From contig VFIW01000140.1 in assembly GCA_006386115.1 (NCBI GenBank), positions 32,370 through 96,369 of the forward strand: a stretch of 64,000 nucleotides of DNA, written 5' to 3'. How positions within the stretch are numbered: the first letter of the stretch is position 1; every line of letters starts with the position of its first letter. Of this stretch, positions 1-64,000 are shown piece after piece. A program made the translations under genes and the position numbers. The notes below the pieces were generated by a model. That model was not told the origin of the DNA and did no database searches. It was given only the letters and a program-made list of their open reading frames with translations. The DNA is from Globisporangium splendens (taxonomy: Eukaryota; Oomycota; Peronosporomycetes; Pythiales; Pythiaceae).

Positions 1-79
1 GTTCCCAGGCTTCCGATTCGCTTCTAGCTACTTTATTTTGCAGCTTTCGATTCCCTTGATCCCTCCCATTTCTCTTTAC

Positions 80-768
80 CAACCATTACGAACGCGTTGA
101 ATGCGGCATTCTCGTCGCCGTGGAACACGAGCAAACACTCTTCCACCGACGAGATCATCGGTTTCGTGAACCCAGCAGCCTCGTTGTACGTCGAGTACGC
201 CTGCAGGATTCGGCAAATACTCTGGCGCTCGCGTTCGCTCACCCAGCAATTGGAGTTTGTCGCTTCGGTCTCGATCTCCTTGTAAACGGGGAAACTGCCG
301 CAGTGGCAAAGGCAGTCGCTCATCTTGACGCACGCGGTGTTTGTGGACGAAAAGTAATCCATCGAGATCTCATCGTCATCATCCGACAAACCCTCGCACG
401 ACGTGATGGAGGTGCTCGACGGCGAGCCATGTTTCAGAAAGCTGTACGCCACCCACGGTGATGTCTTCGGGGTCCCACTTGAACATGTGGAGGCGGTCGT
501 TGAAGCTCAACGGAGGCTGCTCTTCGATCGCTGGCGATGCTGGGGCATTCTTGGCCAGGTTCGTGGTCGTCGGCGTCTTCACACTTACCTTATCAAAACT
601 GAGAGGACTGAGGTCGACTGGCGCGACAGCGACCATCTTGGTGGTTGGAACGAATGCACGAGAGCTTGGCGTCGTGCAGCTGCTGACGTCGCGAACTGCG
701 ACCAAGATGAAGTCGAAGTCGGCATCGACAATGTCTTGAAAGTCGAGAGCGTCGTTGCTGTCGCTCAT
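80..768 (-). CDS. TBC (Rab-GAP)-like protein, partial at the left edge, one frameshift
   Basis: The first good ATG (MSDSNDALDFQ) is at 768. The N-terminal part is acidic and low in known motifs (PPLSFNDRLHMFKW). The C-terminal part, around bases 85-215, resembles the middle of a TBC domain: a run ending RILQAYSTYN, then GF, then an ENAAFNAFV segment, matching the family pattern of AYSxYN, G-Y/F and AFW-F. TBC domains accelerate GTP hydrolysis by Rab GTPases, but the arginine- and glutamine-finger motifs are not clearly seen. The two halves lie in different frames, so a one-base shift falls near 448-455, next to a GGG run. A good splice donor (GTAAAG, bases 74-79) follows AFVMVG, so the exon probably ends at 80 and the gene continues past the window edge. 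A pseudogene or an assembly error cannot be separated here. Confidence 0.45.
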
Positions 769-1840
769 GCACGCGTCCGTGATCACTTTGTTACCTATGC
801 TGATTGAGGACGACGCAAGTTTGCTTTGTCGGGGCTGTGAACTGGAGAAGAAAGATTGAATAATGAGGTGGTGCCAGTTTACCACCGAGTCTTCCTAGTC
901 AGACAGATGGATACTTCAAAGCGTTAATTCGACCGTACTCGCCGGTCCCCTCGTCACTGCCGCAACACTCATGTGAGCAAATTCGCAGGGCATTTTCATG
1001 TTTCAGGTGCAACGTTCGCATCCACTTTGAATGGCTACAAAACCAACGTTCGCAGAATCCTCGTCGCTGATTGGTGGAATGGATGTCTTTGACAACGACA
1101 CTCCGAACGTTCTTGATTTTGATGCGTTTGATTGGTCAGCGAAGGGGCGCGGGTGCTTATGATTGGTCTGCTCAACAGGTATTGACACATGCACACGAAG
1201 GGTTCAATGTCTCCATGATGTCAGTTCGTGGGCGAACCAAGCAGCACTCCTGGGCGCTGATCTCTCTTTTCTCTCGACTCTCCCTGGCAACCACACTGTT
1301 CATCTCATTGGCTGGACCGGCGCTTACTACGAATGCTGCCTTTTGCGATTGTCTACTCACGCTCTTTTGGCTGAGCTTTGCCCAAACGCAGCAGGAGACT
1401 GTCGGCTTGCCATCTCTACTAGCAGGAGCCTGTCTTGTCGACGCTAGTGGCGAGCAACTTGAGAATGTCTTGTCGTGTATCGGCACTTGGTTGGAATGCG
1501 CGTTGGGTTCTGTGCGTGTGGTATAAATGCCCAGGATGTGCAGGAATCAGTCAACCAACCAACGCTGTTGCACAGAACTCAATGTATAAATACGTTCCAA
1601 AAGCTGTTTTGCTTCTCCCTCCACCACGCTTGTTAGAGAACAAGAACATGCTATAATTACGACTTCCCCTGCGTTATACGCCGTCCCGTGACTGACGTGG
1701 GCAGCACTTCGTTGTTGATATCAGGCGAAGGGAGTCCATCGATGCATCCCGTGCTGCGTCGTCCATCCTAGTGTCGTGCTTGACAACTCGAACTCGTAGG
1801 GAGCCCTGTGCTTTTGCCTCTGCTGACCTTTCGCCCCGCG
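769..1840. other. Divergent intergenic region, no gene recognised
   Basis: This 1.07 kb lies between the starts of the TBC-like gene (leftward) and the FHA gene (rightward), so it should hold both promoters. TATAAA-like strings occur near 1523 and 1583. Short open frames on both strands have no recognisable domain or consistent start. Confidence 0.5.
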
Positions 1841-4800
1841 ATGAGCTCGGGCGATGACGCGTCGCTGCGCACATCGTTGGCCACGTCCGCGGATGCGAGA
1901 GTGTCGGAGACCGCAGGTGCGACAACGCCACTCCATTCCAACAAATCCTCCAAGTTCGATTTCTGGCAGCGGCACCGCAGTGTGGCACCCACAACGATCC
2001 CGCTTTGTGAAGCGAACGACAACGATGAAAACGCACCTGAGACGCTGCTGTTTTTGAACAATCCGAGCGAGTTCGACTTCTGCTCCTTCTTCCGCTGCAC
2101 AAGCAGCACTGCCGTCGCCGAGGATGGCGCGACATTCCCTGCGCAAAAGGAGAAGCGACGGCTTCGCGCCTGCGAAGAGCTCTGCTTGATGGCGTCCAAA
2201 ACAGCGCATAGAGCCAGGAAATCCTGGTTCCTCAGTCCCGGCTTCATCGGACGCGAAAATGGCGAGCACACGCTCGTAGCGACAAAGGATCCATCCATGG
2301 ACCCCATTCACGCTGAGATCCTCGTTGACGGCGACGATTATCTGATCCGCGACAACAATAGCTCGAGCGGCACTTCTCTCTGCCTCACGACGATCAATCG
2401 CCACCACCCGCAGCGGGACGGGTTCCGCCTGCGCAACGGAGACTTGTTCTGGCTCGGGCTCAACGCCAAAGTGGTCGTCCACGACGTGTGTACCGTGCCA
2501 TCGCTCACCAGACGCGTCGACGTTTTTCAGCAAAAGCTGCTGCAACTCGACGAACATGCAGTGGAATCCGATGACGACGAAGACGCGGAGAGCCCCGGGA
2601 CTCTACATCCAGAATCCAATACCACCACCGCTAATAAACCGCGTCGCGTTCACTTTGGAGGAGTGGCCGACGCCGCAGACGGCTCGCCGATCGTTGGCAA
2701 TCGGTACAAACGCAAGAAGAAAGTCGGGAACGCGTACGTGGACCAAACGCCGATCAGCTTGAGTCTGTCACTCACTGTCGAAGACAAAGAGATCCACAAA
2801 GAGCTGCAACTTTCGGGCAAACAGGTGTACCTCATCGGCTCGTCGCCGATGTGCGATATCCACGTTGCAGCCGACGGCGTGCACCCCGTGCATGCGCGTA
2901 TCGTGTTCGATGGGTTCTTCTTCCTGCTGCAGGACCTGTCTTTTGAAGAAAACCCAAAGCGGAAAACGCGCGTGTCACTGCATCAACCGACGCGCATTGG
3001 CCGCGGCAACTGCCTCCTATTTGGCACGTGTGTGCTCCACGTCGTCAACGTGTACCGCGCGTTCCGCGACCACGAGCCCGACATGAAGGAAGTCGCGTTC
3101 AAGTGCCACATGCTGCGTCCGTCGAAGCGAAAGTCGCGGTCCAAGGAGAAGTACATCCCGTTCGGCTTTCGCCACCACGTGCAGGATCCGTTCGTGTTTG
3201 GCAAGGGGCGGCACTGCGAGGGTCACATCTTCACGGCCGCGCTCAACGTCGAGCAGCTCGCAATACAACTCGACCACGGGTCCTGCTCCCTCGTGCTGAG
3301 AGCAGGCGGGATCAACCAGGGCATGTACTTCCTGCTCGGACGCGATTGCATACCCCACGAGACCACGCATCGGTCCGATCTCGTCCGGTATACGAGCAAG
3401 GCGCTGATGCTCGTCGAAGGCTCGGTCTTCAAGTGCGGCAACACGGAGATCGAGGTCGTGTACGTGAAACACGAAGCTGCTGCTGCCGTCGCGGCGCGTG
3501 CAGATGAAGTGCGGGAGAACGCGCAGTTGCTTGGCAAGATGCCGTGGATCCAGCAAATCGCCAAAGATCGCCAGGAAATCGAGAACGTCGCGAAACGAGG
3601 ACAGCGGCTGCAGCTACAGTCCGGGGATGCGATTTACGACGAAGGCGACCCCGCGACGTTCTTGTTCATCGTAGTCAGCGGCGAAGTAGAGCTCATGGCA
3701 CGCTGCAACACGTTTCCGCAAACCTGGCGGCTTTCCCTCGTCGAAGGGTACCTGGCGTCCTTCGACAGCGGGACGGAATCGGTCGAGCCACACGCAGAAC
3801 AGGTCACGACGGGCAGCTTCTTCGGCGAAGTGTGTCTTCGTGGTCTCGGTCTGGAGTACAGTGAGAATGCCAAGGCGCTATCCGACTGCGTGCTCTTGGC
3901 GATCAGCCGCAAAGACATCTGCTGATACTTTTCGCACTACATGGACATCATCATGCCTCACTTAGAGTACGAGAGCCACAAGGAGTTGCTGCAGAAGCTG
4001 CGCTTGCACGTGCCGTGGCTGCAAGATTTATCGTACCAGGAGCTGCGCATCCTCGCGTCGAAGGCTGAATACGCCATGTACGAACAGGGAGACGCGGTCA
4101 TCGAGAATGGATTGTTCAAGATCGACAACATCTCACGTACCGGCGGCCTCCTGCTGCTTGGGTACGGCCGAGCAGAGCTGCTCGGGAAATCGAATCCAGA
4201 CCAACCCTCGGATGACAAAGGCACGCTGCTGCAGCTCCGAATCTGGAAACCAAACGAGCCGATCCTCAGCACCGCTGTGTGTCCACTTGAGGACGCCTTT
4301 TACAATGTCCGTGCGTGGTCGCGAGTCGAGTGCTACTACCTGGACGATGCGCACATCAGCCACCTGGTCAAGTTCAGCCACGACGGGAGAGCGCTGTCGA
4401 CGAGAGAAGACCGCATGGCGACGGGCGGCCTTCCTCGCCTCCGCCACGCGTCGTCCAACCGCAGGAGCAGCTTTGCGACGCTGCAGCAGCGATCTCGACA
4501 CTCTCAGATCGTGCTGATCTCTGCCCCGGCGCCGACGACGAAGAGCACAACCTCGAGAACGCCGATATGGAGGACTTGAACGACCCGGCGCAGAAATGGC
4601 GCCGCAAGAAGCGCAACAAAAACTTGTTAGAGAAAACAATCTTAGAGACCCAGCAGAACAGCGACCTCGTGAACGCGCTCATCATGTACGTACTCTCGAG
4701 CGCTAACCGCGGTGACATCCACGTCGTGCACAACATCGCGATCGTCGGCGGCATCCTCAGCGACGCCGACATTGAACTCAACGACCGGTACGTGTCGCCC

Positions 4801-5001
4801 CAGCAGGCCGTGATTCAGCACCGCGAGGGACGCTTCTGGTTGTACGACACCGCGAGCGAGTGGGGCACGTTCGTGCGCCTGGAGGAGAACCAGTGTATCC
4901 AGGTGTACCCCGACGACGTCTTCAACGCAGGCGAAGTCGAGTTCACGTGTCTCGCGGCATTCCCTGTGCGCAAAAAGACACAGATTTGTTGTATCCAATA
5001 A
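1841..5001 (+). pseudogene. Multi-FHA, cyclic-nucleotide-binding protein with in-frame stop and frameshift
   Basis: I start at the ATG at 1841 (MSSGDDASL). The order seen is: FHA-like domain (residues about 126-213, GFIGRE then IHAEI), second FHA (327-400, YLIGSSPMCDIHV then VHARIVFD), a third degenerate FHA-like stretch (446-545), a cyclic-nucleotide-binding fold (568-694, with GSFFGEVCLRG), a weaker second one, and a C-terminal FHA (VSPQQAVIQHREGRFWLYD). FHA domains bind phosphothreonine, so a signalling adaptor is likely; this is family inference. The frame is broken twice. TGA at 3923-3925 follows RKDIC although the frame runs on as YFSHYMDII. A one-base shift near 4485-4500 then moves the frame between FATLQQRS and STLSDRADL. 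The final frame ends at TAA 4999-5001, which overlaps an AATAAA. It is either a decayed gene or sequencing error. Confidence 0.65.
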
Positions 5002-5091
5002 AGACCTTTTTCCCTCTTGCGGTTGGTGTTGTGTTGCGGGGACGAATGAGCACAAGGATGTTGATGGATGGCTCACGCGTGAATTCGTATA

Positions 5092-6916
5092 TTAAGCTGC
5101 GCGAGAAGCTTCGGACGTAGAATGGACCAGTACATGCGCCAGCGCGTCTTGTGTAAACTCCATGCCCGAACGGATATCCACGCACACTGCGCCTCGAATC
5201 GTCTGGAGCCCGCCGACTGTCGGGAGGAACTCGACCTGCACCTCCTGCACGGATTTTGCGTCGACCAGCCCGACATTCTACACACAACGCATGAGTCCGT
5301 CGGTTGGGTGTTAGCATACAAACATACACCCATGAGCTGCTTTAACATGAAAGTACCTGATGAGAAATCGAGTGGCAGACGATGCCGCTCATATCCTCGC
5401 GTCGAAACTGAAGCTGCAGCTGCAGGTTGCGCGCAGAATTGTTCGCGATCTTGATGGTCGCGACGAACGGGACGCCGAACGTGATCTCCCTCGGGAGATT
5501 GACCATCGTAGCGGTCACCTCGCAAATAGGATCGACTTTCCGAATCGCCGGCTGACTCTGGACTGATCCTGCTTCGCCCACCGACGTCTTCCATCCAACG
5601 TGCAATCGCCCCAAGTTCTGCGAGCCCTACGAAGTTACCACGAAATATTCAATGCAAAGCATCGTGAGCAAACAAAAGCCCGCAATACAATAGACGTCAG
5701 GGCACACATCGTGGACTAATAACCTGCGTCGCAATCGTCGCGGGGTCTCCTGCTGGATCGTATTTGATTCGGAACACATGTTGTAGCTCTTCTTGCGGGT
5801 TCAGCAGCGACCGCGGACCCTTCTTCAGAGCTTCATACACTGCCAGCAATGGGTCCGTTTCGGTTGCAGCATCCTGCGCTGGGTTCGCTGACGCCTCAAA
5901 TTCTTCCGCAGTAAATGGCAGCAAGGGCAAGAACTTGATGCTGTCGATGAACAACGGAAGCTTGGACACGTTGCGGATCTGCGCTTCGACCAGCGACTCG
6001 TCCAGCAATTTCGACTGCTTAAAGTTGATCACGAGCGGGTTTTGCACCGCAAAGCGGTAGAATTTACGGAGTGACTTTTGCTCGTTCGAGATCGGATCCA
6101 CGTACGATACGCCCACGCGAAGCCTTCAGTGCGCACATGTAACATGGTCGATATTCGCATACATATATCAGTACGAGGGCGAGATAGAGAGATTGAATGC
6201 CAAAGCAGAGATGCGTATCCAGGTGTAGTTTCACGTACACATGGTTGCCAATCTGGTTGAGCGGGTAGTCCACGACCATATCGAGCGACGAGCCTGCAAG
6301 CAGCACTTTCGCAGGGTTCGCAGGCGGCAGCTTCCCTGTGCGCGCGTACCGGTTGTCGTGCAGATCCACGCGGTCGTTCGCGCACTGGATGTTGACTGTG
6401 AGCCCCACGTCGCGCAGGTCGCACGCGTACTGGTTGATCACACTGATGTAGCTGCTGAACGTGTTCCCGAGAAAGATCTCCCTAAGGAACGGTGGTTAGT
6501 AAACACACACAACAACGGTAAGCGCGTATCACATGCCTTCTCAAGAACAGCATGTAAAGCCACAATGCGCCGTTCGTACCCAAAGCTGTCGGGAAGGATG
6601 AGCATACTGGACATCGCGAACTCGTGGTGCAGAGCAGTGGACTCGGAGAGGCTCGTGGGCATAAGCGACCCAGAGGTCGCCCCCTGGATGAACAGCTTGG
6701 GCTTGTACAGGCGCATCACTACACAATAAAAGCAGCCATTGCCACGCACGTCAATTTAGCAGCATTACGCACTCGGAAACAAAGCATGGAAGAATCGCAT
6801 TCAAACGCACCTTTGAGCGTGGGCTGGATGGTCGACGCCGTAGACGCCGCGGGTGAGGGCGACGACCCGGAGGACGAGCCTGGTCCGCTGCTGCTTCCTG
6901 GTTGCATGCTTGACAT
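5092..6916 (-). CDS. TRAPPC13: Trafficking protein particle complex subunit 13 (TRAPPC13)
   Basis: This TRAPP complex subunit (DUF974 family) acts in Golgi/endosomal vesicle tethering and Rab activation. Six exons read cleanly on the minus strand: 6811-6916, 6580-6718, 6239-6481, 5724-6123, 5357-5617 and 5092-5277, with GT-AG introns and matching phases. The result is about 444 residues, against about 417 in human. Family landmarks include FLGNTFSSYISV, the RVGVSYVDP segment before RKFYRFAVQNPL, GRLHVGWKTSVGE, and a C-terminal GGLQTIRG strand. The N-terminus is a Ser/Gly/Pro-rich linker. The acceptor of exon 4 (CTGAAG, ending at 6124) is weak but gives the only frame that fits. Exon 5 could start nine bases earlier at 5626. 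The gene converges on the FHA gene with 90 bp between the stops and diverges from hslV. Confidence 0.9.
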
Positions 6917-7231
6917 CGACTGCGTCCCAGCTTCCTCTCTTGCTGTTCTTTCCCTTGTCTGAGCAAATAATGGCTTGGGTGTGGAATCTCTCTCTACAAG
7001 AGCAGATCAAACACAACGCGACCCAAACTAATGAGCTCACCAGAACCTAAACTAAAGTCACTAAATAATCTTCCTAATCTAACTTTGGCGTCCATTTTTA
7101 GTGTTTCACACGTTAAAATAAGTCACTTCCCTAACTGCATGTGACTGAAAACGTTAAAATAGGCTTTTGCATCTCAACATCGTGAGGCTCTCGCAACACC
7201 ATCGTCCACTTACTTGGAAGAAGACAAGAGA
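6917..7231. promoter_or_regulatory. Shared promoter region of TRAPPC13 and hslV
   Basis: These 315 bases separate the two divergent start codons, so both promoters must lie here or within the neighbours. The octamer CGTTAAAATA occurs twice (about 7111 and 7152), 41 bp apart. No TATA box is evident. This is a positional inference. Confidence 0.45.
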
Positions 7232-8259
7232 ATGCTCGCGAGATCGCTGCTCCGCTCATCCTTCGCGCGCGCCGCGCAGGGCGCCCCCACTGCTGCTGCT
7301 GCCAACGGCGTTGGCGCGCAGGTCGCGCGCTTCTCCAGTACTAATGACGTACGCTCTGTCCGCTTTTGCACAATTGAAGAGCTACGTTGTTCTTTTGCTT
7401 ACTTGTATCTCTGTGTTTGTTTTGTGTAGATGCACGGAACGACGATCCTCTGCGTTCGCAAGGATGGCAAAGTGGTGAGAACACGTATTGCTATATTATG
7501 CACCCTCTGTGGATGCATGGCGCCCGCCGCCATTTGTGCTATAGCCACATTCTTACACTACTTTTTTGTCATGTTACAATGCGCAGTGCCTCATTGGTGA
7601 CGGCCAAGTCTCTCTCGGCGACACGGTCGTGAAGCCAAACGCGAAGAAAGTGCGTCGCATCAATGAGAATATCGTGGCGGGCTTTGCTGGCTCGACCGCC
7701 GACGCGTTCACGCTCATGGAGCGTCTCGAGAGCAAGTTGGACGAGTATCCTGGCCAACTGGCGCGCTCGTGCGTCGAGTTGGCAAAGGCCTGGCGAACAG
7801 ACAAGTACCTACGCAGACTCGAGGTATGGCCACATATAAGACGCATAGCGTCTGTCTACTGTGTGTCTGTATAACTAAGTTGGCTGTCATTTCCGGCATC
7901 TTGCAGGCGATTCTCATTGTCTCGGACAGCAAGCAGTCGTACACGCTCACGGGTAACGGCGACGTGATCGAGCCCCACGACGGCATCATCGGCATCGGTT
8001 CCGGTGGCACCTACGCGCTCGGTACGCAGTCCCCATTTGATTCTGCTGCTGCATCATTACATATTTCCAGCTTGTTTACGTCAATCCTGTCTATCTCTGC
8101 AAATTCGTAGCTGCTGCGCGTGCACTGATCGACCAGCCAAACCTGGACGCGGAGGAGATCGGCCGCAAGGCGATGCAGATCGCGGCCGACATTTGCGTCT
8201 ACACGAACCACAACTTCATTGTCGAAGTGCTGGACGAAAGCGCGGAAAAGAAGGAATAA
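7232..8259 (+). CDS. hslV: Mitochondrial HslV, ATP-dependent protease peptidase subunit
   Basis: HslV is the threonine peptidase that forms a double hexamer and degrades proteins unfolded by HslU. Five exons join in phase: 7232-7348, 7430-7474, 7587-7823, 7907-8021 and 8111-8259 (220 residues). Exon 1 encodes a 39-residue Arg/Ser/Ala-rich leader typical of mitochondrial import. Exon 2 starts MHGTTI, the usual propeptide boundary, so Thr43 should be the catalytic N-terminal threonine. [33 protein letters not shown] and GSGGTYAL follow, carrying the conserved Asp, Lys and Ser-Gly elements. The leader/enzyme boundary coincides with intron 1. Bacterial origin via the mitochondrion is established for this family in several protists. 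AATAAA occurs near 8372. Confidence 0.93.
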
Positions 8260-8512
8260 GCGGCGCCTGTTAGCGTTCATTTCTGTTTCGTATATGCGAT
8301 TCAAGAGAGGAGGCATTTTTGTGTCCACGACACCAGCACATACGTGAAGCAAAAGGTTTTCCGAATCATATGAATAAAGAGACAAAAAATGAAATTGTGC
8401 TGCTATCGTACGATGGAGTAATAAAAAAACTACAACAAGCCATAATCACCACCACACGTGGCTTTCTTCGCCTGCATGTGGATGCGAACGCGCTACTGTT
8501 TCCATCATCTGC

Positions 8513-9977
8513 TTAAATGTTGTTGGCGATGACCGAGTTGTACTTGTCGATGTTGCGCTTGAGGATGTCTTCTAATGGCCCCATCACGCGCTTGAACGTC
8601 TTCCGGTCGAGCGTGAGGCACTTGACCGTGCCCTTGGCCGTGACCGTCGCCTGGCGCGGCCGCGTCGTCAGCAATGCGATCTCGCCGAAGTACGCGCCGC
8701 TCGTCAGGACGCCCATCTCAGTGGGCGGATCTGCGGGCGACAACTGCTTTGTGCACACGGCCATGCCTTCCTCGATAATGTAAAACAGGTTGCCGTTGTC
8801 GCCCTGCGTGATGATCACTTCGCCGTCGCTGAACGTCTCGGTCTTGAGCGCGTCCGCGACGGTCAGCCGCTCGCACTCGCTCAGCGACTCGAGCAGCGGT
8901 ACGCGCTCGATGAAGCCCTTGTGCGCCTCGCGCTTCTTCAGCGTCGTCTCCATGATGATGTACTTGAACGTCTGTCGGTCGAGCGCCCATGCCTTGGACT
9001 TCTCCACGGCCTTGACCGTCGCGGCGCGCGGCGCGTTGTACATCAGCGCGAGCTCGCCAAACGACATGGCCTCCGTGCACTGTCAAACGCACGCAGACAG
9101 AGGACAATGATTAGTTTGTTATCGTAAATTTGGCTTTGATATCTATGTGTTTTACGTACCGTTTGCACCAGCACGTCGTCCTTGTAGACCTCGCAGACGC
9201 CGCTCTCGAGGATGTAAAAGTTGTCGCCGTCGTCGCCCTGCTTGATGATGATCTCGCCCGGCTCAAACTCCTTCGGGAACATCGCGTCGAGCACGATCTC
9301 GTGCTGGTTCTCGTCGAGCGACTTGAACAAAATATTCTCGGCCACCATGCGTCCGATGCAGTCGCGCTCCTCCGACGACTTGGGGTACACCACGCGCTCA
9401 AACTGCTTCGCGCTGCCATTTTTTTCGTAAAAGGACATCAGCAACAAATGTGCACATATTGAGTTAGCACCGCATGATCACATCGCACTTGCTTGTTGAC
9501 TTGTATACAGAGCATGTAGTGAATACCTGTGCGGGTCGATGGTCTCTGCGGAGACGGACGTTCGTCGACCCTTCATGATGGGCCTTGGCGCCACTTTCTC
9601 CTGGATCTCGCTCATGGTGTCCCCGTCCTCGTCGTCTTCGCTTTCCGACTCATCCGAGTGGTCTACAAGCACAACGAATAAACACGCGCACAGTGAGCCT
9701 CATAACACGCATCATACAGCATATGTGCACAGGACGTACGGTGGTTGGGATTGTGGTGGTGCGAGGCCGGGTCCTCGTCCTTCTTCAGCGACGCCTCTTT
9801 CCGCCGCGGCGTGGCCTCGTCCGGGTAGTTGGCCTGCAGGTACTGGATAATGTGGAAGATCGGGTTCTCGGGTTTCGCCAGCAAAAGCGACTCGACCAAG
9901 TTGATGAAGAGCGTGTTGATGCCCTTCTTGTGCAGGTACTCCTGCAGCTCCTGCTGCACACCCTCCGCGTCCGTCAT
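8513..9977 (-). CDS. cAMP-dependent protein kinase regulatory subunit
   Basis: This protein inhibits the PKA catalytic subunit and releases it on cyclic nucleotide binding. Four exons (9740-9977, 9527-9662, 9160-9412, 8513-9079) join in phase to give about 396 residues. The N-terminal 50 residues form a dimerisation/docking helix pair (LQEYLHKKGINTLFINLVES). An acidic linker leads to the inhibitor segment GRRTSVSAET, where a serine sits at the phospho-acceptor position, so this is a substrate-type (RII-like) inhibitor. Two cyclic-nucleotide-binding domains follow with cassettes FGELALMYNAPRAATV and FGEIALLTTRPRQATV; both keep the Glu and Arg that bind cyclic phosphate. Exon 3 uses an acceptor in the GGCAG before CGCGAAG. 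It converges on hslV, with 253 bp between the stops. Confidence 0.93.
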
Positions 9978-11068
9978 CGTGTTGCGTGTGTGCGTTGTGC
10001 GGGCTTTTCGGAAATGAGTGTAGAGCTGCTAATTATATGTGAAGATCTGGATATAATGGCGTACTTGCGATCCACGTGACGTACTTCTTCTTTCTTCCGC
10101 TGCCTGCTTTAGTTCCGCACGTTGAAGCCAAAATGTAGAAAAAGGCACGGCAGCAAGGTGTACGTGCTGGTTTTGCTTGCCGGCTTTCCCTTACTGTGTG
10201 TTTGTGTGTCGCAAAGTGCACCCGCCACTTGCACAGCAAGTAGGTATCAACTTGCGCGAGTTCTTCCTTCAGGGAAGGATTGTATAAAAAGAGAGAAAAA
10301 AAGATCGCTTGTCTGCAAATGTCGGCTGTCACTTGGTGGTGTCTGCGCGTTGGCGATGCAGCGTGCGTTTGTGCTTGTATCCTCGTTTTCTCTCTCCGCT
10401 GCTTGCTCTCTCTTGCGCGTGTGTTTGCTCACTCGTTGCTTCCGCGCAGGCGGATGTCGCTTGGTCCTTTGCGGCTGCCGTTGCGAGAGGAGTTTTGTCT
10501 TTGAAGTTGGTGGCTTGCTGCAAAACACAGTTGTAATATGGAAGCGGGAGGTAATTTATTTTGTTTCCGGCAAAGGGAGTTTTCGCTTGATAGGACTTGT
10601 GTGGCAGCAAATTGGTACAAGATATAGATTTCCGATAGTTTACCGTGTGCAGAATACATTACCGCGACCCTTTGGAAACGTGGAAAAGGGGTGCTAGAGA
10701 ACAAGGGAGGAGCAGGAAAGTAAAAACGTAACGATTTCCTTTGAAAAGGAATGCCCTGCGAAACGCACTGGATATGAAAAATTGGCTCAACATAGTGAAC
10801 ATGTGGAGCGATCTTTGCCAAATCTTAACTTTGGAAGATAGACTCATGTGGGGATTTTCTGCGGTTTCGTTTTCTTTCTATCCACCTCAGAGCGTTTCAA
10901 AAGGAAAACGTGGGTGAATGGGTGGCTTACAGTACAAGTCTGAACAGTAGCTCCTGTCAAGATTAGTGTGGCCCACCTTACATTAGGTCGCTTGTCACTC
11001 GACATTTCAGGCAGCCAGCCAACCAAAATTGCGGGACATCCAATTGCCCTCACACACATCGCCAAGAG
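9978..11068. other. Divergent intergenic region between PKA-R and EFG1
   Basis: This 1.09 kb holds no supportable gene. A plus-strand open frame at 10122-10697 starts with TTG, is Cys-rich by composition and resembles nothing. The promoters of both flanking genes should be here. I see no clear TATA or repeat structure. Confidence 0.45.
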
Positions 11069-12455
11069 ATGGCGCCGACCGCAGGTAAATGACGCTCCGT
11101 AATGGCAGACAGTGGCTCTAGTTGTTGACGCGCATATCGCATTTGCATGTGTGTACTTGCGCAGGAACGCGATTGCGCTTCAAGCAGGCCAAGGCCAAGA
11201 AGCCGCACCATGCTACCAAGAAAATCCCGTCCTTGAAGAACCGCATCCGCGCACTCGACCGCTTCCTCAAGCGCGGCGTACGTAGCACTGCTTATGTATT
11301 GGTTCCACAGGATTGCTGTGTGCGTGTGTTTTGTTAATTGCGATTGATGTGCATATGATGCAGGGACTGGACGACGCCACGCGTGCCAGCAAACAGCGCG
11401 AGTTGAAGGAGTTGCAGGATGAGGTGCGTTGCACATGACAATTGTGCATTGTGTGCGCTTGAGTTAAACGAATGTGCTGCTTTGCTAACGTCTGCATTTG
11501 CTCTTCAATTGTGTATGCGCATTGATAGTTCAACAAGAAAGAAATGACCGAACAGGAAAAGCAAAATGCTGAAAAGTACAAAAAGGTGCGCACATTTTCA
11601 CAGTCGCCGCATTTGTTCGATAGCACAATGCCAGATCTTTGTGCATTATGCTGACGCGTATGTGTGTGGCCATGCAGCTTCGTTTCTTCGAGCGCGTAAA
11701 GCTCATGCGGAAGCTGAAGAAGGCCAAGTCGGCCACGGAAAAGGTGCGTGACGCGATGGCTTTGTGTGTTGTTCATTGCATACTCGAAACGATTGACGCA
11801 TGAATGCATTGGATTTGCGCATTGACCTCGTGACGCCACAGGCGACAGATAAGGCAGAGAAGAAGCAGTTGGAGCAGGAGTTCGAGCGCCACCGTCACGA
11901 CCTGATGTACATTTACTACTTCCCCAAGCTCGAGCAGTACATCTCGCTCTTCCCATCCACCGCGCACGACGAGGAGAAGCTGAAACGGTGCGTCTTACAC
12001 GACATTGCAACTTCCTAGTGATCTCTTCTAATGACGTTTTCTTGTGTGTATTTTCATATTCTCACTGCAGACAAGAAGGATTGCATGCGGCGGCGATCGC
12101 GCGTTTTGAAAAGGAGCAACCGACGGACGCGTTCCACCAGTTCTGCTACAACGACGGCAAGACGGAGGAAGGCTCGTCTAGCGCAGCGGCTGCCGGTAGT
12201 AGCAAGGAAGGCGCGAAGCACGTGTCGGCTGCGGACCTGCTGCTCAAGAAGCCGTCCAAGGCGGAGCAGAAGAAGAAGAGCAAGAAGCCGCAGAGCAAGA
12301 AGGACAAGGACGCCAAGGACAAGAAGAAGAAGGAGACCAAGGTGCTCGCGGACATCGACGACGACGAAAATATCGACATGGACGGCGGTGACAAGACTAA
12401 GGCGGCCGAGGACGACGACGGCGAGGAAGACGAGCACGACGATTTTTTCCTTTAA
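11069..12455 (+). CDS. EFG1: rRNA-processing protein EFG1 homologue
   Basis: EFG1 is a nucleolar factor of 18S rRNA maturation (40S pre-ribosome). Seven short exons join in phase: 11069-11084, 11165-11277, 11364-11423, 11529-11585, 11678-11743, 11842-11987 and 12071-12455 (280 residues). The family signature is clear: IPSLKNRIRALDRFLKR, then KYKKLRFFERVKLMRKLKKA across an exon junction, then YIYYFPKLEQYISLFP. The C-terminal third is a Lys-rich run followed by an acidic Asp/Glu tail ending HDDFFL, typical of nucleolar proteins. The first exon encodes only five residues plus one base (MAPTA). It converges on the AGC kinase gene, with 281 bp between the stops. Confidence 0.88.
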
Positions 12456-12736
12456 CTTCTTTATATTTGTCAGTAAAATCAATTCCAGTAGACCAAAAAC
12501 AACCAAAAGTTACCGCTTCCTCACCAGTTCTTCCTTTATGTCATTGCTGCTCACCTCCCTCTAGTGCCTCTTGCTGCCTTGCGGTTGATTGCCAGGATGA
12601 CAACGAGCTTCGATCGCTTCCACGCAGGCGAGGCTGGAAAATGCAAAGTACTGCTTGCGCCGTGCTTGCTTCGACAGCACAAACACATTCTACAATAATA
12701 GCAAAAAGATCTCCATCACAATATCTCGCGCACTTT

Positions 12737-15700
12737 CTAAATCAGAATTGACAGCGAAGACGAGTTCTCCACTTCGAGCAAGCGAGTGTCTGTGATCAGC
12801 TCCGCTTCTGTTCTGGAGGCTGCTGCGAGCGCGTTCATGTTTGTGTAGCTGAAGGATCGAAACGTCTCCGCCGAGTCCGCATCATGACTGTTGTCGTACA
12901 TTCCACTTGGAAACTTGAAATTGTTGTTCTCCCCGTACTCGGTCCCATCATTTTGCACTAGCGCATCACTGGAAAATAGGTTTGTAGGTTGGTCTACTTT
13001 CGCTCCTGCTCTGACCCCGCGATCGCCTCCCATTCCTCTCACACTATCACTTGCAGTATCGCTGGAGCTGCTGCTTCCAGACGATGCATTTCTGGTGTTC
13101 CTATCGCTCGCGAACAGGTCATCTTCAGAGGCAACCACCTTAACATTATCTGGAATACTGCTATCAACGGATTTCGCATCAAACTCGAACTCGCCATCGT
13201 CGATGAAAATGTCGGTCAGGTTTCTGTTGTTGAAGTAGCTCGTATCGTTTGGACCTTCAAGAGTTGGGACAAAAGGCGGAATCGACTCCAACAGCGTATC
13301 CCAGTCGATACCGTCGAAGAATCGATGCTTCGTGAGGCTCTCCCAGTTGAGGCGAAGCGCAGGATCAGGCTCCAAGAGCTTGCTGATCAAGTCCATCGCA
13401 TCGTCCGACAAACACTTCTCACCATCTGGCCACAGAATTTGCCGCTCCAAGATATTGTTGAAGATCGCTTCGACGGTATCATCGTTGAAAGGAGGAAACC
13501 CGACGAGCATTTCGTACATGATAATGCCGAGAGCCCAGTAATCGACTGGTGGTCCATGCTCTGCGCCGAGCACGATCTCGGGACTAAGGTAGTCAGGTGT
13601 GCCGCATCGACCGTACGTATGCGGGTGCGCCTGCTTTTTTTTATGCTTCGAGTTCCGCCTTGGAGGCTTGGACGCATCGAAGAAAGCCGAGATGTTCGCG
13701 TCGAGACCGAATTGCTCAGGCGACTCGCTCGTTTTCTCTCTCTCTGGATTGCCAGCTGCAGAGATGCCGTCTGCGAGAAACAGATCTCTGTCTCCAAAGA
13801 AGCCTTCGTCGACATCATGAGCCTCGGATTCGGAATCGCTTAAATTCACGGCTTCTTCCGATAAACCAAAGTCTGTGAGCTACGGAAAATCATCGCAAAA
13901 AGACACACACACACGCACACACGCATGATGCCAATGTACAGAAACTTATGAAGGCATCGCGGAGAGCGCTACCTTGATATGACCAGTCGAGGATATCAGG
14001 ATGTTGTCTGGCTTCAGATCTCTGTCAACGAGCAGACAGCAACATCACGTGCAGTACATAAAGCGTCACAACAGACACCGGACAGTACGCAGCAAAGTAG
14101 GCAACCCCAACCGACCTGTGGACGCATCCCTTGGAATGCAAGTGGTTCAGTGCCAGAGCAACTTCGGCAATATACACTCGCGCAACCTATAAAAGATGAT
14201 GCAAAAAACTGAGTCAGAACGGGGTCTGTCACACTTCCAGCAACGCAATACCGCACCTGCTCTTCCAGTTGCGCAATGCACTCGAGTAACGACATGAAGT
14301 CTCCACCCGGAAGGTATTCCATCACGAGATACAAATTTTGTCTGCGGCAGTAACAAGAAAATAGCATTAATCAAGCGTTGTGAACAACACGACAAAGCTT
14401 GGCGTTTTCACCGCACGTGACAGATTTACGTACTTGGTCTGGAATGTCCAAAACAGTTTGACAACAAATGGACTCTCGATATTCACCAAAATATCACGTT
14501 CGGTCTCAATATTTTCAATATGCTGCACATAAAACAAAGCGAAGTTCATAAAAATGGCAATTTTATCAAGTGCTGTGCCACGCTCAGCAAATAAAGAGCA
14601 AGCACTTGGACAACTACCTGTTTCTTTCGAAGCAAATGCTCCTTGGCGAGCACTTTGATCGCGTATTGATCACCCGTTGTCTTTTTCCGCGCCAAGTACA
14701 CTTCCCCAAAGGCGCCTTTCGAAATGGGTTTCACGATCTGGAAATCGCGGATCGACACGCGGCACGCTGAAGGTCGACGACGCGTCTTCGTCGTGCGAGG
14801 TGCGACGACGTTGTTTTCGTTTTCCTCTAGTGACTTGGTTCGGTGAAATGGCGTGCGCAGTCGATCCTGCGGCACCTCGGTGTGCAGCAGCATGACTTTT
14901 TGCGTCGCACGCATTTTGCTCATTTTCGCGTGGATGAGGTTTTGAATGTGCGTGCAGTATTTCAGCCCGCAGTCGACGGCAAAGCTCGAGGATTCTGGGG
15001 GTTCCTGCTGTCGTATTCGGTCGAGGATCTTGACAAGTCGCGAGCATAATGCAAAGGACTCGACGCTCGTCGCGTCACACGAAGAAGCCTGAGAATATAT
15101 AAAAGACCTTTACCAATCGTATGCACTGCAAAAACAGCACCAGGCAGAAAAAAACAAACCTACCTGGATCGCGATGACCCGCAGCGCGTTGTAAAAATGC
15201 AGGTCTTCCGGGTGGAAGTACGAGCGCAGCGAGTCGGCCTGCAAGTTCGTTTTGATCGACGTCGCCACTTTTGTCAGCGTGTTGTTAATTTGGTCCGCCT
15301 CCAGCTCAAAGCGCTTCGACATGACGCAGTAGTTCGTGTGCTCGTTTAGCTTGGTCGCGTCCACTTGACACTCGCAAAGCTTGCACACAACGGCCGGGAT
15401 TCCAGATCTGCGGAAGCGCACAGTGATCGGACGCTCCGAGTACTGCAGTAAATCTAAGATGTCTTCCGGAGGCACGCCGCCGAGTTCCTCGCCATTGATC
15501 GCGTCGACGATCAGGCCGCGCGTGATGGTTGCCATTGGCGGCAGCTGTATTATGTTGGCCAACCACGCACCTGGTGATGCCTGCACGCTCTTCACGACGA
15601 CCTCTTGCCGCGTCTCGTTCACTACAAACTCAATACCTAGGAATCCGTGGCCAAACTGCGCTTCAAACGTCTCGTGCGAGCGAGCGAATGGAAGCACTCT

Positions 15701-16303
15701 CTCGGGCAACGGCTCAATGGGGACGGACGAACTCTGTGGTGCCGATTGTGCCAGCGTGACAAGCTCCTCACTTGCAAATAGCGGTTGCTCCAGCCCTGGC
15801 GCCTGCCTTTCTATCTCATTTGATGAGCAGGTGCTCGAGCCGTGGCGGCGCCACTTGACGTGGTTCTTCTCCCACCGCTCCAGCACGCCGCCGAGCGCAC
15901 TGGACGATCCGTGCTGCAGCACGTTTCGCGAGAGCACGGCCGATCGGAAATCCTGCGGCGTGCCGCTGGGTGGGATGTTGAGACTGAACTGGCGCAGCAA
16001 CTTGCGCGGCGCAATCTCCAGCTTGAGCTCTTCCTGCAGCAGCTCCAGGACGCCGACGGCCATCGTCGTGCTCGCGCGGTGCTTCACCTGCGAGCTATTA
16101 CTACAAGTCATACCGTCCCTCCCGAGTGCAGCTGAGTCCAATTGCTCCGTCGCACTCGTCCTCTCGCTCGTGTTGTTGTTGTCGTTTTCGTCCGCAGTGG
16201 TCTGTTGGATCCGCATGGCCGCCAGACCAGCAGTCTCGTCACCTTCGCTCTCGTCCTGCTGCTGCGTGCGCTGGTCGCTCTCTTCTTCGTCCTCCAGCGG
16301 CAT
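12737..16303 (-). CDS. IREH/Rim15-type AGC protein kinase with N-terminal PDZ and zinc-finger domains
   Basis: Seven exons: 15164-16303, 14618-15088, 14434-14522, 14257-14341, 14116-14186, 13973-14021 and 12737-13879, all in phase, about 1015 residues. A longer frame runs to 16372 but only from TTG, so I use the ATG at 16303 ([11 protein letters not shown]). A PDZ domain lies at about 218-297 (FLGIEF to ITVRFRR). A C2H2-like finger follows (CKLCECQV then EHTNYC), as in plant IREH1. The kinase domain spans about 490-830: glycine loop [19 protein letters not shown] lysine, HRDLKPDN, LTDFGLS, and activation segment [10 protein letters not shown]. An insert of about 90 residues, Ser/Asp/Glu-rich, separates DFG from GTPDY, the hallmark of the Greatwall/MAST/Rim15 group. 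The C-terminal tail is Ser-rich. A role in nutrient or cell-cycle signalling is inferred from the family only. Confidence 0.88.
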
Positions 16304-17867
16304 CTTCAAGTGCGATGTCGCGGTCCTTGAGGCTGCTCCGGAGATCTGCGTGGTCGGGTGCAAATTCAGCAATGAGGAGCAATGTGTGCGGGCGGGCGTG
16401 ACTAGTTATATGCGCAACGCAAGAGTGATTGTTTGCTGCAACCCTTCAAAGTGCAAGCTACTTGTTGTAAAAAAGCGTATGCGCGCAGTTGCAGACTTGC
16501 TGGAGCGTTTGCAAGTCTGCAAGTTGCTGCTGTCGAGGCGGGTGCTGGTTGCCGTTTGCTGCCAATTGCGTATTGGGTGACGACGCTCTCGTGCTGTGTG
16601 CGAGACGTGCAGCGCACGCTGCACAAAGAGTTGGATCTCTCTGTGTATGTCTTCCGCGTGCGTTCCTTCGCTGTGCTTTTTTATAGGCAGAGAAGGGAGG
16701 GAGGATTCGCTAGTGACGGTTTCGTTGCGATCGTGGTTTTTTTCTTCGATCTTTTATGAGTGCGCTTGGCTTGATGATTTTGCACCTATACTTTGTTCAA
16801 GTGTGAGTGGAGGTGCTGAAAGGAAAATTGGATGGTTTGACCAACAAGAGGAACAAACTCACTTGCACACAGCAACAGCGATGCCAGTCGAATCGGGTAA
16901 ATTCATTGCAAAAGAGCCTCAGCATGTGCGATTGCATGCAATTAAAGTGGTGCGCATGGATGATACAATTTTGTACGTTGTTTTTTATAACTCGAGCTGA
17001 CTCAGTTGGAAGCGAGTGCATTCAAGAGTTACCGTTAACAACGAAACACAACACGTGCAAACGTCATTAGCGAGTGCAATTGCTCACTTTAACAAATCTC
17101 GGACTCGCACACTCGGAGGAACAACTTTAAAGTTTGCAGGAGCTGCACAAGCACGCCGCGAAGTGTTGGATACTTTATTAAGCTGTACCTGTTCAACACT
17201 CCAGGTCGCCGCGCTAGGATATGTTTTTAAGCCAGATCCGTCCGTTCAACACTTCAATATGACGATCACACTGCAACCTTTTTGCCACATGCAGCACAGC
17301 AACGGCAGCTTTCGTCACAATCCAACGCATGTTGATGCCCTAGATGGATACGCACACGTACAAACAAACAACAGCAGCAGCGGACGCCGCGACTGCTGCG
17401 GAGGTTTCATTCGCACGAGGGAGGGAAGGAGGCTTCATAACTGGATGAGTCACGTGAGGACAGGCTCTGGTGTGAGGCAGGACCTCTTCGTTCAGGAAGG
17501 AGGACCGTGTCTTGTCTCTCGGAATCAAAGAATACACAAATGCAGCACAAACACAAAGCGCAAACAAACAAAAAAGTTGATTGCTGTGCAAACGCGTGGC
17601 TTTGTTTGACTAGTTGTGGTACGACATTGCTGCATTTTCTTTCGCGCCACGAACACACAAGCAAGCCACAGCTTACAGAACCATACACACACACACAGAT
17701 TTGTTTAACTCCATTCCGACTCAGCATCATTGATGAGAGAGAGATTAGAAGATCGCGTGCGGATAGAAACGCGGGTGATTCGGCAACTTTTCATCCCTTT
17801 CGAAGTCCACTGACGCCACGTGTGCAGGTGCATGTTGCCCTTTGCGTGCTTTCTTGTCGTCAACACT
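16304..17867. other. Region upstream of the kinase gene, no gene recognised
   Basis: This 1.56 kb stretch lies between the kinase start and the first retrotransposon LTR. It contains short CA-rich runs (about 17690) and A/C-rich low-complexity sequence around 17520-17600. The longest open frame (17016-17609, plus) has no domain, no start context and low-complexity composition, so I do not call it. The kinase promoter and 5' leader should be here. Confidence 0.5.
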
Positions 17868-18297
17868 TGTTGAGATTTTTCCCTGTTCGTATTTCTGACG
17901 GACTAGTGGGGTCAACTCACTTCGTTCGCTCCCAGTTCAATGCTTGGCCAAAATACCAATTTAGCTGAAACTGCTTGCTGCTGTTTTATAACGAATTGCG
18001 CTTGTTTTGCAAATTGCGAAGTGAGTTTATTTATCATGTCTTAATGCTGCGAGCCGTCGTCTGCATTCTCCTTGAGGCTCGCTTCTCCTGCTGCTCTGGG
18101 CTACCCTGTGGTGGCCCAGATGTTCATCATTTCAGTTGTTCTTTGTTTTCTTTTGTGCGTACTTTTCTTCCTACATGTGCAGTGGTTCTTCCTATAAACG
18201 TAATTCTCCTACCTCATTTGCAGATATCACTTTCCTTCTATGCAGGGGGTTCCAGGAAAGTCAAGAAATTGCCGGAGTCTGGCAGGATATCTCAACA
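17868..18297 (-). repeat. Gypsy-3 3' LTR
   Basis: A 430-bp LTR bounded by the inverted ends TGTTGAGAT and ATCTCAACA. The next bases on the element side (18298-18310) read as a polypurine tract on the minus strand (GTCTTGGGGGCAA), as expected immediately upstream of a 3' LTR. It marks the sharp left edge of the transposon block. No partner LTR remains, because the element's 5' part is lost. Confidence 0.75.
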
Positions 18298-18325
18298 TTG
18301 CCCCCAAGACTTCGGTATTTTTTGT

Positions 18326-20655
18326 TCAGTGATTCTTTGAGCTCTTCGTTCGAGATACATTCAAGTGACTTTCGGGTAACATTCGGCAACTCAAACGGGT
18401 CAGCGTTGTATTGCCCCCGAACCCTTGTGTCACGTCACATGTGTACCCATCCGGACTCAACAGGGTCAAGTTGTACCCATCTCCCGAAAGGTCTTCATAT
18501 CTTGGTCCCCTGGCTTCGGGTTGGACTTAGATAAACTGCTGCAGTTCTACCGCGTCACGCTCCTCAACATACTTGGCCACTAAAGCTGGAACATCACGGA
18601 ATATCGATTCCAGCGGCTCCCACGAATTTTCGGCGTCTTGTAGGCCACGCCAAGCAACACAGAGCTCCCACTCGTTGGATGATCGGTTTAAACGGTGGTC
18701 CACTATCGCCCTGACTTCTAGCACAATGCCTTGGATTGCAACATGCTCACGCAATTCTGCGCTAACATTGAGGTCTCCTTCGCGGTAGTACTTCAACCGT
18801 GATCCATGCACATCGTACTTGGCACCTGTGAGCAGATGCTCGATGACAAACGAGTGAAAGAGCGCCTCAACGACCCGAAACGGACCGATCCAGCAGGCAA
18901 GAAGCTTGTTCCCGCGGAATCGTTTGTCTACCCTCGACCAGAGCACGAAATCGCCTACTTCAAAGTTGCATTCACCTCCTTTCGAGCGAGCTATAGCGGC
19001 GAGCCTGTTCTTCTCACGCTTGTCCACCACCACAGTGTGCATCGCGTGGAGGCTTGCACGTAGCGTTTCCACTGCCCCTTGGACATCTTCCGACAGCAGA
19101 GGGATCTCCCTCGGAATCTTGTCCTCTGGGCATACTACTGCATTGAGTCGCGAAGCTGCCGGGAGCCCTGTGAAAAGCTCAATCGGCGCGCAGTTTCCAA
19201 GTGAGGCTGCCGGGCTGTGGTTCAAATTTGCTTGTATCATTGGCAGCAGGTAGAACCAGTTGCGTGTATCGTACTGTAGCTCGAGCAGCATCACACGCAG
19301 AACTTGTAGTATATCGCGATTCACCCGCTCCACTGTTCCATTGATCCAGGGCGTGTACACCGGCACGAACTCGTGGTTGACTCGGAAGCGCTGAGACAGC
19401 TCTTCCATCAGTTGGTTTTTGAAATGGGAACCGTTGTCGGACATCCACATCCCTGGCATTCCAAATCTTTTGTACCAGTCCAGAACAGCTTCTGCAGCCG
19501 TCAAACTGGAGGCGGAGTCGGCAGGTATCGGCTCACAATAATGAGTAAGTTCGTCCTTCAGAACTAGGACGTACTTCGCAACGCCGTAGCTTTCGCCCAG
19601 GTACATGAAATCCATATGAAGACACTCATTACGTCGCGTCACCACTCTGGAAACCGGCCATCTTCTTTGGATTAGAGTCCCTCCCTTCACGTGCTTACAG
19701 AGCAGGCAGGCGTTGACGGATCTGTTGACCATACTGCGAGATTCACCCAAAGAGAAATGCCTTTGTAGTTCCTCCAGCATCACGTTACCTCCGCGGTGGC
19801 CTTCAACCCCGCAGTGAGCAACTATACATAGACGCTGGATCAGCTCTCTTGCTCGCTTGGGCACCCACACTTTTCCTTCGACTCTCACGACGCCATTGAC
19901 TAAAACTCCATTCTCTGGCATGCCAACCAGATACTGCTTCTGGGCGGCGACAATTGTGTCCTGATTTGGCCACTTGAAGTTTTCGTCCTGTAGTGGTCGC
20001 AGCTCCGATACTGTGTTCTCGGTTGTAGAAGCTGTCTCTACTTTGGCTGCTGCAAACTCTGAATGGTGCCCAACTACAACTGCAGTGGACCGAGTTGTTA
20101 CCCTCTTTGTTGCCATTGTCGGCTCAGGAGCAGCAGGTTGGCCCCATCGAGACACAATGTCAGCCCACAAATTGCTTTCTCCATCGATGTGGTGAATTAC
20201 ATATCTGTAACCCACCAACTAACTTCAAAGCCCACCGCTGTAGCTTGCCTTTAACGTGTTGCTTCATCTCCTTGCTGGGCGAAAATATCTGGATTAGATT
20301 TGAGTGATCACAGTAGGTGTGAAACCCTTTTTCTCGTTCCAGCATGTAATCCAGATCGTCACACGCCTTCACAATTGGATAGCCCTCTTTTTCAGTCACT
20401 GACCAATTTAGCTGCGAGTTCTTGAGCAATCCGCCTCTGCAGATCAAAAGCTCGTGGTTCTGTTCGTGCACAGGAAGGTCGTCCGTCCAGGTGCGCACCT
20501 GCGTCACCACCACCGCCCAGCCATTCATGGATGCATCGGTAAACATGCACACAGTTGCTCCATTGTCAGGGAAAATGAGCTTGCTTGACCTCTCGATCAT
20601 ATTCAGTACGGCTTGGAATGCGGCAGCTTCCTCGTCATTCCATCTCAGCTGGGCT
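18326..20655 (-). pseudogene. Gypsy-3 pol remnant: RNase H, integrase, chromodomain
   Basis: The frame begins abruptly at 20655, where a Gypsy-1 LTR abuts it, inside the RNase H region (CMFTDASMNGWAVVV, then WSVTEKEGYPIVKACDDL). A one-base shift near 20212 (around LKLVGYRYVIHHIDGESN) passes it to the frame ending at TAA 18527. That part carries an integrase zinc-binding region, the catalytic core (HMDFMYLGES, WMSDNGSHFKNQ, PWINGTVERVNRD) and a chromodomain (ELCVAWRGLQDAENSWEPLES). After the TAA the same frame stays open 66 more codons to 18326, followed by the polypurine tract. RT, protease and gag are missing. It differs clearly from the Gypsy-1 and Gypsy-2 families in this window. Confidence 0.85.
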
Positions 20656-20895
20656 TGTAATGGGCTAAGGCTGCCATTACATGCAAGGTGGCTCTTTGTG
20701 TGTGTCACACACCACCTTGTGGAAGTGCATTGTGGGTGCGAAGATATTGGGTGAAACACATAAAAGTGATCCCCACATGCACAGGTGACGTCATCGTCTG
20801 ACGTCAGAGCAATCCGTGTCTGAGTTGAGTGTTGGTCGCTCGCAATCATTGAGATTCGGCGTGATTACGCACAACAGTACTCTAGACACGTGAGT
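20656..20895 (+). repeat. 5' part of a Gypsy-1 LTR, split by Gypsy-2
   Basis: These bases match the first 240 bp of the Gypsy-1 LTR at 56628-57234, starting TGTAATGGGCTAAGG. They contain the paired TGACGTCA sites at 20786-20793 and 20799-20806. The match stops after CACGTGAGT, where the Gypsy-2 LTR begins. A 3' part of a similar LTR resumes at 29503 after the element, but about 29 bases are missing and there is no target duplication. Confidence 0.8.
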
Positions 20896-21442
20896 TGTAA
20901 CCGGACACTTCCGAGTTACGCAGCACGGTACGTGTGTGAGGAAGCGTGTGCACGACTTCTCTCAAGGACTCTGTTCCAAGAGCTGTTGCCTGCTTCCTGC
21001 AGTGCAACGATCGGTTACCTATAGATCTCTATAGAGTAACCGTCAATAACTAAAGACTTAGTCAGAGGTAAAAATGGAACTGTTTATTTGTTGGGGGTTG
21101 CCCTCTGCAGGACACCCTGAGTTATCTTTAGTTCACTATCTAGCATAGTGAACTTCCGCTTATTTCAATGTGGACATAAGTGAATGGCTCTGAATTGCCG
21201 TGTTATTCAATTGGTCTAAAAGCATATAGTTTTAGCCTATGAGAGTCGTGTCTGTGACCGGCCTCTAATCAGAGTAGCTTGGCTACCTTTGTGGTTCGAG
21301 TAAGTGCGGCGAACCTAATGATCGGCTGCTTTGGTGTTTCTCGTAGCTAAGTACGGAAACTTTAGTTGCATGCGGACTTAGTCCAATGCCAACAGATTGA
21401 GCTAAGTTGCTGCGGTGCAACTTAGCGTGTGACCCCGTTACA
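20896..21442 (-). repeat. Gypsy-2 copy 1, 3' LTR
   Basis: A 547-bp LTR with ends TGTAAC and GTTACA. It is the partner of 28954-29502, with single-base differences scattered along it (for example an A lost in the AAAAA run and a G lost near AATGATCGG). It also matches 46464-47010. Confidence 0.85.
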
Positions 21443-21606
21443 CCACCCCCACCTAAAGTGCGAAACACGGGAGTGGTTTCGAAAGAGTGGTGGCCACGCT
21501 ACGACGCACGAAGTCGTGGTCAGAATTCTTCGGGAGAGGCACTGCGAACACGCGTGCAAATCTCTCCGAAAAGCATCGCAACATCACAAGTGTGAACGCA
21601 CACGTG

Positions 21607-23142
21607 ATGGCGACGAACAAATCAGTGCGCGAAAAGATCGCCCGAAGCGCGAGCGGTCCTGCAGAAGGACTCGTTCAAAGACTGCAGAAGCTCGACGCTG
21701 AGAAGCGCGAGGCGGCAAGCGCAAAACAACGCGCTGCCGCTGCGGTCACGTCTGCCACGGAAGACGTGAGCAAGAGCGACGACGAGTCGACTCAATCGAA
21801 GACTGCTCCTGACGGTGTCAGTGAGCTGCAATTTGGCGATCTCCCTGCCATCAAGCCGATGAGCGGGGCAAGCGACGCCGATGACGACACGGCAGTCGAC
21901 TACCAAGAGTACTCACCCGAGGAAGGGGAGGAAGAGGAAGGCATCACCGTGAGGCGCGACTCCATCGACGAGTGGGTCGAGTATGAGGAGCTGCGTTACG
22001 GGAGCGGTAGCCCCGAACTGCACGAGTTGGAGCGAAATCACTCGGCAGACGTCTCGATTTATCGGACGGAGGAAGAGAATGACGTCGCAAAGACTGTCAA
22101 TGAAAGGGAGAAGAGGGAGGTCGTCATTACCAATAATGAGACCGGACTGGAACCACCACCAAAAGGTTCCGTCCATTTTTCGCTTCCCGTTATGCCGCCG
22201 CCAAAGGAATGGCCGACAGCGAAAACCCCGGCAAATTTACTTGCACGGGCGCGGGTTCCACTCGAGAGGTATGACTCCGAGTTCGCACGATGGCGCGAAG
22301 CCGATCTGCGAGGACGTGATGGGGCACTGCGCGTGCACCCGATCCCGGTTATCCTTTACGAAGGTGAGACCGAGGATCAATACGAAACCGCGTTCTTGGC
22401 ATCAAGAACTGGTGTGAAACGCTTTGGGGCTGCGCGTACATTGGCCACCGATCCTGGGGCACAACGTAGCCAGCGCATGCAATTCGCTGTGCAGCGCGTA
22501 CAAAAGTACCGCGAAGCAACAAAGAGTGATGACAGTGCTCGCACGAGTCTCGGTATTAACAAGCGACAGATGGACGAGTCTCACTCGCCATCAACGCACG
22601 CTCAAAAGCGGCGACCATGTCGGGAACGTCTTCGAGGAGGCGCTCAGCAGGCTCCCATGAGCTCTGCGACAAATCGTACCCACGCCACTTCACAAGGTAG
22701 TGGGTGTTCCCCTTGCGCCGCTGCACACGCAGCAGGCGCTCGACATGGTAGTGGCGCTGTCCCTGCTTATCAATCAGCGGGACCCGTGGCGCCCTACCGC
22801 GCTTCAGCATCGGTGGTTGCACCAGATGCGATGGTTCAGATGGTTCACGCGAACGCATCGTCTTTGGGGGCGCTACAGCAAGACGTCCGTGCCCTTCACC
22901 AGCAATATCTGGACGAGACCTCGCTGTTAAAGCAGAGGGTGACGGCGCTTGAGACGGAGCTGAAGGAAGCTCGTCAGATGCTGGAGGAGTACCATGTCCG
23001 CGGAAAGAACTTCCACGCGAGGTACGCTCCGCGAGTGAAGACGCTTTGGGAGAGGCACAACGCGCTCGTGTCTCGATGGGCGGCGTCTGAGCCCCCTGAC
23101 GAGATCGACGTGCTCCCGCACTGGGATAAGAATCCGCAGTAG
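21607..23142 (+). CDS. Antisense accessory ORF of Gypsy-2, unknown protein with C-terminal coiled coil
   Basis: A 511-residue open frame running opposite to the element, from an ATG (MATNKSVREK) 165 bases inside the 3' LTR to TAG at 23140. It overlaps the last 587 bases of pol (from 22556). The N-terminal half is charged, with an acidic run (EYSPEEGEEEEG) and an Arg-rich segment. The C-terminal 90 residues are heptad-rich (LKQRVTALETELKEARQMLE), a likely coiled coil, ending with WERHNALVSRW. I recognise no family. A similar arrangement, not an obvious sequence match, exists in Gypsy-1 at 33701-34765. Coding status is inferred from its length, the non-overlapping first 950 bases and the recurrence of the layout. 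It is lost from the truncated copy at 41137-47010. Confidence 0.65.
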   Translation: MATNKSVREKIARSASGPAEGLVQRLQKLDAEKREAASAKQRAAAAVTSATEDVSKSDDESTQSKTAPDGVSELQFGDLPAIKPMSGASDADDDTAVDYQEYSPEEGEEEEGITVRRDSIDEWVEYEELRYGSGSPELHELERNHSADVSIYRTEEENDVAKTVNEREKREVVITNNETGLEPPPKGSVHFSLPVMPPPKEWPTAKTPANLLARARVPLERYDSEFARWREADLRGRDGALRVHPIPVILYEGETEDQYETAFLASRTGVKRFGAARTLATDPGAQRSQRMQFAVQRVQKYREATKSDDSARTSLGINKRQMDESHSPSTHAQKRRPCRERLRGGAQQAPMSSATNRTHATSQGSGCSPCAAAHAAGARHGSGAVPAYQSAGPVAPYRASASVVAPDAMVQMVHANASSLGALQQDVRALHQQYLDETSLLKQRVTALETELKEARQMLEEYHVRGKNFHARYAPRVKTLWERHNALVSRWAASEPPDEIDVLPHWDKNPQ

Positions 23143-26100
23143 CGTCATGGTAGCGTTTCAGCAAACCCACGTAAAACACGGGGTGCGTTGCCATTCGCGT
23201 TGGGAGATCGAGCTTGTAATTCAAGTCTCCAATCTTCTCCACAACAGTGTATGGCCCGATGAATCGTGGCAACAACTTACTCCCGCTGGGGAGCATTGTG
23301 ACTGCATCGTTTGGTAGGTTTTTAATGCTTAAAAGCACTTTATCACCCACACAAAACGTTTGTTTGTTCTTTCTACCCGATTTATCGGCGTAGAGCTTTT
23401 GCTTGTCTTGCGCAGCAGCTAGCTGGTCGCGTACGCGACGCAACAATGCTGCGCGCTCATCGACAAATTGGCGCGCTGCCGCGACGGCTTTGTCTTGCTT
23501 TTTCGTTGCTCTCGCAGCGCGTGCTGCAGAGAGATCTATTTCTGCGCCGGTGGGTGACACCGCGCGCCCTCCCTTTCGTGGCTGACGCTCGCACGAGCAG
23601 TCGCCTGATTCTGTCTGAGACTGGCTATTTTTGGCATGAGTACCGTAACTCGGTACCGTGGGAGATCGATCTATAGGGACACGAGTACCGTAACTCGGTA
23701 CCGTGGGAGATCGATCTATAGGGACACGAGTACCGTAACTCAGTACCGTGTTTTTCTCTCCAAATGTGGAACGCGTGCCGTCCGGTAAGACCGTGACAGA
23801 TTCGAAGTGCGACCGCACAGGTGGCGCATCGCGCGCGTCCACGTGAGCGGTTAACGCCACGTCTGGTGACGGAGGTCGCGCACTCGCATCGAGCGCAGCG
23901 AGTTGCCCTCCCACCGCAGAATATTCGACGCCCTCAAACAGAGTGGCGGGTACGCGCGGGTGCCGCAGCGAGTTAAAATAGAACGGAGTCACGGCCGTAG
24001 AGGCGTGCTCACTGCTATTTATAGCAAACTCGGCGTACGGCAGCCAGCGGCTCCAGTCGCGGGGATGATCGACAGCGATGCTGCGAAGAATATCCTCGAC
24101 GACACGGTTTACGCGCTCGGTTTGCCCGTCTGTCTCGGGATGATCGGCAGTGGACATCGCCAGATCTGTGCCGAGCAGGCGGAAGAGTTCGCGCCAAAAG
24201 GCAGCGGTGAAACGCGGGTCCCGGTCTGATACAATAGACTCGGGCAAGCCGTGATAGCGGAACACGTGCTCTAAAAATAGGCACGCCGTCTCTTGCGCAG
24301 TGACATGCTTGCGCACAGGTACAACGTGCACCATTTTGCTCAGTCGGTCGACGAACACGACGACGCCTGTGTTGCGCGCCTTGTCTTCCGGGAAACCGAA
24401 GACGAAATCCATGCTGACCGACTTCCAGCAATCTTGCGGAATCGGCAGCGGCGCTTTGTTCTTGCCCGCAGGCTTCACGCGCTGGCACTGTTCGCATGAA
24501 CGTACATAATTGGCCACCCATTTGTACTGGTGTGGCCACCAAAACACATTGGACACTTGCAAGAAGGTCTTTTCACGCCCCAGATGCCCACTCGCTGGCG
24601 CATCGTGAAACTCATGAAGGATCGAAAGTTTCAGATCCTGGTCATGCGGTACATACACACGCGGGTAATCGAAGTTGGACAGTTGATGCCACAATAACCC
24701 GTCGTGATAACTAAACCGAGCAAGCTTTGACTCGAGTTTGGCAGGCAATGACTCTTTCGACGAGCCGTCAAAGTGAGCAATCAACAAGCGACATTCATCG
24801 TCCTTTGGATAAAGCGACTGAATATTGTCCTTGAGCTTTGTTTGCACTCGACTGATGCTCAGATGCATGAGATCAGGAGCGCGCTCTGAACACAGAGCGT
24901 CGGCGCTGTTGTCAACGCTCGACTCGTAATCTGGACGGCGCGAAAGCGCGTCCGCCAGAACATTTTCCTTTCCCGGCTTGTATTCGACCCGAAAGTTGAA
25001 CTCGGAGAAGAATGCAAGCCATCGCGCCATTCGCTGCGATAAATGGGGGGAATTGATCGCGGTCCGCAAGGACGCGTGATCCGTGTACACAACGAACGGT
25101 GTCGCACCCAAAAGGTGGACCCTGAACTTCAAGAGGGCGTACTTGATCGCAAGCAGCTCCTTGTCGTGCACAGGATAATTCTTTTCAGCTGCTTTAAGCA
25201 GTCTGCTTTGGTATGATACGACGCGCTCATGGCCGTCATCATCCTTCTGCATCAGCGCACAGCCGATTGCAAAATCGCTGGCATCGCACACGACACTGAA
25301 AGCTTTCGTGTGGTCCGGCAACGCCAGGACAGGAGCGCGAACAAGCGACTCCTTCACGTCAATGAATGCATTCATGACATCGCTGGTCCAGTCCCATTCG
25401 ACATCCTTTTTCAAGAGATGCGTGAGTGGACGGACTCTCGCCGCATAGTTGTGGCTGTACTTGTGCAAATAGTTTGCCAAGCCAAGCCACTTGCGCAAAT
25501 CCTTGACGTTCTTTGGGATCGGCCAGTCGGCGATCGCCTTGATCTTCTCTGGGTCCGCGCGGACTCCAGCTTTGCCAACATAGCACCCCAGGATCGGAAT
25601 CTCTGAGGCGCCAAAGATGCACTTCTTCAGGTTGCAATACAGACTGTTGTCTCGTAAGCACTGCAACACTGAGCGCAAATGTCTCTTGTGCACGTCAACG
25701 GCACTGAGATCTCCTTCGGCACGACTGTGCACGAAGATGTCATCGAAGTAGCTCGGTGCGTACGCACGATGAGGACGCAGAAGATGCGTTACCAGACGAT
25801 TGAACGTCGCTGGTGCATTCTTCAGACCTTGCGGCATAACGAGCCACTCCCACAGCATTCCGCTGGGTGTGCTTACTGCCGTCAAGGGAACGTCACTCTC
25901 TCGCATGAGGATCTGATAGAACCCATCCATCAGATCCAATGCTGAGAACACAGTTGAGCCGCCCATGGAGTCGATCAAGACATCCTTTCTTGGGATCGGT
26001 GTTTGTGCTGGAATGGTGGCGGCGTTCAGCTTGTTGAAAGCGTGAACAATGCGCCAGCCACCAGTCGCTTTCCGCACACAAAACGTGGGTGAGCTATGTG

Positions 26101-27742
26101 GAGACTTGCTTTCTCTCACATGACCGGCGAGGGCTCGTTTCGCGAAGAACTCGTCGATAGCCTCAACCTGCTCGCGGGGCAGCGGCCATTGTCTGGTCAC
26201 GCAATATTTGCTCCCGGGCTCGAGGTCAATCTCGTGCCGTACGCCACGGTCAACGGGCAGGGCACTTGGCACTTTGTCGGGAAACACATCTTTGAACTCC
26301 CACAACAAGTCAAAGTATGGACTGCCTTTCACGGCGTCCCAGTCCTGAGCAGCAAACCGCCTCTGTTTGTCTGACTCCAAAACACTCTCATCCGCAGTGG
26401 ACGAGGTGCACAGTTCGCTACGCGTAAACGCGGTAGGAACGACGATCTCGCGGATCTGATCACGCTCTAGCTCCGTAAGAAAGAGCTCGAAGCTCATTTC
26501 TTCGAGGGATACGATCGCCTCAACGGTACTCGGCAGCCCATGGAGCGCCGCAAATTCAGCGAAGAACACTTCGTCTGATGCGTTTGCTTCCGGACTGCGC
26601 TTTGCGCGTCTGAGTGCCACGTCAACGTGAGCGCGATCTATCGACGGATCCGAGATCCTGTCAAAGGCGCGCAGCGAAGCTGCAGCTGCGTCGAGAGATG
26701 GGGCAATCGTGTGCGAGGCGGCCGTTTCCTCAGCAACAGATGCCAATGCACTGTCTCTCTTGCGAGCTGACAACTTGCGTCGCCCTCGTCGGTTGATGCG
26801 AACACGCGACCTCGCGGTTCTGAGCTCCAGTACTGCACCGTCAGGGTGGTACGAGCTGGTTGACGCGTGTACACCTGTACTGTCGCTGTCACTTGCGGGG
26901 GCTGGCTCGGATGCTCTGGAGCCGCACACTTGCGCACCAGTGTCCACGTCTGGACTTTCTGGCGCTTCCGCACAAACTGGGCTACCTGCCACAGTGTATC
27001 GCTTCGCTGGGCTACCTGCCTCAGCGTATCTTCTTGCTCGGCTCTCTGCCGCAGCGTGTGTGTTTGAAGCGGGGCTACCTGCCGCCGCGTGTCTTCCAGC
27101 CGGGCTCCCTGCCGCAGCGTGTGCGCTTGAAGCGGGGCTACCTGCCGCCGCGTGTCTTCCAGCTGGGCTCCCTGCCGCAGCGTGTTCAATGCTCACATCC
27201 ATAGCGTGGAAATATTCCCGCAATCTTCGCTCTTCATCAGAGGAAGGGGTGGAGCTCCCGATTGTGCGTGCTCGCCAATCGATCCAAGGCTGATGTTTCG
27301 CCAGCCAAGGCATTCCTAGGATGAGGTCGTACTTCGACCCCATCGCTAGTACTACGAATGTTTCTTTGCAGACAAAGTCGCAAAATCTGAAAGAGAGTTC
27401 AACTCGAACTCCTTCAGTGTGTACTGTCGACCCATCGGCCAGACGTACGATCATCTTCTCGCGCTTGCCAGTGTGGACAAGTCGCTCATACGCTTGCAGA
27501 CTCTGTTTCAGAGCTGACTTAGAGACGAAGTTCTGTGACGCACCGCAGTCAACAAGAACCGTCATTTTCTTCTCATAGCCCTTCACATCGGCGCTATATA
27601 CCAACATCTCACTCGGAGCCTTGTTGCCAAGAGCTCCTGGGACTAAGCTTCCCATCTGCACGACTCTAGTAGTCGGCGACGCCGAAGCTATAGAGTCCGT
27701 CTCAGTAGAGCGTCCCGCTTCTACTGAGACGTTCCGTTTCCC
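22556..27742 (-). CDS. Gypsy-2 copy 1 Pol polyprotein (PR-RT-RH-IN-chromodomain)
   Basis: Pol is open from the frameshift site at 27736-27742 to the stop at 22556, about 1.7 thousand residues, without internal breaks. Numbered from the first in-frame Val/Met near 27661: protease LVDCGAS at about 37, RT active site YFDD at about 638, RNase H VCDASDFAIG at about 790, and an integrase HHCC region near 1010-1060. The catalytic core spans 1080-1200 (SMDFVFGFP, IVSDRDPRF, HPETDGQTERVNR). A GPY/F module (PRFIGPYTVVEK) and a chromodomain (THYLVKWRGYDLSQSSWEP) at about 1635-1690 complete it. Two internal repeat tracts are described separately. The expected product is a polyprotein cleaved by its own protease. 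Confidence 0.92.
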   Translation of the reverse strand, partial: GKRNVSVEAGRSTETDSIASASPTTRVVQMGSLVPGALGNKAPSEMLVYSADVKGYEKKMTVLVDCGASQNFVSKSALKQSLQAYERLVHTGKREKMIVRLADGSTVHTEGVRVELSFRFCDFVCKETFVVLAMGSKYDLILGMPWLAKHQPWIDWRARTIGSSTPSSDEERRLREYFHAMDVSIEHAAAGSPAGRHAAAGSPASSAHAAAGSPAGRHAAAGSPASNTHAAAESRARRYAEAGSPAKRYTVAGSPVCAEAPESPDVDTGAQVCGSRASEPAPASDSDSTGVHASTSSYHPDGAVLELRTARSRVRINRRGRRKLSARKRDSALASVAEETAASHTIAPSLDAAAASLRAFDRISDPSIDRAHVDVALRRAKRSPEANASDEVFFAEFAALHGLPSTVEAIVSLEEMSFELFLTELERDQIREIVVPTAFTRSELCTSSTADESVLESDKQRRFAAQDWDAVKGSPYFDLLWEFKDVFPDKVPSALPVDRGVRHEIDLEPGSKYCVTRQWPLPREQVEAIDEFFAKRALAGHVRESKSPHSSPTFCVRKATGGWRIVHAFNKLNAATIPAQTPIPRKDVLIDSMGGSTVFSALDLMDGFYQILMRESDVPLTAVSTPSGMLWEWLVMPQGLKNAPATFNRLVTHLLRPHRAYAPSYFDDIFVHSRAEGDLSAVDVHKRHLRSVLQCLRDNSLYCNLKKCIFGASEIPILGCYVGKAGVRADPEKIKAIADWPIPKNVKDLRKWLGLANYLHKYSHNYAARVRPLTHLLKKDVEWDWTSDVMNAFIDVKESLVRAPVLALPDHTKAFSVVCDASDFAIGCALMQKDDDGHERVVSYQSRLLKAAEKNYPVHDKELLAIKYALLKFRVHLLGATPFVVYTDHASLRTAINSPHLSQRMARWLAFFSEFNFRVEYKPGKENVLADALSRRPDYESSVDNSADALCSERAPDLMHLSISRVQTKLKDNIQSLYPKDDECRLLIAHFDGSSKESLPAKLESKLARFSYHDGLLWHQLSNFDYPRVYVPHDQDLKLSILHEFHDAPASGHLGREKTFLQVSNVFWWPHQYKWVANYVRSCEQCQRVKPAGKNKAPLPIPQDCWKSVSMDFVFGFPEDKARNTGVVVFVDRLSKMVHVVPVRKHVTAQETACLFLEHVFRYHGLPESIVSDRDPRFTAAFWRELFRLLGTDLAMSTADHPETDGQTERVNRVVEDILRSIAVDHPRDWSRWLPYAEFAINSSEHASTAVTPFYFNSLRHPRVPATLFEGVEYSAVGGQLAALDASARPPSPDVALTAHVDARDAPPVRSHFESVTVLPDGTRSTFGEKNTVLSYGTRVPIDRSPTVPSYGTRVPIDRSPTVPSYGTHAKNSQSQTESGDCSCERQPRKGGRAVSPTGAEIDLSAARAARATKKQDKAVAAARQFVDERAALLRRVRDQLAAAQDKQKLYADKSGRKNKQTFCVGDKVLLSIKNLPNDAVTMLPSGSKLLPRFIGPYTVVEKIGDLNYKLDLPTRMATHPVFYVGLLKRYHDATADSYPSAGARRSRQGAQTPPIETRARCASPKASSLAERTSRGSSFRGHGTPPASDELPSAPSQAPSPSALTARSRPDIAGEGHGRLAVAPPKTMRSREPSEPSHLVQPPMLKRGRAPRVPLIDKQGQRHYHVERLLRVQRRKGNTHYLVKWRGYDLSQSSWEPAERLLEDVPDMVAAFERALMASETRPSVAC
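23636..23752 (-). repeat. 45-bp tandem repeat in Gypsy-2 pol
   Basis: Between the integrase core and the GPY/F module, a 45-bp unit encoding SYGTRVPIDRSPTVP is repeated two to three times. The second Gypsy-2 copy has the same tract (about 41198-41314) with SSTVL in place of one SPTVP. On the plus strand each unit starts GAGTACCGTAACTC. Confidence 0.8.
27000..27190 (-). repeat. Variable-number Ala/Gly/Ser/Pro repeat in Gypsy-2 pol
   Basis: A tandem tract between protease and RT encodes repeated HAAAGSPA-type units. Copy 1 has 63 bp (21 residues) more than copy 2 (44573-44700), that is one extra double unit, with the frame kept. Low-complexity spacer between domains. Confidence 0.85.
27700..27742 (-). 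promoter_or_regulatory. -1 ribosomal frameshift signal of Gypsy-2 gag-pol
   Basis: On the minus strand the heptamer G_GGA_AAC (27736-27742) sits in the gag frame as codons GGA AAC. Six bases later comes a hairpin whose ten-base arms TCTCAGTAGA (27720-27729) and TCTACTGAGA (27700-27709) pair perfectly, with a bulged A and an inner GCG/CGC pair around a GGA loop. The gag stop TAG (27721-27723) lies in the 5' arm. Pol is open in the -1 frame from the heptamer onward. This matches the canonical retroviral signal. Confidence 0.85.
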
Positions 27743-28881
27743 TTTCTTGCCGCAGCGGATCTGCCACCTCGATGAGCGTGGTTACCGCGCGGCGGTTGGT
27801 AGTCTCTCGCCTGATTTCCAGTGCGAGGAGCGGACTGCCTTGGAGCGGGACACTTCGACTGATAGTGTCCTCGCTTGCCACAATTGAAGCAGACCACTTC
27901 GGCGCTGCTAAGATCCATTGGCATCGGGCCATGGAAGCGCTGTCCGTTCGTGACTGCTCGGTGGCTGGTATGCGCACCATTGTGGCGGCCAGCGTTCCAA
28001 TCAGGTCGACTGACTCTGAATGATTGCTGCTCAACGAGCGCAATGCGGATCGCATCTTCCATCGTGGCCGGCAAGCGTCGGTACAGCTCCTGACGCGCTG
28101 GTCCACTGTTGAGGCCGTTGAGAAACGCAGGCACTTTCACAGACTCAGGCAAAGGGCTGGTCGTGATCGCCGCGCATAGACTTCTCATCTCCTGGATGTA
28201 TCGTTCCAGCGAGAGCTTCCCTTGTCTCAAGGAGAAGAAACGACCTTGCAACAGCACTTCGTTGTTCGGAGGCTGATACATGGCGGTGATTTTCGCACGG
28301 AAAATATCCCACGTGTCGAACGCACACTCATCGGCGAGCAACGTCGAGAATGCCCATTCCGACGCTCGACCGCGCAGGTTCGAGGTGGCGAAAGACACCA
28401 TCTGCTCGTTGCTGTCGATGAGCTGAGCCTTGGCGCAACGCTCCACGGCGAGTAGCCAGTGGATGAGCTTGTCGCCATCCGCACCATCGAATTTCGGAGC
28501 GTCAATCTTGACAGCTCTTGGGCGGGGAGTTTGGGACGTTTGTGTCTGAGGCGCAGCAGCCGCACTCGACAAAGACGTGGCTGCACCAGCAACCACAGAT
28601 ACCACTCGCTCGAGCGCTTCACGCGACTCGGCAGCTGAGCGCAGCATCTCTGCGGTCAAGCTTGCGGTGGCTTGCATTTGTGCTTGCGCACTTCGCTCTC
28701 CTTCGAGGCGCTGAGCGTTCGAGAAGTTCTCGAACTGCTCGAGTCGAAAGATTTGCTGCTCCGGCGACGCCGAGAGCAACTCTAGCGCGACTTGGTCGCC
28801 TAGAGCTTGTGCCATTCGGGTCAGCACACTCCGGTGTTCAGCCGAGAGGTGCGGGAACTGCGCAGGGTCAATTGACGCCAT
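27721..28881 (-). CDS. Gypsy-2 copy 1 Gag
   Basis: 386 residues from ATG (MASIDPAQFPHLS). A retrotransposon gag domain occupies the middle (EWAFSTLLADECAFDTW, FFSLRQGKLSLERYIQEMRS). One CCHC zinc knuckle (CFNCGKRGHYQSKC) and a basic, Arg/Gly-rich tail follow. It forms the capsid-like particle and packages the RNA. The stop lies in the frameshift hairpin. It is nearly identical to the Gag at 45231-46391 (I see two to three residue differences). Confidence 0.93.
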   Translation of the reverse strand: MASIDPAQFPHLSAEHRSVLTRMAQALGDQVALELLSASPEQQIFRLEQFENFSNAQRLEGERSAQAQMQATASLTAEMLRSAAESREALERVVSVVAGAATSLSSAAAAPQTQTSQTPRPRAVKIDAPKFDGADGDKLIHWLLAVERCAKAQLIDSNEQMVSFATSNLRGRASEWAFSTLLADECAFDTWDIFRAKITAMYQPPNNEVLLQGRFFSLRQGKLSLERYIQEMRSLCAAITTSPLPESVKVPAFLNGLNSGPARQELYRRLPATMEDAIRIALVEQQSFRVSRPDWNAGRHNGAHTSHRAVTNGQRFHGPMPMDLSSAEVVCFNCGKRGHYQSKCPAPRQSAPRTGNQARDYQPPRGNHAHRGGRSAAARKGNGTSQ

Positions 28882-28953
28882 GGTGAATCCTTGAGGAAGC
28901 GATTCAGGCAGTCACCTCTGCCGGGTCGTAGATTGACTACGAGTGCTACCAGT

Positions 28954-29502
28954 TGCAACCGGACACTTCCGAGTTACGCAGCACGGTACGTGTGTGAGGA
29001 AGCGTGTGCACGACTTCTCTCAAGGACTCTGTTCCAAGAGCTGCTGCCTGCTTCCTGCAGTGCAACGATCGGTTACCTATAGATCTCTATAGAGTAACCG
29101 TCAATAACTAAAGGCTTAGCCAGAGGTAAAAAATGGAACTGTTTATTTGTTGGGGGTTGCCCTCTGCAGGACACCCTGAGTTATCTTTAGTTCACTATCT
29201 AGCAGAGTGAACTTCCGCTTATTTCAATGTGGACATAAGTGAATGGCTCTGAATTGCCGTGTTATTCAATTGGTCTAAAAGCATGTAGTTTTAGCCTATG
29301 AGAGTCGTGTCTGTGACCGACCTCTAATCAGAGTAGCTTGGCTACCTTTGTGGTTCGAGTAAGTGCGGCGAACCTAATGGATCGGCTGCTTTGGTATTTC
29401 TCGTAGCTAAGTACGGAAACTTTAGTTGCATGCGGACTTAGTCCAATGCCAACAGATTGAGCTAAGTTGCTGCGGTGCAACTTAGCGTGTGACCCCGTTA
29501 CA
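28954..29502 (-). repeat. Gypsy-2 copy 1, 5' LTR
   Basis: 549 bp, TGCAAC to GTTACA on the plus strand; the first base pairs differ from the usual TGTAAC by one transition. Partner of 20896-21442. Confidence 0.85.
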
Positions 29503-29872
29503 TGATGAGACCGACGTGTGTCTGCCACCTAAAGTGAGTGGCTGTAGCCAATCACTTTGCAGGGAATTTTCCACGGGACTTCAAGTTCAAGCTTCTCGAA
29601 GATCTCGCAGGTTCAACCTCAGTGTACCCAAGGTTTTATATATCAGATTCATAGGTTTTATTGTGTATGTTTAGGTTTTAGTTATAAACCTCTAGGAGCC
29701 CTTGAGGTTCATTTGTAAGTAGCGACAGGAACCATAAGCATTTCAATTCAGTTGCAATTTTACCCTCAAGTACTCAAGTCGTCTTCTCTCCCTCCAAGTC
29801 GGGAGATCGCTTCCTCTGGCACAAGCGTGTGTGCCGTGTTTTGGGGACTGTTGTGAACAGCGCCCTATTACA
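29503..29872 (+). repeat. 3' part of a Gypsy-1-type LTR
   Basis: Starts TGATGAGACCGACG and runs through the shared R/U5-like part (GTTTTATATATCAG, then CAGCGCCCTATTACA). The 3' end is of the copy-B type, while the piece at 20656-20895 is of the copy-A type, so the split LTR may be a recombinant. Confidence 0.75.
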
Positions 29873-30449
29873 GCTCTGAGTAACCATCCACCTTAACCTT
29901 GTGGACTATCAAGGCTGACTCTTGCTCGACACGCTCACATCTGTTCGCGGAAACTTCATGTGCATTGCGCACACCAGGGCAAGAGTTCTGCGCTTCCACG
30001 ACATTCACAGAACTCTTTGTTCGCCCAGTAGGGAGCCCCGCTCCTACCGGTCGTTCCCGTTTTTTGGCTGTTGGGAACGCTCGAATCGTCGGCCTCTGCC
30101 TGATCGATTCGATCGCGAACCTTGTGTCGCTTGCTGGCTTGGCAAGGACACCTTGCAATTTCTCGCGATGTGACCCGGCTTCCCGCAACGGAAACACTTC
30201 CCATCATTGCGAGGACGCTCATTTCCAGGCGTGGAAATGTACGAGATGTCCATGGGCTCGGGACTGTCATGCGCAACATTTGATTGCCGCATTGGTCTCG
30301 ACGCGAACCCATGGAACTTCGCTTGCTTGATGCTGAACTCTTCTTGCATCGCACGTTCGATAGCTTCGTCCAGCGTCTTGGGATACTCGCGGAACAGTTG
30401 GTTCCGAATCGGACCATCGTTCAGACCCGTCATGAACGTCACGACTTGC
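29873..30449 (-). pseudogene. Gypsy-1 gag-pol fragment (Gag C-terminus and start of Pol)
   Basis: A 577-bp internal fragment. The gag part encodes the end of the gag domain (FMTGLNDGPIRNQLFREYPK), a zinc knuckle (CFRCGKPGHIARNC) and the Gag C-terminus. The frameshift heptamer A_AAA_AAC is at 30059-30065 and its hairpin at 30025-30050. Pol starts and ends after KVDGYSEL, just before the protease active site. Both ends are abrupt, at LTR pieces of opposite orientation. Confidence 0.85.
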
Positions 30450-31051
30450 TGTAAGAGGCTATCCGAGACAGCCTCAAACACGGCACGCACGCTTGCTCTT
30501 GAAGAGGAAGACTTGAGGGGAACTTGGCAAAAATGCAACTGAATTGAAATGAGCTTATGGTTCCTGACACTACATGTAAAACACCACTATGGCTCCTAGA
30601 GGTTTTATAACTAAAACCTAAACATGCACAATAAAACCTATGAATCTGATATATAAAACCTTGGGTACACTGAGGTTGAACCCAGGGGATCTTCTAGAAA
30701 CTTGAACTTGAAGTCCCGTGGAAAATTCCCTGCAAAGTGATTGGCTACAGCCACACTTTAGGTGGCAGAGACACGTCGGTCTCATCACCAGTGCAGTTTC
30801 CCAAGTAGGAACCATCACTCACGTGTCTAGAGTACTGTTGTGCGTAATCACGCCGAATCTCAATGATTGCGAGCGACCAACACTCAGACACAGATTGCTC
30901 TGACGTCAGACGATGACGTCACCTGTGCATGTGGGGATCACTTTTATGTGTTTCACCCAATATCTTCGCACCCACAATGCACTTCCACAAGGTGGTGTGT
31001 GACACACACAAAGAGCCACCTTGCATGAAATGGCAGCCTTAGCCCATTGCA
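30450..31051 (-). repeat. Gypsy-1 LTR (type a)
   Basis: A full 602-bp LTR in minus orientation, matching 47790-48396 and 56628-57234. It abuts Gypsy-1 gag sequence on the left and copia-1 gag on the right. Flanking pentamers CTTGC and CCTAG do not match, so it is probably a recombination product rather than a clean insertion. Confidence 0.85.
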
Positions 31052-31193
31052 CCTAGCGGTTGATGACGTCCCACACAGACTTGGTCAGGAACACACCACG
31101 CATGTAGCGTGCCCACGTGGCGTAGTTGTCGCCGTTGAACTTGTCGATGATGGTATTGGTCTTGCTGGACATGTTGCTTGCAGTTGGGCTCAT
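31052..31193 (-). pseudogene. Copia-1 gag 5' fragment
   Basis: Begins at ATG 31193 ([10 protein letters not shown]), which overlaps the primer-binding site next to the LTR at 31198. It encodes the usual copia gag start ([21 protein letters not shown]) and is cut after SVWDVINR by the adjacent Gypsy-1 LTR. The same region is longer at 48397-49197. Confidence 0.85.
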
Positions 31194-31197
31194 AACC

Positions 31198-31577
31198 TGA
31201 TAAAGGTCAAGAGTGCAGAGGAAGGATGACTCGAACTTGAGATGGCAAATTGGAAAGTAAGATTGTTTAAGGTTGGTCTCCTACCCGTGCGACACTGAGC
31301 GTGTCCACTCGGCGTTGGACACAAACTGAGGCTCCTGTGAGCCACAAGATCCTGAGATGTACGGAGAGGATCTAACCAATCAAAATGCACTATCCTACGC
31401 TGTCACCCTAAAGATTCCCCAACATTCAATGATTATGCTACGAGACATGAACAATGCTTACGCTCTATGAGAAAATCGAATGTTTACGCTTGGCGTAAAC
31501 AAGTGTCCCATACGGGAACGTTCCACGAAAGAGACGTGCGGTTGCCATCGTTCGTACCACAAACACTGTACATCTCA
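31198..31577 (-). repeat. Copia-1 LTR between RNase H end and a gag start
   Basis: 380 bp, ends TGATAA and ATCTCA on the plus strand (TGAGAT to TATCA on the minus). On its right is the end of a copia-1 pol with polypurine tract TTGAGGGAGGCTAT. On its left is the primer-binding site GGTTATGAGCCC and a gag start. It therefore serves as 3' LTR of one unit and 5' LTR of the next. Confidence 0.8.
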
Positions 31578-31593
31578 ATAGCCTCCCTCAAGG

Positions 31594-32973
31594 TTAACAA
31601 CCTTGGATGCCGAGATCTTCCGTGAGTTCTTGGTGTCTCGGACCGGACAATCCGTTCGTGAGCAAATCGGCCAACATCGTCGAAGTGCTGCAGTACTCGA
31701 CTTCGACTTCACCGGACTTCACTTCATCACGGATGTGGTGGTACTTGATGTCAATGTGCTTGGCCCGACCATGATTGACTGGGTTCTTCGTCATCTTGAT
31801 GCACGACTGATTGTCTTCGAAAATCACAAGCTTGGGGGATTCAACACCAGCGGCAACCAAAATCTCACACAACAGTCGGTGCACCCACTTGCCTTCTTGG
31901 ATCGCCAAACTGAGAGCAATGTACTCGGCTTCGCTCGTCGAGAGGGACACACTTGACTGTTTCTTGCTTCCCCAACTGATCGGACCACCGGCCAACTTGA
32001 ACACATAGCCGGACGTTGACTTTCGATCAGCAACGTCGCCCGCCCAGTCGGCATCCGAAAAACACTTGAAGTCGAGTTCACCACTTGACTTGAATCGGAT
32101 TCCATGCGACTTGGTGCCTTGCAAGTAGCGAAAGATTCGCTTCACCGCAGTCTAGTGCACGTCTTGCGGGGTTTCCATGAAGCGAGCCACCATGCCGACG
32201 GCAAAGGCAATGCCAGGTCGCGTCGCACACATCAAGTGCATGAGTGCACCGACAGCTTTACGGTAGGGAACATCGATTGTAGGCGCTTGATTTCACCTTG
32301 TACCATCTTCGCGCTGATGTCGACTGGACTCGCGACGGACTTGCAATCTTCCATGCCGAAACGCTTGAGGATGTCGTCGATGCAGCGCCGTTGGCACAAA
32401 GTCACACCACCGTCCTCATGTTCGATCAGTTCGATGCCGAGAACGAACTTGCACGCGCCGCTGTCGGTCATCTCAAAACGCTGCTTGAGTTCATGCTTGA
32501 CTTCAGCAATCAGATCGCTCGAACTTCCGGTCACAACCACGTCGTCGACGTACACCAGAAGCAAAACGCAATGTCCTGCGACGCATTTGATGTAGAGGCA
32601 CGGGTCGAACTTGGACACTTCAAAGCCAATAGAGCGCGCATACTCGTCGAACGTCTCGTTCCATACGCGAGAAGCTTGTTTCAACCCATAGATCGACTTG
32701 AGCAATTTCAGACAGTCGAACTTGTCGTCGACTTCCATGCCTTCCGGAATGAGGATGAACACGAGTTCCTTCATTTGGCCGTACAAAAAGGCAGTGACCA
32801 CGTCAAGTTGGTCGATCGGCCATCCGAGCAGTTTGGCAAGCGCGATCACCATGCGAAGAGTCACGTACTTAACAACTGGCGCAAACGTCTCCGTGTAGTC
32901 GACGCCGTATTTCTGCTTGAAACCCTTCGCGACAAGTCGAGCCTTGTACTTGTTGATCGTTCCATCGGCGTTG
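31594..32973 (-). pseudogene. Copia-1 RT / RNase H remnant
   Basis: Starts at the Gypsy-1 B LTR boundary (32974) inside RT ([21 protein letters not shown]). It carries LLLVYVDDVVVTGSS with the YVDD active site, then RNase H (DADWAGDVADRKSTSGY, LSTSEAEYIALS, FEDNQSCIKMTKNP), ending TAA 31594. There are two lesions relative to the intact copy at 49615-51514: a one-base loss near 32288 (TTT against TTTT) and TGG to TAG near 32151. Confidence 0.88.
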
Positions 32974-33624
32974 TGTAAAAGGGCGCTGTTCCAAACAGTC
33001 CCTTAAACACGGCACACACGCTTGTGCGACGAGGAAGCGATCTCCCGACTTGGAGGGAGGATGAACACTTGAGGGCTTGGTGGTAAAATTGCAACTGAAT
33101 TAAAATGCTTATGGTTCCTGTCGCTACTTGTAAATGAACTCCAAGGGATCCGACAGGTTTTATAACGAAAACCTAAACATACACAATAAAAACTATGAAT
33201 ATGATATATAAAACCTTGGGTACACTGACGTTGAACCCAGGGGATCTCCTGGAAACTTGAACTTGAAGTCCCGTGGAAAATTCCCTGCAAAGTGATTGGC
33301 TACAGCCACTCACTTTAGGTGGCAGAGACACGTCGGTCTCATCACCAGTGCAGTTTCCCAAGTAGGAACCATCACTCAGTACTTGATTAGTACATGGATG
33401 TCATCACTCTGTACTGATTAGTACATGTGAACAACATTCTGCACTGATCAGCACAGAGAGCGCTCGTGACGTCATGGGATGACGTCACATGTGCATGTGG
33501 GGACTGTCGTACTGTAATCCCTTTGTTATTTGTCTCTCCACAATGCACACTGAAGGTGGTGTGTGGCACACTAAATCTGGGAACAGATCCACCTTCATGT
33601 AATGGCTAGGTATAGCCCATTACA
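32974..33624 (-). repeat. Gypsy-1 copy B 3' LTR (type b)
   Basis: 651 bp. Plus-strand ends TGTAAAAGGG and CCCATTACA. It differs from type a mainly near the outer end, where three GTAC-type palindromes (33379-33454) precede the paired TGACGTCA sites. It is several percent diverged from its partner at 39964. Confidence 0.85.
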
Positions 33625-33700
33625 TCATCCCCTCCTTAAAGCCACAAGTACCTTGCGTACTTTTGCAGACCTTTCGGAGCAGTTCACTTTCCAATCGGCC

Positions 33701-34765
33701 ATGAAGCGACCAAGTGACCAAGTGAACCAAGGTGAAGAACGTCCGTTGTCTAAGCGACAGCAGACAGCTCCAGAACTCTTCGACGTATCCTCCATTCTGA
33801 AGAAGAAGGGGGATCTCGAGTTCTACAAGGAGCGGTTCTTCAGTTGGCGTCGGATCAACAATCGTGATGATCCGAACCAACCCATCGCAGCCCAGAGAGA
33901 CTCATGGCGAACGTTTGTTCGTCTTGAGAACGAGAACCAAATGGAGCGTCTTCTTCGTCGCGGCAACGCTCGTGCCGAAAGAAGAACTCCTGCTGACGAC
34001 AGAGCGAATCCCAGCTCTGGTCGTCGTAGTGTCGCTCCTGGCGACGCTACAAGTGGTTCTCGTAGCTGCGGACCACGTCGGGAACATCAGACTCCATCGT
34101 CTGCCGTGGTTCCCACGTGTCCGAGCTCGGTGGATATCCACGCCACCGAACTCTGTAGAAGCGTTGAGGGCTCAACCGCTTCTTCCCACGAGTCGGTCGA
34201 TCTTCATGATCAACAATCGACTCAACCACCCAGCGATGATCTCCCTGAGAGTCTATCAATGGGGGTGGGGCTGAACGCGAAAACGATTGAGCGACTCTGG
34301 AAGTGGAAGAGTGCTCATCACGCTCAGATTGAGACACTGGAAGTTCGCGATGCGATCCTTTCGGATCGGTGCGAGAGCCTCGAGGACCAAGTGAAGGAGC
34401 AGGAGTCGCGGATCGACTCGCTGACCTTTGGTCCCGCTCAGTATCGGGCTTTGGAGTCCCGTTTCGAGCAACGGTTCGAGCAAGTCCAGGGCGAACTTGA
34501 GCGACTCCAAAAGGCTGAGAAGGCTCGTGAAATGCATCACGAACGTCTACTGCGCTCTGTGGAAGAGGCAGGGACGGCTCTTGAGGTACTCCGCAAGGAG
34601 TATAACTCGCGCCTTCTCGTGCTGGAAGCTGTGAAGGAGGAGTCCTTCGATGTGCTTCAGCGCCTTTACGCTGAGAAGAATCTCCAAAGCGATGAGCTGT
34701 TTGCTCTTCGCAATCAAGTGGAGAGTCTTCAAGATCAGCTTGATCGTTTGCGGAAGATCTCGTAG
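33701..34765 (+). CDS. Antisense accessory ORF of Gypsy-1 copy B, coiled-coil protein of unknown function
   Basis: 354 residues from ATG (MKRPSDQVNQGEERP), 77 bases inside the 3' LTR, to TAG 34763-34765, opposite to gag-pol. Its last 719 bases overlap pol from the chromodomain end back through the Pol linker. Residues 1-70 contain a basic, conserved block (PLSKRQQ, then FYKERFFSWRR). Residues about 70-190 are Ser/Arg-rich, opposite the chromodomain. Residues about 190-354 are a long heptad-type coiled coil starting GLNAKTIERLWKWKSAHHA. The counterpart in copy A (62343-63392) is about 75% identical in the coiled coil, with mostly conservative changes. No known domain recognised; an RNA-binding, regulatory or particle-associated role would be speculation. 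Confidence 0.75.
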   Translation: MKRPSDQVNQGEERPLSKRQQTAPELFDVSSILKKKGDLEFYKERFFSWRRINNRDDPNQPIAAQRDSWRTFVRLENENQMERLLRRGNARAERRTPADDRANPSSGRRSVAPGDATSGSRSCGPRREHQTPSSAVVPTCPSSVDIHATELCRSVEGSTASSHESVDLHDQQSTQPPSDDLPESLSMGVGLNAKTIERLWKWKSAHHAQIETLEVRDAILSDRCESLEDQVKEQESRIDSLTFGPAQYRALESRFEQRFEQVQGELERLQKAEKAREMHHERLLRSVEEAGTALEVLRKEYNSRLLVLEAVKEESFDVLQRLYAEKNLQSDELFALRNQVESLQDQLDRLRKIS

Positions 34766-37700
34766 GATCAGCTGATCCGCTTGGAAGGTAAGGCTTTAGT
34801 CTACCCACATAAAATGTAGGGTGTAGACGCATGCGTGTAGGTATGTCTAGCGTGTAGGCATCACCATTGCATTTCACTACCTTGAACGGTCCAATGAACC
34901 TTGGCAGAAGCTTCGAGCTTCCCAAGTTGGACACTGCATGTTCAGGCAGGTTCGCCGTGCTAAGTAATACAAGATCATTGATCTTATACACTTGCTTGTT
35001 CTTCCTTCCGCTCTTGTCTGCTTGCTCCTTTTGCAGATCCTGAGCCTTCGCGATTGCGTCTCGAACAAACCTCACAACGGCTTGTCTCCTCACAACAAAG
35101 TCATCGACTTGCTGTTCCTCACGACTAGTGATGTCGTTGAGGGTTTTCATCGAGTCAAAGTTGGCTTTTAACTCGGCAACAGCATTCAGGTCATACGACG
35201 ACTGCGGCTTATTGCCTTTAGCCGTAGTCCCTCCCCCACTTAAGGTAGAGACCTCACCCATTATGGAAGCAGGCACTCGAGGGTGAATGCCATAGTTCAC
35301 ATAAAATGGAGAGTGACCTGTCGAGACATGTGTGGAGTTGTTCAACGCAAACTCGGCAAGAGGGAGAAACTCACTCCACTCTTTGAAAGACGTTGCGTAG
35401 CTTCGCAACACGTCTTCAAGGACACGATTCACTCGTTCAGTTTGACCATCCGTTTCAGGATGTGCCGCTGTGGATATGGACAACTTGGTGTCCAGAAGTC
35501 CGAACAGTGCACGCCAAAACTTGGACGTAAACCGAGTGTCACGGTCAGACACGATCTCAATGGGCAGGCCATGCAGACGGAATACGACGTCTACAAAGAC
35601 CTTGGCCGTCATTTCGGCTGAGATCTTGTCCGAAACAGGTGCAAGATGGACCATCTTGCTGAATCGGTCCACAAACACAAGGATGCCATTGCGTCCGTGT
35701 TTGTCACGCGGAAGTCCGAATATGAAATCCATACTCACAGACTTCCAACTGTCCGATGGGACAGGTAATGAACGAAGTGGTGCCTGAGTGGAACCAGAAG
35801 GTTTCACTCGTTGGCAGATCTCGCAAGTCCTCACATACTTGCGAACCCACTTGTACATGTGTGGCCAGTAGTAATCCCGGGAAAGACTGAGAAACGTTTT
35901 CTCACGTCCGAGATGGCCACCCGAAGGACTGTCATGGTACTCATACAAGAGTCGATGACGCAGACCTTCGTCGTTGGGAACAACAACCCTTGCTGTATCC
36001 CCTTGTTCAACCGCATAGTACAACAACCCATTGTGTACTCGGAAGCGGTGAACTCGCGACCTTGTGCGCGACGGAAGACCTTGCAGTGCTTTGTCCGAAG
36101 GGTCCTTGAAATACTTCAACAAGTCCTGACACGTTTCGTCAGACTTGTACCCTTCGACGATCTCTTCTCGCACTGTAGTCGTTGCTTGCACCGCGGTCGC
36201 TTGAACATCTTCACAGAGTCGACACGCTCCGTCCGTGTCTTCACTCTTGGTCTTCGGATCGTAATCCGGACGTCTTGACAGCGCATCGGCTAAGATGTTC
36301 GTCTTGCCTGGCTTGTAGTGTACAACAAAGTTGTACTCTGCAAAGAAAGAGAACCATCTCGCCATTCTTTGCGACAAATGAGGAGTCTTTACCGCTGTAC
36401 GCAGCGACGCATGATCTGTGTAGATCGCAAAGCGCTCCTCGCCAAGCAGGTAGACACGGAACTTGACCAAAGAATACTTCATCGCTAGAAGTTCTTTGTC
36501 ATGAACTGGGTAGTTCCGTTCTGCGGGTCGGAGTTGTCGTGACTGATACGACACAACTCGCTCATGACCCTCATCATCGTGTTGCATCAAGGCGCAACCG
36601 ATGGCATAATCGCTTGCGTCGCAAACCACATGGAAAGGCTTGTCGTGGTTTGGCAGAGCCAGCACGGGAGCTTCTCGCAAACTCCTCTTGACTTCGGCAA
36701 ACGCTGCTTGGTGGTCACTGGACCACTCCCACTCAATGTCCTTCTTCAGGAGCTGTGTGAGCGGTTGCACCAACGCTGCATAATTGCGCGTGTACTTGTG
36801 CAAGTAGTTGGCCAGACCCAACCATTGTCTAGCTGTTTGACGTTCTGAGGCACAGGCCAATCGTCAATAGCTTTGACCTTCTCCGGATCGACTCGAACAC
36901 CATGCTTTCCCACAAAGCAGCCGAGAACGGGGATCTCTGGTGCAAAGAATATGCACTTCTTCAGGTTAGCGTAGAGCTTGTTCTCTCGCATGACCTGAAA
37001 GACTTGACGGAGATGGTCAAGATGAACATCAACGTCAGACTTTTCACCCGTGGTTTTACTATGAACGAATATATCGTCAAAGTAACTCGGTGCAAATCCT
37101 CTCAATGGACGAAGTACATTCGTGACCATCCTATTGAAAGTCGCAGGAGCGTTCTTCAAACCCTGTGGCATCACTAACCATTCCCACAGCATACCACTCG
37201 GGGTACTCACTGCGGTTAGTGGTACATCATCTTCGCGCATTCGAATCTGATAGAACCCATCTTTCAGATCGATAGCACTGAAGACAGTACTGCCAACCAT
37301 TCCATCAAGGATCATGTCCTTGCGTGGAACCGGAGTTTGGGCTGGAATGGTAGCGTCGTTCAGCTTGTTGAAAGCGTGAACGATGCGCCAACCACCAGTT
37401 GCCTTCTTCACACAGAAAGTTGGGCTACAATGTGGAGACTTGCTCTCTCGCACATGCCCAGCCTTAGCACGTTGCGCAAAGAACTCGTCGATCGCAACGA
37501 CTTGTTCTCTTGGCAACGGCCACTGTCTTGTGATACAATACTTCGTGCCAGGAAGTATGTCAATCTCATGACGAACGCCTCTATCGAATGGCAGTTCGTC
37601 CGGCACCTTGTCTGGGAATATGTCCTCATATTCCTTGACAAGTTCATACACGGGGTTCGTCTTGAGAGCGTCCCATGACTGCTCCTCGAACTTTTCCTTC

Positions 37701-38809
37701 CGTGTCTTCTCATCGAACACTTCAGCCTCCGTTGCTGATACCGTGTTGATGTCTTCTGCATCGTCAACATCGACGATCATGCAGACCTGCGAAATTTCGC
37801 CTTTCGCTAGGCTACGCTTCAGCGTCTTCTTGCTCATCCATGGCAAGGAAATCAACTCTTCGACTGAGCTTGGAGGATTTTCAATCTTCACGTGACGGAT
37901 TACATCCACGTCACCATCTTCACTGTAGACCGCGATATTCGCAAACTCGCTTGAAATGTCTTGTGCTTGGACACTTCCTTCGTCACCTTGACATGTACCT
38001 TGATCAGGGGCACACGGGACACTCTTCTTGCTGGTCTTCTTCTTCTTCTCTCGGGATGGCTCTTCGGCTCTTTTCCCATTCGTTTCTTCCACGCACATCG
38101 CCTCGCTCTTAGGGTCGATGGCAAAGGAGACAGTCTTTTTCTGGCGCCTGACTGCTCCACCTCCAGTAGTCTTCTTCAAGATGGGTACCGCTCGTGAACA
38201 TGGGGGGCCATCGCACACCGCAATATCACGAGGGTCATCCGGGATCTCTTCCACAGATGTGTAAACCCACACCACTTCATCCGTTGTCACACAGCTCAAG
38301 TCAACATCGCGTGACTTGTCAACGGAGATCTTCATCTTCATCCAGTCAATGCTAGGTTGATAACGCTTCAACCACGGCATTCCCAGAATCAGATCAAACT
38401 TGTCATCGAGGTCGAGTAAAATGAACTCGTCTTCACCTCGGAAATCTTCACACTTCATTGCCAAGCGCACCACGCGCTTCGGCATCTTCACAGTCGACCC
38501 GTTGGCCAACCGGACGATCATCGTCTTGTCTTCATTCGCATCAGGCATTGGTACTTTATGCCTGACGATCACTTCATTTCGAACAAAATTGCTCGACGCA
38601 CCAGTGTCAACCAAAGCACGTAGAGGCGTTGCAATACCGTCTACATGAACTTTGAGAACGATCAAACTTGACGTTTGATTGACACTGTTCTCCCTCGTGG
38701 AAACTGCATGTGCATCATGCACATTGGGGCCAGAGTCCTGTGTTTCCACAACATCCACAGTCCTCTTTTCCGGGCCAGTAGGAGGCCCCGCCCCTACTGG
38801 TCGTTCCCG
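34047..38809 (-). pseudogene. Gypsy-1 copy B Pol polyprotein with one frameshift
   Basis: Pol is entered from the frameshift heptamer at 38809-38815. It contains protease (ALVDTGASSNFV), RT (FSAIDLKDGFYQI, then YFDDIFVHS), RNase H (CDASDYAIGCALM), integrase zinc region and core (DFIFGLP, IVSDRDTRF, HPETDGQTERVNRV), GPY/F (PRFIGPFKVVK) and a C-terminal chromodomain (YRVRWRGYPPSSDTWEP). A single base is missing near 36828, where copy A reads KQLRQWLGLANY and this copy reads KQLDNGW, splitting Pol between RT and RNase H. All other domains look intact. Confidence 0.9.
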
Positions 38810-38815
38810 TTTTTT
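38775..38815 (-). promoter_or_regulatory. -1 ribosomal frameshift signal of Gypsy-1 copy B
   Basis: Heptamer A_AAA_AAC (38809-38815, minus strand) in the gag frame, an eight-base spacer, then arms CCAGTAGG (38793-38800) and CCTACTGG (38775-38782) with an inner GGC/GCC pair and a bulged T. Relative to copy A the inner pair AGC/GCT has changed on both sides. Confidence 0.85.
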
Positions 38816-39837
38816 GAACGTTGGGAACGATCGAACCCACGGCCGCGACCGTAGTTGTTCGAGCGCAAACCCTGTGTCGTTTGCCGGTCAGGCAAAGACA
38901 CTTTGCAGTTCCGAGCGAAGTGACCCGACTTCCCGCAACGGAAGCACTTCCTATCGTTGCGAGGACGCTCATTTCCAGGCGTGGAAATGTACGAGATGTC
39001 CATAGGCTCGGGACCATCATGCGCAACATTCGATTGCCGCATTGGTCTCGACGCAAACCCTTGGAACTTCGCTTGCTTCATGCTGAACTCTTCTTGCATG
39101 GCACGTTCAATGGCTTCGTCCAGCGTCTTGGGATACTCGCGGAACAGTTGGTTCCGAATCGGACCATCGTTCAGACCCGCCATGAACGTCACAACTTGCG
39201 TCGAAACGTCAATCGGCTCGTCAACGATGCTCGACACCAAGTAGCGAGCACGTTGTGCATACGAGTGAAGGTCGAAACGGCCTTGACGAAGCTTGAGGAA
39301 CTCGGCGCGCGCACGGAACTCGCTCTGCGGAGGTTCAAACGCCTTCTTGAGTTCGGTCTTGAAGTCTTCGTAGCTGGGGAAGCAGTTTAGATCCGCTAAA
39401 CGCTTGCCATACGCCCAGCTCTTCGCACGACCCGCAAGGTTGGACATCGCGAACAACACTTGCTGCGAAGGGTCTCGCAGTTGTCTTGCAGTGATGGCTG
39501 CATCCAACTCGACGAACCATCGCGAGAGGGGTTCGTTCTCTCCGCCGCGATACGGAGAGACGTCAAGCTTCAATGGCACCGTCCTGAATGAGGAAACAGG
39601 GGTTGCGACCTGCTTCCGGGAGGACATGATCTCGTGGTGCATGAAGCTGACCACCGCGCTCTTCTGGTCTTCCGGAGACGCCGATCGAAGCAGACTGACC
39701 ACAGCAGCCTCTCCGATGACATCTCGCATGCGCTCAAGCGCCATCCACTCATGAGAAGACAGATGATGGAAACCCTCAATAGTCAACTCGACAGTTTCCG
39801 GTACTGCTGGACCGAGTGGGGTTCCTGTAGCATCCAT
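38794..39837 (-). CDS. Gypsy-1 copy B Gag
   Basis: 347 residues from ATG 39837 (MDATGTPLG); a GTG six bases upstream is less likely. Retrotransposon gag domain in the middle (SRWFVELDAAITARQLRD, FLKLRQGRFDLHSYAQRARY), CCHC knuckle (CFRCGKSGHFARNC) and an Arg/Gly-rich tail ending GNDQ at the frameshift hairpin. Very similar to copy A Gag at 57342-58385. Confidence 0.93.
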   Translation of the reverse strand: MDATGTPLGPAVPETVELTIEGFHHLSSHEWMALERMRDVIGEAAVVSLLRSASPEDQKSAVVSFMHHEIMSSRKQVATPVSSFRTVPLKLDVSPYRGGENEPLSRWFVELDAAITARQLRDPSQQVLFAMSNLAGRAKSWAYGKRLADLNCFPSYEDFKTELKKAFEPPQSEFRARAEFLKLRQGRFDLHSYAQRARYLVSSIVDEPIDVSTQVVTFMAGLNDGPIRNQLFREYPKTLDEAIERAMQEEFSMKQAKFQGFASRPMRQSNVAHDGPEPMDISYISTPGNERPRNDRKCFRCGKSGHFARNCKVSLPDRQTTQGLRSNNYGRGRGFDRSQRSKNGNDQ

Positions 39838-39963
39838 GTCCACGACAAGGATGCTCGCAGGGTCTTCAGTCTTGGGCAGGAATGCGCGACGTGCTCAAAG
39901 CCGCGTCGTCAAACCTTTTCGCTTCACTGGGTCGCTGGAAGGACCGCTCGAAGTGCTACCAGG

Positions 39964-40481
39964 TGTAAAAGGGCGCTGTTCCAAACAGTCCCTTAAACAC
40001 GGCACACACGCTTGTGCCAGAGGAAGCGTCTCCCGACTTGGAGGGAGGAAGGAAGACTTGAGGGCTTGATGGTAAAATTGCAACTGAATTAAAATGCTTA
40101 TGGTTCCTGTCGCTACATGTAAATGAACCCCAAGGGCTCCTAGAGGTTTTATAACTAAAACCTAAACATACACAATAAAACCTATGAATATGATATATAT
40201 AAAACCTTGGGTACACTGAGGTTGAACCCACGAGATCTTCGAGAAGCTTGAACTTGAAGTCCCGTGGAAAATTCCTTGCAAAGTGATTGGCTACAGCCAC
40301 TCACTTTAGGTGGCAGAGACACGTTGGTCTCATCACCTGTGCAGTTTCCCAAGTAGGAACCATCACTCAGTACTTGACCAGTACATGAATGTCATCACTC
40401 TGTACTGATTAGTACATGTGAACAACATTCTGCACTGATCAGCACAGAGAGCGCTCGTGACGTCATGGGATGACGTCACAT
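39964..40481 (-). repeat. Gypsy-1 copy B 5' LTR, truncated
   Basis: 518 bp matching 32974-33490, ending just after the second TGACGTCA. The missing outer 130 bases contain the U3 end. An LTR in the opposite orientation follows directly. Confidence 0.85.
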
Positions 40482-41136
40482 TGTAATGGGCTATACCTAG
40501 CCATTACATGAAGGTGGATCTGTTCCCAGATTTAGTGTGCCACACACCACCTTCAGTGTGCATTGTGGAGAGACAATTAACAAAGGGATTACAGTACGAC
40601 AGTCCCCACATGCACATGTGACGTCATCCCATGACGTCACGAGCGCTCTCTGTGCTGATCAGTGCAGAATGTTGTTCACATGTACTAATCAGTACAGAGT
40701 GATGACATCCATGTACTAATCAAGTACTGAGTGATGGTTCCTACTTGGGAAACTGCGTTGGTGATGAGACCAACGTGTCTCTGCCACCTAAAGTGAGTGG
40801 CTGTAGCCAATCACTTTGCAGGGAATTTTCCACGGGACTTCAAGTTCAAGCTTCTCGAAGATCTCGTGGGTTCAACCTCAGTGTACCCAAGGTTTTATAT
40901 ATCAGATTCATAGGTTTTATTGTGTATGTTTAGGTTTTAGTTATAAAACCTCTAGGAGCCCTTGGGGTTCATTTACAAGTAGCGACAGGAACCATAAGCA
41001 TTTTTAATTCAGTTGCAATTTTACCCTCAAGTACTCAAGTCGTCTTCTCTCCCTCCAAGTCGGGAGATCGCTTCCTCAAGTCGCACAAGCGTGTGTGCCG
41101 TGTTTTGGGGACTGTTTGGAACAGCGCCCCATTACA
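40482..41136 (+). repeat. Solo Gypsy-1 LTR (type b), inverted
   Basis: 655 bp, TGTAATGGGC to GCCCCATTACA, so its ends are inverted copies of each other over nine bases. No target duplication (CACAT left, CTTTC right). On the right it joins Gypsy-2 pol in mid-gene, which suggests recombination rather than simple insertion. Confidence 0.85.
40619..40639. promoter_or_regulatory. Paired TGACGTCA (CRE-type bZIP) sites in the Gypsy-1 LTR
   Basis: Two perfect TGACGTCA palindromes start 13 bp apart (40619 and 40632). The same pair, with the same spacing but a different 5-bp linker, occurs in the type a LTR at 56758 and 56771 and at 20786 and 20799. They sit in the likely U3 region about 140 bp from the LTR edge, where a bZIP factor could drive transcription. 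Confidence 0.6.
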
Positions 41137-44100
41137 CTTTCGTGGCTGACGCTCGCACGAGCAGTCGCCTGATTCTGTCTGAGACTGGCTATTTTTGGCA
41201 CGAGTACCGTAACTCGGTACCGTGGGAGATCGATCTATAGGGACACGAGTACCGTAACTCAGTACCGTGGAAGATCGATCTATAGGGACACGAGTACCGT
41301 AACTCAGTACCGTGTTTTTCTCTCCAAATGTGGAACGCGTGCCGTCCGGTAAGACCGTGACAGATTCGAAGTGCGACCGCACAGGCGGCGCATCGCGCGC
41401 GTCCACGTGAGCGGTTAACGCCACGTCTGGTGACGGAGGTCGCGCACTCGCATCGAGCGCAGCGAGTTGCCCTCCCACCGCAGAATATTCGACGCCCTCA
41501 AACAGAGTGGCGGGTACGCGCGGGTGCCGCAGCGAGTTAAAATAGAACGGAGTCACGGCCGTAGAGGCGTGCTCGCTGCTATTTATAGCAAACTCGGCGT
41601 ACGGCAGCCAGCGGCTCCAGTCGCGGGGATGATCGACAGCGATGCTGCGAAGAATATCCTCGACGACACGGTTTACGCGCTCGGTTTGCCCGTCTGTCTC
41701 GGGATGATCGGCAGTGGACATCGCCAGATCTGTGCCGAGCAGGCGGAAGAGTTCGCGCCAAAAGGCAGCGGTGAAACGCGGGTCCCGGTCTGATACAATA
41801 GACTCGGGCAAGCCGTGATAGCGGAACACGTGCTCTAAAAATAGGCACGCCGTCTCTTGGGCAGTGACATGCTTGCGCACAGGCGCAACATGCACCATTT
41901 TGCTCAGTCGGTCGACGAACACGACGACGCCTGTGTTGCGCGCCTTGTCTTCCGGGAAACCGAAGACGAAATCCATGCTGACCGACTTCCAGCAATCTTG
42001 CGGAATCGGCAGCGGATGCAGCGGCGCTTTGTTCTTGCCCGCAGGCTTCACGCGCTGGCACTGTTCGCATGAACGTACATAATTGGCCACCCATTTGTAC
42101 TGGTGTGGCCACCAAAACACATTGGACACTTGCAAGAAGGTCTTTTCACGCCCCAGATGCCCACTCGCTGGCGCATCGTGAAACTCATGAAGGATCGAAA
42201 GTTTCAGATCCTGGTCATGCGGTACATACACACGCGGGTAATCGAAGTTGGACAGTTGATGCCACAATAACCCGTCGTGATAACTAAACCGAGCAAGCTT
42301 TGACTCGAGTTTGGCAGGCAATGACTCTTTCGACGAGCCGTCAAAGTGAGCAATCAACAAGCGACATTCATCGTCCTTTGGATAAAGCGACTGAATATTG
42401 TCCTTGAGCTTTGTTTGCACTCGACTGATGCTCAGATGCATGAGATCAGGAGCGCGCTCCGAACACAGAGCGTCGGCGCTGTTGTCAACGCTCGACTCGT
42501 AATCTGGACGGCGCGAAAGCGCGTCCGCCAGAACATTTTCCTTTCCCGGCTTGTATTCGACCCGAAAGTTGAACTCGGAGAAGAATGCAAGCCATCGCGC
42601 CATTCGCTGCGACAAATGGGGAGAATTAATCGCGGTCCGCAAGGACGCGTGATCCGTGTACACAACAAACGGTGTCGCACCCAAAAGGTGGACCCTGAAC
42701 TTCAAGAGAGCGTACTTGATCGCAAGCAGCTCCTTGTCGTGCACAGGATAATTCTTTTCAGCTGCCTTAAGCAGTCTGCTTTGGTGTGACACGACGCGCT
42801 CATGGCCGTCATCATCCTTCTGCATCAGCGCACAGCCGATTGCAAAATCGCTGGCATCGCACACGACACTGAAAGCTTTCGTGTGGTCCGGCAACGCCAG
42901 GACAGGAGCGCGAACAAGCGACTCCTTCACGTCAATGAATGCATTCATGACATCGCTGGTCCAGTCCCATTCGACATCCTTTTTCAAGAGATGCGTGAGT
43001 GGACGGACTCTCGCCGCATAGTTGTGGCTGTACTTGTGCAAATAGTTTGCCAAGCCAAGCCACTTGCGCAAATCCTTGACGTTCTTTGGGATCGGCCAGT
43101 CGGCGATCGCCTTGATCTTCTCTGGGTCCGCGCGGACTCCAGCTTTGCCAACATAGCAGCCCAGGATCGGTATCTCTGAGGCGCCAAAGATGCACTTCTT
43201 CAGGTTGCAATACAGACTGTTGTCTCGTAAGCACTGCAACACTGAGCGCAAATGTCTCTTGTGCACGTCAACGGCGCTGAGATCTCCTTCGGCACGACTG
43301 TGCACGAAGATGTCATCGAAGTAGCTCGGTGCGTACGCACGATGAGGACGCAGAAGATGCGTTACCAGACGATTGAACGTCGCTGGTGCATTCTTCAGAC
43401 CTTGCGGCATAACGAGCCACTCCCACAGCATTCCGCTGGGTGTGCTTACTGCCGTCAAGGGAACGTCACTCTCTCGCATGAGGATCTGATAGAACCCATC
43501 CATCAGATCCAATGCTGAGAACACAGTTGAGCCGCCCATGGAGTCGATCAAGACATCCTTTCTTGGGATCGGTGTTTGTGCCGGAATGGTGGCGGCGTTC
43601 AGCTTGTTGAAAGCGTGAACAATGCGCCAGCCACCAGTCGCTTTCCGCACACAAAACGTGGGTGAGCTATGTGGAGACTTGCTTTCTCTCACATGACCGG
43701 CGAGGGCTCGTTTCGCGAAGAACTCGTCGATAGCCTCAACCTGCTCGCGGGGCAGCGGCCATTGTCTGGTCACGCAATATTTGCTCCCGGGCTCGAGATC
43801 GATCTCGTGCCGTACGCCACGGTCAACGGGCAGGGCACTTGGCACTTTGTCGGGGAACACATCTTTGAACTCCCACAACAAGTCAAAGTATGGACTGCCT
43901 TTCACGGCGTCCCAGTCCTGAGCAGCAAACCGCCTCTGTTTGTCTGACTCCAAAACACTCTCATCCGCAGTGGACGAGGTGCACAGTTCGCTACGCGTAA
44001 ACGCGGTAGGAACGACGATCTCGCGGATCTGATCACGCTCTAGCTCCGTAAGAAAGAGCTCGAAGCTCATTTCTTCGAGGGATACGATCGCCTCAACGGT

Positions 44101-44572
44101 ACTCGGCAGCCCATGGAGCGCCGCAAATTCAGCGAAGAACACTTCGTCTGATGCGTTTGCTTCCGGACTGCGCTTTGCGCGTCTGAGTGCCACGTCAACG
44201 TGAGCGCGATCTATCGACGGATCCGAGATCCTGTCAAAGGCGCGCAGCGAAGCTGCAGCTGCGTCGAGAGATGGGGCAATCGTGTGCGAGGCGGCCGTTT
44301 CCTCAGCAACAGATGCCAATGCACTGTCTCTCTTGCGAGCTGACAACTTGCGTCGCCCTCGTCGGTTGATGCGAACACGCGACCTCGCGGTTCTGAGCTC
44401 CAGTACTGCACCGTCAGGGTGGTACGAGCTGGCTGACGCGTGTACACCTGTACTGTCGCTGTCACTTGCGGGGGCTGGCTCAGATGCTCTGGAGCCGCAC
44501 ACTTGCGCGCCAGTGTCCACGTCTGGACTTTCTGGCGCTTCCGCACAAACTGGGCTACCTGCCACAGTGTAT

Positions 44573-44700
44573 CGCTTCGCTGGGCTACCTGCCTCAGCGC
44601 ATCTTCTTGCTGGGCTCTCTGCCGCAGCGTGTGTGTTTGAAGCGGGGCTACCTGCCGCCGCGTGTCTTCCAGCTGGGCTCCCTGCCGCAGCGTGTTCAAT
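44573..44700 (-). repeat. Shorter Ala/Gly/Ser/Pro repeat tract in Gypsy-2 copy 2
   Basis: The same tract as at 27000-27190 but 63 bp shorter, in frame. Confidence 0.8.
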
Positions 44701-45209
44701 GCTCACATCCATAGCGTGGAAATATTCCCGCAATCTTCGCTCTTCATCAGAGGAAGGGGTGGAGCTCCCGATTGTGCGTGCTCGCCAATCGATCCAAGGC
44801 TGATGTTTCGCCAGCCAAGGCATTCCTAGGATGAGGTCGTACTTCGACCCCATCGCTAGTACTACGAATGTTTCTTTGCAGACAAAGTCGCAAAATCTGA
44901 AAGAGAGTTCAACTCGAACTCCTTCAGTGTGTACTGTCGACCCATCGGCCAGACGTACGATCATCTTCTCGCGCTTGCCAGTGTGGACAAGTCGCTCATA
45001 CGCTTGCAGACTCTGTTTCAGAGCTGACTTAGAGACGAAGTTCTGTGACGCACCGCAGTCAACAAGAACCGTCATTTTCTTCTCATAGCCCTTCACATCG
45101 GCGCTATATACCAACATCTCACTCGGAGCCTTGTTGCCAAGAGCTCCTGGGACTAAGCTTCCCATCTGCACGACTCTAGTAGTCGGCGATGCCGAAGCTA
45201 TAGAGTCCG

Positions 45210-45252
45210 TCTCAGTAGAGCGTCCCGCTTCTACTGAGACGTTCCGTTTCCC
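45210..45252 (-). promoter_or_regulatory. -1 ribosomal frameshift signal of Gypsy-2 copy 2
   Basis: Identical to copy 1: heptamer G_GGA_AAC at 45246-45252 and hairpin arms at 45230-45239 and 45210-45219, with the gag stop in the 5' arm. Confidence 0.83.
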
Positions 45253-46391
45253 TTTCTTGCCGCAGCGGATCTGCCACCTCGATGAGCGTGGTTACCGCGC
45301 GGCGGTTGGTAGTCTCTCGCCTGATTTCCAGTGCGAGGAGCGGACTGCCTTGGAGCGGGACACTTCGACTGATAGTGTCCTCGCTTGCCACAATTGAAGC
45401 AGACCACTTCGGCGCTGCTAAGATCCATTGGCATCGGGCCATGGAAGCGCTGTCCGTTCGTGACTGCTCGGTGGCTGGTATGCGCACCATTGTGGCGGCC
45501 AGCGTTCCAATCAGGTCGACTGACTCTGAATGATTGCTGCTCAACGAGCGCAATGCGGATCGCATCTTCCATCGTGGCCGGCAAGCGTCGGTACAGCTCC
45601 TGACGCGCTGGTCCACTGTTGAGGCCGTTGAGAAACGCAGGCACTTTCACAGACTCAGGCAAAGGGCTGGTCGTGATCGCCGCGCATAGACTTCTCATCT
45701 CCTGGATGTATCGTTCCAGCGAGAGCTTCCCTTGTCTCAAGGAGAAGAAACGACCTTGCAACAGCACTTCGTTGTTCGGAGGCTGATACATGGCGGTGAT
45801 TTTCGCACGGAAAATATCCCACGTGTCGAACGCACACTCATCGGCGAGCAACGTCGAGAATGCCCATTCCGACGCTCGACCGCGCAGGTTCGAGATGGCG
45901 AAAGACACCATCTGCTCGTTGCTGTCGATGAGCTGAGCCTTGGCGCAACGCTCCACGGCGAGTAGCCAGTGGATGAGCTTGTCGCCATCCGCACCATCGA
46001 ATTTCGGAGCGTCAATCTTGACAGCTCTTGGGCGGGGAGTTTGGGACGTGGGTGTCTGAGGCGCAGCAGCCGCACTCGACAAAGACGTGGCTGCACCAGC
46101 AACCACAGATACCACTCGCTCGAGCGCTTCACGCGACTCAGCAGCTGAGCGCAGCATCTCTGCGGTCAAGCTTGCGGTGGCTTGCATTTGTGCTTGCGCA
46201 CTTCGCTCTCCTTCGAGGCGCTGAGCGTTCGAGAAGTTCTCGAACTGCTCGAGTCGAAAGATTTGCTGCTCCGGCGACGCCGAGAGCAACTCTAGCGCGA
46301 CTTGGTCGCCTAGAGCTTGTGCCATTCGGGTCAGCACACTCCGGTGTTCAGCCGAGAGGTGCGGGAACTGCGCAGGGTCAATTGACGCCAT
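45231..46391 (-). CDS. Gypsy-2 copy 2 Gag
   Basis: 386 residues, intact, with the zinc knuckle CFNCGKRGHYQSKC. It differs from copy 1 Gag at PTSQ for QTSQ and FAISN for FATSN. It could still be expressed from its own 5' LTR although pol is truncated. Confidence 0.92.
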   Translation of the reverse strand: MASIDPAQFPHLSAEHRSVLTRMAQALGDQVALELLSASPEQQIFRLEQFENFSNAQRLEGERSAQAQMQATASLTAEMLRSAAESREALERVVSVVAGAATSLSSAAAAPQTPTSQTPRPRAVKIDAPKFDGADGDKLIHWLLAVERCAKAQLIDSNEQMVSFAISNLRGRASEWAFSTLLADECAFDTWDIFRAKITAMYQPPNNEVLLQGRFFSLRQGKLSLERYIQEMRSLCAAITTSPLPESVKVPAFLNGLNSGPARQELYRRLPATMEDAIRIALVEQQSFRVSRPDWNAGRHNGAHTSHRAVTNGQRFHGPMPMDLSSAEVVCFNCGKRGHYQSKCPAPRQSAPRTGNQARDYQPPRGNHAHRGGRSAAARKGNGTSQ

Positions 46392-46463
46392 GGTGAATCC
46401 TTGAGGAAGCGATTCAGGCAGTCACCTCTGCCGGGTCGTAGATTGACTACGAGTGCTACCAGT

Positions 46464-47010
46464 TGTAACCGGACACTTCCGAGTTACGCAGCACGGTACG
46501 TGTGTGAGGAAGCGTGTGCACGACTTCTCTCAAGGACTCTGTTCCAAGAGCTGTTGCCTGCTTCCTGCAGTGCAACGATCGGTTACCTATAGATCTCTAT
46601 AGAGTAACCGTCAATAACTAAAGACTTAGTCAGAGGTAAAAATGGAACTGTTTATTTGTTGGGGGTTGCCCTTTGCAGGATACCCTGAGTTATCTTTAGT
46701 TCACTATCTAGCATAGTGAACCTCCGCTTATTTCAATGTGGACATAAGTGAATGGCTCTGAATTGCCGTGTTATTCAATTGGTCTAAAAGCATATAGTTT
46801 TAGCCTATGAGAGTCGTGTCTGTGACCGGCCTCTAATCAGAGTAGCTTGGCTACCTTTGTGGTTCGAGTAAGTGCGGCGAACCTAATGGATCGGCTGCTT
46901 TGGTGTTTCTCGTAGCTAAGTACGGAAACTTTAGTTGCATGCGGATTAGTCCAACGTGAACAGATTGAGCTAAGTTGCTGCGGTGCAACTTAGCGTGTGA
47001 CCCCGTTACA
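46464..47010 (-). repeat. Gypsy-2 copy 2, 5' LTR
   Basis: 547 bp, TGTAAC to GTTACA. It shares most single-base variants with 20896-21442 rather than 28954-29502, and has a few of its own (CCCTTTGCAGGATACC, GATTAGTCCAACG). Confidence 0.85.
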
Positions 47011-47789
47011 AAATCCCTTCATCGACCCACTGGCCTCATCGACGATCAAAAGCAAATACTTGCTGCCGCCGATGCTCTCAACTTCCATCGGACCACAAAT
47101 GTCCAAGTGGATCAGCTCAAACACCCCAAACGTGCGCTTTTCCACATTCGACTTGAATGGTTTTTGAACCATTTTCCCTTGTTGACAGCCACGACAGGTC
47201 GCCAAGTCTTGAGTGTTGGATGGAAAATTGGCGTCCTTCACCATGGCTTTGTCGACTAGTTGGCGCAACACTTGGACCGATGCATGACCCATTCGCTCGT
47301 GAAGAGTCGACGCGGACTTGGCACGCACAGCTGTCATCGCAGACTTGGTCATTGCATTTGGTGGCACCCGAAGCCAGTACAGGCCATCGATAAAGTCAGC
47401 GGTTGCGACCACCTTGCTTGAAGTCTTGTTCAGCACGTTCATACTTGGACCGTCGAACACGACTTGGAACTTGTTCGACTTGTTGATCTGGGGGATCGAC
47501 AACAAATTCTTCCCCACACTTGGCACGTACAACACATCGACCACCTTGAGATCACGCACTTCGCCGTTTGGCAGAGCGATTCGCTCGTTCACAGTACCAA
47601 CGCCAAGGATCTTGGTCTTGTTGCCGTTCGCGACGACCAAATCACCATGGTCGCGCTCGTCCAAAACAGCAAACTTGGACTTGTCATTGCAGATGTGATG
47701 TGTCGCGCCGCTGTCGATCGCCCACATTCCTCGCATATTTTCTTTCGTGGACGTGACACCACACTCCATCGACACAGCAAACGCAAGCG
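47011..47789 (-). pseudogene. Copia-1 protease and pre-integrase fragment
   Basis: Continues the copia-1 polyprotein on the far side of the solo LTR: LAFAVSMECGVT, then the protease motif WAIDSGATHHICN, a GAG-pre-integrase domain (LHERMGHASVQVLRQLV, then CRGCQQGKM) and the start of integrase (HLDICGPMEVESIGG). It is cut at DEASGSMKGF by the Gypsy-2 copy 2 LTR; the integrase core is not found beyond it. Confidence 0.88.
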
Positions 47790-48396
47790 TGTAAGAGGCT
47801 ATCCGAGACAGCCTCAAACACGGCACGCACGCTTGCGCTTGAAGAGGAAGACTTGAGGGGAACTTGGCAAAAATGCAACTGAATTGAAATGAGCTTATGG
47901 TTCCTGACACTACATGTAAAACACCACTAGGGCTCCTAGAGGTTTTATAACTAAAACCTAAACATGCACAATAAAACCTATGAATCTGATATATAAAACC
48001 TTGGGTACACTGAGGTTGAACCCAGGGGATCTTCGAGAAACTTGAACTTGAAGTCCCGTGGAAAATTCCCTGCAAAGTGATTGGCTCGCGCCACACTTTA
48101 GGTGGCAGAGACACGTCGGTCTCATCACCAGTGCAGTTTCCCAAGTAGGAACCATCACTCACGTGTCTAGAGTACTGTTGTGCGTAATCACGCCGAATCT
48201 CAATGATTGCGAGCGACCAACACTCAACTCAGACACAGATTGCTCTGACGTCAGACGATGACGTCACCTGTGCATGTGGGGATCACTATTATGTGTTTCA
48301 CCCAATATCTTCGCACCCACAATGCACTTCCACAAGGTGGTGTGTGACACACACAAAGAGCCACCTTGCATGTAATGGCAGCCTTAGCCCATTACA
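47790..48396 (-). repeat. Solo Gypsy-1 LTR (type a) with target duplication
   Basis: 607 bp, flanked by the direct repeat AAGCG (47785-47789 and 48397-48401). Removing the LTR and one repeat restores the copia-1 reading frame (DDDEAPLAFAVS). It is a clean insertion followed by LTR-LTR recombination. Confidence 0.93.
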
Positions 48397-49197
48397 AAGC
48401 GGGGCTTCATCATCGTCATAGTCGCGCTCGACGTAGTTTACACGCTTGCGACCATTGCCACCCATGCGACTTGGCTTGCGTCCAGCTTGCTTGTTCTTGG
48501 TCCAGCACCGGTCGACCGTGTGGCCAACCTTGCCGCAGAACGAGCAGACGCGAAGCTCATTCTCGGTATTGAACGCCTTCGCATGGTCTTCAGTCTTCAC
48601 GGTTTTCTTCTCGCCCGAACGCTTCACATGCTCGTTGTTGAGCACCTTGATCACATCTTGGGTCTTCAAGTCGGCGTTGCTCATTTCGATATGAAGAACC
48701 ACGTTCTCGTAGCTCTTCGGCAAACTTCGAAGCAAGCAAATCGCGACGTCTTCGTCCTCCATCTTCGCGCCGATACTCACAAGCTTGGCGTGGATGTTGA
48801 GGACCTCATTGCAGTGGTGCAATAGGTTGTCGCCTTCCTTCATCTCAATGCTGAACAACTGACGCTTGAGATAGATGCGTCCGGCCTTCTGGGAATCTTG
48901 GTAGAGAACCTTCAGACGGGCCCATGCCACCCACGCTTCTTCGCAATCATCCACGACATGATGATACTCGGCGTCGATGTGCAGCAGCAGCAAACCAAAC
49001 GCAACATTGTTCGTGCGAACATATTCGTCCTTGATGCGCGCATCGGTGAAGACCGGAGTATCTTGGCGGTTGACAACGTCCCACACAGACTTGGCGAGGA
49101 ACACGCCACGCATGTAGCGCGCCCACGTCGCGAAGTTGTCGCCGTTGAACTTGTCGATGATCGTCTTGTCGGTCGTGGTGCTTGTACTTGGGCTCAT
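48397..49197 (-). CDS. Copia-1 Gag region (N-terminal part of the polyprotein, interrupted)
   Basis: From ATG 49197 ([12 protein letters not shown]), overlapping the primer-binding site. UBN2-type gag domain ([45 protein letters not shown]) and CCHC knuckle ([14 protein letters not shown]), then a basic stretch. The frame is intact up to the solo LTR at 48396 and would continue into the protease at 47789. Confidence 0.9.
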
Positions 49198-49201
49198 AAC
49201 C
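49186..49201 (-). promoter_or_regulatory. Copia-1 primer-binding site overlapping the gag start
   Basis: Immediately after the LTR the minus strand reads GGTTATGAGCCCAAG. Its complement, GGGCTCATAACC, is the anticodon stem-loop of eukaryotic initiator tRNA-Met, with CAT as anticodon. The gag ATG is the complement of that anticodon. This is the half-tRNA priming known from Drosophila copia and Ty5. Confidence 0.7.
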
Positions 49202-49598
49202 TGTTAAAGGTCAAGAGCGCGGAGGAAGAAGGATGAACCGGAGTGAGCTTGAGATGGCAAATTGGAAAGTAAGATTTTTTAGATTGTTTTAGGTTGGTCT
49301 CCTACCCGTGCGACACTGAGCGTGTCCACTCGGTGTTGGACACAAACGGAGGCTCCTGTGAGCAACAAGATCCTGAGATGTACGGAGAGGATCTAACCAA
49401 TCAAAATGCACTATCCTACGTTGTCACTCTAAAGATTCCCCAACATTCAATGATTATGCTACGAGACATGAACAATGCTTACGCTGTATGAGAAAATCGA
49501 ATGTTTACGCTTGGCGTAAACAAGTGTCCCATACGGGAACGTTCCACGAAAGAGACGTGCGGTTGGCATCGTTCGTACCACAAACACGGTACATCTCA
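49202..49598 (-). repeat. Copia-1 LTR shared by two tandem units
   Basis: 397 bp, TGTTAAAG to ACATCTCA on the plus strand. The right side is the polypurine tract and pol stop of one unit; the left side is the primer site and gag start of the next. It is related to 31198-31577. Confidence 0.85.
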
Positions 49599-49614
49599 AT
49601 AGCCTCCCTCAAGG

Positions 49615-51514
49615 TTAACAACCTTGGATGCCGAGATCTTCCGTGAGTTCTTGGTGTCTCGGTCCGGGCAATCCCTTCGTGAGCAAATCGGCCAACATCG
49701 TCGAAGTGCTGCAGTACCCGACTTCGACTTCACCGGACTTCACTTCATCGCGGATGTGGTGGTACTTGATGTCAATGTGCTTGGCCCGACCATGATTGAC
49801 TGGGTTCTTCGTCATCTTGATGCACGACTGATTGTCTTCGAAAATCACAAGCTTGGGGGATTCAACACCAGCGGCAACCAAAATCTCACACAACAGTCGG
49901 TGCACCCACTTGCCTTCTTGTATCGCCAAACTGAGAGCAATGTACTCGGCTTCGCTCGTCGAGAGAGACACACTTGACTGTTTCTTGCTTCCCCAACTGA
50001 TCGGACCATCAGCCAACTTGAACACATAGCCGGACGTTGATTTGCGATCAGCAACGTCGCCCGCCCAGTCGGCATCCGAAAAACACTTGAAGTCGAGTTC
50101 ACCACTTGACTTGAATCGGATTCCATGCGACTTGGTGCCTTGCAAGTAGCGAAAGATTCGCTTCACCGCAGTCCAGTGCATGTCTTGCGGGGTTTCCATG
50201 AAGCGAGCCACCATGTCGACGGCAAAGGCAATGTCTGGTCGCGTCGCACACATCAAGTGCATGAGTGCACCGACAGCTTCACGGTAGGGAACATCGATCG
50301 CAGGCGCTTGATTTTCACCTTGCACCATCTTCGCGCTGATGTCGACTGGACTCGCGACGGACTTGCAATCTTCCATGCCGAAACGCTTGAGGATGTCGTC
50401 GATGTAGCGCCGTTGGCACAAAGTCACACCACCGTCCTCATGTTCGATCAGCTCGATGCCGAGAACGAACTTGCACGCGCCACTGTCAGTTATCTCAAAG
50501 CGCTGCTTGAGTTCATGCTTGACTTCAGCAATCAGATCGCTCGAACTTCCGGTCACAATCACGTCGTCGACGTACACCAGAAGCAAAACGCAATGTCCTG
50601 CGACGCATTTGATGTAGAGGCACGGGTCGAACTTGGACACTTCAAAGCCAATAGAGCGCACATACTCGTCGAACGTCTCGTTCCATACGCGAGAAGCTTG
50701 TTTCAACCCATAGATCGACTTGAGCAATTCCAGACAGTCGAACTTGTCGTCGACTTCCACGCCTTCCAGAATGAGGATGAACACGAGTTCCTTCATTTGG
50801 CCGTACAAGAATGCAGTGACCACGTCAAGTTGGTCGATTGGCCATCTGAGCAGTTTGGCAAGCGCGATCACCATGCAAAGAGTCACGTACTTGACAACTG
50901 GCGCAAACGTCTCCGTGTAGTCGACGCCGTATTTCTGCTTGAAACCCTTCGCGACAAGTCGAGCCTTGTACTTGTTGATCGACCCATCGGCGTTGCGCTT
51001 GATCTTGAACACCCACTTGGTGCCGATTGCACGCTGATCGGTCGGAAGCTTGGCAGCACGGAACACACCACGAAGACGCATCGACTTGAGCTCAGCACGG
51101 ATCGCGTTACGCCAATGCACTTGTTCGGGACCACTCACAGCTTCTTGGAATGAAGTCAGCTCGGACAAGTCGCGAACTTGGACCATGTTGGCACTTGCAC
51201 GCCACCACTCGACAGGCGAGATACGTCGGCGAGTCGATCGACGAGTTGCACCGTCCTCATCGCTTTCGTCAGCTTCAGTGGTTGACTCGTCGGCGTTGGT
51301 TGGGATTTCAGCAGACTGCGAAGCTCCAGCATGGCGCTTGCCAGTGTACTTGAACGCCGACAGCGGACGAGTGCCTTCGATCTCGATGTCTTCAAGTCGG
51401 TTCAGGATGTCGGTCATACCATCCGTCGAGTCGTTCAGCAAGGTTCCACCAATAACGGCTTCATCGAAGTTGTCATCGCGACTGATCACCACCTTGTCCC
51501 CCTCGATGTCATAC
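49615..51514 (-). CDS. Copia-1 RT / RNase H (C-terminal part of Pol, split by copia-2)
   Basis: An intact frame from the copia-2 target site (DIEGDKVVISRD) to TAA 49615. It contains the spacer before RT (EWWRASANM), RT (TKWVFKIKRNADGSINKYKA, LLLVYVDDVIVTGSS) and RNase H (DADWAGDVADRKSTSGY, SEAEYIALS, FEDNQSCIKMTKNP). Its upstream continuation, the integrase C-terminus, lies at 56340-56627 beyond the nested element. Confidence 0.92.
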
Positions 51515-51825
51515 TGTTGAAAAGGTGCTTGAGTGGTGGGATGCAAAATGCAAAGTGGTTGATTGAATGAGGTCCTTAGTTCACATGCACACATGCTACA
51601 TCTAAGCCTACTGGATTCCTACTGGATTCTTGTCTCTACTATCCACTAGGAACGTTACACATAAACAGCTGGTGGGTGCGATCAGATCCTGCACCCACAA
51701 TCATGTCTTACCTGTCGTAAACATAATAGCGTAAACACTGAATGACTGCGATGCCATGAGTGGAGGTCGGTATCACCGGTAGATACCGGTATCAGGCAGT
51801 AGCAGATCGAGGCGTCTTCACAACA
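51515..51825 (-). repeat. Copia-2 3' LTR
   Basis: 311 bp. The pol frame runs 34 bases into it before stopping at 51792, so the last residues of Pol ([10 protein letters not shown]) are LTR-encoded. Confidence 0.93.
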
Positions 51826-54800
51826 CCCCCACTCGACTCGATAGCGACTTGGATGCCCAACTTGGTGCGAAGAGCGTCGAACTGCGCGGCGGGGATCGGC
51901 TTCGTCATGAGGTCCGCGAGCATCTCCTGCGTAGGGCAGTACTCCAGCACCACTTGACCGTCCTCGACCTTCTCGCGCACGAAGTGGTAGCGGATGTCGA
52001 TGTGCTTGGTGCGTTTGTGGAACTCCGGGTTCTTGGCCAACGCGATCGCGCCTTGGTTGTCTTCGAACACCATCAACGCACCGTCGCCCGCATCTTCGCC
52101 GAGCTCACGCATGAACGCCTTGAGCCATACTGCCTCTTGGGTCGCTTCCGACAGCGCCATGTACTCGGCTTCGGTTGACGAGAGAGCCACGGTGCGCTGC
52201 TTCTTGCTGCGCCAGCTGATGCAGCCATCGTTGAGCACGAACACGTAGCCGCTGGTGCTGCGTCGAGTCTCGATGTGGCCCGCCCAGTCCGCGTCCGAGT
52301 AGCCGATCAGCTCGCCATCGCCAGAGCCGGAGAAACGAATGCCGTGCGTCGGAGTCGCTTGCAGGTAACGGAGCACGCGCTTGAGAGCTTGCCAGTGCGT
52401 CGGACACGGGTCGGAGGCGAACTGACTCAGCGTGCCCACGGCCGCGGCGAGGTCTGGACGAGTACCAACCATCAAGTACATCACAGCACTGACGGCACTG
52501 CGGTACGGCACACCCTTCATGGTGTCGTCGTGCTTGCAGCCACCTTCGCACATGCTCTTGGTCAACCTCAGTCCGGGGTCTTGTGGTGTCTTCACGGGCT
52601 TGCAGTCTTGCATGCCGAACTTGCTCAGGATCGACTGCACGAACTTGGTCTGCCGCATCGACACGTCGCCCGACTTGTCATCACGCTCGACTTCCATGCC
52701 GAGGCAGTACTTGAGCTCACCGAGGTCGGACATCTCAAAGCGCTCACTCAACGCACGCTTGGTCGCCGCGAGTAGATCCATGTCGTTGCACGCGGGGATG
52801 AGGTCGTCGACGTAGAGCACCACGAACATCGTGGCCATGTCGTCACGCTTGACGTACACGCAGTGGTCCATCTCGCACTTGGTGAAGCCGATCTTGCGCA
52901 TGAACTCGTCGATGGTGTGGTTCCGCATGCGAGGCGACTGCTTGAGACCGTACAACGCGCGCTTGAGCTTGCACACATGGTCGGGATACTTGGGGTCGAC
53001 GAATCCCACGGGCTGCTTCATGTAGATCTCTTCCTCGAGCAGGCCGTTGAGGAACGCCGTCTTGACGTCCATCTGGTGCAGCACGAGCTTGTACTGCGCC
53101 GCGATGCTCAAAATGATCCGGATCGACGCGAACTTGGCCACCGGCGCGAACGTCTCTTCGAAGTTCACGCCGTACTTCTGCAGGAAACCTTTCGCCACGA
53201 GACGCGCCTTGTACCGCTCGATGAGACCCTCGACGGTCTCCTTCACCTTGAACACCCACTTGCTGCTGATGGCCTTGCGACCACGTGGCAAAGGCACGAG
53301 CTCCCACGTCTCGTTCTTGCACAGCGACTCGAACTCGGAGTCGCACGCTTCCATCCACTTGCTTGCGTCGCTGGATTCCATCGCCGACTCGAACGACGTC
53401 GGCAAATCTCCCACTGAATACACGACGTGAGCACATTCTTCTTCTTCTTCAATCGATGCGAGCAGCGCCGACATGTCATCGAGCGATGACCTTGGACCTG
53501 GCGCCGAACTTGCTCCACTTGTACGACCCACTCGTCCGTAGCGCTTCTCCACGGGTGGCTCCGACAGAGCTTCGAGCGAGTGTGTCCGCGAATGGCGCTT
53601 GGACCCCGGTGGGTACTCGACATTTGGTTGCTGCGGCTGCTGCGGTCGTTGTGGCTGCCGACGCGGAGGTTGACGTTGCTGCCACTGCGGCCGTTCGTTC
53701 GTCGATTCTGGCTCCGCCGGTTGCTCGTTCATGTCTTCGTCTCTGTCCTCGTTGTCGTCGTCGTCTTCACTGTCGGTCGCTCCATCCGCGTCACGAAACT
53801 CGACTGCCTTGCTGCCGACTTGTCCGTGCTTGCCGCTGTCGAGCGTGTCTTCCATGAACTGCGCGTCGCGGCTCACCACAATCCGGCTGCTCGACAGCTC
53901 CTCGAACCGATACGCCTTCTCGTGGTCCGAGTAGCCCAAGAAGCGACACAATACCGACCGCGCGTCGAGCTTCGATCGCTTCTCGCTTGGCACGTGCACG
54001 TACGCGTGACACCCGAAGACCTTCAGATTCTTCAACAACGGCTTCTTCTGCGTCCACACCTCGTGTGGAGACTTGTCGTGACCAGTCGCTCGCGTCGGAC
54101 ACCGATTGCGCAGAAACGCTGCCGTCGTCACTGCTTCACCCCAGTAGCGCTTGGACAGTCCCGCGCGCTCGATCATGCACCGCGCACTCTCGACCAACGT
54201 CCGATTCATGCGCTCGGCCACTCCGTTGAGCTGGGGTGTGTACGGCGGCGTGAACTGCTGCACGATGCCTCGGTTGCGGCAGAACGCGGCAAACTTGTTG
54301 GACACGTACTCACCGCCGTTGTCGCTTCGAAGCACCTTCACACGCCTCCCGGTCTGGATATCAGCAAACTTGACGAACTGCACGAACTTGTCCAGCACTT
54401 CCGACTTGCTGCGAAGCAGGAACACCACACAGAACCGCGACTTGTCGTCGATGAACGTCACGAAGTAGCGTTTGTCGGAGAACGTCGCCGTCTGCATTGG
54501 ACCGCACACATCGCTGTGCACGACGTCGAGCACGCTCTTGGCGCGCTCGGGAGCAGTCGACTGGAAATTCACTCGCGTCTGCTTGCCGAGCGCACATCCG
54601 CTGCAGAGCTCCCACTTGCTCACTGACGCGATGTCGATGCCGACGCCGAGCTTCTGCTTCACAATCGCGTCGAGTCCGCCGTGGCCGATGTGGCCGAGTC
54701 GAAGGTGCCACAAGTACGACTTGCCCATCCGCGGCGCTTCGGGCACACTCGCGACGCTCGCACTCTCCGCTTGAACAGGCGTCATGCACAGTTTGAACAG

Positions 54801-56024
54801 ACCCTTGCCGGCGCGCTCGCCGATCTTCCACTTCTGGTTCTTGAGGTTCACATAGCAAACGCTGGTGTCGAACGTCATTGGCGCGACATCCTTGGTGAAT
54901 CGGCCGACCGAGAGCAAGTTGCGCGTCAGCTTGGGGATGTGCCACACGTTCGTGAGCACACCCTTCTTGACGCCACTTGGAGTCTTCATCATCATCACGA
55001 TGTCGCCGCTGCCGATCGCTTGCACGACTCCGTCGTCTGCGAGGTGTACGTCGACTGGATCGATGGTCTTGTACTTGGTCATGAACCGTTTCGAGTACGA
55101 CATGTGCTGCGTCGCACCCGAGTCGATGAGCCATGTCGAGTTCTTGGCGTCGTCGCCGCTCCCCTTGCCGGCCGCAAACAGGAAATCGCCCGAGTCTTCG
55201 TCTTGGTTGTGTGCCACATTCGCACGCTGCGGACGTTGCCGGTCCGCGTTGTCATGGATCCGCGAGGGACACTCCGCGATCCAATGACCCATCTTGCCGC
55301 AGTAGTTGCACGCGCCAGTCTTCTTGCCTGGCCGCGTACTGCGCTTCTTGTCTCCCGTCATGAACGCTTGGCCTGCAGCGACCCCGTCGCCGCCTTGCTC
55401 CTTGCGCTTCATGTCTTCATGCAGGAGCCGAGACGTCACGAGCTCCCATGTCAACGTGTCAGAACGCGATTCCAACGCCGTGATCAGGAACTGGTACGAC
55501 TCGCTCAGGCTGCCGAGAAGCGCGATCACCAAGTCGTCCTCGCTGACCGGAGCGCCGACCGCGTCGAGCTGTTCCGCCAGAGTCTTGACCTTGTTGATGT
55601 GCGCGAGCACATCATCACCTTCTTCCATCATGGTCGTGAAGAAACGACGACGAAGAAAGAGCTTGTTCGCGAGGCTCTTCTTCTCGAAGTGGTCTTCCAG
55701 TCTTGACTATGCATCATGCGCACCACTCGCCGAGCGAACCAACAGCAGTTGCGAGTCTTCCATCGCGAGGCAGATGGTCGCCATCGCCTTGCGAGACTTC
55801 CTCTTGAACGTCGCTTGGTCCAGCTCGGTCACACAGTGCTCGGGCTTCACTTCCCCGCTCACGACCTCCCACAGGTCACGTTCTTCGAGCATCATCTGCA
55901 TCTTGAACTTCCACGCGTGGAAGTTGTTCCCGTCGAACTTGTTGATGCGGGCGGTGCTGGCGTGGTCCATGGTTGCGTTGGTGGTGGAGGCGGCGGAGGC
56001 AGAGTCGTACGAGCTTGGGCTCAT
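51792..56024 (-). pseudogene. Copia-2 Gag-Pol polyprotein with one in-frame TAG
   Basis: A single frame of about 1410 codons from ATG 56024 (MSPSSYDSASAAS). Order: UBN2-type gag (KFDGNNFHAWKFKMQMMLEE), zinc knuckle ([14 protein letters not shown]), protease ([12 protein letters not shown]), pre-integrase ([18 protein letters not shown]), integrase core ([32 protein letters not shown]), a Gln/Pro-rich linker, RT (YVDDLIPAC) and RNase H ([41 protein letters not shown]). The TAG at 55707-55709 falls in gag, where a Trp is expected (AHDA, stop, [10 protein letters not shown]), so it is most likely a nonsense mutation. Everything else looks functional. Confidence 0.93.
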
Positions 56025-56028
56025 AACC
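56017..56028 (-). promoter_or_regulatory. Copia-2 primer-binding site with embedded gag start codon
   Basis: GGTTATGAGCCC directly follows the 5' LTR end (CAACA) and matches the complement of the initiator tRNA-Met anticodon arm. The first ATG of the polyprotein (56022-56024) lies inside it. Confidence 0.7.
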
Positions 56029-56339
56029 TGTTGGAAAGCTGCTTGAGTGGTTGGATGCAAAATGCAAAGTGATTCATTGAATGAGGTCCTTAGTTCACAT
56101 GCACACATGCTACATCTAAGCCTACTGGATTCCTACTGGATTCTTGTCTGTACTATCCACTAGGAACGTTACACATAAACAGCTGGTGGGTGCGATCAGA
56201 TCCTGCACCCACAATCATGTCTTACCTGTCGTAAACATAATAGCGTAAACACTGAATGACTGCGATGCCATGAGTGGAGGTCGGTATCACCGGTAGATAC
56301 CGGTATCAGGCAGTAGCAGATCGAGGCGTCTTCACAACA
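56029..56339 (-). repeat. Copia-2 5' LTR
   Basis: 311 bp, partner of 51515-51825, with matching length and ends. Confidence 0.93.
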
Positions 56340-56627
56340 CATACACGCGATAAGCCTTGGACGATTCTTCGTATCCCATGAACAGACCAGGTCGAGACTT
56401 GGGATCCCACTTCAAACGCTTCTCTTTCGGAGTCAAGACGTACGCCAAACACCCGAAAACACGCATGTGCTTCACACTTGGCTTGGACTTGTTGACCATT
56501 TCGAATGGTGTTTTCGTGTCGGACTAGGGAGAAGGAAGACGATTCTTGATGTAAATCGCGGTCATTGCAGCTTCGGCCCAAAACGACTTGTCCAAACGCG
56601 CGTGGTGCAGCATACTGCGACCCATTG
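56340..56627 (-). pseudogene. Copia-1 integrase C-terminal fragment
   Basis: Encodes HHARLDKSFWAEAAMTAIYI, KNRLPSP, an in-frame TAG, then TPFEMVNKSKPSVKHMRVFG and KAYRVY, where copia-2 inserted. After removal of copia-2 the frame continues KAYRVY-DIEGDKV at 51509. It is bounded on the right by Gypsy-1 copy A. Confidence 0.87.
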
Positions 56628-57234
56628 TGTAATGGGCTAAGGCTGCCATTACATGCAAGGTGGCTCTTTGTGTGTGTCACACACCACCTTGTGGAAATGC
56701 ATTGTGGGTGCGAAGATATTGGGTGAAACACATAATAGTGATCCCCACATGCACTTGTGACGTCATCGTCTGACGTCAGAGCAATCCGTGTCTGAGTTGA
56801 GTGTTGGTCGCTCGCAATCATTGAGATTCGGCGTGATTACGCACAACAGTACTCGAAACATGTGAATGATGGTTCCTACTTGGGAAACAACACTGGTGAT
56901 GAGACCGACGTGTCTCTACCACCTGAAGTGAGTGACGTGAGCCAATCACTTCGCAGGGAATCTTCGCGGTACTTCAAGTTCAAGTTTCTCGAAGATCCCG
57001 TAGGTTCAACCTCAGTGTACCCAAGGTTTTATACATCAGATTCATAGGTTTATTTCTGCATGTTTAGGTTTTATGCATAAAACCTCTAGGAGTCCTAGTG
57101 GTGTTTTATGTGTAGTGTCAGGAACCATAAGCTCATTTCAATTCAGTTGCATTTTTGCCAAGTTCCTCTCAAGTCTTCCTCTCAAGCGCGAGCGTGCGTG
57201 CTGTGTTTGAGGCTGTCTCGGATAGCCTCTTACA
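56628..57234 (+). repeat. Gypsy-1 copy A 5' LTR (type a)
   Basis: 607 bp, TGTAATGGGC to CTCTTACA. It contains a terminal hairpin (TGTAATGG and CCATTACA within 26 bases), a second hairpin (CAAGGTGG, CCACCTTG), paired TGACGTCA sites at 56758 and 56771, and an initiator-like GCTCATTTCAATTCAG at 57131-57146. Confidence 0.9.
57131..57146 (+). promoter_or_regulatory. Possible oomycete initiator (transcription start) in the Gypsy-1 LTR
   Basis: GCTCATTTCAATTCAG matches the first nine or ten positions of the oomycete core promoter initiator (GCTCATTYYNCAWTTT). It lies about 100 bp from the LTR end, a sensible U3/R boundary. The type b LTR has a weakened form (AGCATTTCAATTCAG). Confidence 0.45.
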
Positions 57235-57341
57235 CCTGGTAGCACTTCGTAGTCCTTCCAACGACCAAGTCAAGAGTCTGCATAGGCCGCTTGTGTAGCG
57301 TGCGCGGACATTCCAAGACCCCTGTCCGATTGTGAGAAACA

Positions 57342-58385
57342 ATGGAAGGGATTGAGACGCCGATGGGCTCGATGCCTGGAGAGACCGTGGAGCTGACGAA
57401 TGAGTATTTTCCTCATTTGTCGAGCCACGAGTGGGCAGCCCTCGAGCGTATGCGAGCGGTCATCGGTGAGGCGGCTGTGATCAGTTTGCTGAGATCAGCG
57501 TCACCGGATGAGCAGAGGAACGCGGCTACGAGCTTCATGCATCACGAGATCATGAACTCTCATCGACAGCCCGCAACTCCTGTCACGACGATGAGAGTGG
57601 CACCTCTGAAGCTCGATGTATCTCCGTACCGTGGAGGAGAGAACGAACCTCTAGCGAGATGGTTCGTTGAGTTGGATGCAGCGATCACTGCAAGACAACT
57701 ACGGGACCCAATGCAGCAAGTGTTGTTTGCGATGTCAAACCTTGCGGGTCGAGCGAAGAGTTGGGCGTATGGGAAGCGATTGGCAGAGCCACATTGCTTC
57801 TACGACCTGGACGACTTCAAGCGAGAGCTGAAGAAGGCTTTTGAGCCTCCGCAGAGCGAATTTCGGGCTCGCGCTGAGTTCCTAAAGCTTCGTCAGGGTA
57901 AATACGACCTACACTCGTACGCTCAACGAGCACGATACCTCGTGTCAAGTATCGTGAATGAGCCGATTGATGCCTCAACGCAAGTTGTGACATTCATGGC
58001 AGGGCTCAATGATGGTCCAATTCGGAACCAGCTGTTCCGCGAGTACTCCAAGACGCTGGATGAAGCCATCGAGCGAGCGATGCAAGAAGAATTCAGCATC
58101 AAGCAAGCCAAGTTCAACGGTTTCGGCCCTCGCCCTGTTCGACAACACGCAGTCACACACGACGGTCCAGAACCGATGGACATCTCGTATGCCGATGCGA
58201 CTACAAGCAGATACCCACGCAATGACGGGAAGTGTTTCCGTTGTGGCAAGCCCGGTCACATCGCGAGAAATTGCAAGGTGTCCTTGCCAAGCCAGCAAGC
58301 GACACACGGTTCGCAATCGAATCGACCAGGCAGAGGCCGGCGATTCGAGCGTTCCCAACAGCCAAAAAACGGGAACGACCAGTAG
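57342..58385 (+). CDS. Gypsy-1 copy A Gag
   Basis: 347 residues from ATG (MEGIETPMGSMPGE). Gag domain with FVELDAAITARQLRD and FLKLRQGKYDLHSYAQRARY, zinc knuckle CFRCGKPGHIARNC, basic tail ending KNGNDQ. The stop TAG (58383-58385) lies in the frameshift hairpin. Intact and about 85% identical to copy B by eye. Confidence 0.95.
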   Translation: MEGIETPMGSMPGETVELTNEYFPHLSSHEWAALERMRAVIGEAAVISLLRSASPDEQRNAATSFMHHEIMNSHRQPATPVTTMRVAPLKLDVSPYRGGENEPLARWFVELDAAITARQLRDPMQQVLFAMSNLAGRAKSWAYGKRLAEPHCFYDLDDFKRELKKAFEPPQSEFRARAEFLKLRQGKYDLHSYAQRARYLVSSIVNEPIDASTQVVTFMAGLNDGPIRNQLFREYSKTLDEAIERAMQEEFSIKQAKFNGFGPRPVRQHAVTHDGPEPMDISYADATTSRYPRNDGKCFRCGKPGHIARNCKVSLPSQQATHGSQSNRPGRGRRFERSQQPKNGNDQ

Positions 58386-58404
58386 GAGCGGGGCTCCCTA
58401 CTGG
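58364..58404 (+). promoter_or_regulatory. -1 ribosomal frameshift signal of Gypsy-1 copy A
   Basis: Heptamer A_AAA_AAC (58364-58370) in the gag frame (CCA AAA AAC), spacer 58371-58378, then arms CCAGTAGG (58379-58386) and CCTACTGG (58397-58404). An inner AGC/GCT pair and a bulged C complete the hairpin. Pol is open in the -1 frame directly after the heptamer. Confidence 0.88.
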
Positions 58405-61400
58405 GCGAACAAAGAGTTCTGTGAATGTCGTGGAAGCGCAGAACTCTTGCCCCGGTGTGCGCAACGCACATGAAGTTTCCGCGAACAGATGTGAGCGTGT
58501 CGAGCAAGAGCCAGCCTTGATAGTCCACAAGGTTAAGGTAGATGGTTACTCAGAACCTCTACGGGCTCTTGTAGACACTGGTGCGTCGAACAATTTTGTC
58601 CGCACACAAGTGGTGAGAAGGCAAGGTTTGGACCTGCCTATCTCGAACAAGGAAATGATCGTTCGCTTGACGAATGGATCGAAAGTGACGATGCCTAAGC
58701 GCGTGTTGCGTATGGCAATCGAATGTGATGATTTCCGAGGCGAAGATGAGTTTATAGCACTCGACCTCGATGACAAGTTTGATCTGATTCTGGGAATGCC
58801 CTGGTTGAGAAGGTACCAACCGAGCATTGACTGGAAGAAGAAGAAGATCAGCGTCGACAAGCAAGTCGACGAAGACCTCAGCTGCCAGGCAGCAAGAGAG
58901 GTGATTTGGGCATATACATCTGTTGAAGATGTGTCTAATGAGAGTCAGGCGTGCGATGGCCCCTCACACTCAAATGACAAGCCCGTGAAGACCACTGGAG
59001 GTGGAGTAGTCAGGCGCCAGAAAAAGACTACTCCTGTAGCCAAGAGCGATGAAGAGTTCCGCTCTGGCAGGGTTAAAGAAGACAAGAAGACCGACGAAGA
59101 AGAACGAAGATCTGCAAGCGTCCCTGATCAAGACACAAGAAAGGCAGAAGATGGAGTGAAGCGACAAGAACAAGCCACTTCAAGCGAATATGTGAACGTC
59201 GCAGTCTACAATGAAGAAGGTGACAGCCAGATAGTGCGTCACGTACAAGTGGAAAATCCTCCAAGTCTGGCTCAAGAATTGATTTCCTTGCCGTTGATGA
59301 GCAAGAAGACGCTTAAGCGTAGCCTGGCGAAAGGCGAAATTTCGCAAATTTGTGCGATCGTCGATGAAGTTGCCGACGATGTCATCAACACTGCGGAAGT
59401 GTTAGATGAGAGAACACGGAAGGAGAGGTTTGATGAGCAGTCGTGGGACGCTCTAAAGACAAACCCCGTGTATGGACTTGTCAAGGAATATGCGGACATA
59501 TTTCCGGACAAAGTGCCGGACGAATTGCCGCAGGACAGAGGCATTCGTCACGAGATAGATGTACTTCCGGGAACGAAGTACTGTATCGCGAGGCAATGGC
59601 CGCTACCGAAGGAACAAGTCGATGCGATCGACGAGTTCTTCGCGCAGCGACAGAAGGCTGGCCATGTGCGAGAGAGCAAGTCTCCGCACTGTAGTCCCAC
59701 CTTCTGTGTGAAGAAGGCCACAGGCGGTTGGCGCATTGTTCACGCATTCAACAAATTGAATGATGCGACCATACCTGCTCAGACCCCAGTTCCACGCAAG
59801 GATATGATCCTTGATGGAATGGTTGGCAGCACTGTCTTTAGCGCGATCGATCTGAAAGATGGGTTCTATCAGATTCGAATGCGCGAGAGCGATGTACCAT
59901 TTACAGCAGTTAGCACCCCTAGTGGTATGCTGTGGGAGTGGATGGTGATGCCACAAGGTCTGAAGAACGCACCAGCAACTTTCAACAGAATGGTCACGAA
60001 TGTACTTCGTCCATTGAGAGAGTTTGCACCGAGCTACTTTGACGACATATTCGTTCACAGCAAGGCCTCGGAAGGGAAGAAAGATGTCGATGTTCATCTT
60101 GAACATCTTCGTCAAGTCTTTCAAGTTATGCGTGAGAACAAACTGTACGCTAACTTGAAGAAATGCATCTTCTTCGCCCCTGAGATCCCTGTACTCGGTT
60201 GCTTTGTTGGCAAGAATGGCGTTCGGGTCGATCCTGAGAAGGTCAAGTCTATCGACGATTGGCCTATTCCTCAGAACATCAAACAGCTACGTCAGTGGCT
60301 GGGTTTGGCCAACTATTTGCACAAATACACGCGCAACTATGCAGCGTTAGTGCAACCCCTCACGAGTCTTTTGAAGAAAGATAATGAGTGGGAATGGCCA
60401 GAGGAACATCAGGCAGCGTTTGCCGAAGTAAAGAAGAGCTTAAGAGAAGCTCCTGTCCTAGCTCTCGCAGACCATGAGAAGCCGTTCCATGCAGTCTGCG
60501 ATGCGAGCGACTATGCCATCGGGTGTGCACTGATGCAACACGATGATGAGGGCAAAGAAAGAGTTGTGTCGTATCAGTCACGACAACTCAGGCCCGCAGA
60601 ACGGAACTATCCGGTCCATGACAAGGAACTATTGGCCATGAAGTATGCATTGGCAAAGTTCCGAGTCTATTTGCTTGGTGAGAAGCAGTTCGCTATTTAC
60701 ACTGATCACGCATCACTGCAGACAGCTGTAAAGACGCCTCACCTATCGCAAAGAATGGCAAGATGGTTTTCCTTCTTCGCTGAGTATAACTTTGTTGTAC
60801 ATTATAAGCCCGGCAAGTCAAACATTCTTGCCGATGCGCTGTCAAGACGTCCGGATTATGATCCGAAGAACAAGAGTGACGACACGAACGGAGCGTGTCG
60901 ACTCTGTGAAGACGTCAGCGCGATTGCTACGGGAGTGACAAGCACAGTCCAAGAAGAGATCACTGAGGGATACAAGCAAGACGAAGCATGCCAAGAACTG
61001 ATCAAGTATTTCAAGAATCCCTCAGAGAAGGCACTCCAAAACCTCCCACCAAGAGCAAGATCGCGTGTTCACCGTTACAGCATGCACAATGAGCTGCTGT
61101 ACTATGCGGTTGACGAAGGGGATCCAGCGAGGATCGTTGTCCCCAACGACGAAGGTCTGCGTCATCGACTCTTGTACGAGTGTCATGACGGTCCTTCGAG
61201 TGGCCATCTCGGACGTGAGAAAACGTTTCTCAACTTGTCTCGAGATTATTACTGGCCTCACATGTACAAGTGGGTTCGCAAGTATGTGCGTACTTGCGAA
61301 GTGTGCCAAAGAGTTAAGCCATCCGGCTCTACTCGGGCCCCACTTCGTTCATTGGCTGTCCCTCAGGACAGTTGGAAGTCTGTGAGTATGGATTTCATAT

Positions 61401-63067
61401 TCGGACTTCCAAGAGACAAACACGGACGCAATGGCATCCTTGTGTTTGTGGACCGATTCAGCAAGATGGTCCATCTTGCGCCGGTCTCGGATAAGATCTC
61501 GGCAGAGATGACTGCGAAAGTCTTTGTAGACGTGGTGTTCCGTCTACATGGTCTGCCCTCGGAGATCGTATCGGACCGTGACACTCGGTTTACGTCTAGG
61601 TTTTGGCGAACTCTGCTTGGCATTTTGGATACAAAACTATCCATGTCAACAGCAGCACACCCTGAAACGGATGGTCAAACTGAACGAGTGAATCGTGTCC
61701 TGGAAGACGTGTTGCGCAGTTATGCGACGTCTTTCGGAGAGTGGAGTGAGTTTCTCCCTCTCGCAGAGTTTGCGTTGAACAACTCCACGCATGTCTCGAC
61801 AGGTCATACCCCGTTCAATGTGAACTACGGACTCCACCCGAGAGTGCCAGCGTCACTAGTGGGAGAGGTTTCTACCTTAAGTGGGGGAGAGACTATGGCT
61901 AAGGAGCCACAGTCGGATCTGAATGCTGTCACAGAGTTAAAAGCGAATTTTGACTCGATGAAACCTCTAGACGACATGACAAGTCGTGAGGGACAGCAAG
62001 TCGATGACTTTATTGTGAGGAGACAAGCCGTTGTGAGGTTTGTTCGAGACGCAATTGCAAAGGCTCAGGATCTGCAAAAGGAACAAGCAGATAGGAGCGG
62101 AAGGAAGAACAAGCAAGTATATAAGATCAATGATCTTGTATTACTTAGCACGACTAATCTACCTGAACACGCAGTGTCTAACTTGGGGAGTTCGAAACTT
62201 CTGCCAAGATATATTGGACCGTTCAGGGTAGTTAAATGCAATGGTGATGCCTACACGCTAGACATTCCTAAACGCATGCGACTACACCCTACGTTCTACG
62301 TAGGTAGACTAAAGCCTTACCTTCCAAGTGGGTCAGCGAACCCTACAGAGCCTTTGGCAGACGATCAAGTTGATCCTGAAGTCGCTCCACCAGCTCGCGA
62401 AGAGTCTGTAACTCATCGTCATGGAGCTTCTTCTCGGCATAAAGGCGCTGAAGCACATCAAAGGACTCGTCCTTTATTGTCTCCAACGCGAGAAGGCGAC
62501 CGTGATACTCCTTCCGAAGTGTCTCAAGAGAAACCCCTGCTTCTTCCACAGAGCGCAGTAGACGTTCGTGATACGCATCGCGAGCTTTCTCAGCCTTCTG
62601 GAGTCGTTCAAGCTCGGCTTGAATCTTCTCGAACCTCTGTTCGAAACGTGACTCCATTGCCGAACGCTGGGCAAGACCATCGAAGTGCAAGTCGATCTTC
62701 GACTCCTGCTCCTTCAACCGGTCTTCGAGGCTTTCGCACCGGTCTTCGAGTACCGCGTTGCGAACTTCAAGAGCCTCGATCTGAGCGTGGTGAGCACTCT
62801 TCCACTTCCAGAGTCGCTCAATCGTTTTCGCGTTCAGCCCCACCTCCTCTGATCGATCATCAGGGAGAGCGTCGTTGGATCGTTGAGTCGATAGTCGATC
62901 ACGAGGATCGATCGACTCGTCGTCGAGGAGAGAAGTCGTTGAACCGTCAACGCTTCTACAGAGTACGGTGGCTTGGCTATCCGCCGGACTCGGACACGTG
63001 GGAACCTCGAGAGACTCTTCAGTCTGATGTCCCCGACGTGGTTCACAGTTACGAACAGAGCTTGTAG
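58370..63067 (+). CDS. Gypsy-1 copy A Pol polyprotein, intact
   Basis: About 1.56 thousand codons without a break, made after the -1 shift. Protease ALVDTGASNNFV (from 58568), a Lys/Glu-rich linker, RT with YFDDIFVHS (60034), RNase H CDASDYAIGCALM, integrase HHCC (ECHDGPSSGHLGREK, then CEVCQRVKPSG), core (DFIFGLP, IVSDRDTRF, HPETDGQTERVNRV), GPY/F (PRYIGPFRVVK) and a C-terminal chromodomain (YRVRWLGYPPDSDTWEP, about 62930-63060). The chromodomain is expected to guide integration to modified chromatin. The last 725 bases overlap the antisense ORF. Confidence 0.94.
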   Translation, partial: RERPVGAGLPTGRTKSSVNVVEAQNSCPGVRNAHEVSANRCERVEQEPALIVHKVKVDGYSEPLRALVDTGASNNFVRTQVVRRQGLDLPISNKEMIVRLTNGSKVTMPKRVLRMAIECDDFRGEDEFIALDLDDKFDLILGMPWLRRYQPSIDWKKKKISVDKQVDEDLSCQAAREVIWAYTSVEDVSNESQACDGPSHSNDKPVKTTGGGVVRRQKKTTPVAKSDEEFRSGRVKEDKKTDEEERRSASVPDQDTRKAEDGVKRQEQATSSEYVNVAVYNEEGDSQIVRHVQVENPPSLAQELISLPLMSKKTLKRSLAKGEISQICAIVDEVADDVINTAEVLDERTRKERFDEQSWDALKTNPVYGLVKEYADIFPDKVPDELPQDRGIRHEIDVLPGTKYCIARQWPLPKEQVDAIDEFFAQRQKAGHVRESKSPHCSPTFCVKKATGGWRIVHAFNKLNDATIPAQTPVPRKDMILDGMVGSTVFSAIDLKDGFYQIRMRESDVPFTAVSTPSGMLWEWMVMPQGLKNAPATFNRMVTNVLRPLREFAPSYFDDIFVHSKASEGKKDVDVHLEHLRQVFQVMRENKLYANLKKCIFFAPEIPVLGCFVGKNGVRVDPEKVKSIDDWPIPQNIKQLRQWLGLANYLHKYTRNYAALVQPLTSLLKKDNEWEWPEEHQAAFAEVKKSLREAPVLALADHEKPFHAVCDASDYAIGCALMQHDDEGKERVVSYQSRQLRPAERNYPVHDKELLAMKYALAKFRVYLLGEKQFAIYTDHASLQTAVKTPHLSQRMARWFSFFAEYNFVVHYKPGKSNILADALSRRPDYDPKNKSDDTNGACRLCEDVSAIATGVTSTVQEEITEGYKQDEACQELIKYFKNPSEKALQNLPPRARSRVHRYSMHNELLYYAVDEGDPARIVVPNDEGLRHRLLYECHDGPSSGHLGREKTFLNLSRDYYWPHMYKWVRKYVRTCEVCQRVKPSGSTRAPLRSLAVPQDSWKSVSMDFIFGLPRDKHGRNGILVFVDRFSKMVHLAPVSDKISAEMTAKVFVDVVFRLHGLPSEIVSDRDTRFTSRFWRTLLGILDTKLSMSTAAHPETDGQTERVNRVLEDVLRSYATSFGEWSEFLPLAEFALNNSTHVSTGHTPFNVNYGLHPRVPASLVGEVSTLSGGETMAKEPQSDLNAVTELKANFDSMKPLDDMTSREGQQVDDFIVRRQAVVRFVRDAIAKAQDLQKEQADRSGRKNKQVYKINDLVLLSTTNLPEHAVSNLGSSKLLPRYIGPFRVVKCNGDAYTLDIPKRMRLHPTFYVGRLKPYLPSGSANPTEPLADDQVDPEVAPPAREESVTHRHGASSRHKGAEAHQRTRPLLSPTREGDRDTPSEVSQEKPLLLPQSAVDVRDTHRELSQPSGVVQARLESSRTSVRNVTPLPNAGQDHRSASRSSTPAPSTGLRGFRTGLRVPRCELQEPRSERGEHSSTSRVAQSFSRSAPPPLIDHQGERRWIVESIVDHEDRSTRRRGEKSLNRQRFYRVRWLGYPPDSDTWEPRETLQSDVPDVVHSYEQSL

Positions 63068-63392
63068 TGCTCTCGCGAGCACTAGAACGACGAGAGCCAA
63101 GCTCTTTATGGTCGTTCTCGAGCGTGCCTCCTAGGTTCCCTAGCAAACGCTCGACAAGATTCTCGTTCTCGAGTCAGACAAACGTCTTCCACGACTCGAG
63201 CTTCGCTGTGCTGGACTGGCCAGGATCGTCGCTGCCGGACATCTTGCGCCAGAGGAAGAACAACTCCTTGTAGAACCGACGTCCTCCACGCTTCTTGCGA
63301 ATAGCGGAGATGTCGTACAAGCCGGGAGTCGTCCGCTGCCGCTTTGGCTCGGGCCGTTCTTCGCGCTTCACTTGGTCGCTTGATCGCTTCAT
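62343..63392 (-). pseudogene. Antisense accessory ORF of Gypsy-1 copy A, one nonsense codon
   Basis: Counterpart of 33701-34765. ATG 63390-63392 (MKRSSDQVKREERPE) lies 77 bases inside the LTR, as in copy B. The frame continues to 62343 and is broken only by TGA at 63174-63176 (KTFV, stop, LENENLVERLL, where copy B has Arg). The coiled coil (GLNAKTIERLWKWKSAHHA onward) is about 75% identical to copy B with many conservative substitutions, while the Pol linker on the other strand is about 60% identical. Confidence 0.75.
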
Positions 63393-63468
63393 GGTCAATT
63401 GGAAAGTGAGAGCGGGTGCCTCTTCCGAAAGAAGTAAAGTCCGTGATGGAACTTTAAGGGAGGGATGA

Positions 63469-64000
63469 TGTAATGGGCTAAGGCTGCCATTACATGCAAG
63501 GTGGCTCTTTGTGTGTGTCATACACCACCTTGTGGAAGTGCATTGTGGGTGCGAAGATATTGGGTGAAACACATAATAGTGATCCCCACATGCACAGGTG
63601 ACGTCATCGTCTGACGTCAGAGCAATCTGTGTCTGAGTTGAGCTGTTGGTCGCTAGCCAATATTGAGATTCGGCTTGAGTACGCACAACAGTACTCTAGA
63701 CACGTGAGTGATGGTTCCTACTTGGGGAAACTGCACTGGTGATGAGACCAACGTGTCTCTGCCACCTAAAGTGAGTGGCTGTAGCCAATCACTTTGCCGG
63801 GAATTTTCCACGGGACTTCAAGTTCAAGCTTCTCGAAGATCCCCTGGGTTCAACCTCAGTGTACCCAAGGTTTTATATATCAGATTCATAGGTTTTATTG
63901 TGCATGTTTAGGTTTTAGTTATAAAACCTCTAGGAGCCATAGTGGTGTTTTACATGTAGTGTCAGGAACCATAAGCTCATTTCAATTCAGTTGCATTTTT
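63469..64000 (+). repeat. Gypsy-1 copy A 3' LTR, cut by the window end
   Basis: 532 bp visible of about 607. TGTAATGGGC start, TGACGTCA pair near 63600 and 63613, initiator-like GCTCATTTCAATTCAG near 63975. Confidence 0.88.

Follow-up and report, generated by a model that had tools for sequence, protein, structure and literature searches.

The window analysed here, a 64-kb stretch of DNA from the plant-pathogenic oomycete Globisporangium splendens, contains a retrotransposon with a long open reading frame (ORF) on the strand opposite to its own genes. We consider it likely that this frame is a protein-coding accessory gene of an oomycete chromovirus, antisense to gag-pol, with a putative promoter on the internal side of the 3′ LTR and a coding region that in part overprints the terminal portion of pol. 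That the antisense frame codes for a protein and is under selection is, in our judgement, almost beyond doubt.

The antisense ORF (P0001) runs from 33701 to 34765 on the forward strand, starts with ATG and has 354 codons without a stop, as an earlier note on this DNA had claimed for a frame opposite to gag-pol. The same note placed its start 77 bp inside the 3′ LTR. This LTR, 652 bp long and bounded by TG...CA, occupies 32973 to 33624 on the reverse strand, and the polypurine tract of the element (33625 to 33640, reverse strand; TTTAAGGAGGGGATGA) precedes its TG; given these boundaries, the ATG lies 76 nt from the LTR edge on the internal side of the element. The gag gene (38794 to 39843, reverse strand) gave Retrotrans_gag and zinc-knuckle matches, and is followed on the same strand by the protease-RT part of pol (36746 to 38758) and by the part that contains RNase H, integrase, SH3_Tf2-1 and chromodomain (34047 to 36860). 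In the Pfam scan the element therefore has the features of a Ty3/gypsy chromovirus, namely gag, the order protease-RT-RNase H-integrase and a C-terminal chromodomain. With pol ending at 34047, it shares with the antisense ORF 719 of the 1065 nt (two thirds of the ORF), the very length given in the earlier note. The Pol chromodomain (aa 877-936; 34053 to 34232, reverse strand; PF00385, E 1.1e-11) is within the overlap, and the S/P/R-rich linker between SH3_Tf2-1 and the chromodomain (34233 to 34787, reverse strand) faces the antisense coiled coil described below. In the focal copy Pol is split over two frames at 36746-36860, the frame of the protease-RT part differing from that of the remaining pol. 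The 5′ LTR (39963 to 41137) is interrupted, its truncated end at 40481 abutting a complete inverted LTR at 40482-41137. A second copy of the antisense ORF in the window, copy A (62343 to 63392, reverse strand), belongs to another subfamily and has the same start, frame and end, as had been claimed; an in-frame TGA at codon 74 had been overlooked.

Long antisense ORFs opposite coding sequence can arise by chance, and the window has other ORFs of 150-390 aa facing larger ORFs; the frame might then be open merely through the codon usage of Pol and base composition, without being a gene. The first codon positions of the antisense frame face the first positions of Pol, its second positions face Pol third positions and its third positions face Pol second positions. 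Beyond the ORF, this antisense phase meets 23 further stops in the remaining part of 34047-36860, the first of them at 34817, directly past the ORF end, and 26 stops opposite 36746-38758. The open antisense frame exceeds chance expectation. Outside pol, where 346 nt correspond to codons 1-115, dN/dS was 0.19-0.38 in nine out of ten chosen copy pairs and 1.23, on only 5 changes, in the tenth; some of these values are rough because dS was above 1 in several pairs, and the pairs are not independent because the subfamilies recombine. This constraint on codons free of pol is not what a frame kept open by Pol alone would give. Polymorphism was analysed in 20 family-1 and 30 family-2 copies of the antisense ORF, over codons 1-115 and 179-353. 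The ratio of nonsynonymous to synonymous changes was 63:44 for singletons vs. 27:47 for changes present in at least three copies (Fisher p 0.004), a shift that fits the expectation for selection during multiplication of the element and decay after insertion.

Given the phase relation of the two frames, changes inside the overlap were scored by their effect in both of them. In codons 179-353, which face the Pol linker, the antisense ratio was 0.32-0.61, with a bootstrap upper limit below 1 in all six pairs, whereas the Pol ratio in the same pairs was 0.79-1.98 and no Pol-frame constraint was detected. Opposite the chromodomain (codons 116-178), it was the Pol ratio that was low (0.27-0.58, upper limit below 1 in 3/6 pairs), while the antisense interval spanned 1 in all six pairs, one of which gave a point estimate of 3.0. 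As a control, the 650 nt directly past the ORF, coding for integrase, were analysed; the changes at Pol third and second positions were 27:3, 60:8, 60:16, 58:17, 71:21 and 63:11. In the linker of the same six pairs this order is reversed, with 52-81 changes at Pol second positions and 27-37 at third positions. The changes thus avoid antisense second positions, which are Pol third positions, the opposite of the adjacent control and a further point against a frame without a product. In the linker, the focal copy and copy A differ at 46 of 175 antisense residues vs. 71 of 174 Pol residues, close to the counts reported earlier (about 41 of 165 and about 70 of 177). The statement derived from those counts, that of the two frames the antisense is under the stronger constraint, holds opposite the linker only and fails opposite the chromodomain, where the Pol frame is constrained. 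The Pol frame is open through the overlap to its usual end in 57 of 61 copies, and therefore both proteins are probably made. These results suggest that constraint on the overlap is divided, Pol keeping its chromodomain and the antisense gene its coiled coil.

The structure of the antisense protein was predicted with AlphaFold2 from 18 sequences, and the model had an overall pTM of 0.28. A predicted N-terminal helical domain (residues ~29-95; 33785 to 33985, forward strand), clear of pol and with the conserved columns LFDI..EFY..FF.WR..SW.TFV.LENE, is modelled as helices within 30-94, with block pLDDT 67-87 up to residue 90. Confidence is low at 1-27, 95-137 and 139-185, with pLDDT below 50 for the last two stretches; codons 116-178 (34046 to 34234, forward strand), which face the Pol chromodomain, have low confidence and are probably disordered. 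The C-terminal part is predicted as a single 167-residue helix (187-353; 34259 to 34759, forward strand), with block pLDDT 87-98 from residue 191. Its hydrophobic residues recur with a period of 3.5 residues, and none of 2000 shuffles was as strong, which supports the coiled coil that had been proposed from the sequence. Heptad periodicity was not found in the S-, P- and R-rich Pol linker encoded by the same DNA (p 0.99). Since the low-confidence stretch faces the chromodomain and the S/P/R linker faces the helix, each frame puts a low-confidence or low-complexity stretch opposite the domain of the other. A heptad pattern present in the antisense protein and absent from the Pol linker again argues against an accidental frame and, together with the two lines of codon evidence above, makes that explanation extremely improbable. 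At the N-terminus, the antisense protein carries KR...KRQR, which we take to be a bipartite-NLS-like pattern. A Pfam scan of the protein up to E 1 revealed neither PF04195 (TRP28) nor a bZIP match, no Gag family was matched in the scan, and comparison of the predicted fold gave no decisive match.

An INR+FPR-like block that resembles an oomycete core promoter (TCACTTTCCAAT; 33684 to 33699, forward strand) starts 17 nt before the ATG. In oomycete core promoters, INR is YCAYTYY, FPR is MWTTTNC and the usual distance to the ATG is 50-100 nt (PMC3599244). The focal block fits INR and, after 2 nt, matches FPR at 5 of 7 bases by hand count; its distance to the ATG is shorter than usual. The pattern used in the searches, TCAYTYYNCAWT, was chosen after the sequence had been seen. 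Allowing at most one mismatch, it occupied the same position in 60 of 61 copies, and in the last one it was shifted by 1 nt toward the ATG. The focal block is its sole forward-strand match in the window, where 0.5 are expected per strand; the reverse strand has four matches, one at the equivalent site before copy A and three elsewhere. Between subfamilies, 10-12 of 12 bases are identical at -17 to -6 in all five pairs compared, against 1-5 of 12 at -29 to -18 and 3-6 of 12 at -41 to -30 in the same pairs.

This promoter-like footprint would also be compatible with an antisense RNA as the functional product, controlling the element through dsRNA or small RNAs, with the protein incidental. Antisense transcripts of retrotransposons may indeed play non-coding roles (PMC7264820). 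An RNA role alone, however, predicts neither amino-acid constraint nor heptad periodicity, and we regard it as very unlikely to be the whole explanation, although both roles can coexist. A protein-coding gene accounts better for the data.

The genome searched comprises 53.3 Mb in 195 contigs, and the published draft genome of G. splendens is 53.3 Mb (PMC7163027). Three family queries against it gave 115, 110 and 116 scored matches listed, and 79 of the 116 rows of the third were merged. The merged family queries correspond to at least 249 distinct loci, with an in-frame stop in 44 of the 249 and none in 205; among the matches listed, loci of at least 990 nt contain an in-frame stop in 39 of 228 cases. 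The listed and fetched copies are the best-scoring protein matches, a non-random sample biased toward intact frames, and for this reason the figure of three copies with an in-frame stop among the 61 compared (2 in the window and 59 fetched) is optimistic. Relaxed constraint across copies, which had been proposed as the sign of a frame without function, was not observed, and stops occur in a minority of the listed loci. A count starting from pol used 96 integrase copies, the best of 962 candidates. A listed antisense homologue adjoins 73 of these 96 on the opposite strand; 20 of the remaining 23 were fetched, and 19 have at least a piece of the antisense ORF, many of these pieces being partial or frame-broken, and one has none. 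At least a piece of the ORF therefore stands beside 92 of the 93 integrase copies examined (from the best 96 of 962 candidates). A Pol frame of at least 1500 aa is open in 42 of the same 96 copies; the focal element copy is probably non-autonomous, despite its intact antisense ORF.

Comparison of identity along copy pairs showed that the coiled-coil block (approximately nt 600-1000 of the ORF) is swapped between subfamilies as a whole. Identity of the focal copy to copy L021 is 68-78% in this block and 87-99% in the flanking 100-nt bins, from the LTR edge into integrase. Among the antisense-gene subfamilies, L055 is a recombinant with a family-3 N-terminus and a family-2 coiled-coil block, and L058 is a family-2 copy holding a family-3 coiled-coil block. 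In L059 and L060, otherwise similar copies, the coiled coil varies in length by precisely one heptad (7 residues, 21 nt).

Exchange of the block as a unit would fit self/non-self specificity, and raises an alternative in which the antisense protein, instead of assisting the element, is a coiled-coil restriction factor that assembles together with Gag or integrase and keeps copy number down. Ty1 p22 is a restriction factor and offers a model for such limitation of copy number. A promoter-like block of its own and a long helix predicted to oligomerise would be in keeping with this role; on the other hand, no Gag family was matched in the Pfam scan, and a purely self-limiting gene would less readily, though it could, persist next to almost every integrase copy examined. 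We consider this alternative rather unlikely, although it deserves more weight than the antisense RNA.

The protein might also descend from a host gene that was captured, inserted backwards near the 3′ LTR and later overlapped by an extended Pol. Its N-terminal part is clear of pol and, in the model, looks globular, as such an origin would suggest. No host gene family stands out among the 84 + 90 database matches, within the limited sensitivity of these searches; the matches are named as hypothetical proteins of G. splendens, in one case as Copia protein-like, and otherwise carry automated metagenome names such as SlyX and chromosome segregation ATPase. On these grounds capture is an unlikely origin, a little less probable to us than restriction. 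Metagenome relatives of the antisense protein have 43-86% identity, and a profile search, of limited sensitivity, reached no other named organism. The public annotation lists antisense ORFs from these elements among the genes of G. splendens, under FI667_g names. The G. splendens annotation drew on transcriptome hints (PMC7163027). Gene models of G. splendens make up 65 of the 84 database matches, which means that oomycete gene sets count such retrotransposon ORFs as host genes.

Two other chromovirus families were compared with the focal one, which we continue to read as carrying a protein-coding antisense accessory gene. In the second family, an antisense ORF of 511 aa (P0092; 21607 to 23142, forward strand) overlaps the last 587 nt of pol (22556 to 27781, reverse strand) in the same phase, and has 86 genome matches, 15 of which contain a stop. 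The third family was located via its chromodomain, with 8 stretches fetched out of 150 chromodomain matches: four belong to the third family and all have their antisense ORF open (533-536 aa); the other four are from the second family, with the antisense ORF open in two and broken in two. The third-family ORF of 536 aa (L085:473-2080, outside the window) also overlaps pol and has 81 genome matches. From the coordinates, the antisense frames of all three families share the same phase relative to pol. Outside pol, dN/dS in the second family was 0.33-0.39 for pairs with dS above 0.6 and 0.50-0.82 in four closer pairs; in the third family it was 0.28-0.37. Opposite the chromodomain, the second-family antisense ratio was 1.31-2.33 in 7 of 10 pairs, with a Pol ratio of 0.31-0.38, and the third-family antisense ratio was 0.74-1.38. 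In the remaining, C-terminal overlap changes are few in both families; the antisense intervals span 1 in all three second-family pairs, and the third-family antisense ratio was 0.19-0.32. A C-terminal heptad signal is present in the second family, and none was detected at the third-family C-terminus (p 0.25). The N-terminal domains of the focal and third families are weakly alike (hhalign E 2.4e-4 in one comparison, probability 44%, none of 60 column shuffles as good), and that of the second family showed no clear relation. By eye, no block like that of the focal copy was seen in the regions upstream of the ATG in the second and third families. As a tentative proposal, to which we give somewhat less than even weight, oomycete chromoviruses as a group may carry an ancient antisense regulatory gene, its coiled coil having been overprinted on the Pol linker. 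The shared phase of pol and antisense frame would then predate the divergence of the families, and the coiled-coil block would be swapped as a specificity module. If this is true, the gene would be an independently evolved retrotransposon counterpart of the retroviral antisense regulators.

How the focal gene might work can be outlined as follows. The INR+FPR-like block would be the site of transcription initiation, and the antisense gene would therefore be controlled apart from gag-pol. The protein may enter the nucleus by means of its KR...KRQR N-terminus and oligomerise through the 167-residue helix, while the N-terminal helical domain would bind a target that may be nucleic acid, chromatin or a protein of the element. 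Acting in this way, it could have an accessory part in regulating how the element itself is expressed or integrated. A role as nuclear regulator, suggested by architecture and analogy, seems to us somewhat less likely than not.

The nearest known systems are the antisense additional ORFs of plant gypsy elements, which the earlier note had also named as known. In published descriptions, aORF-3R (maize Grande gene23, rice RIRE2, Silene Retand) and fungal Boty are placed between pol and the 3′ LTR; aORF-3R is kept in most copies, its function is given as unknown, and a nuclear product and an own promoter are reported for Grande gene23 (PMC7264820, PMC11963269). Like aORF-3R, the focal ORF is found on the strand opposite to gag-pol in the 3′-terminal part of the element, adjoins the 3′ LTR, is present in most copies and is conserved like other element proteins. 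Unlike aORF-3R as placed in those descriptions, it overlaps pol, including the chromodomain; because 719 of its 1065 nt do so, we consider it a variant rather than a plain member of aORF-3R. Retand is described as a non-chromovirus, whereas the focal host is an oomycete chromovirus, and unlike the TRP28 antisense proteins of Retand the focal protein has no PF04195 match up to E 1. The literature, mostly open access, was searched by title and abstract start, and among the matches listed there was no oomycete or pol-overlapping antisense accessory ORF, in agreement with the earlier statement that no oomycete precedent was known. Antisense accessory ORFs are already known in plants and fungi; what is new is a set of such ORFs in an oomycete that overlap pol with divided constraint. 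With them, the known range of antisense accessory genes comes to include a distant eukaryotic lineage as well as chromoviruses.

HBZ of HTLV-1 is a bZIP protein, and the focal protein has no bZIP match; host and element are also unrelated, so that the likeness to HBZ and other retroviral antisense proteins is one of analogy only. It consists in a gene that starts at the 3′ LTR end and a predicted coiled-coil product that is possibly nuclear. For HBZ itself, an antisense promoter and a nuclear protein are reported (PMC7264820, PMC11963269).

Pairs of antisense genes that are overprinted and divide the constraint between them are a familiar concept. As in those pairs, the two strands of the overlap share DNA and are constrained in different segments; unlike them, the present pair exists in many retrotransposon copies and the partner is the Pol chromodomain. 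It thus represents an unusually clean natural case of opposite-strand proteins dividing one DNA stretch, with hundreds of copies for statistics, and brings the role of LTR retrotransposon antisense accessory proteins within reach of tests in a group of hosts whose promoter motifs are known.
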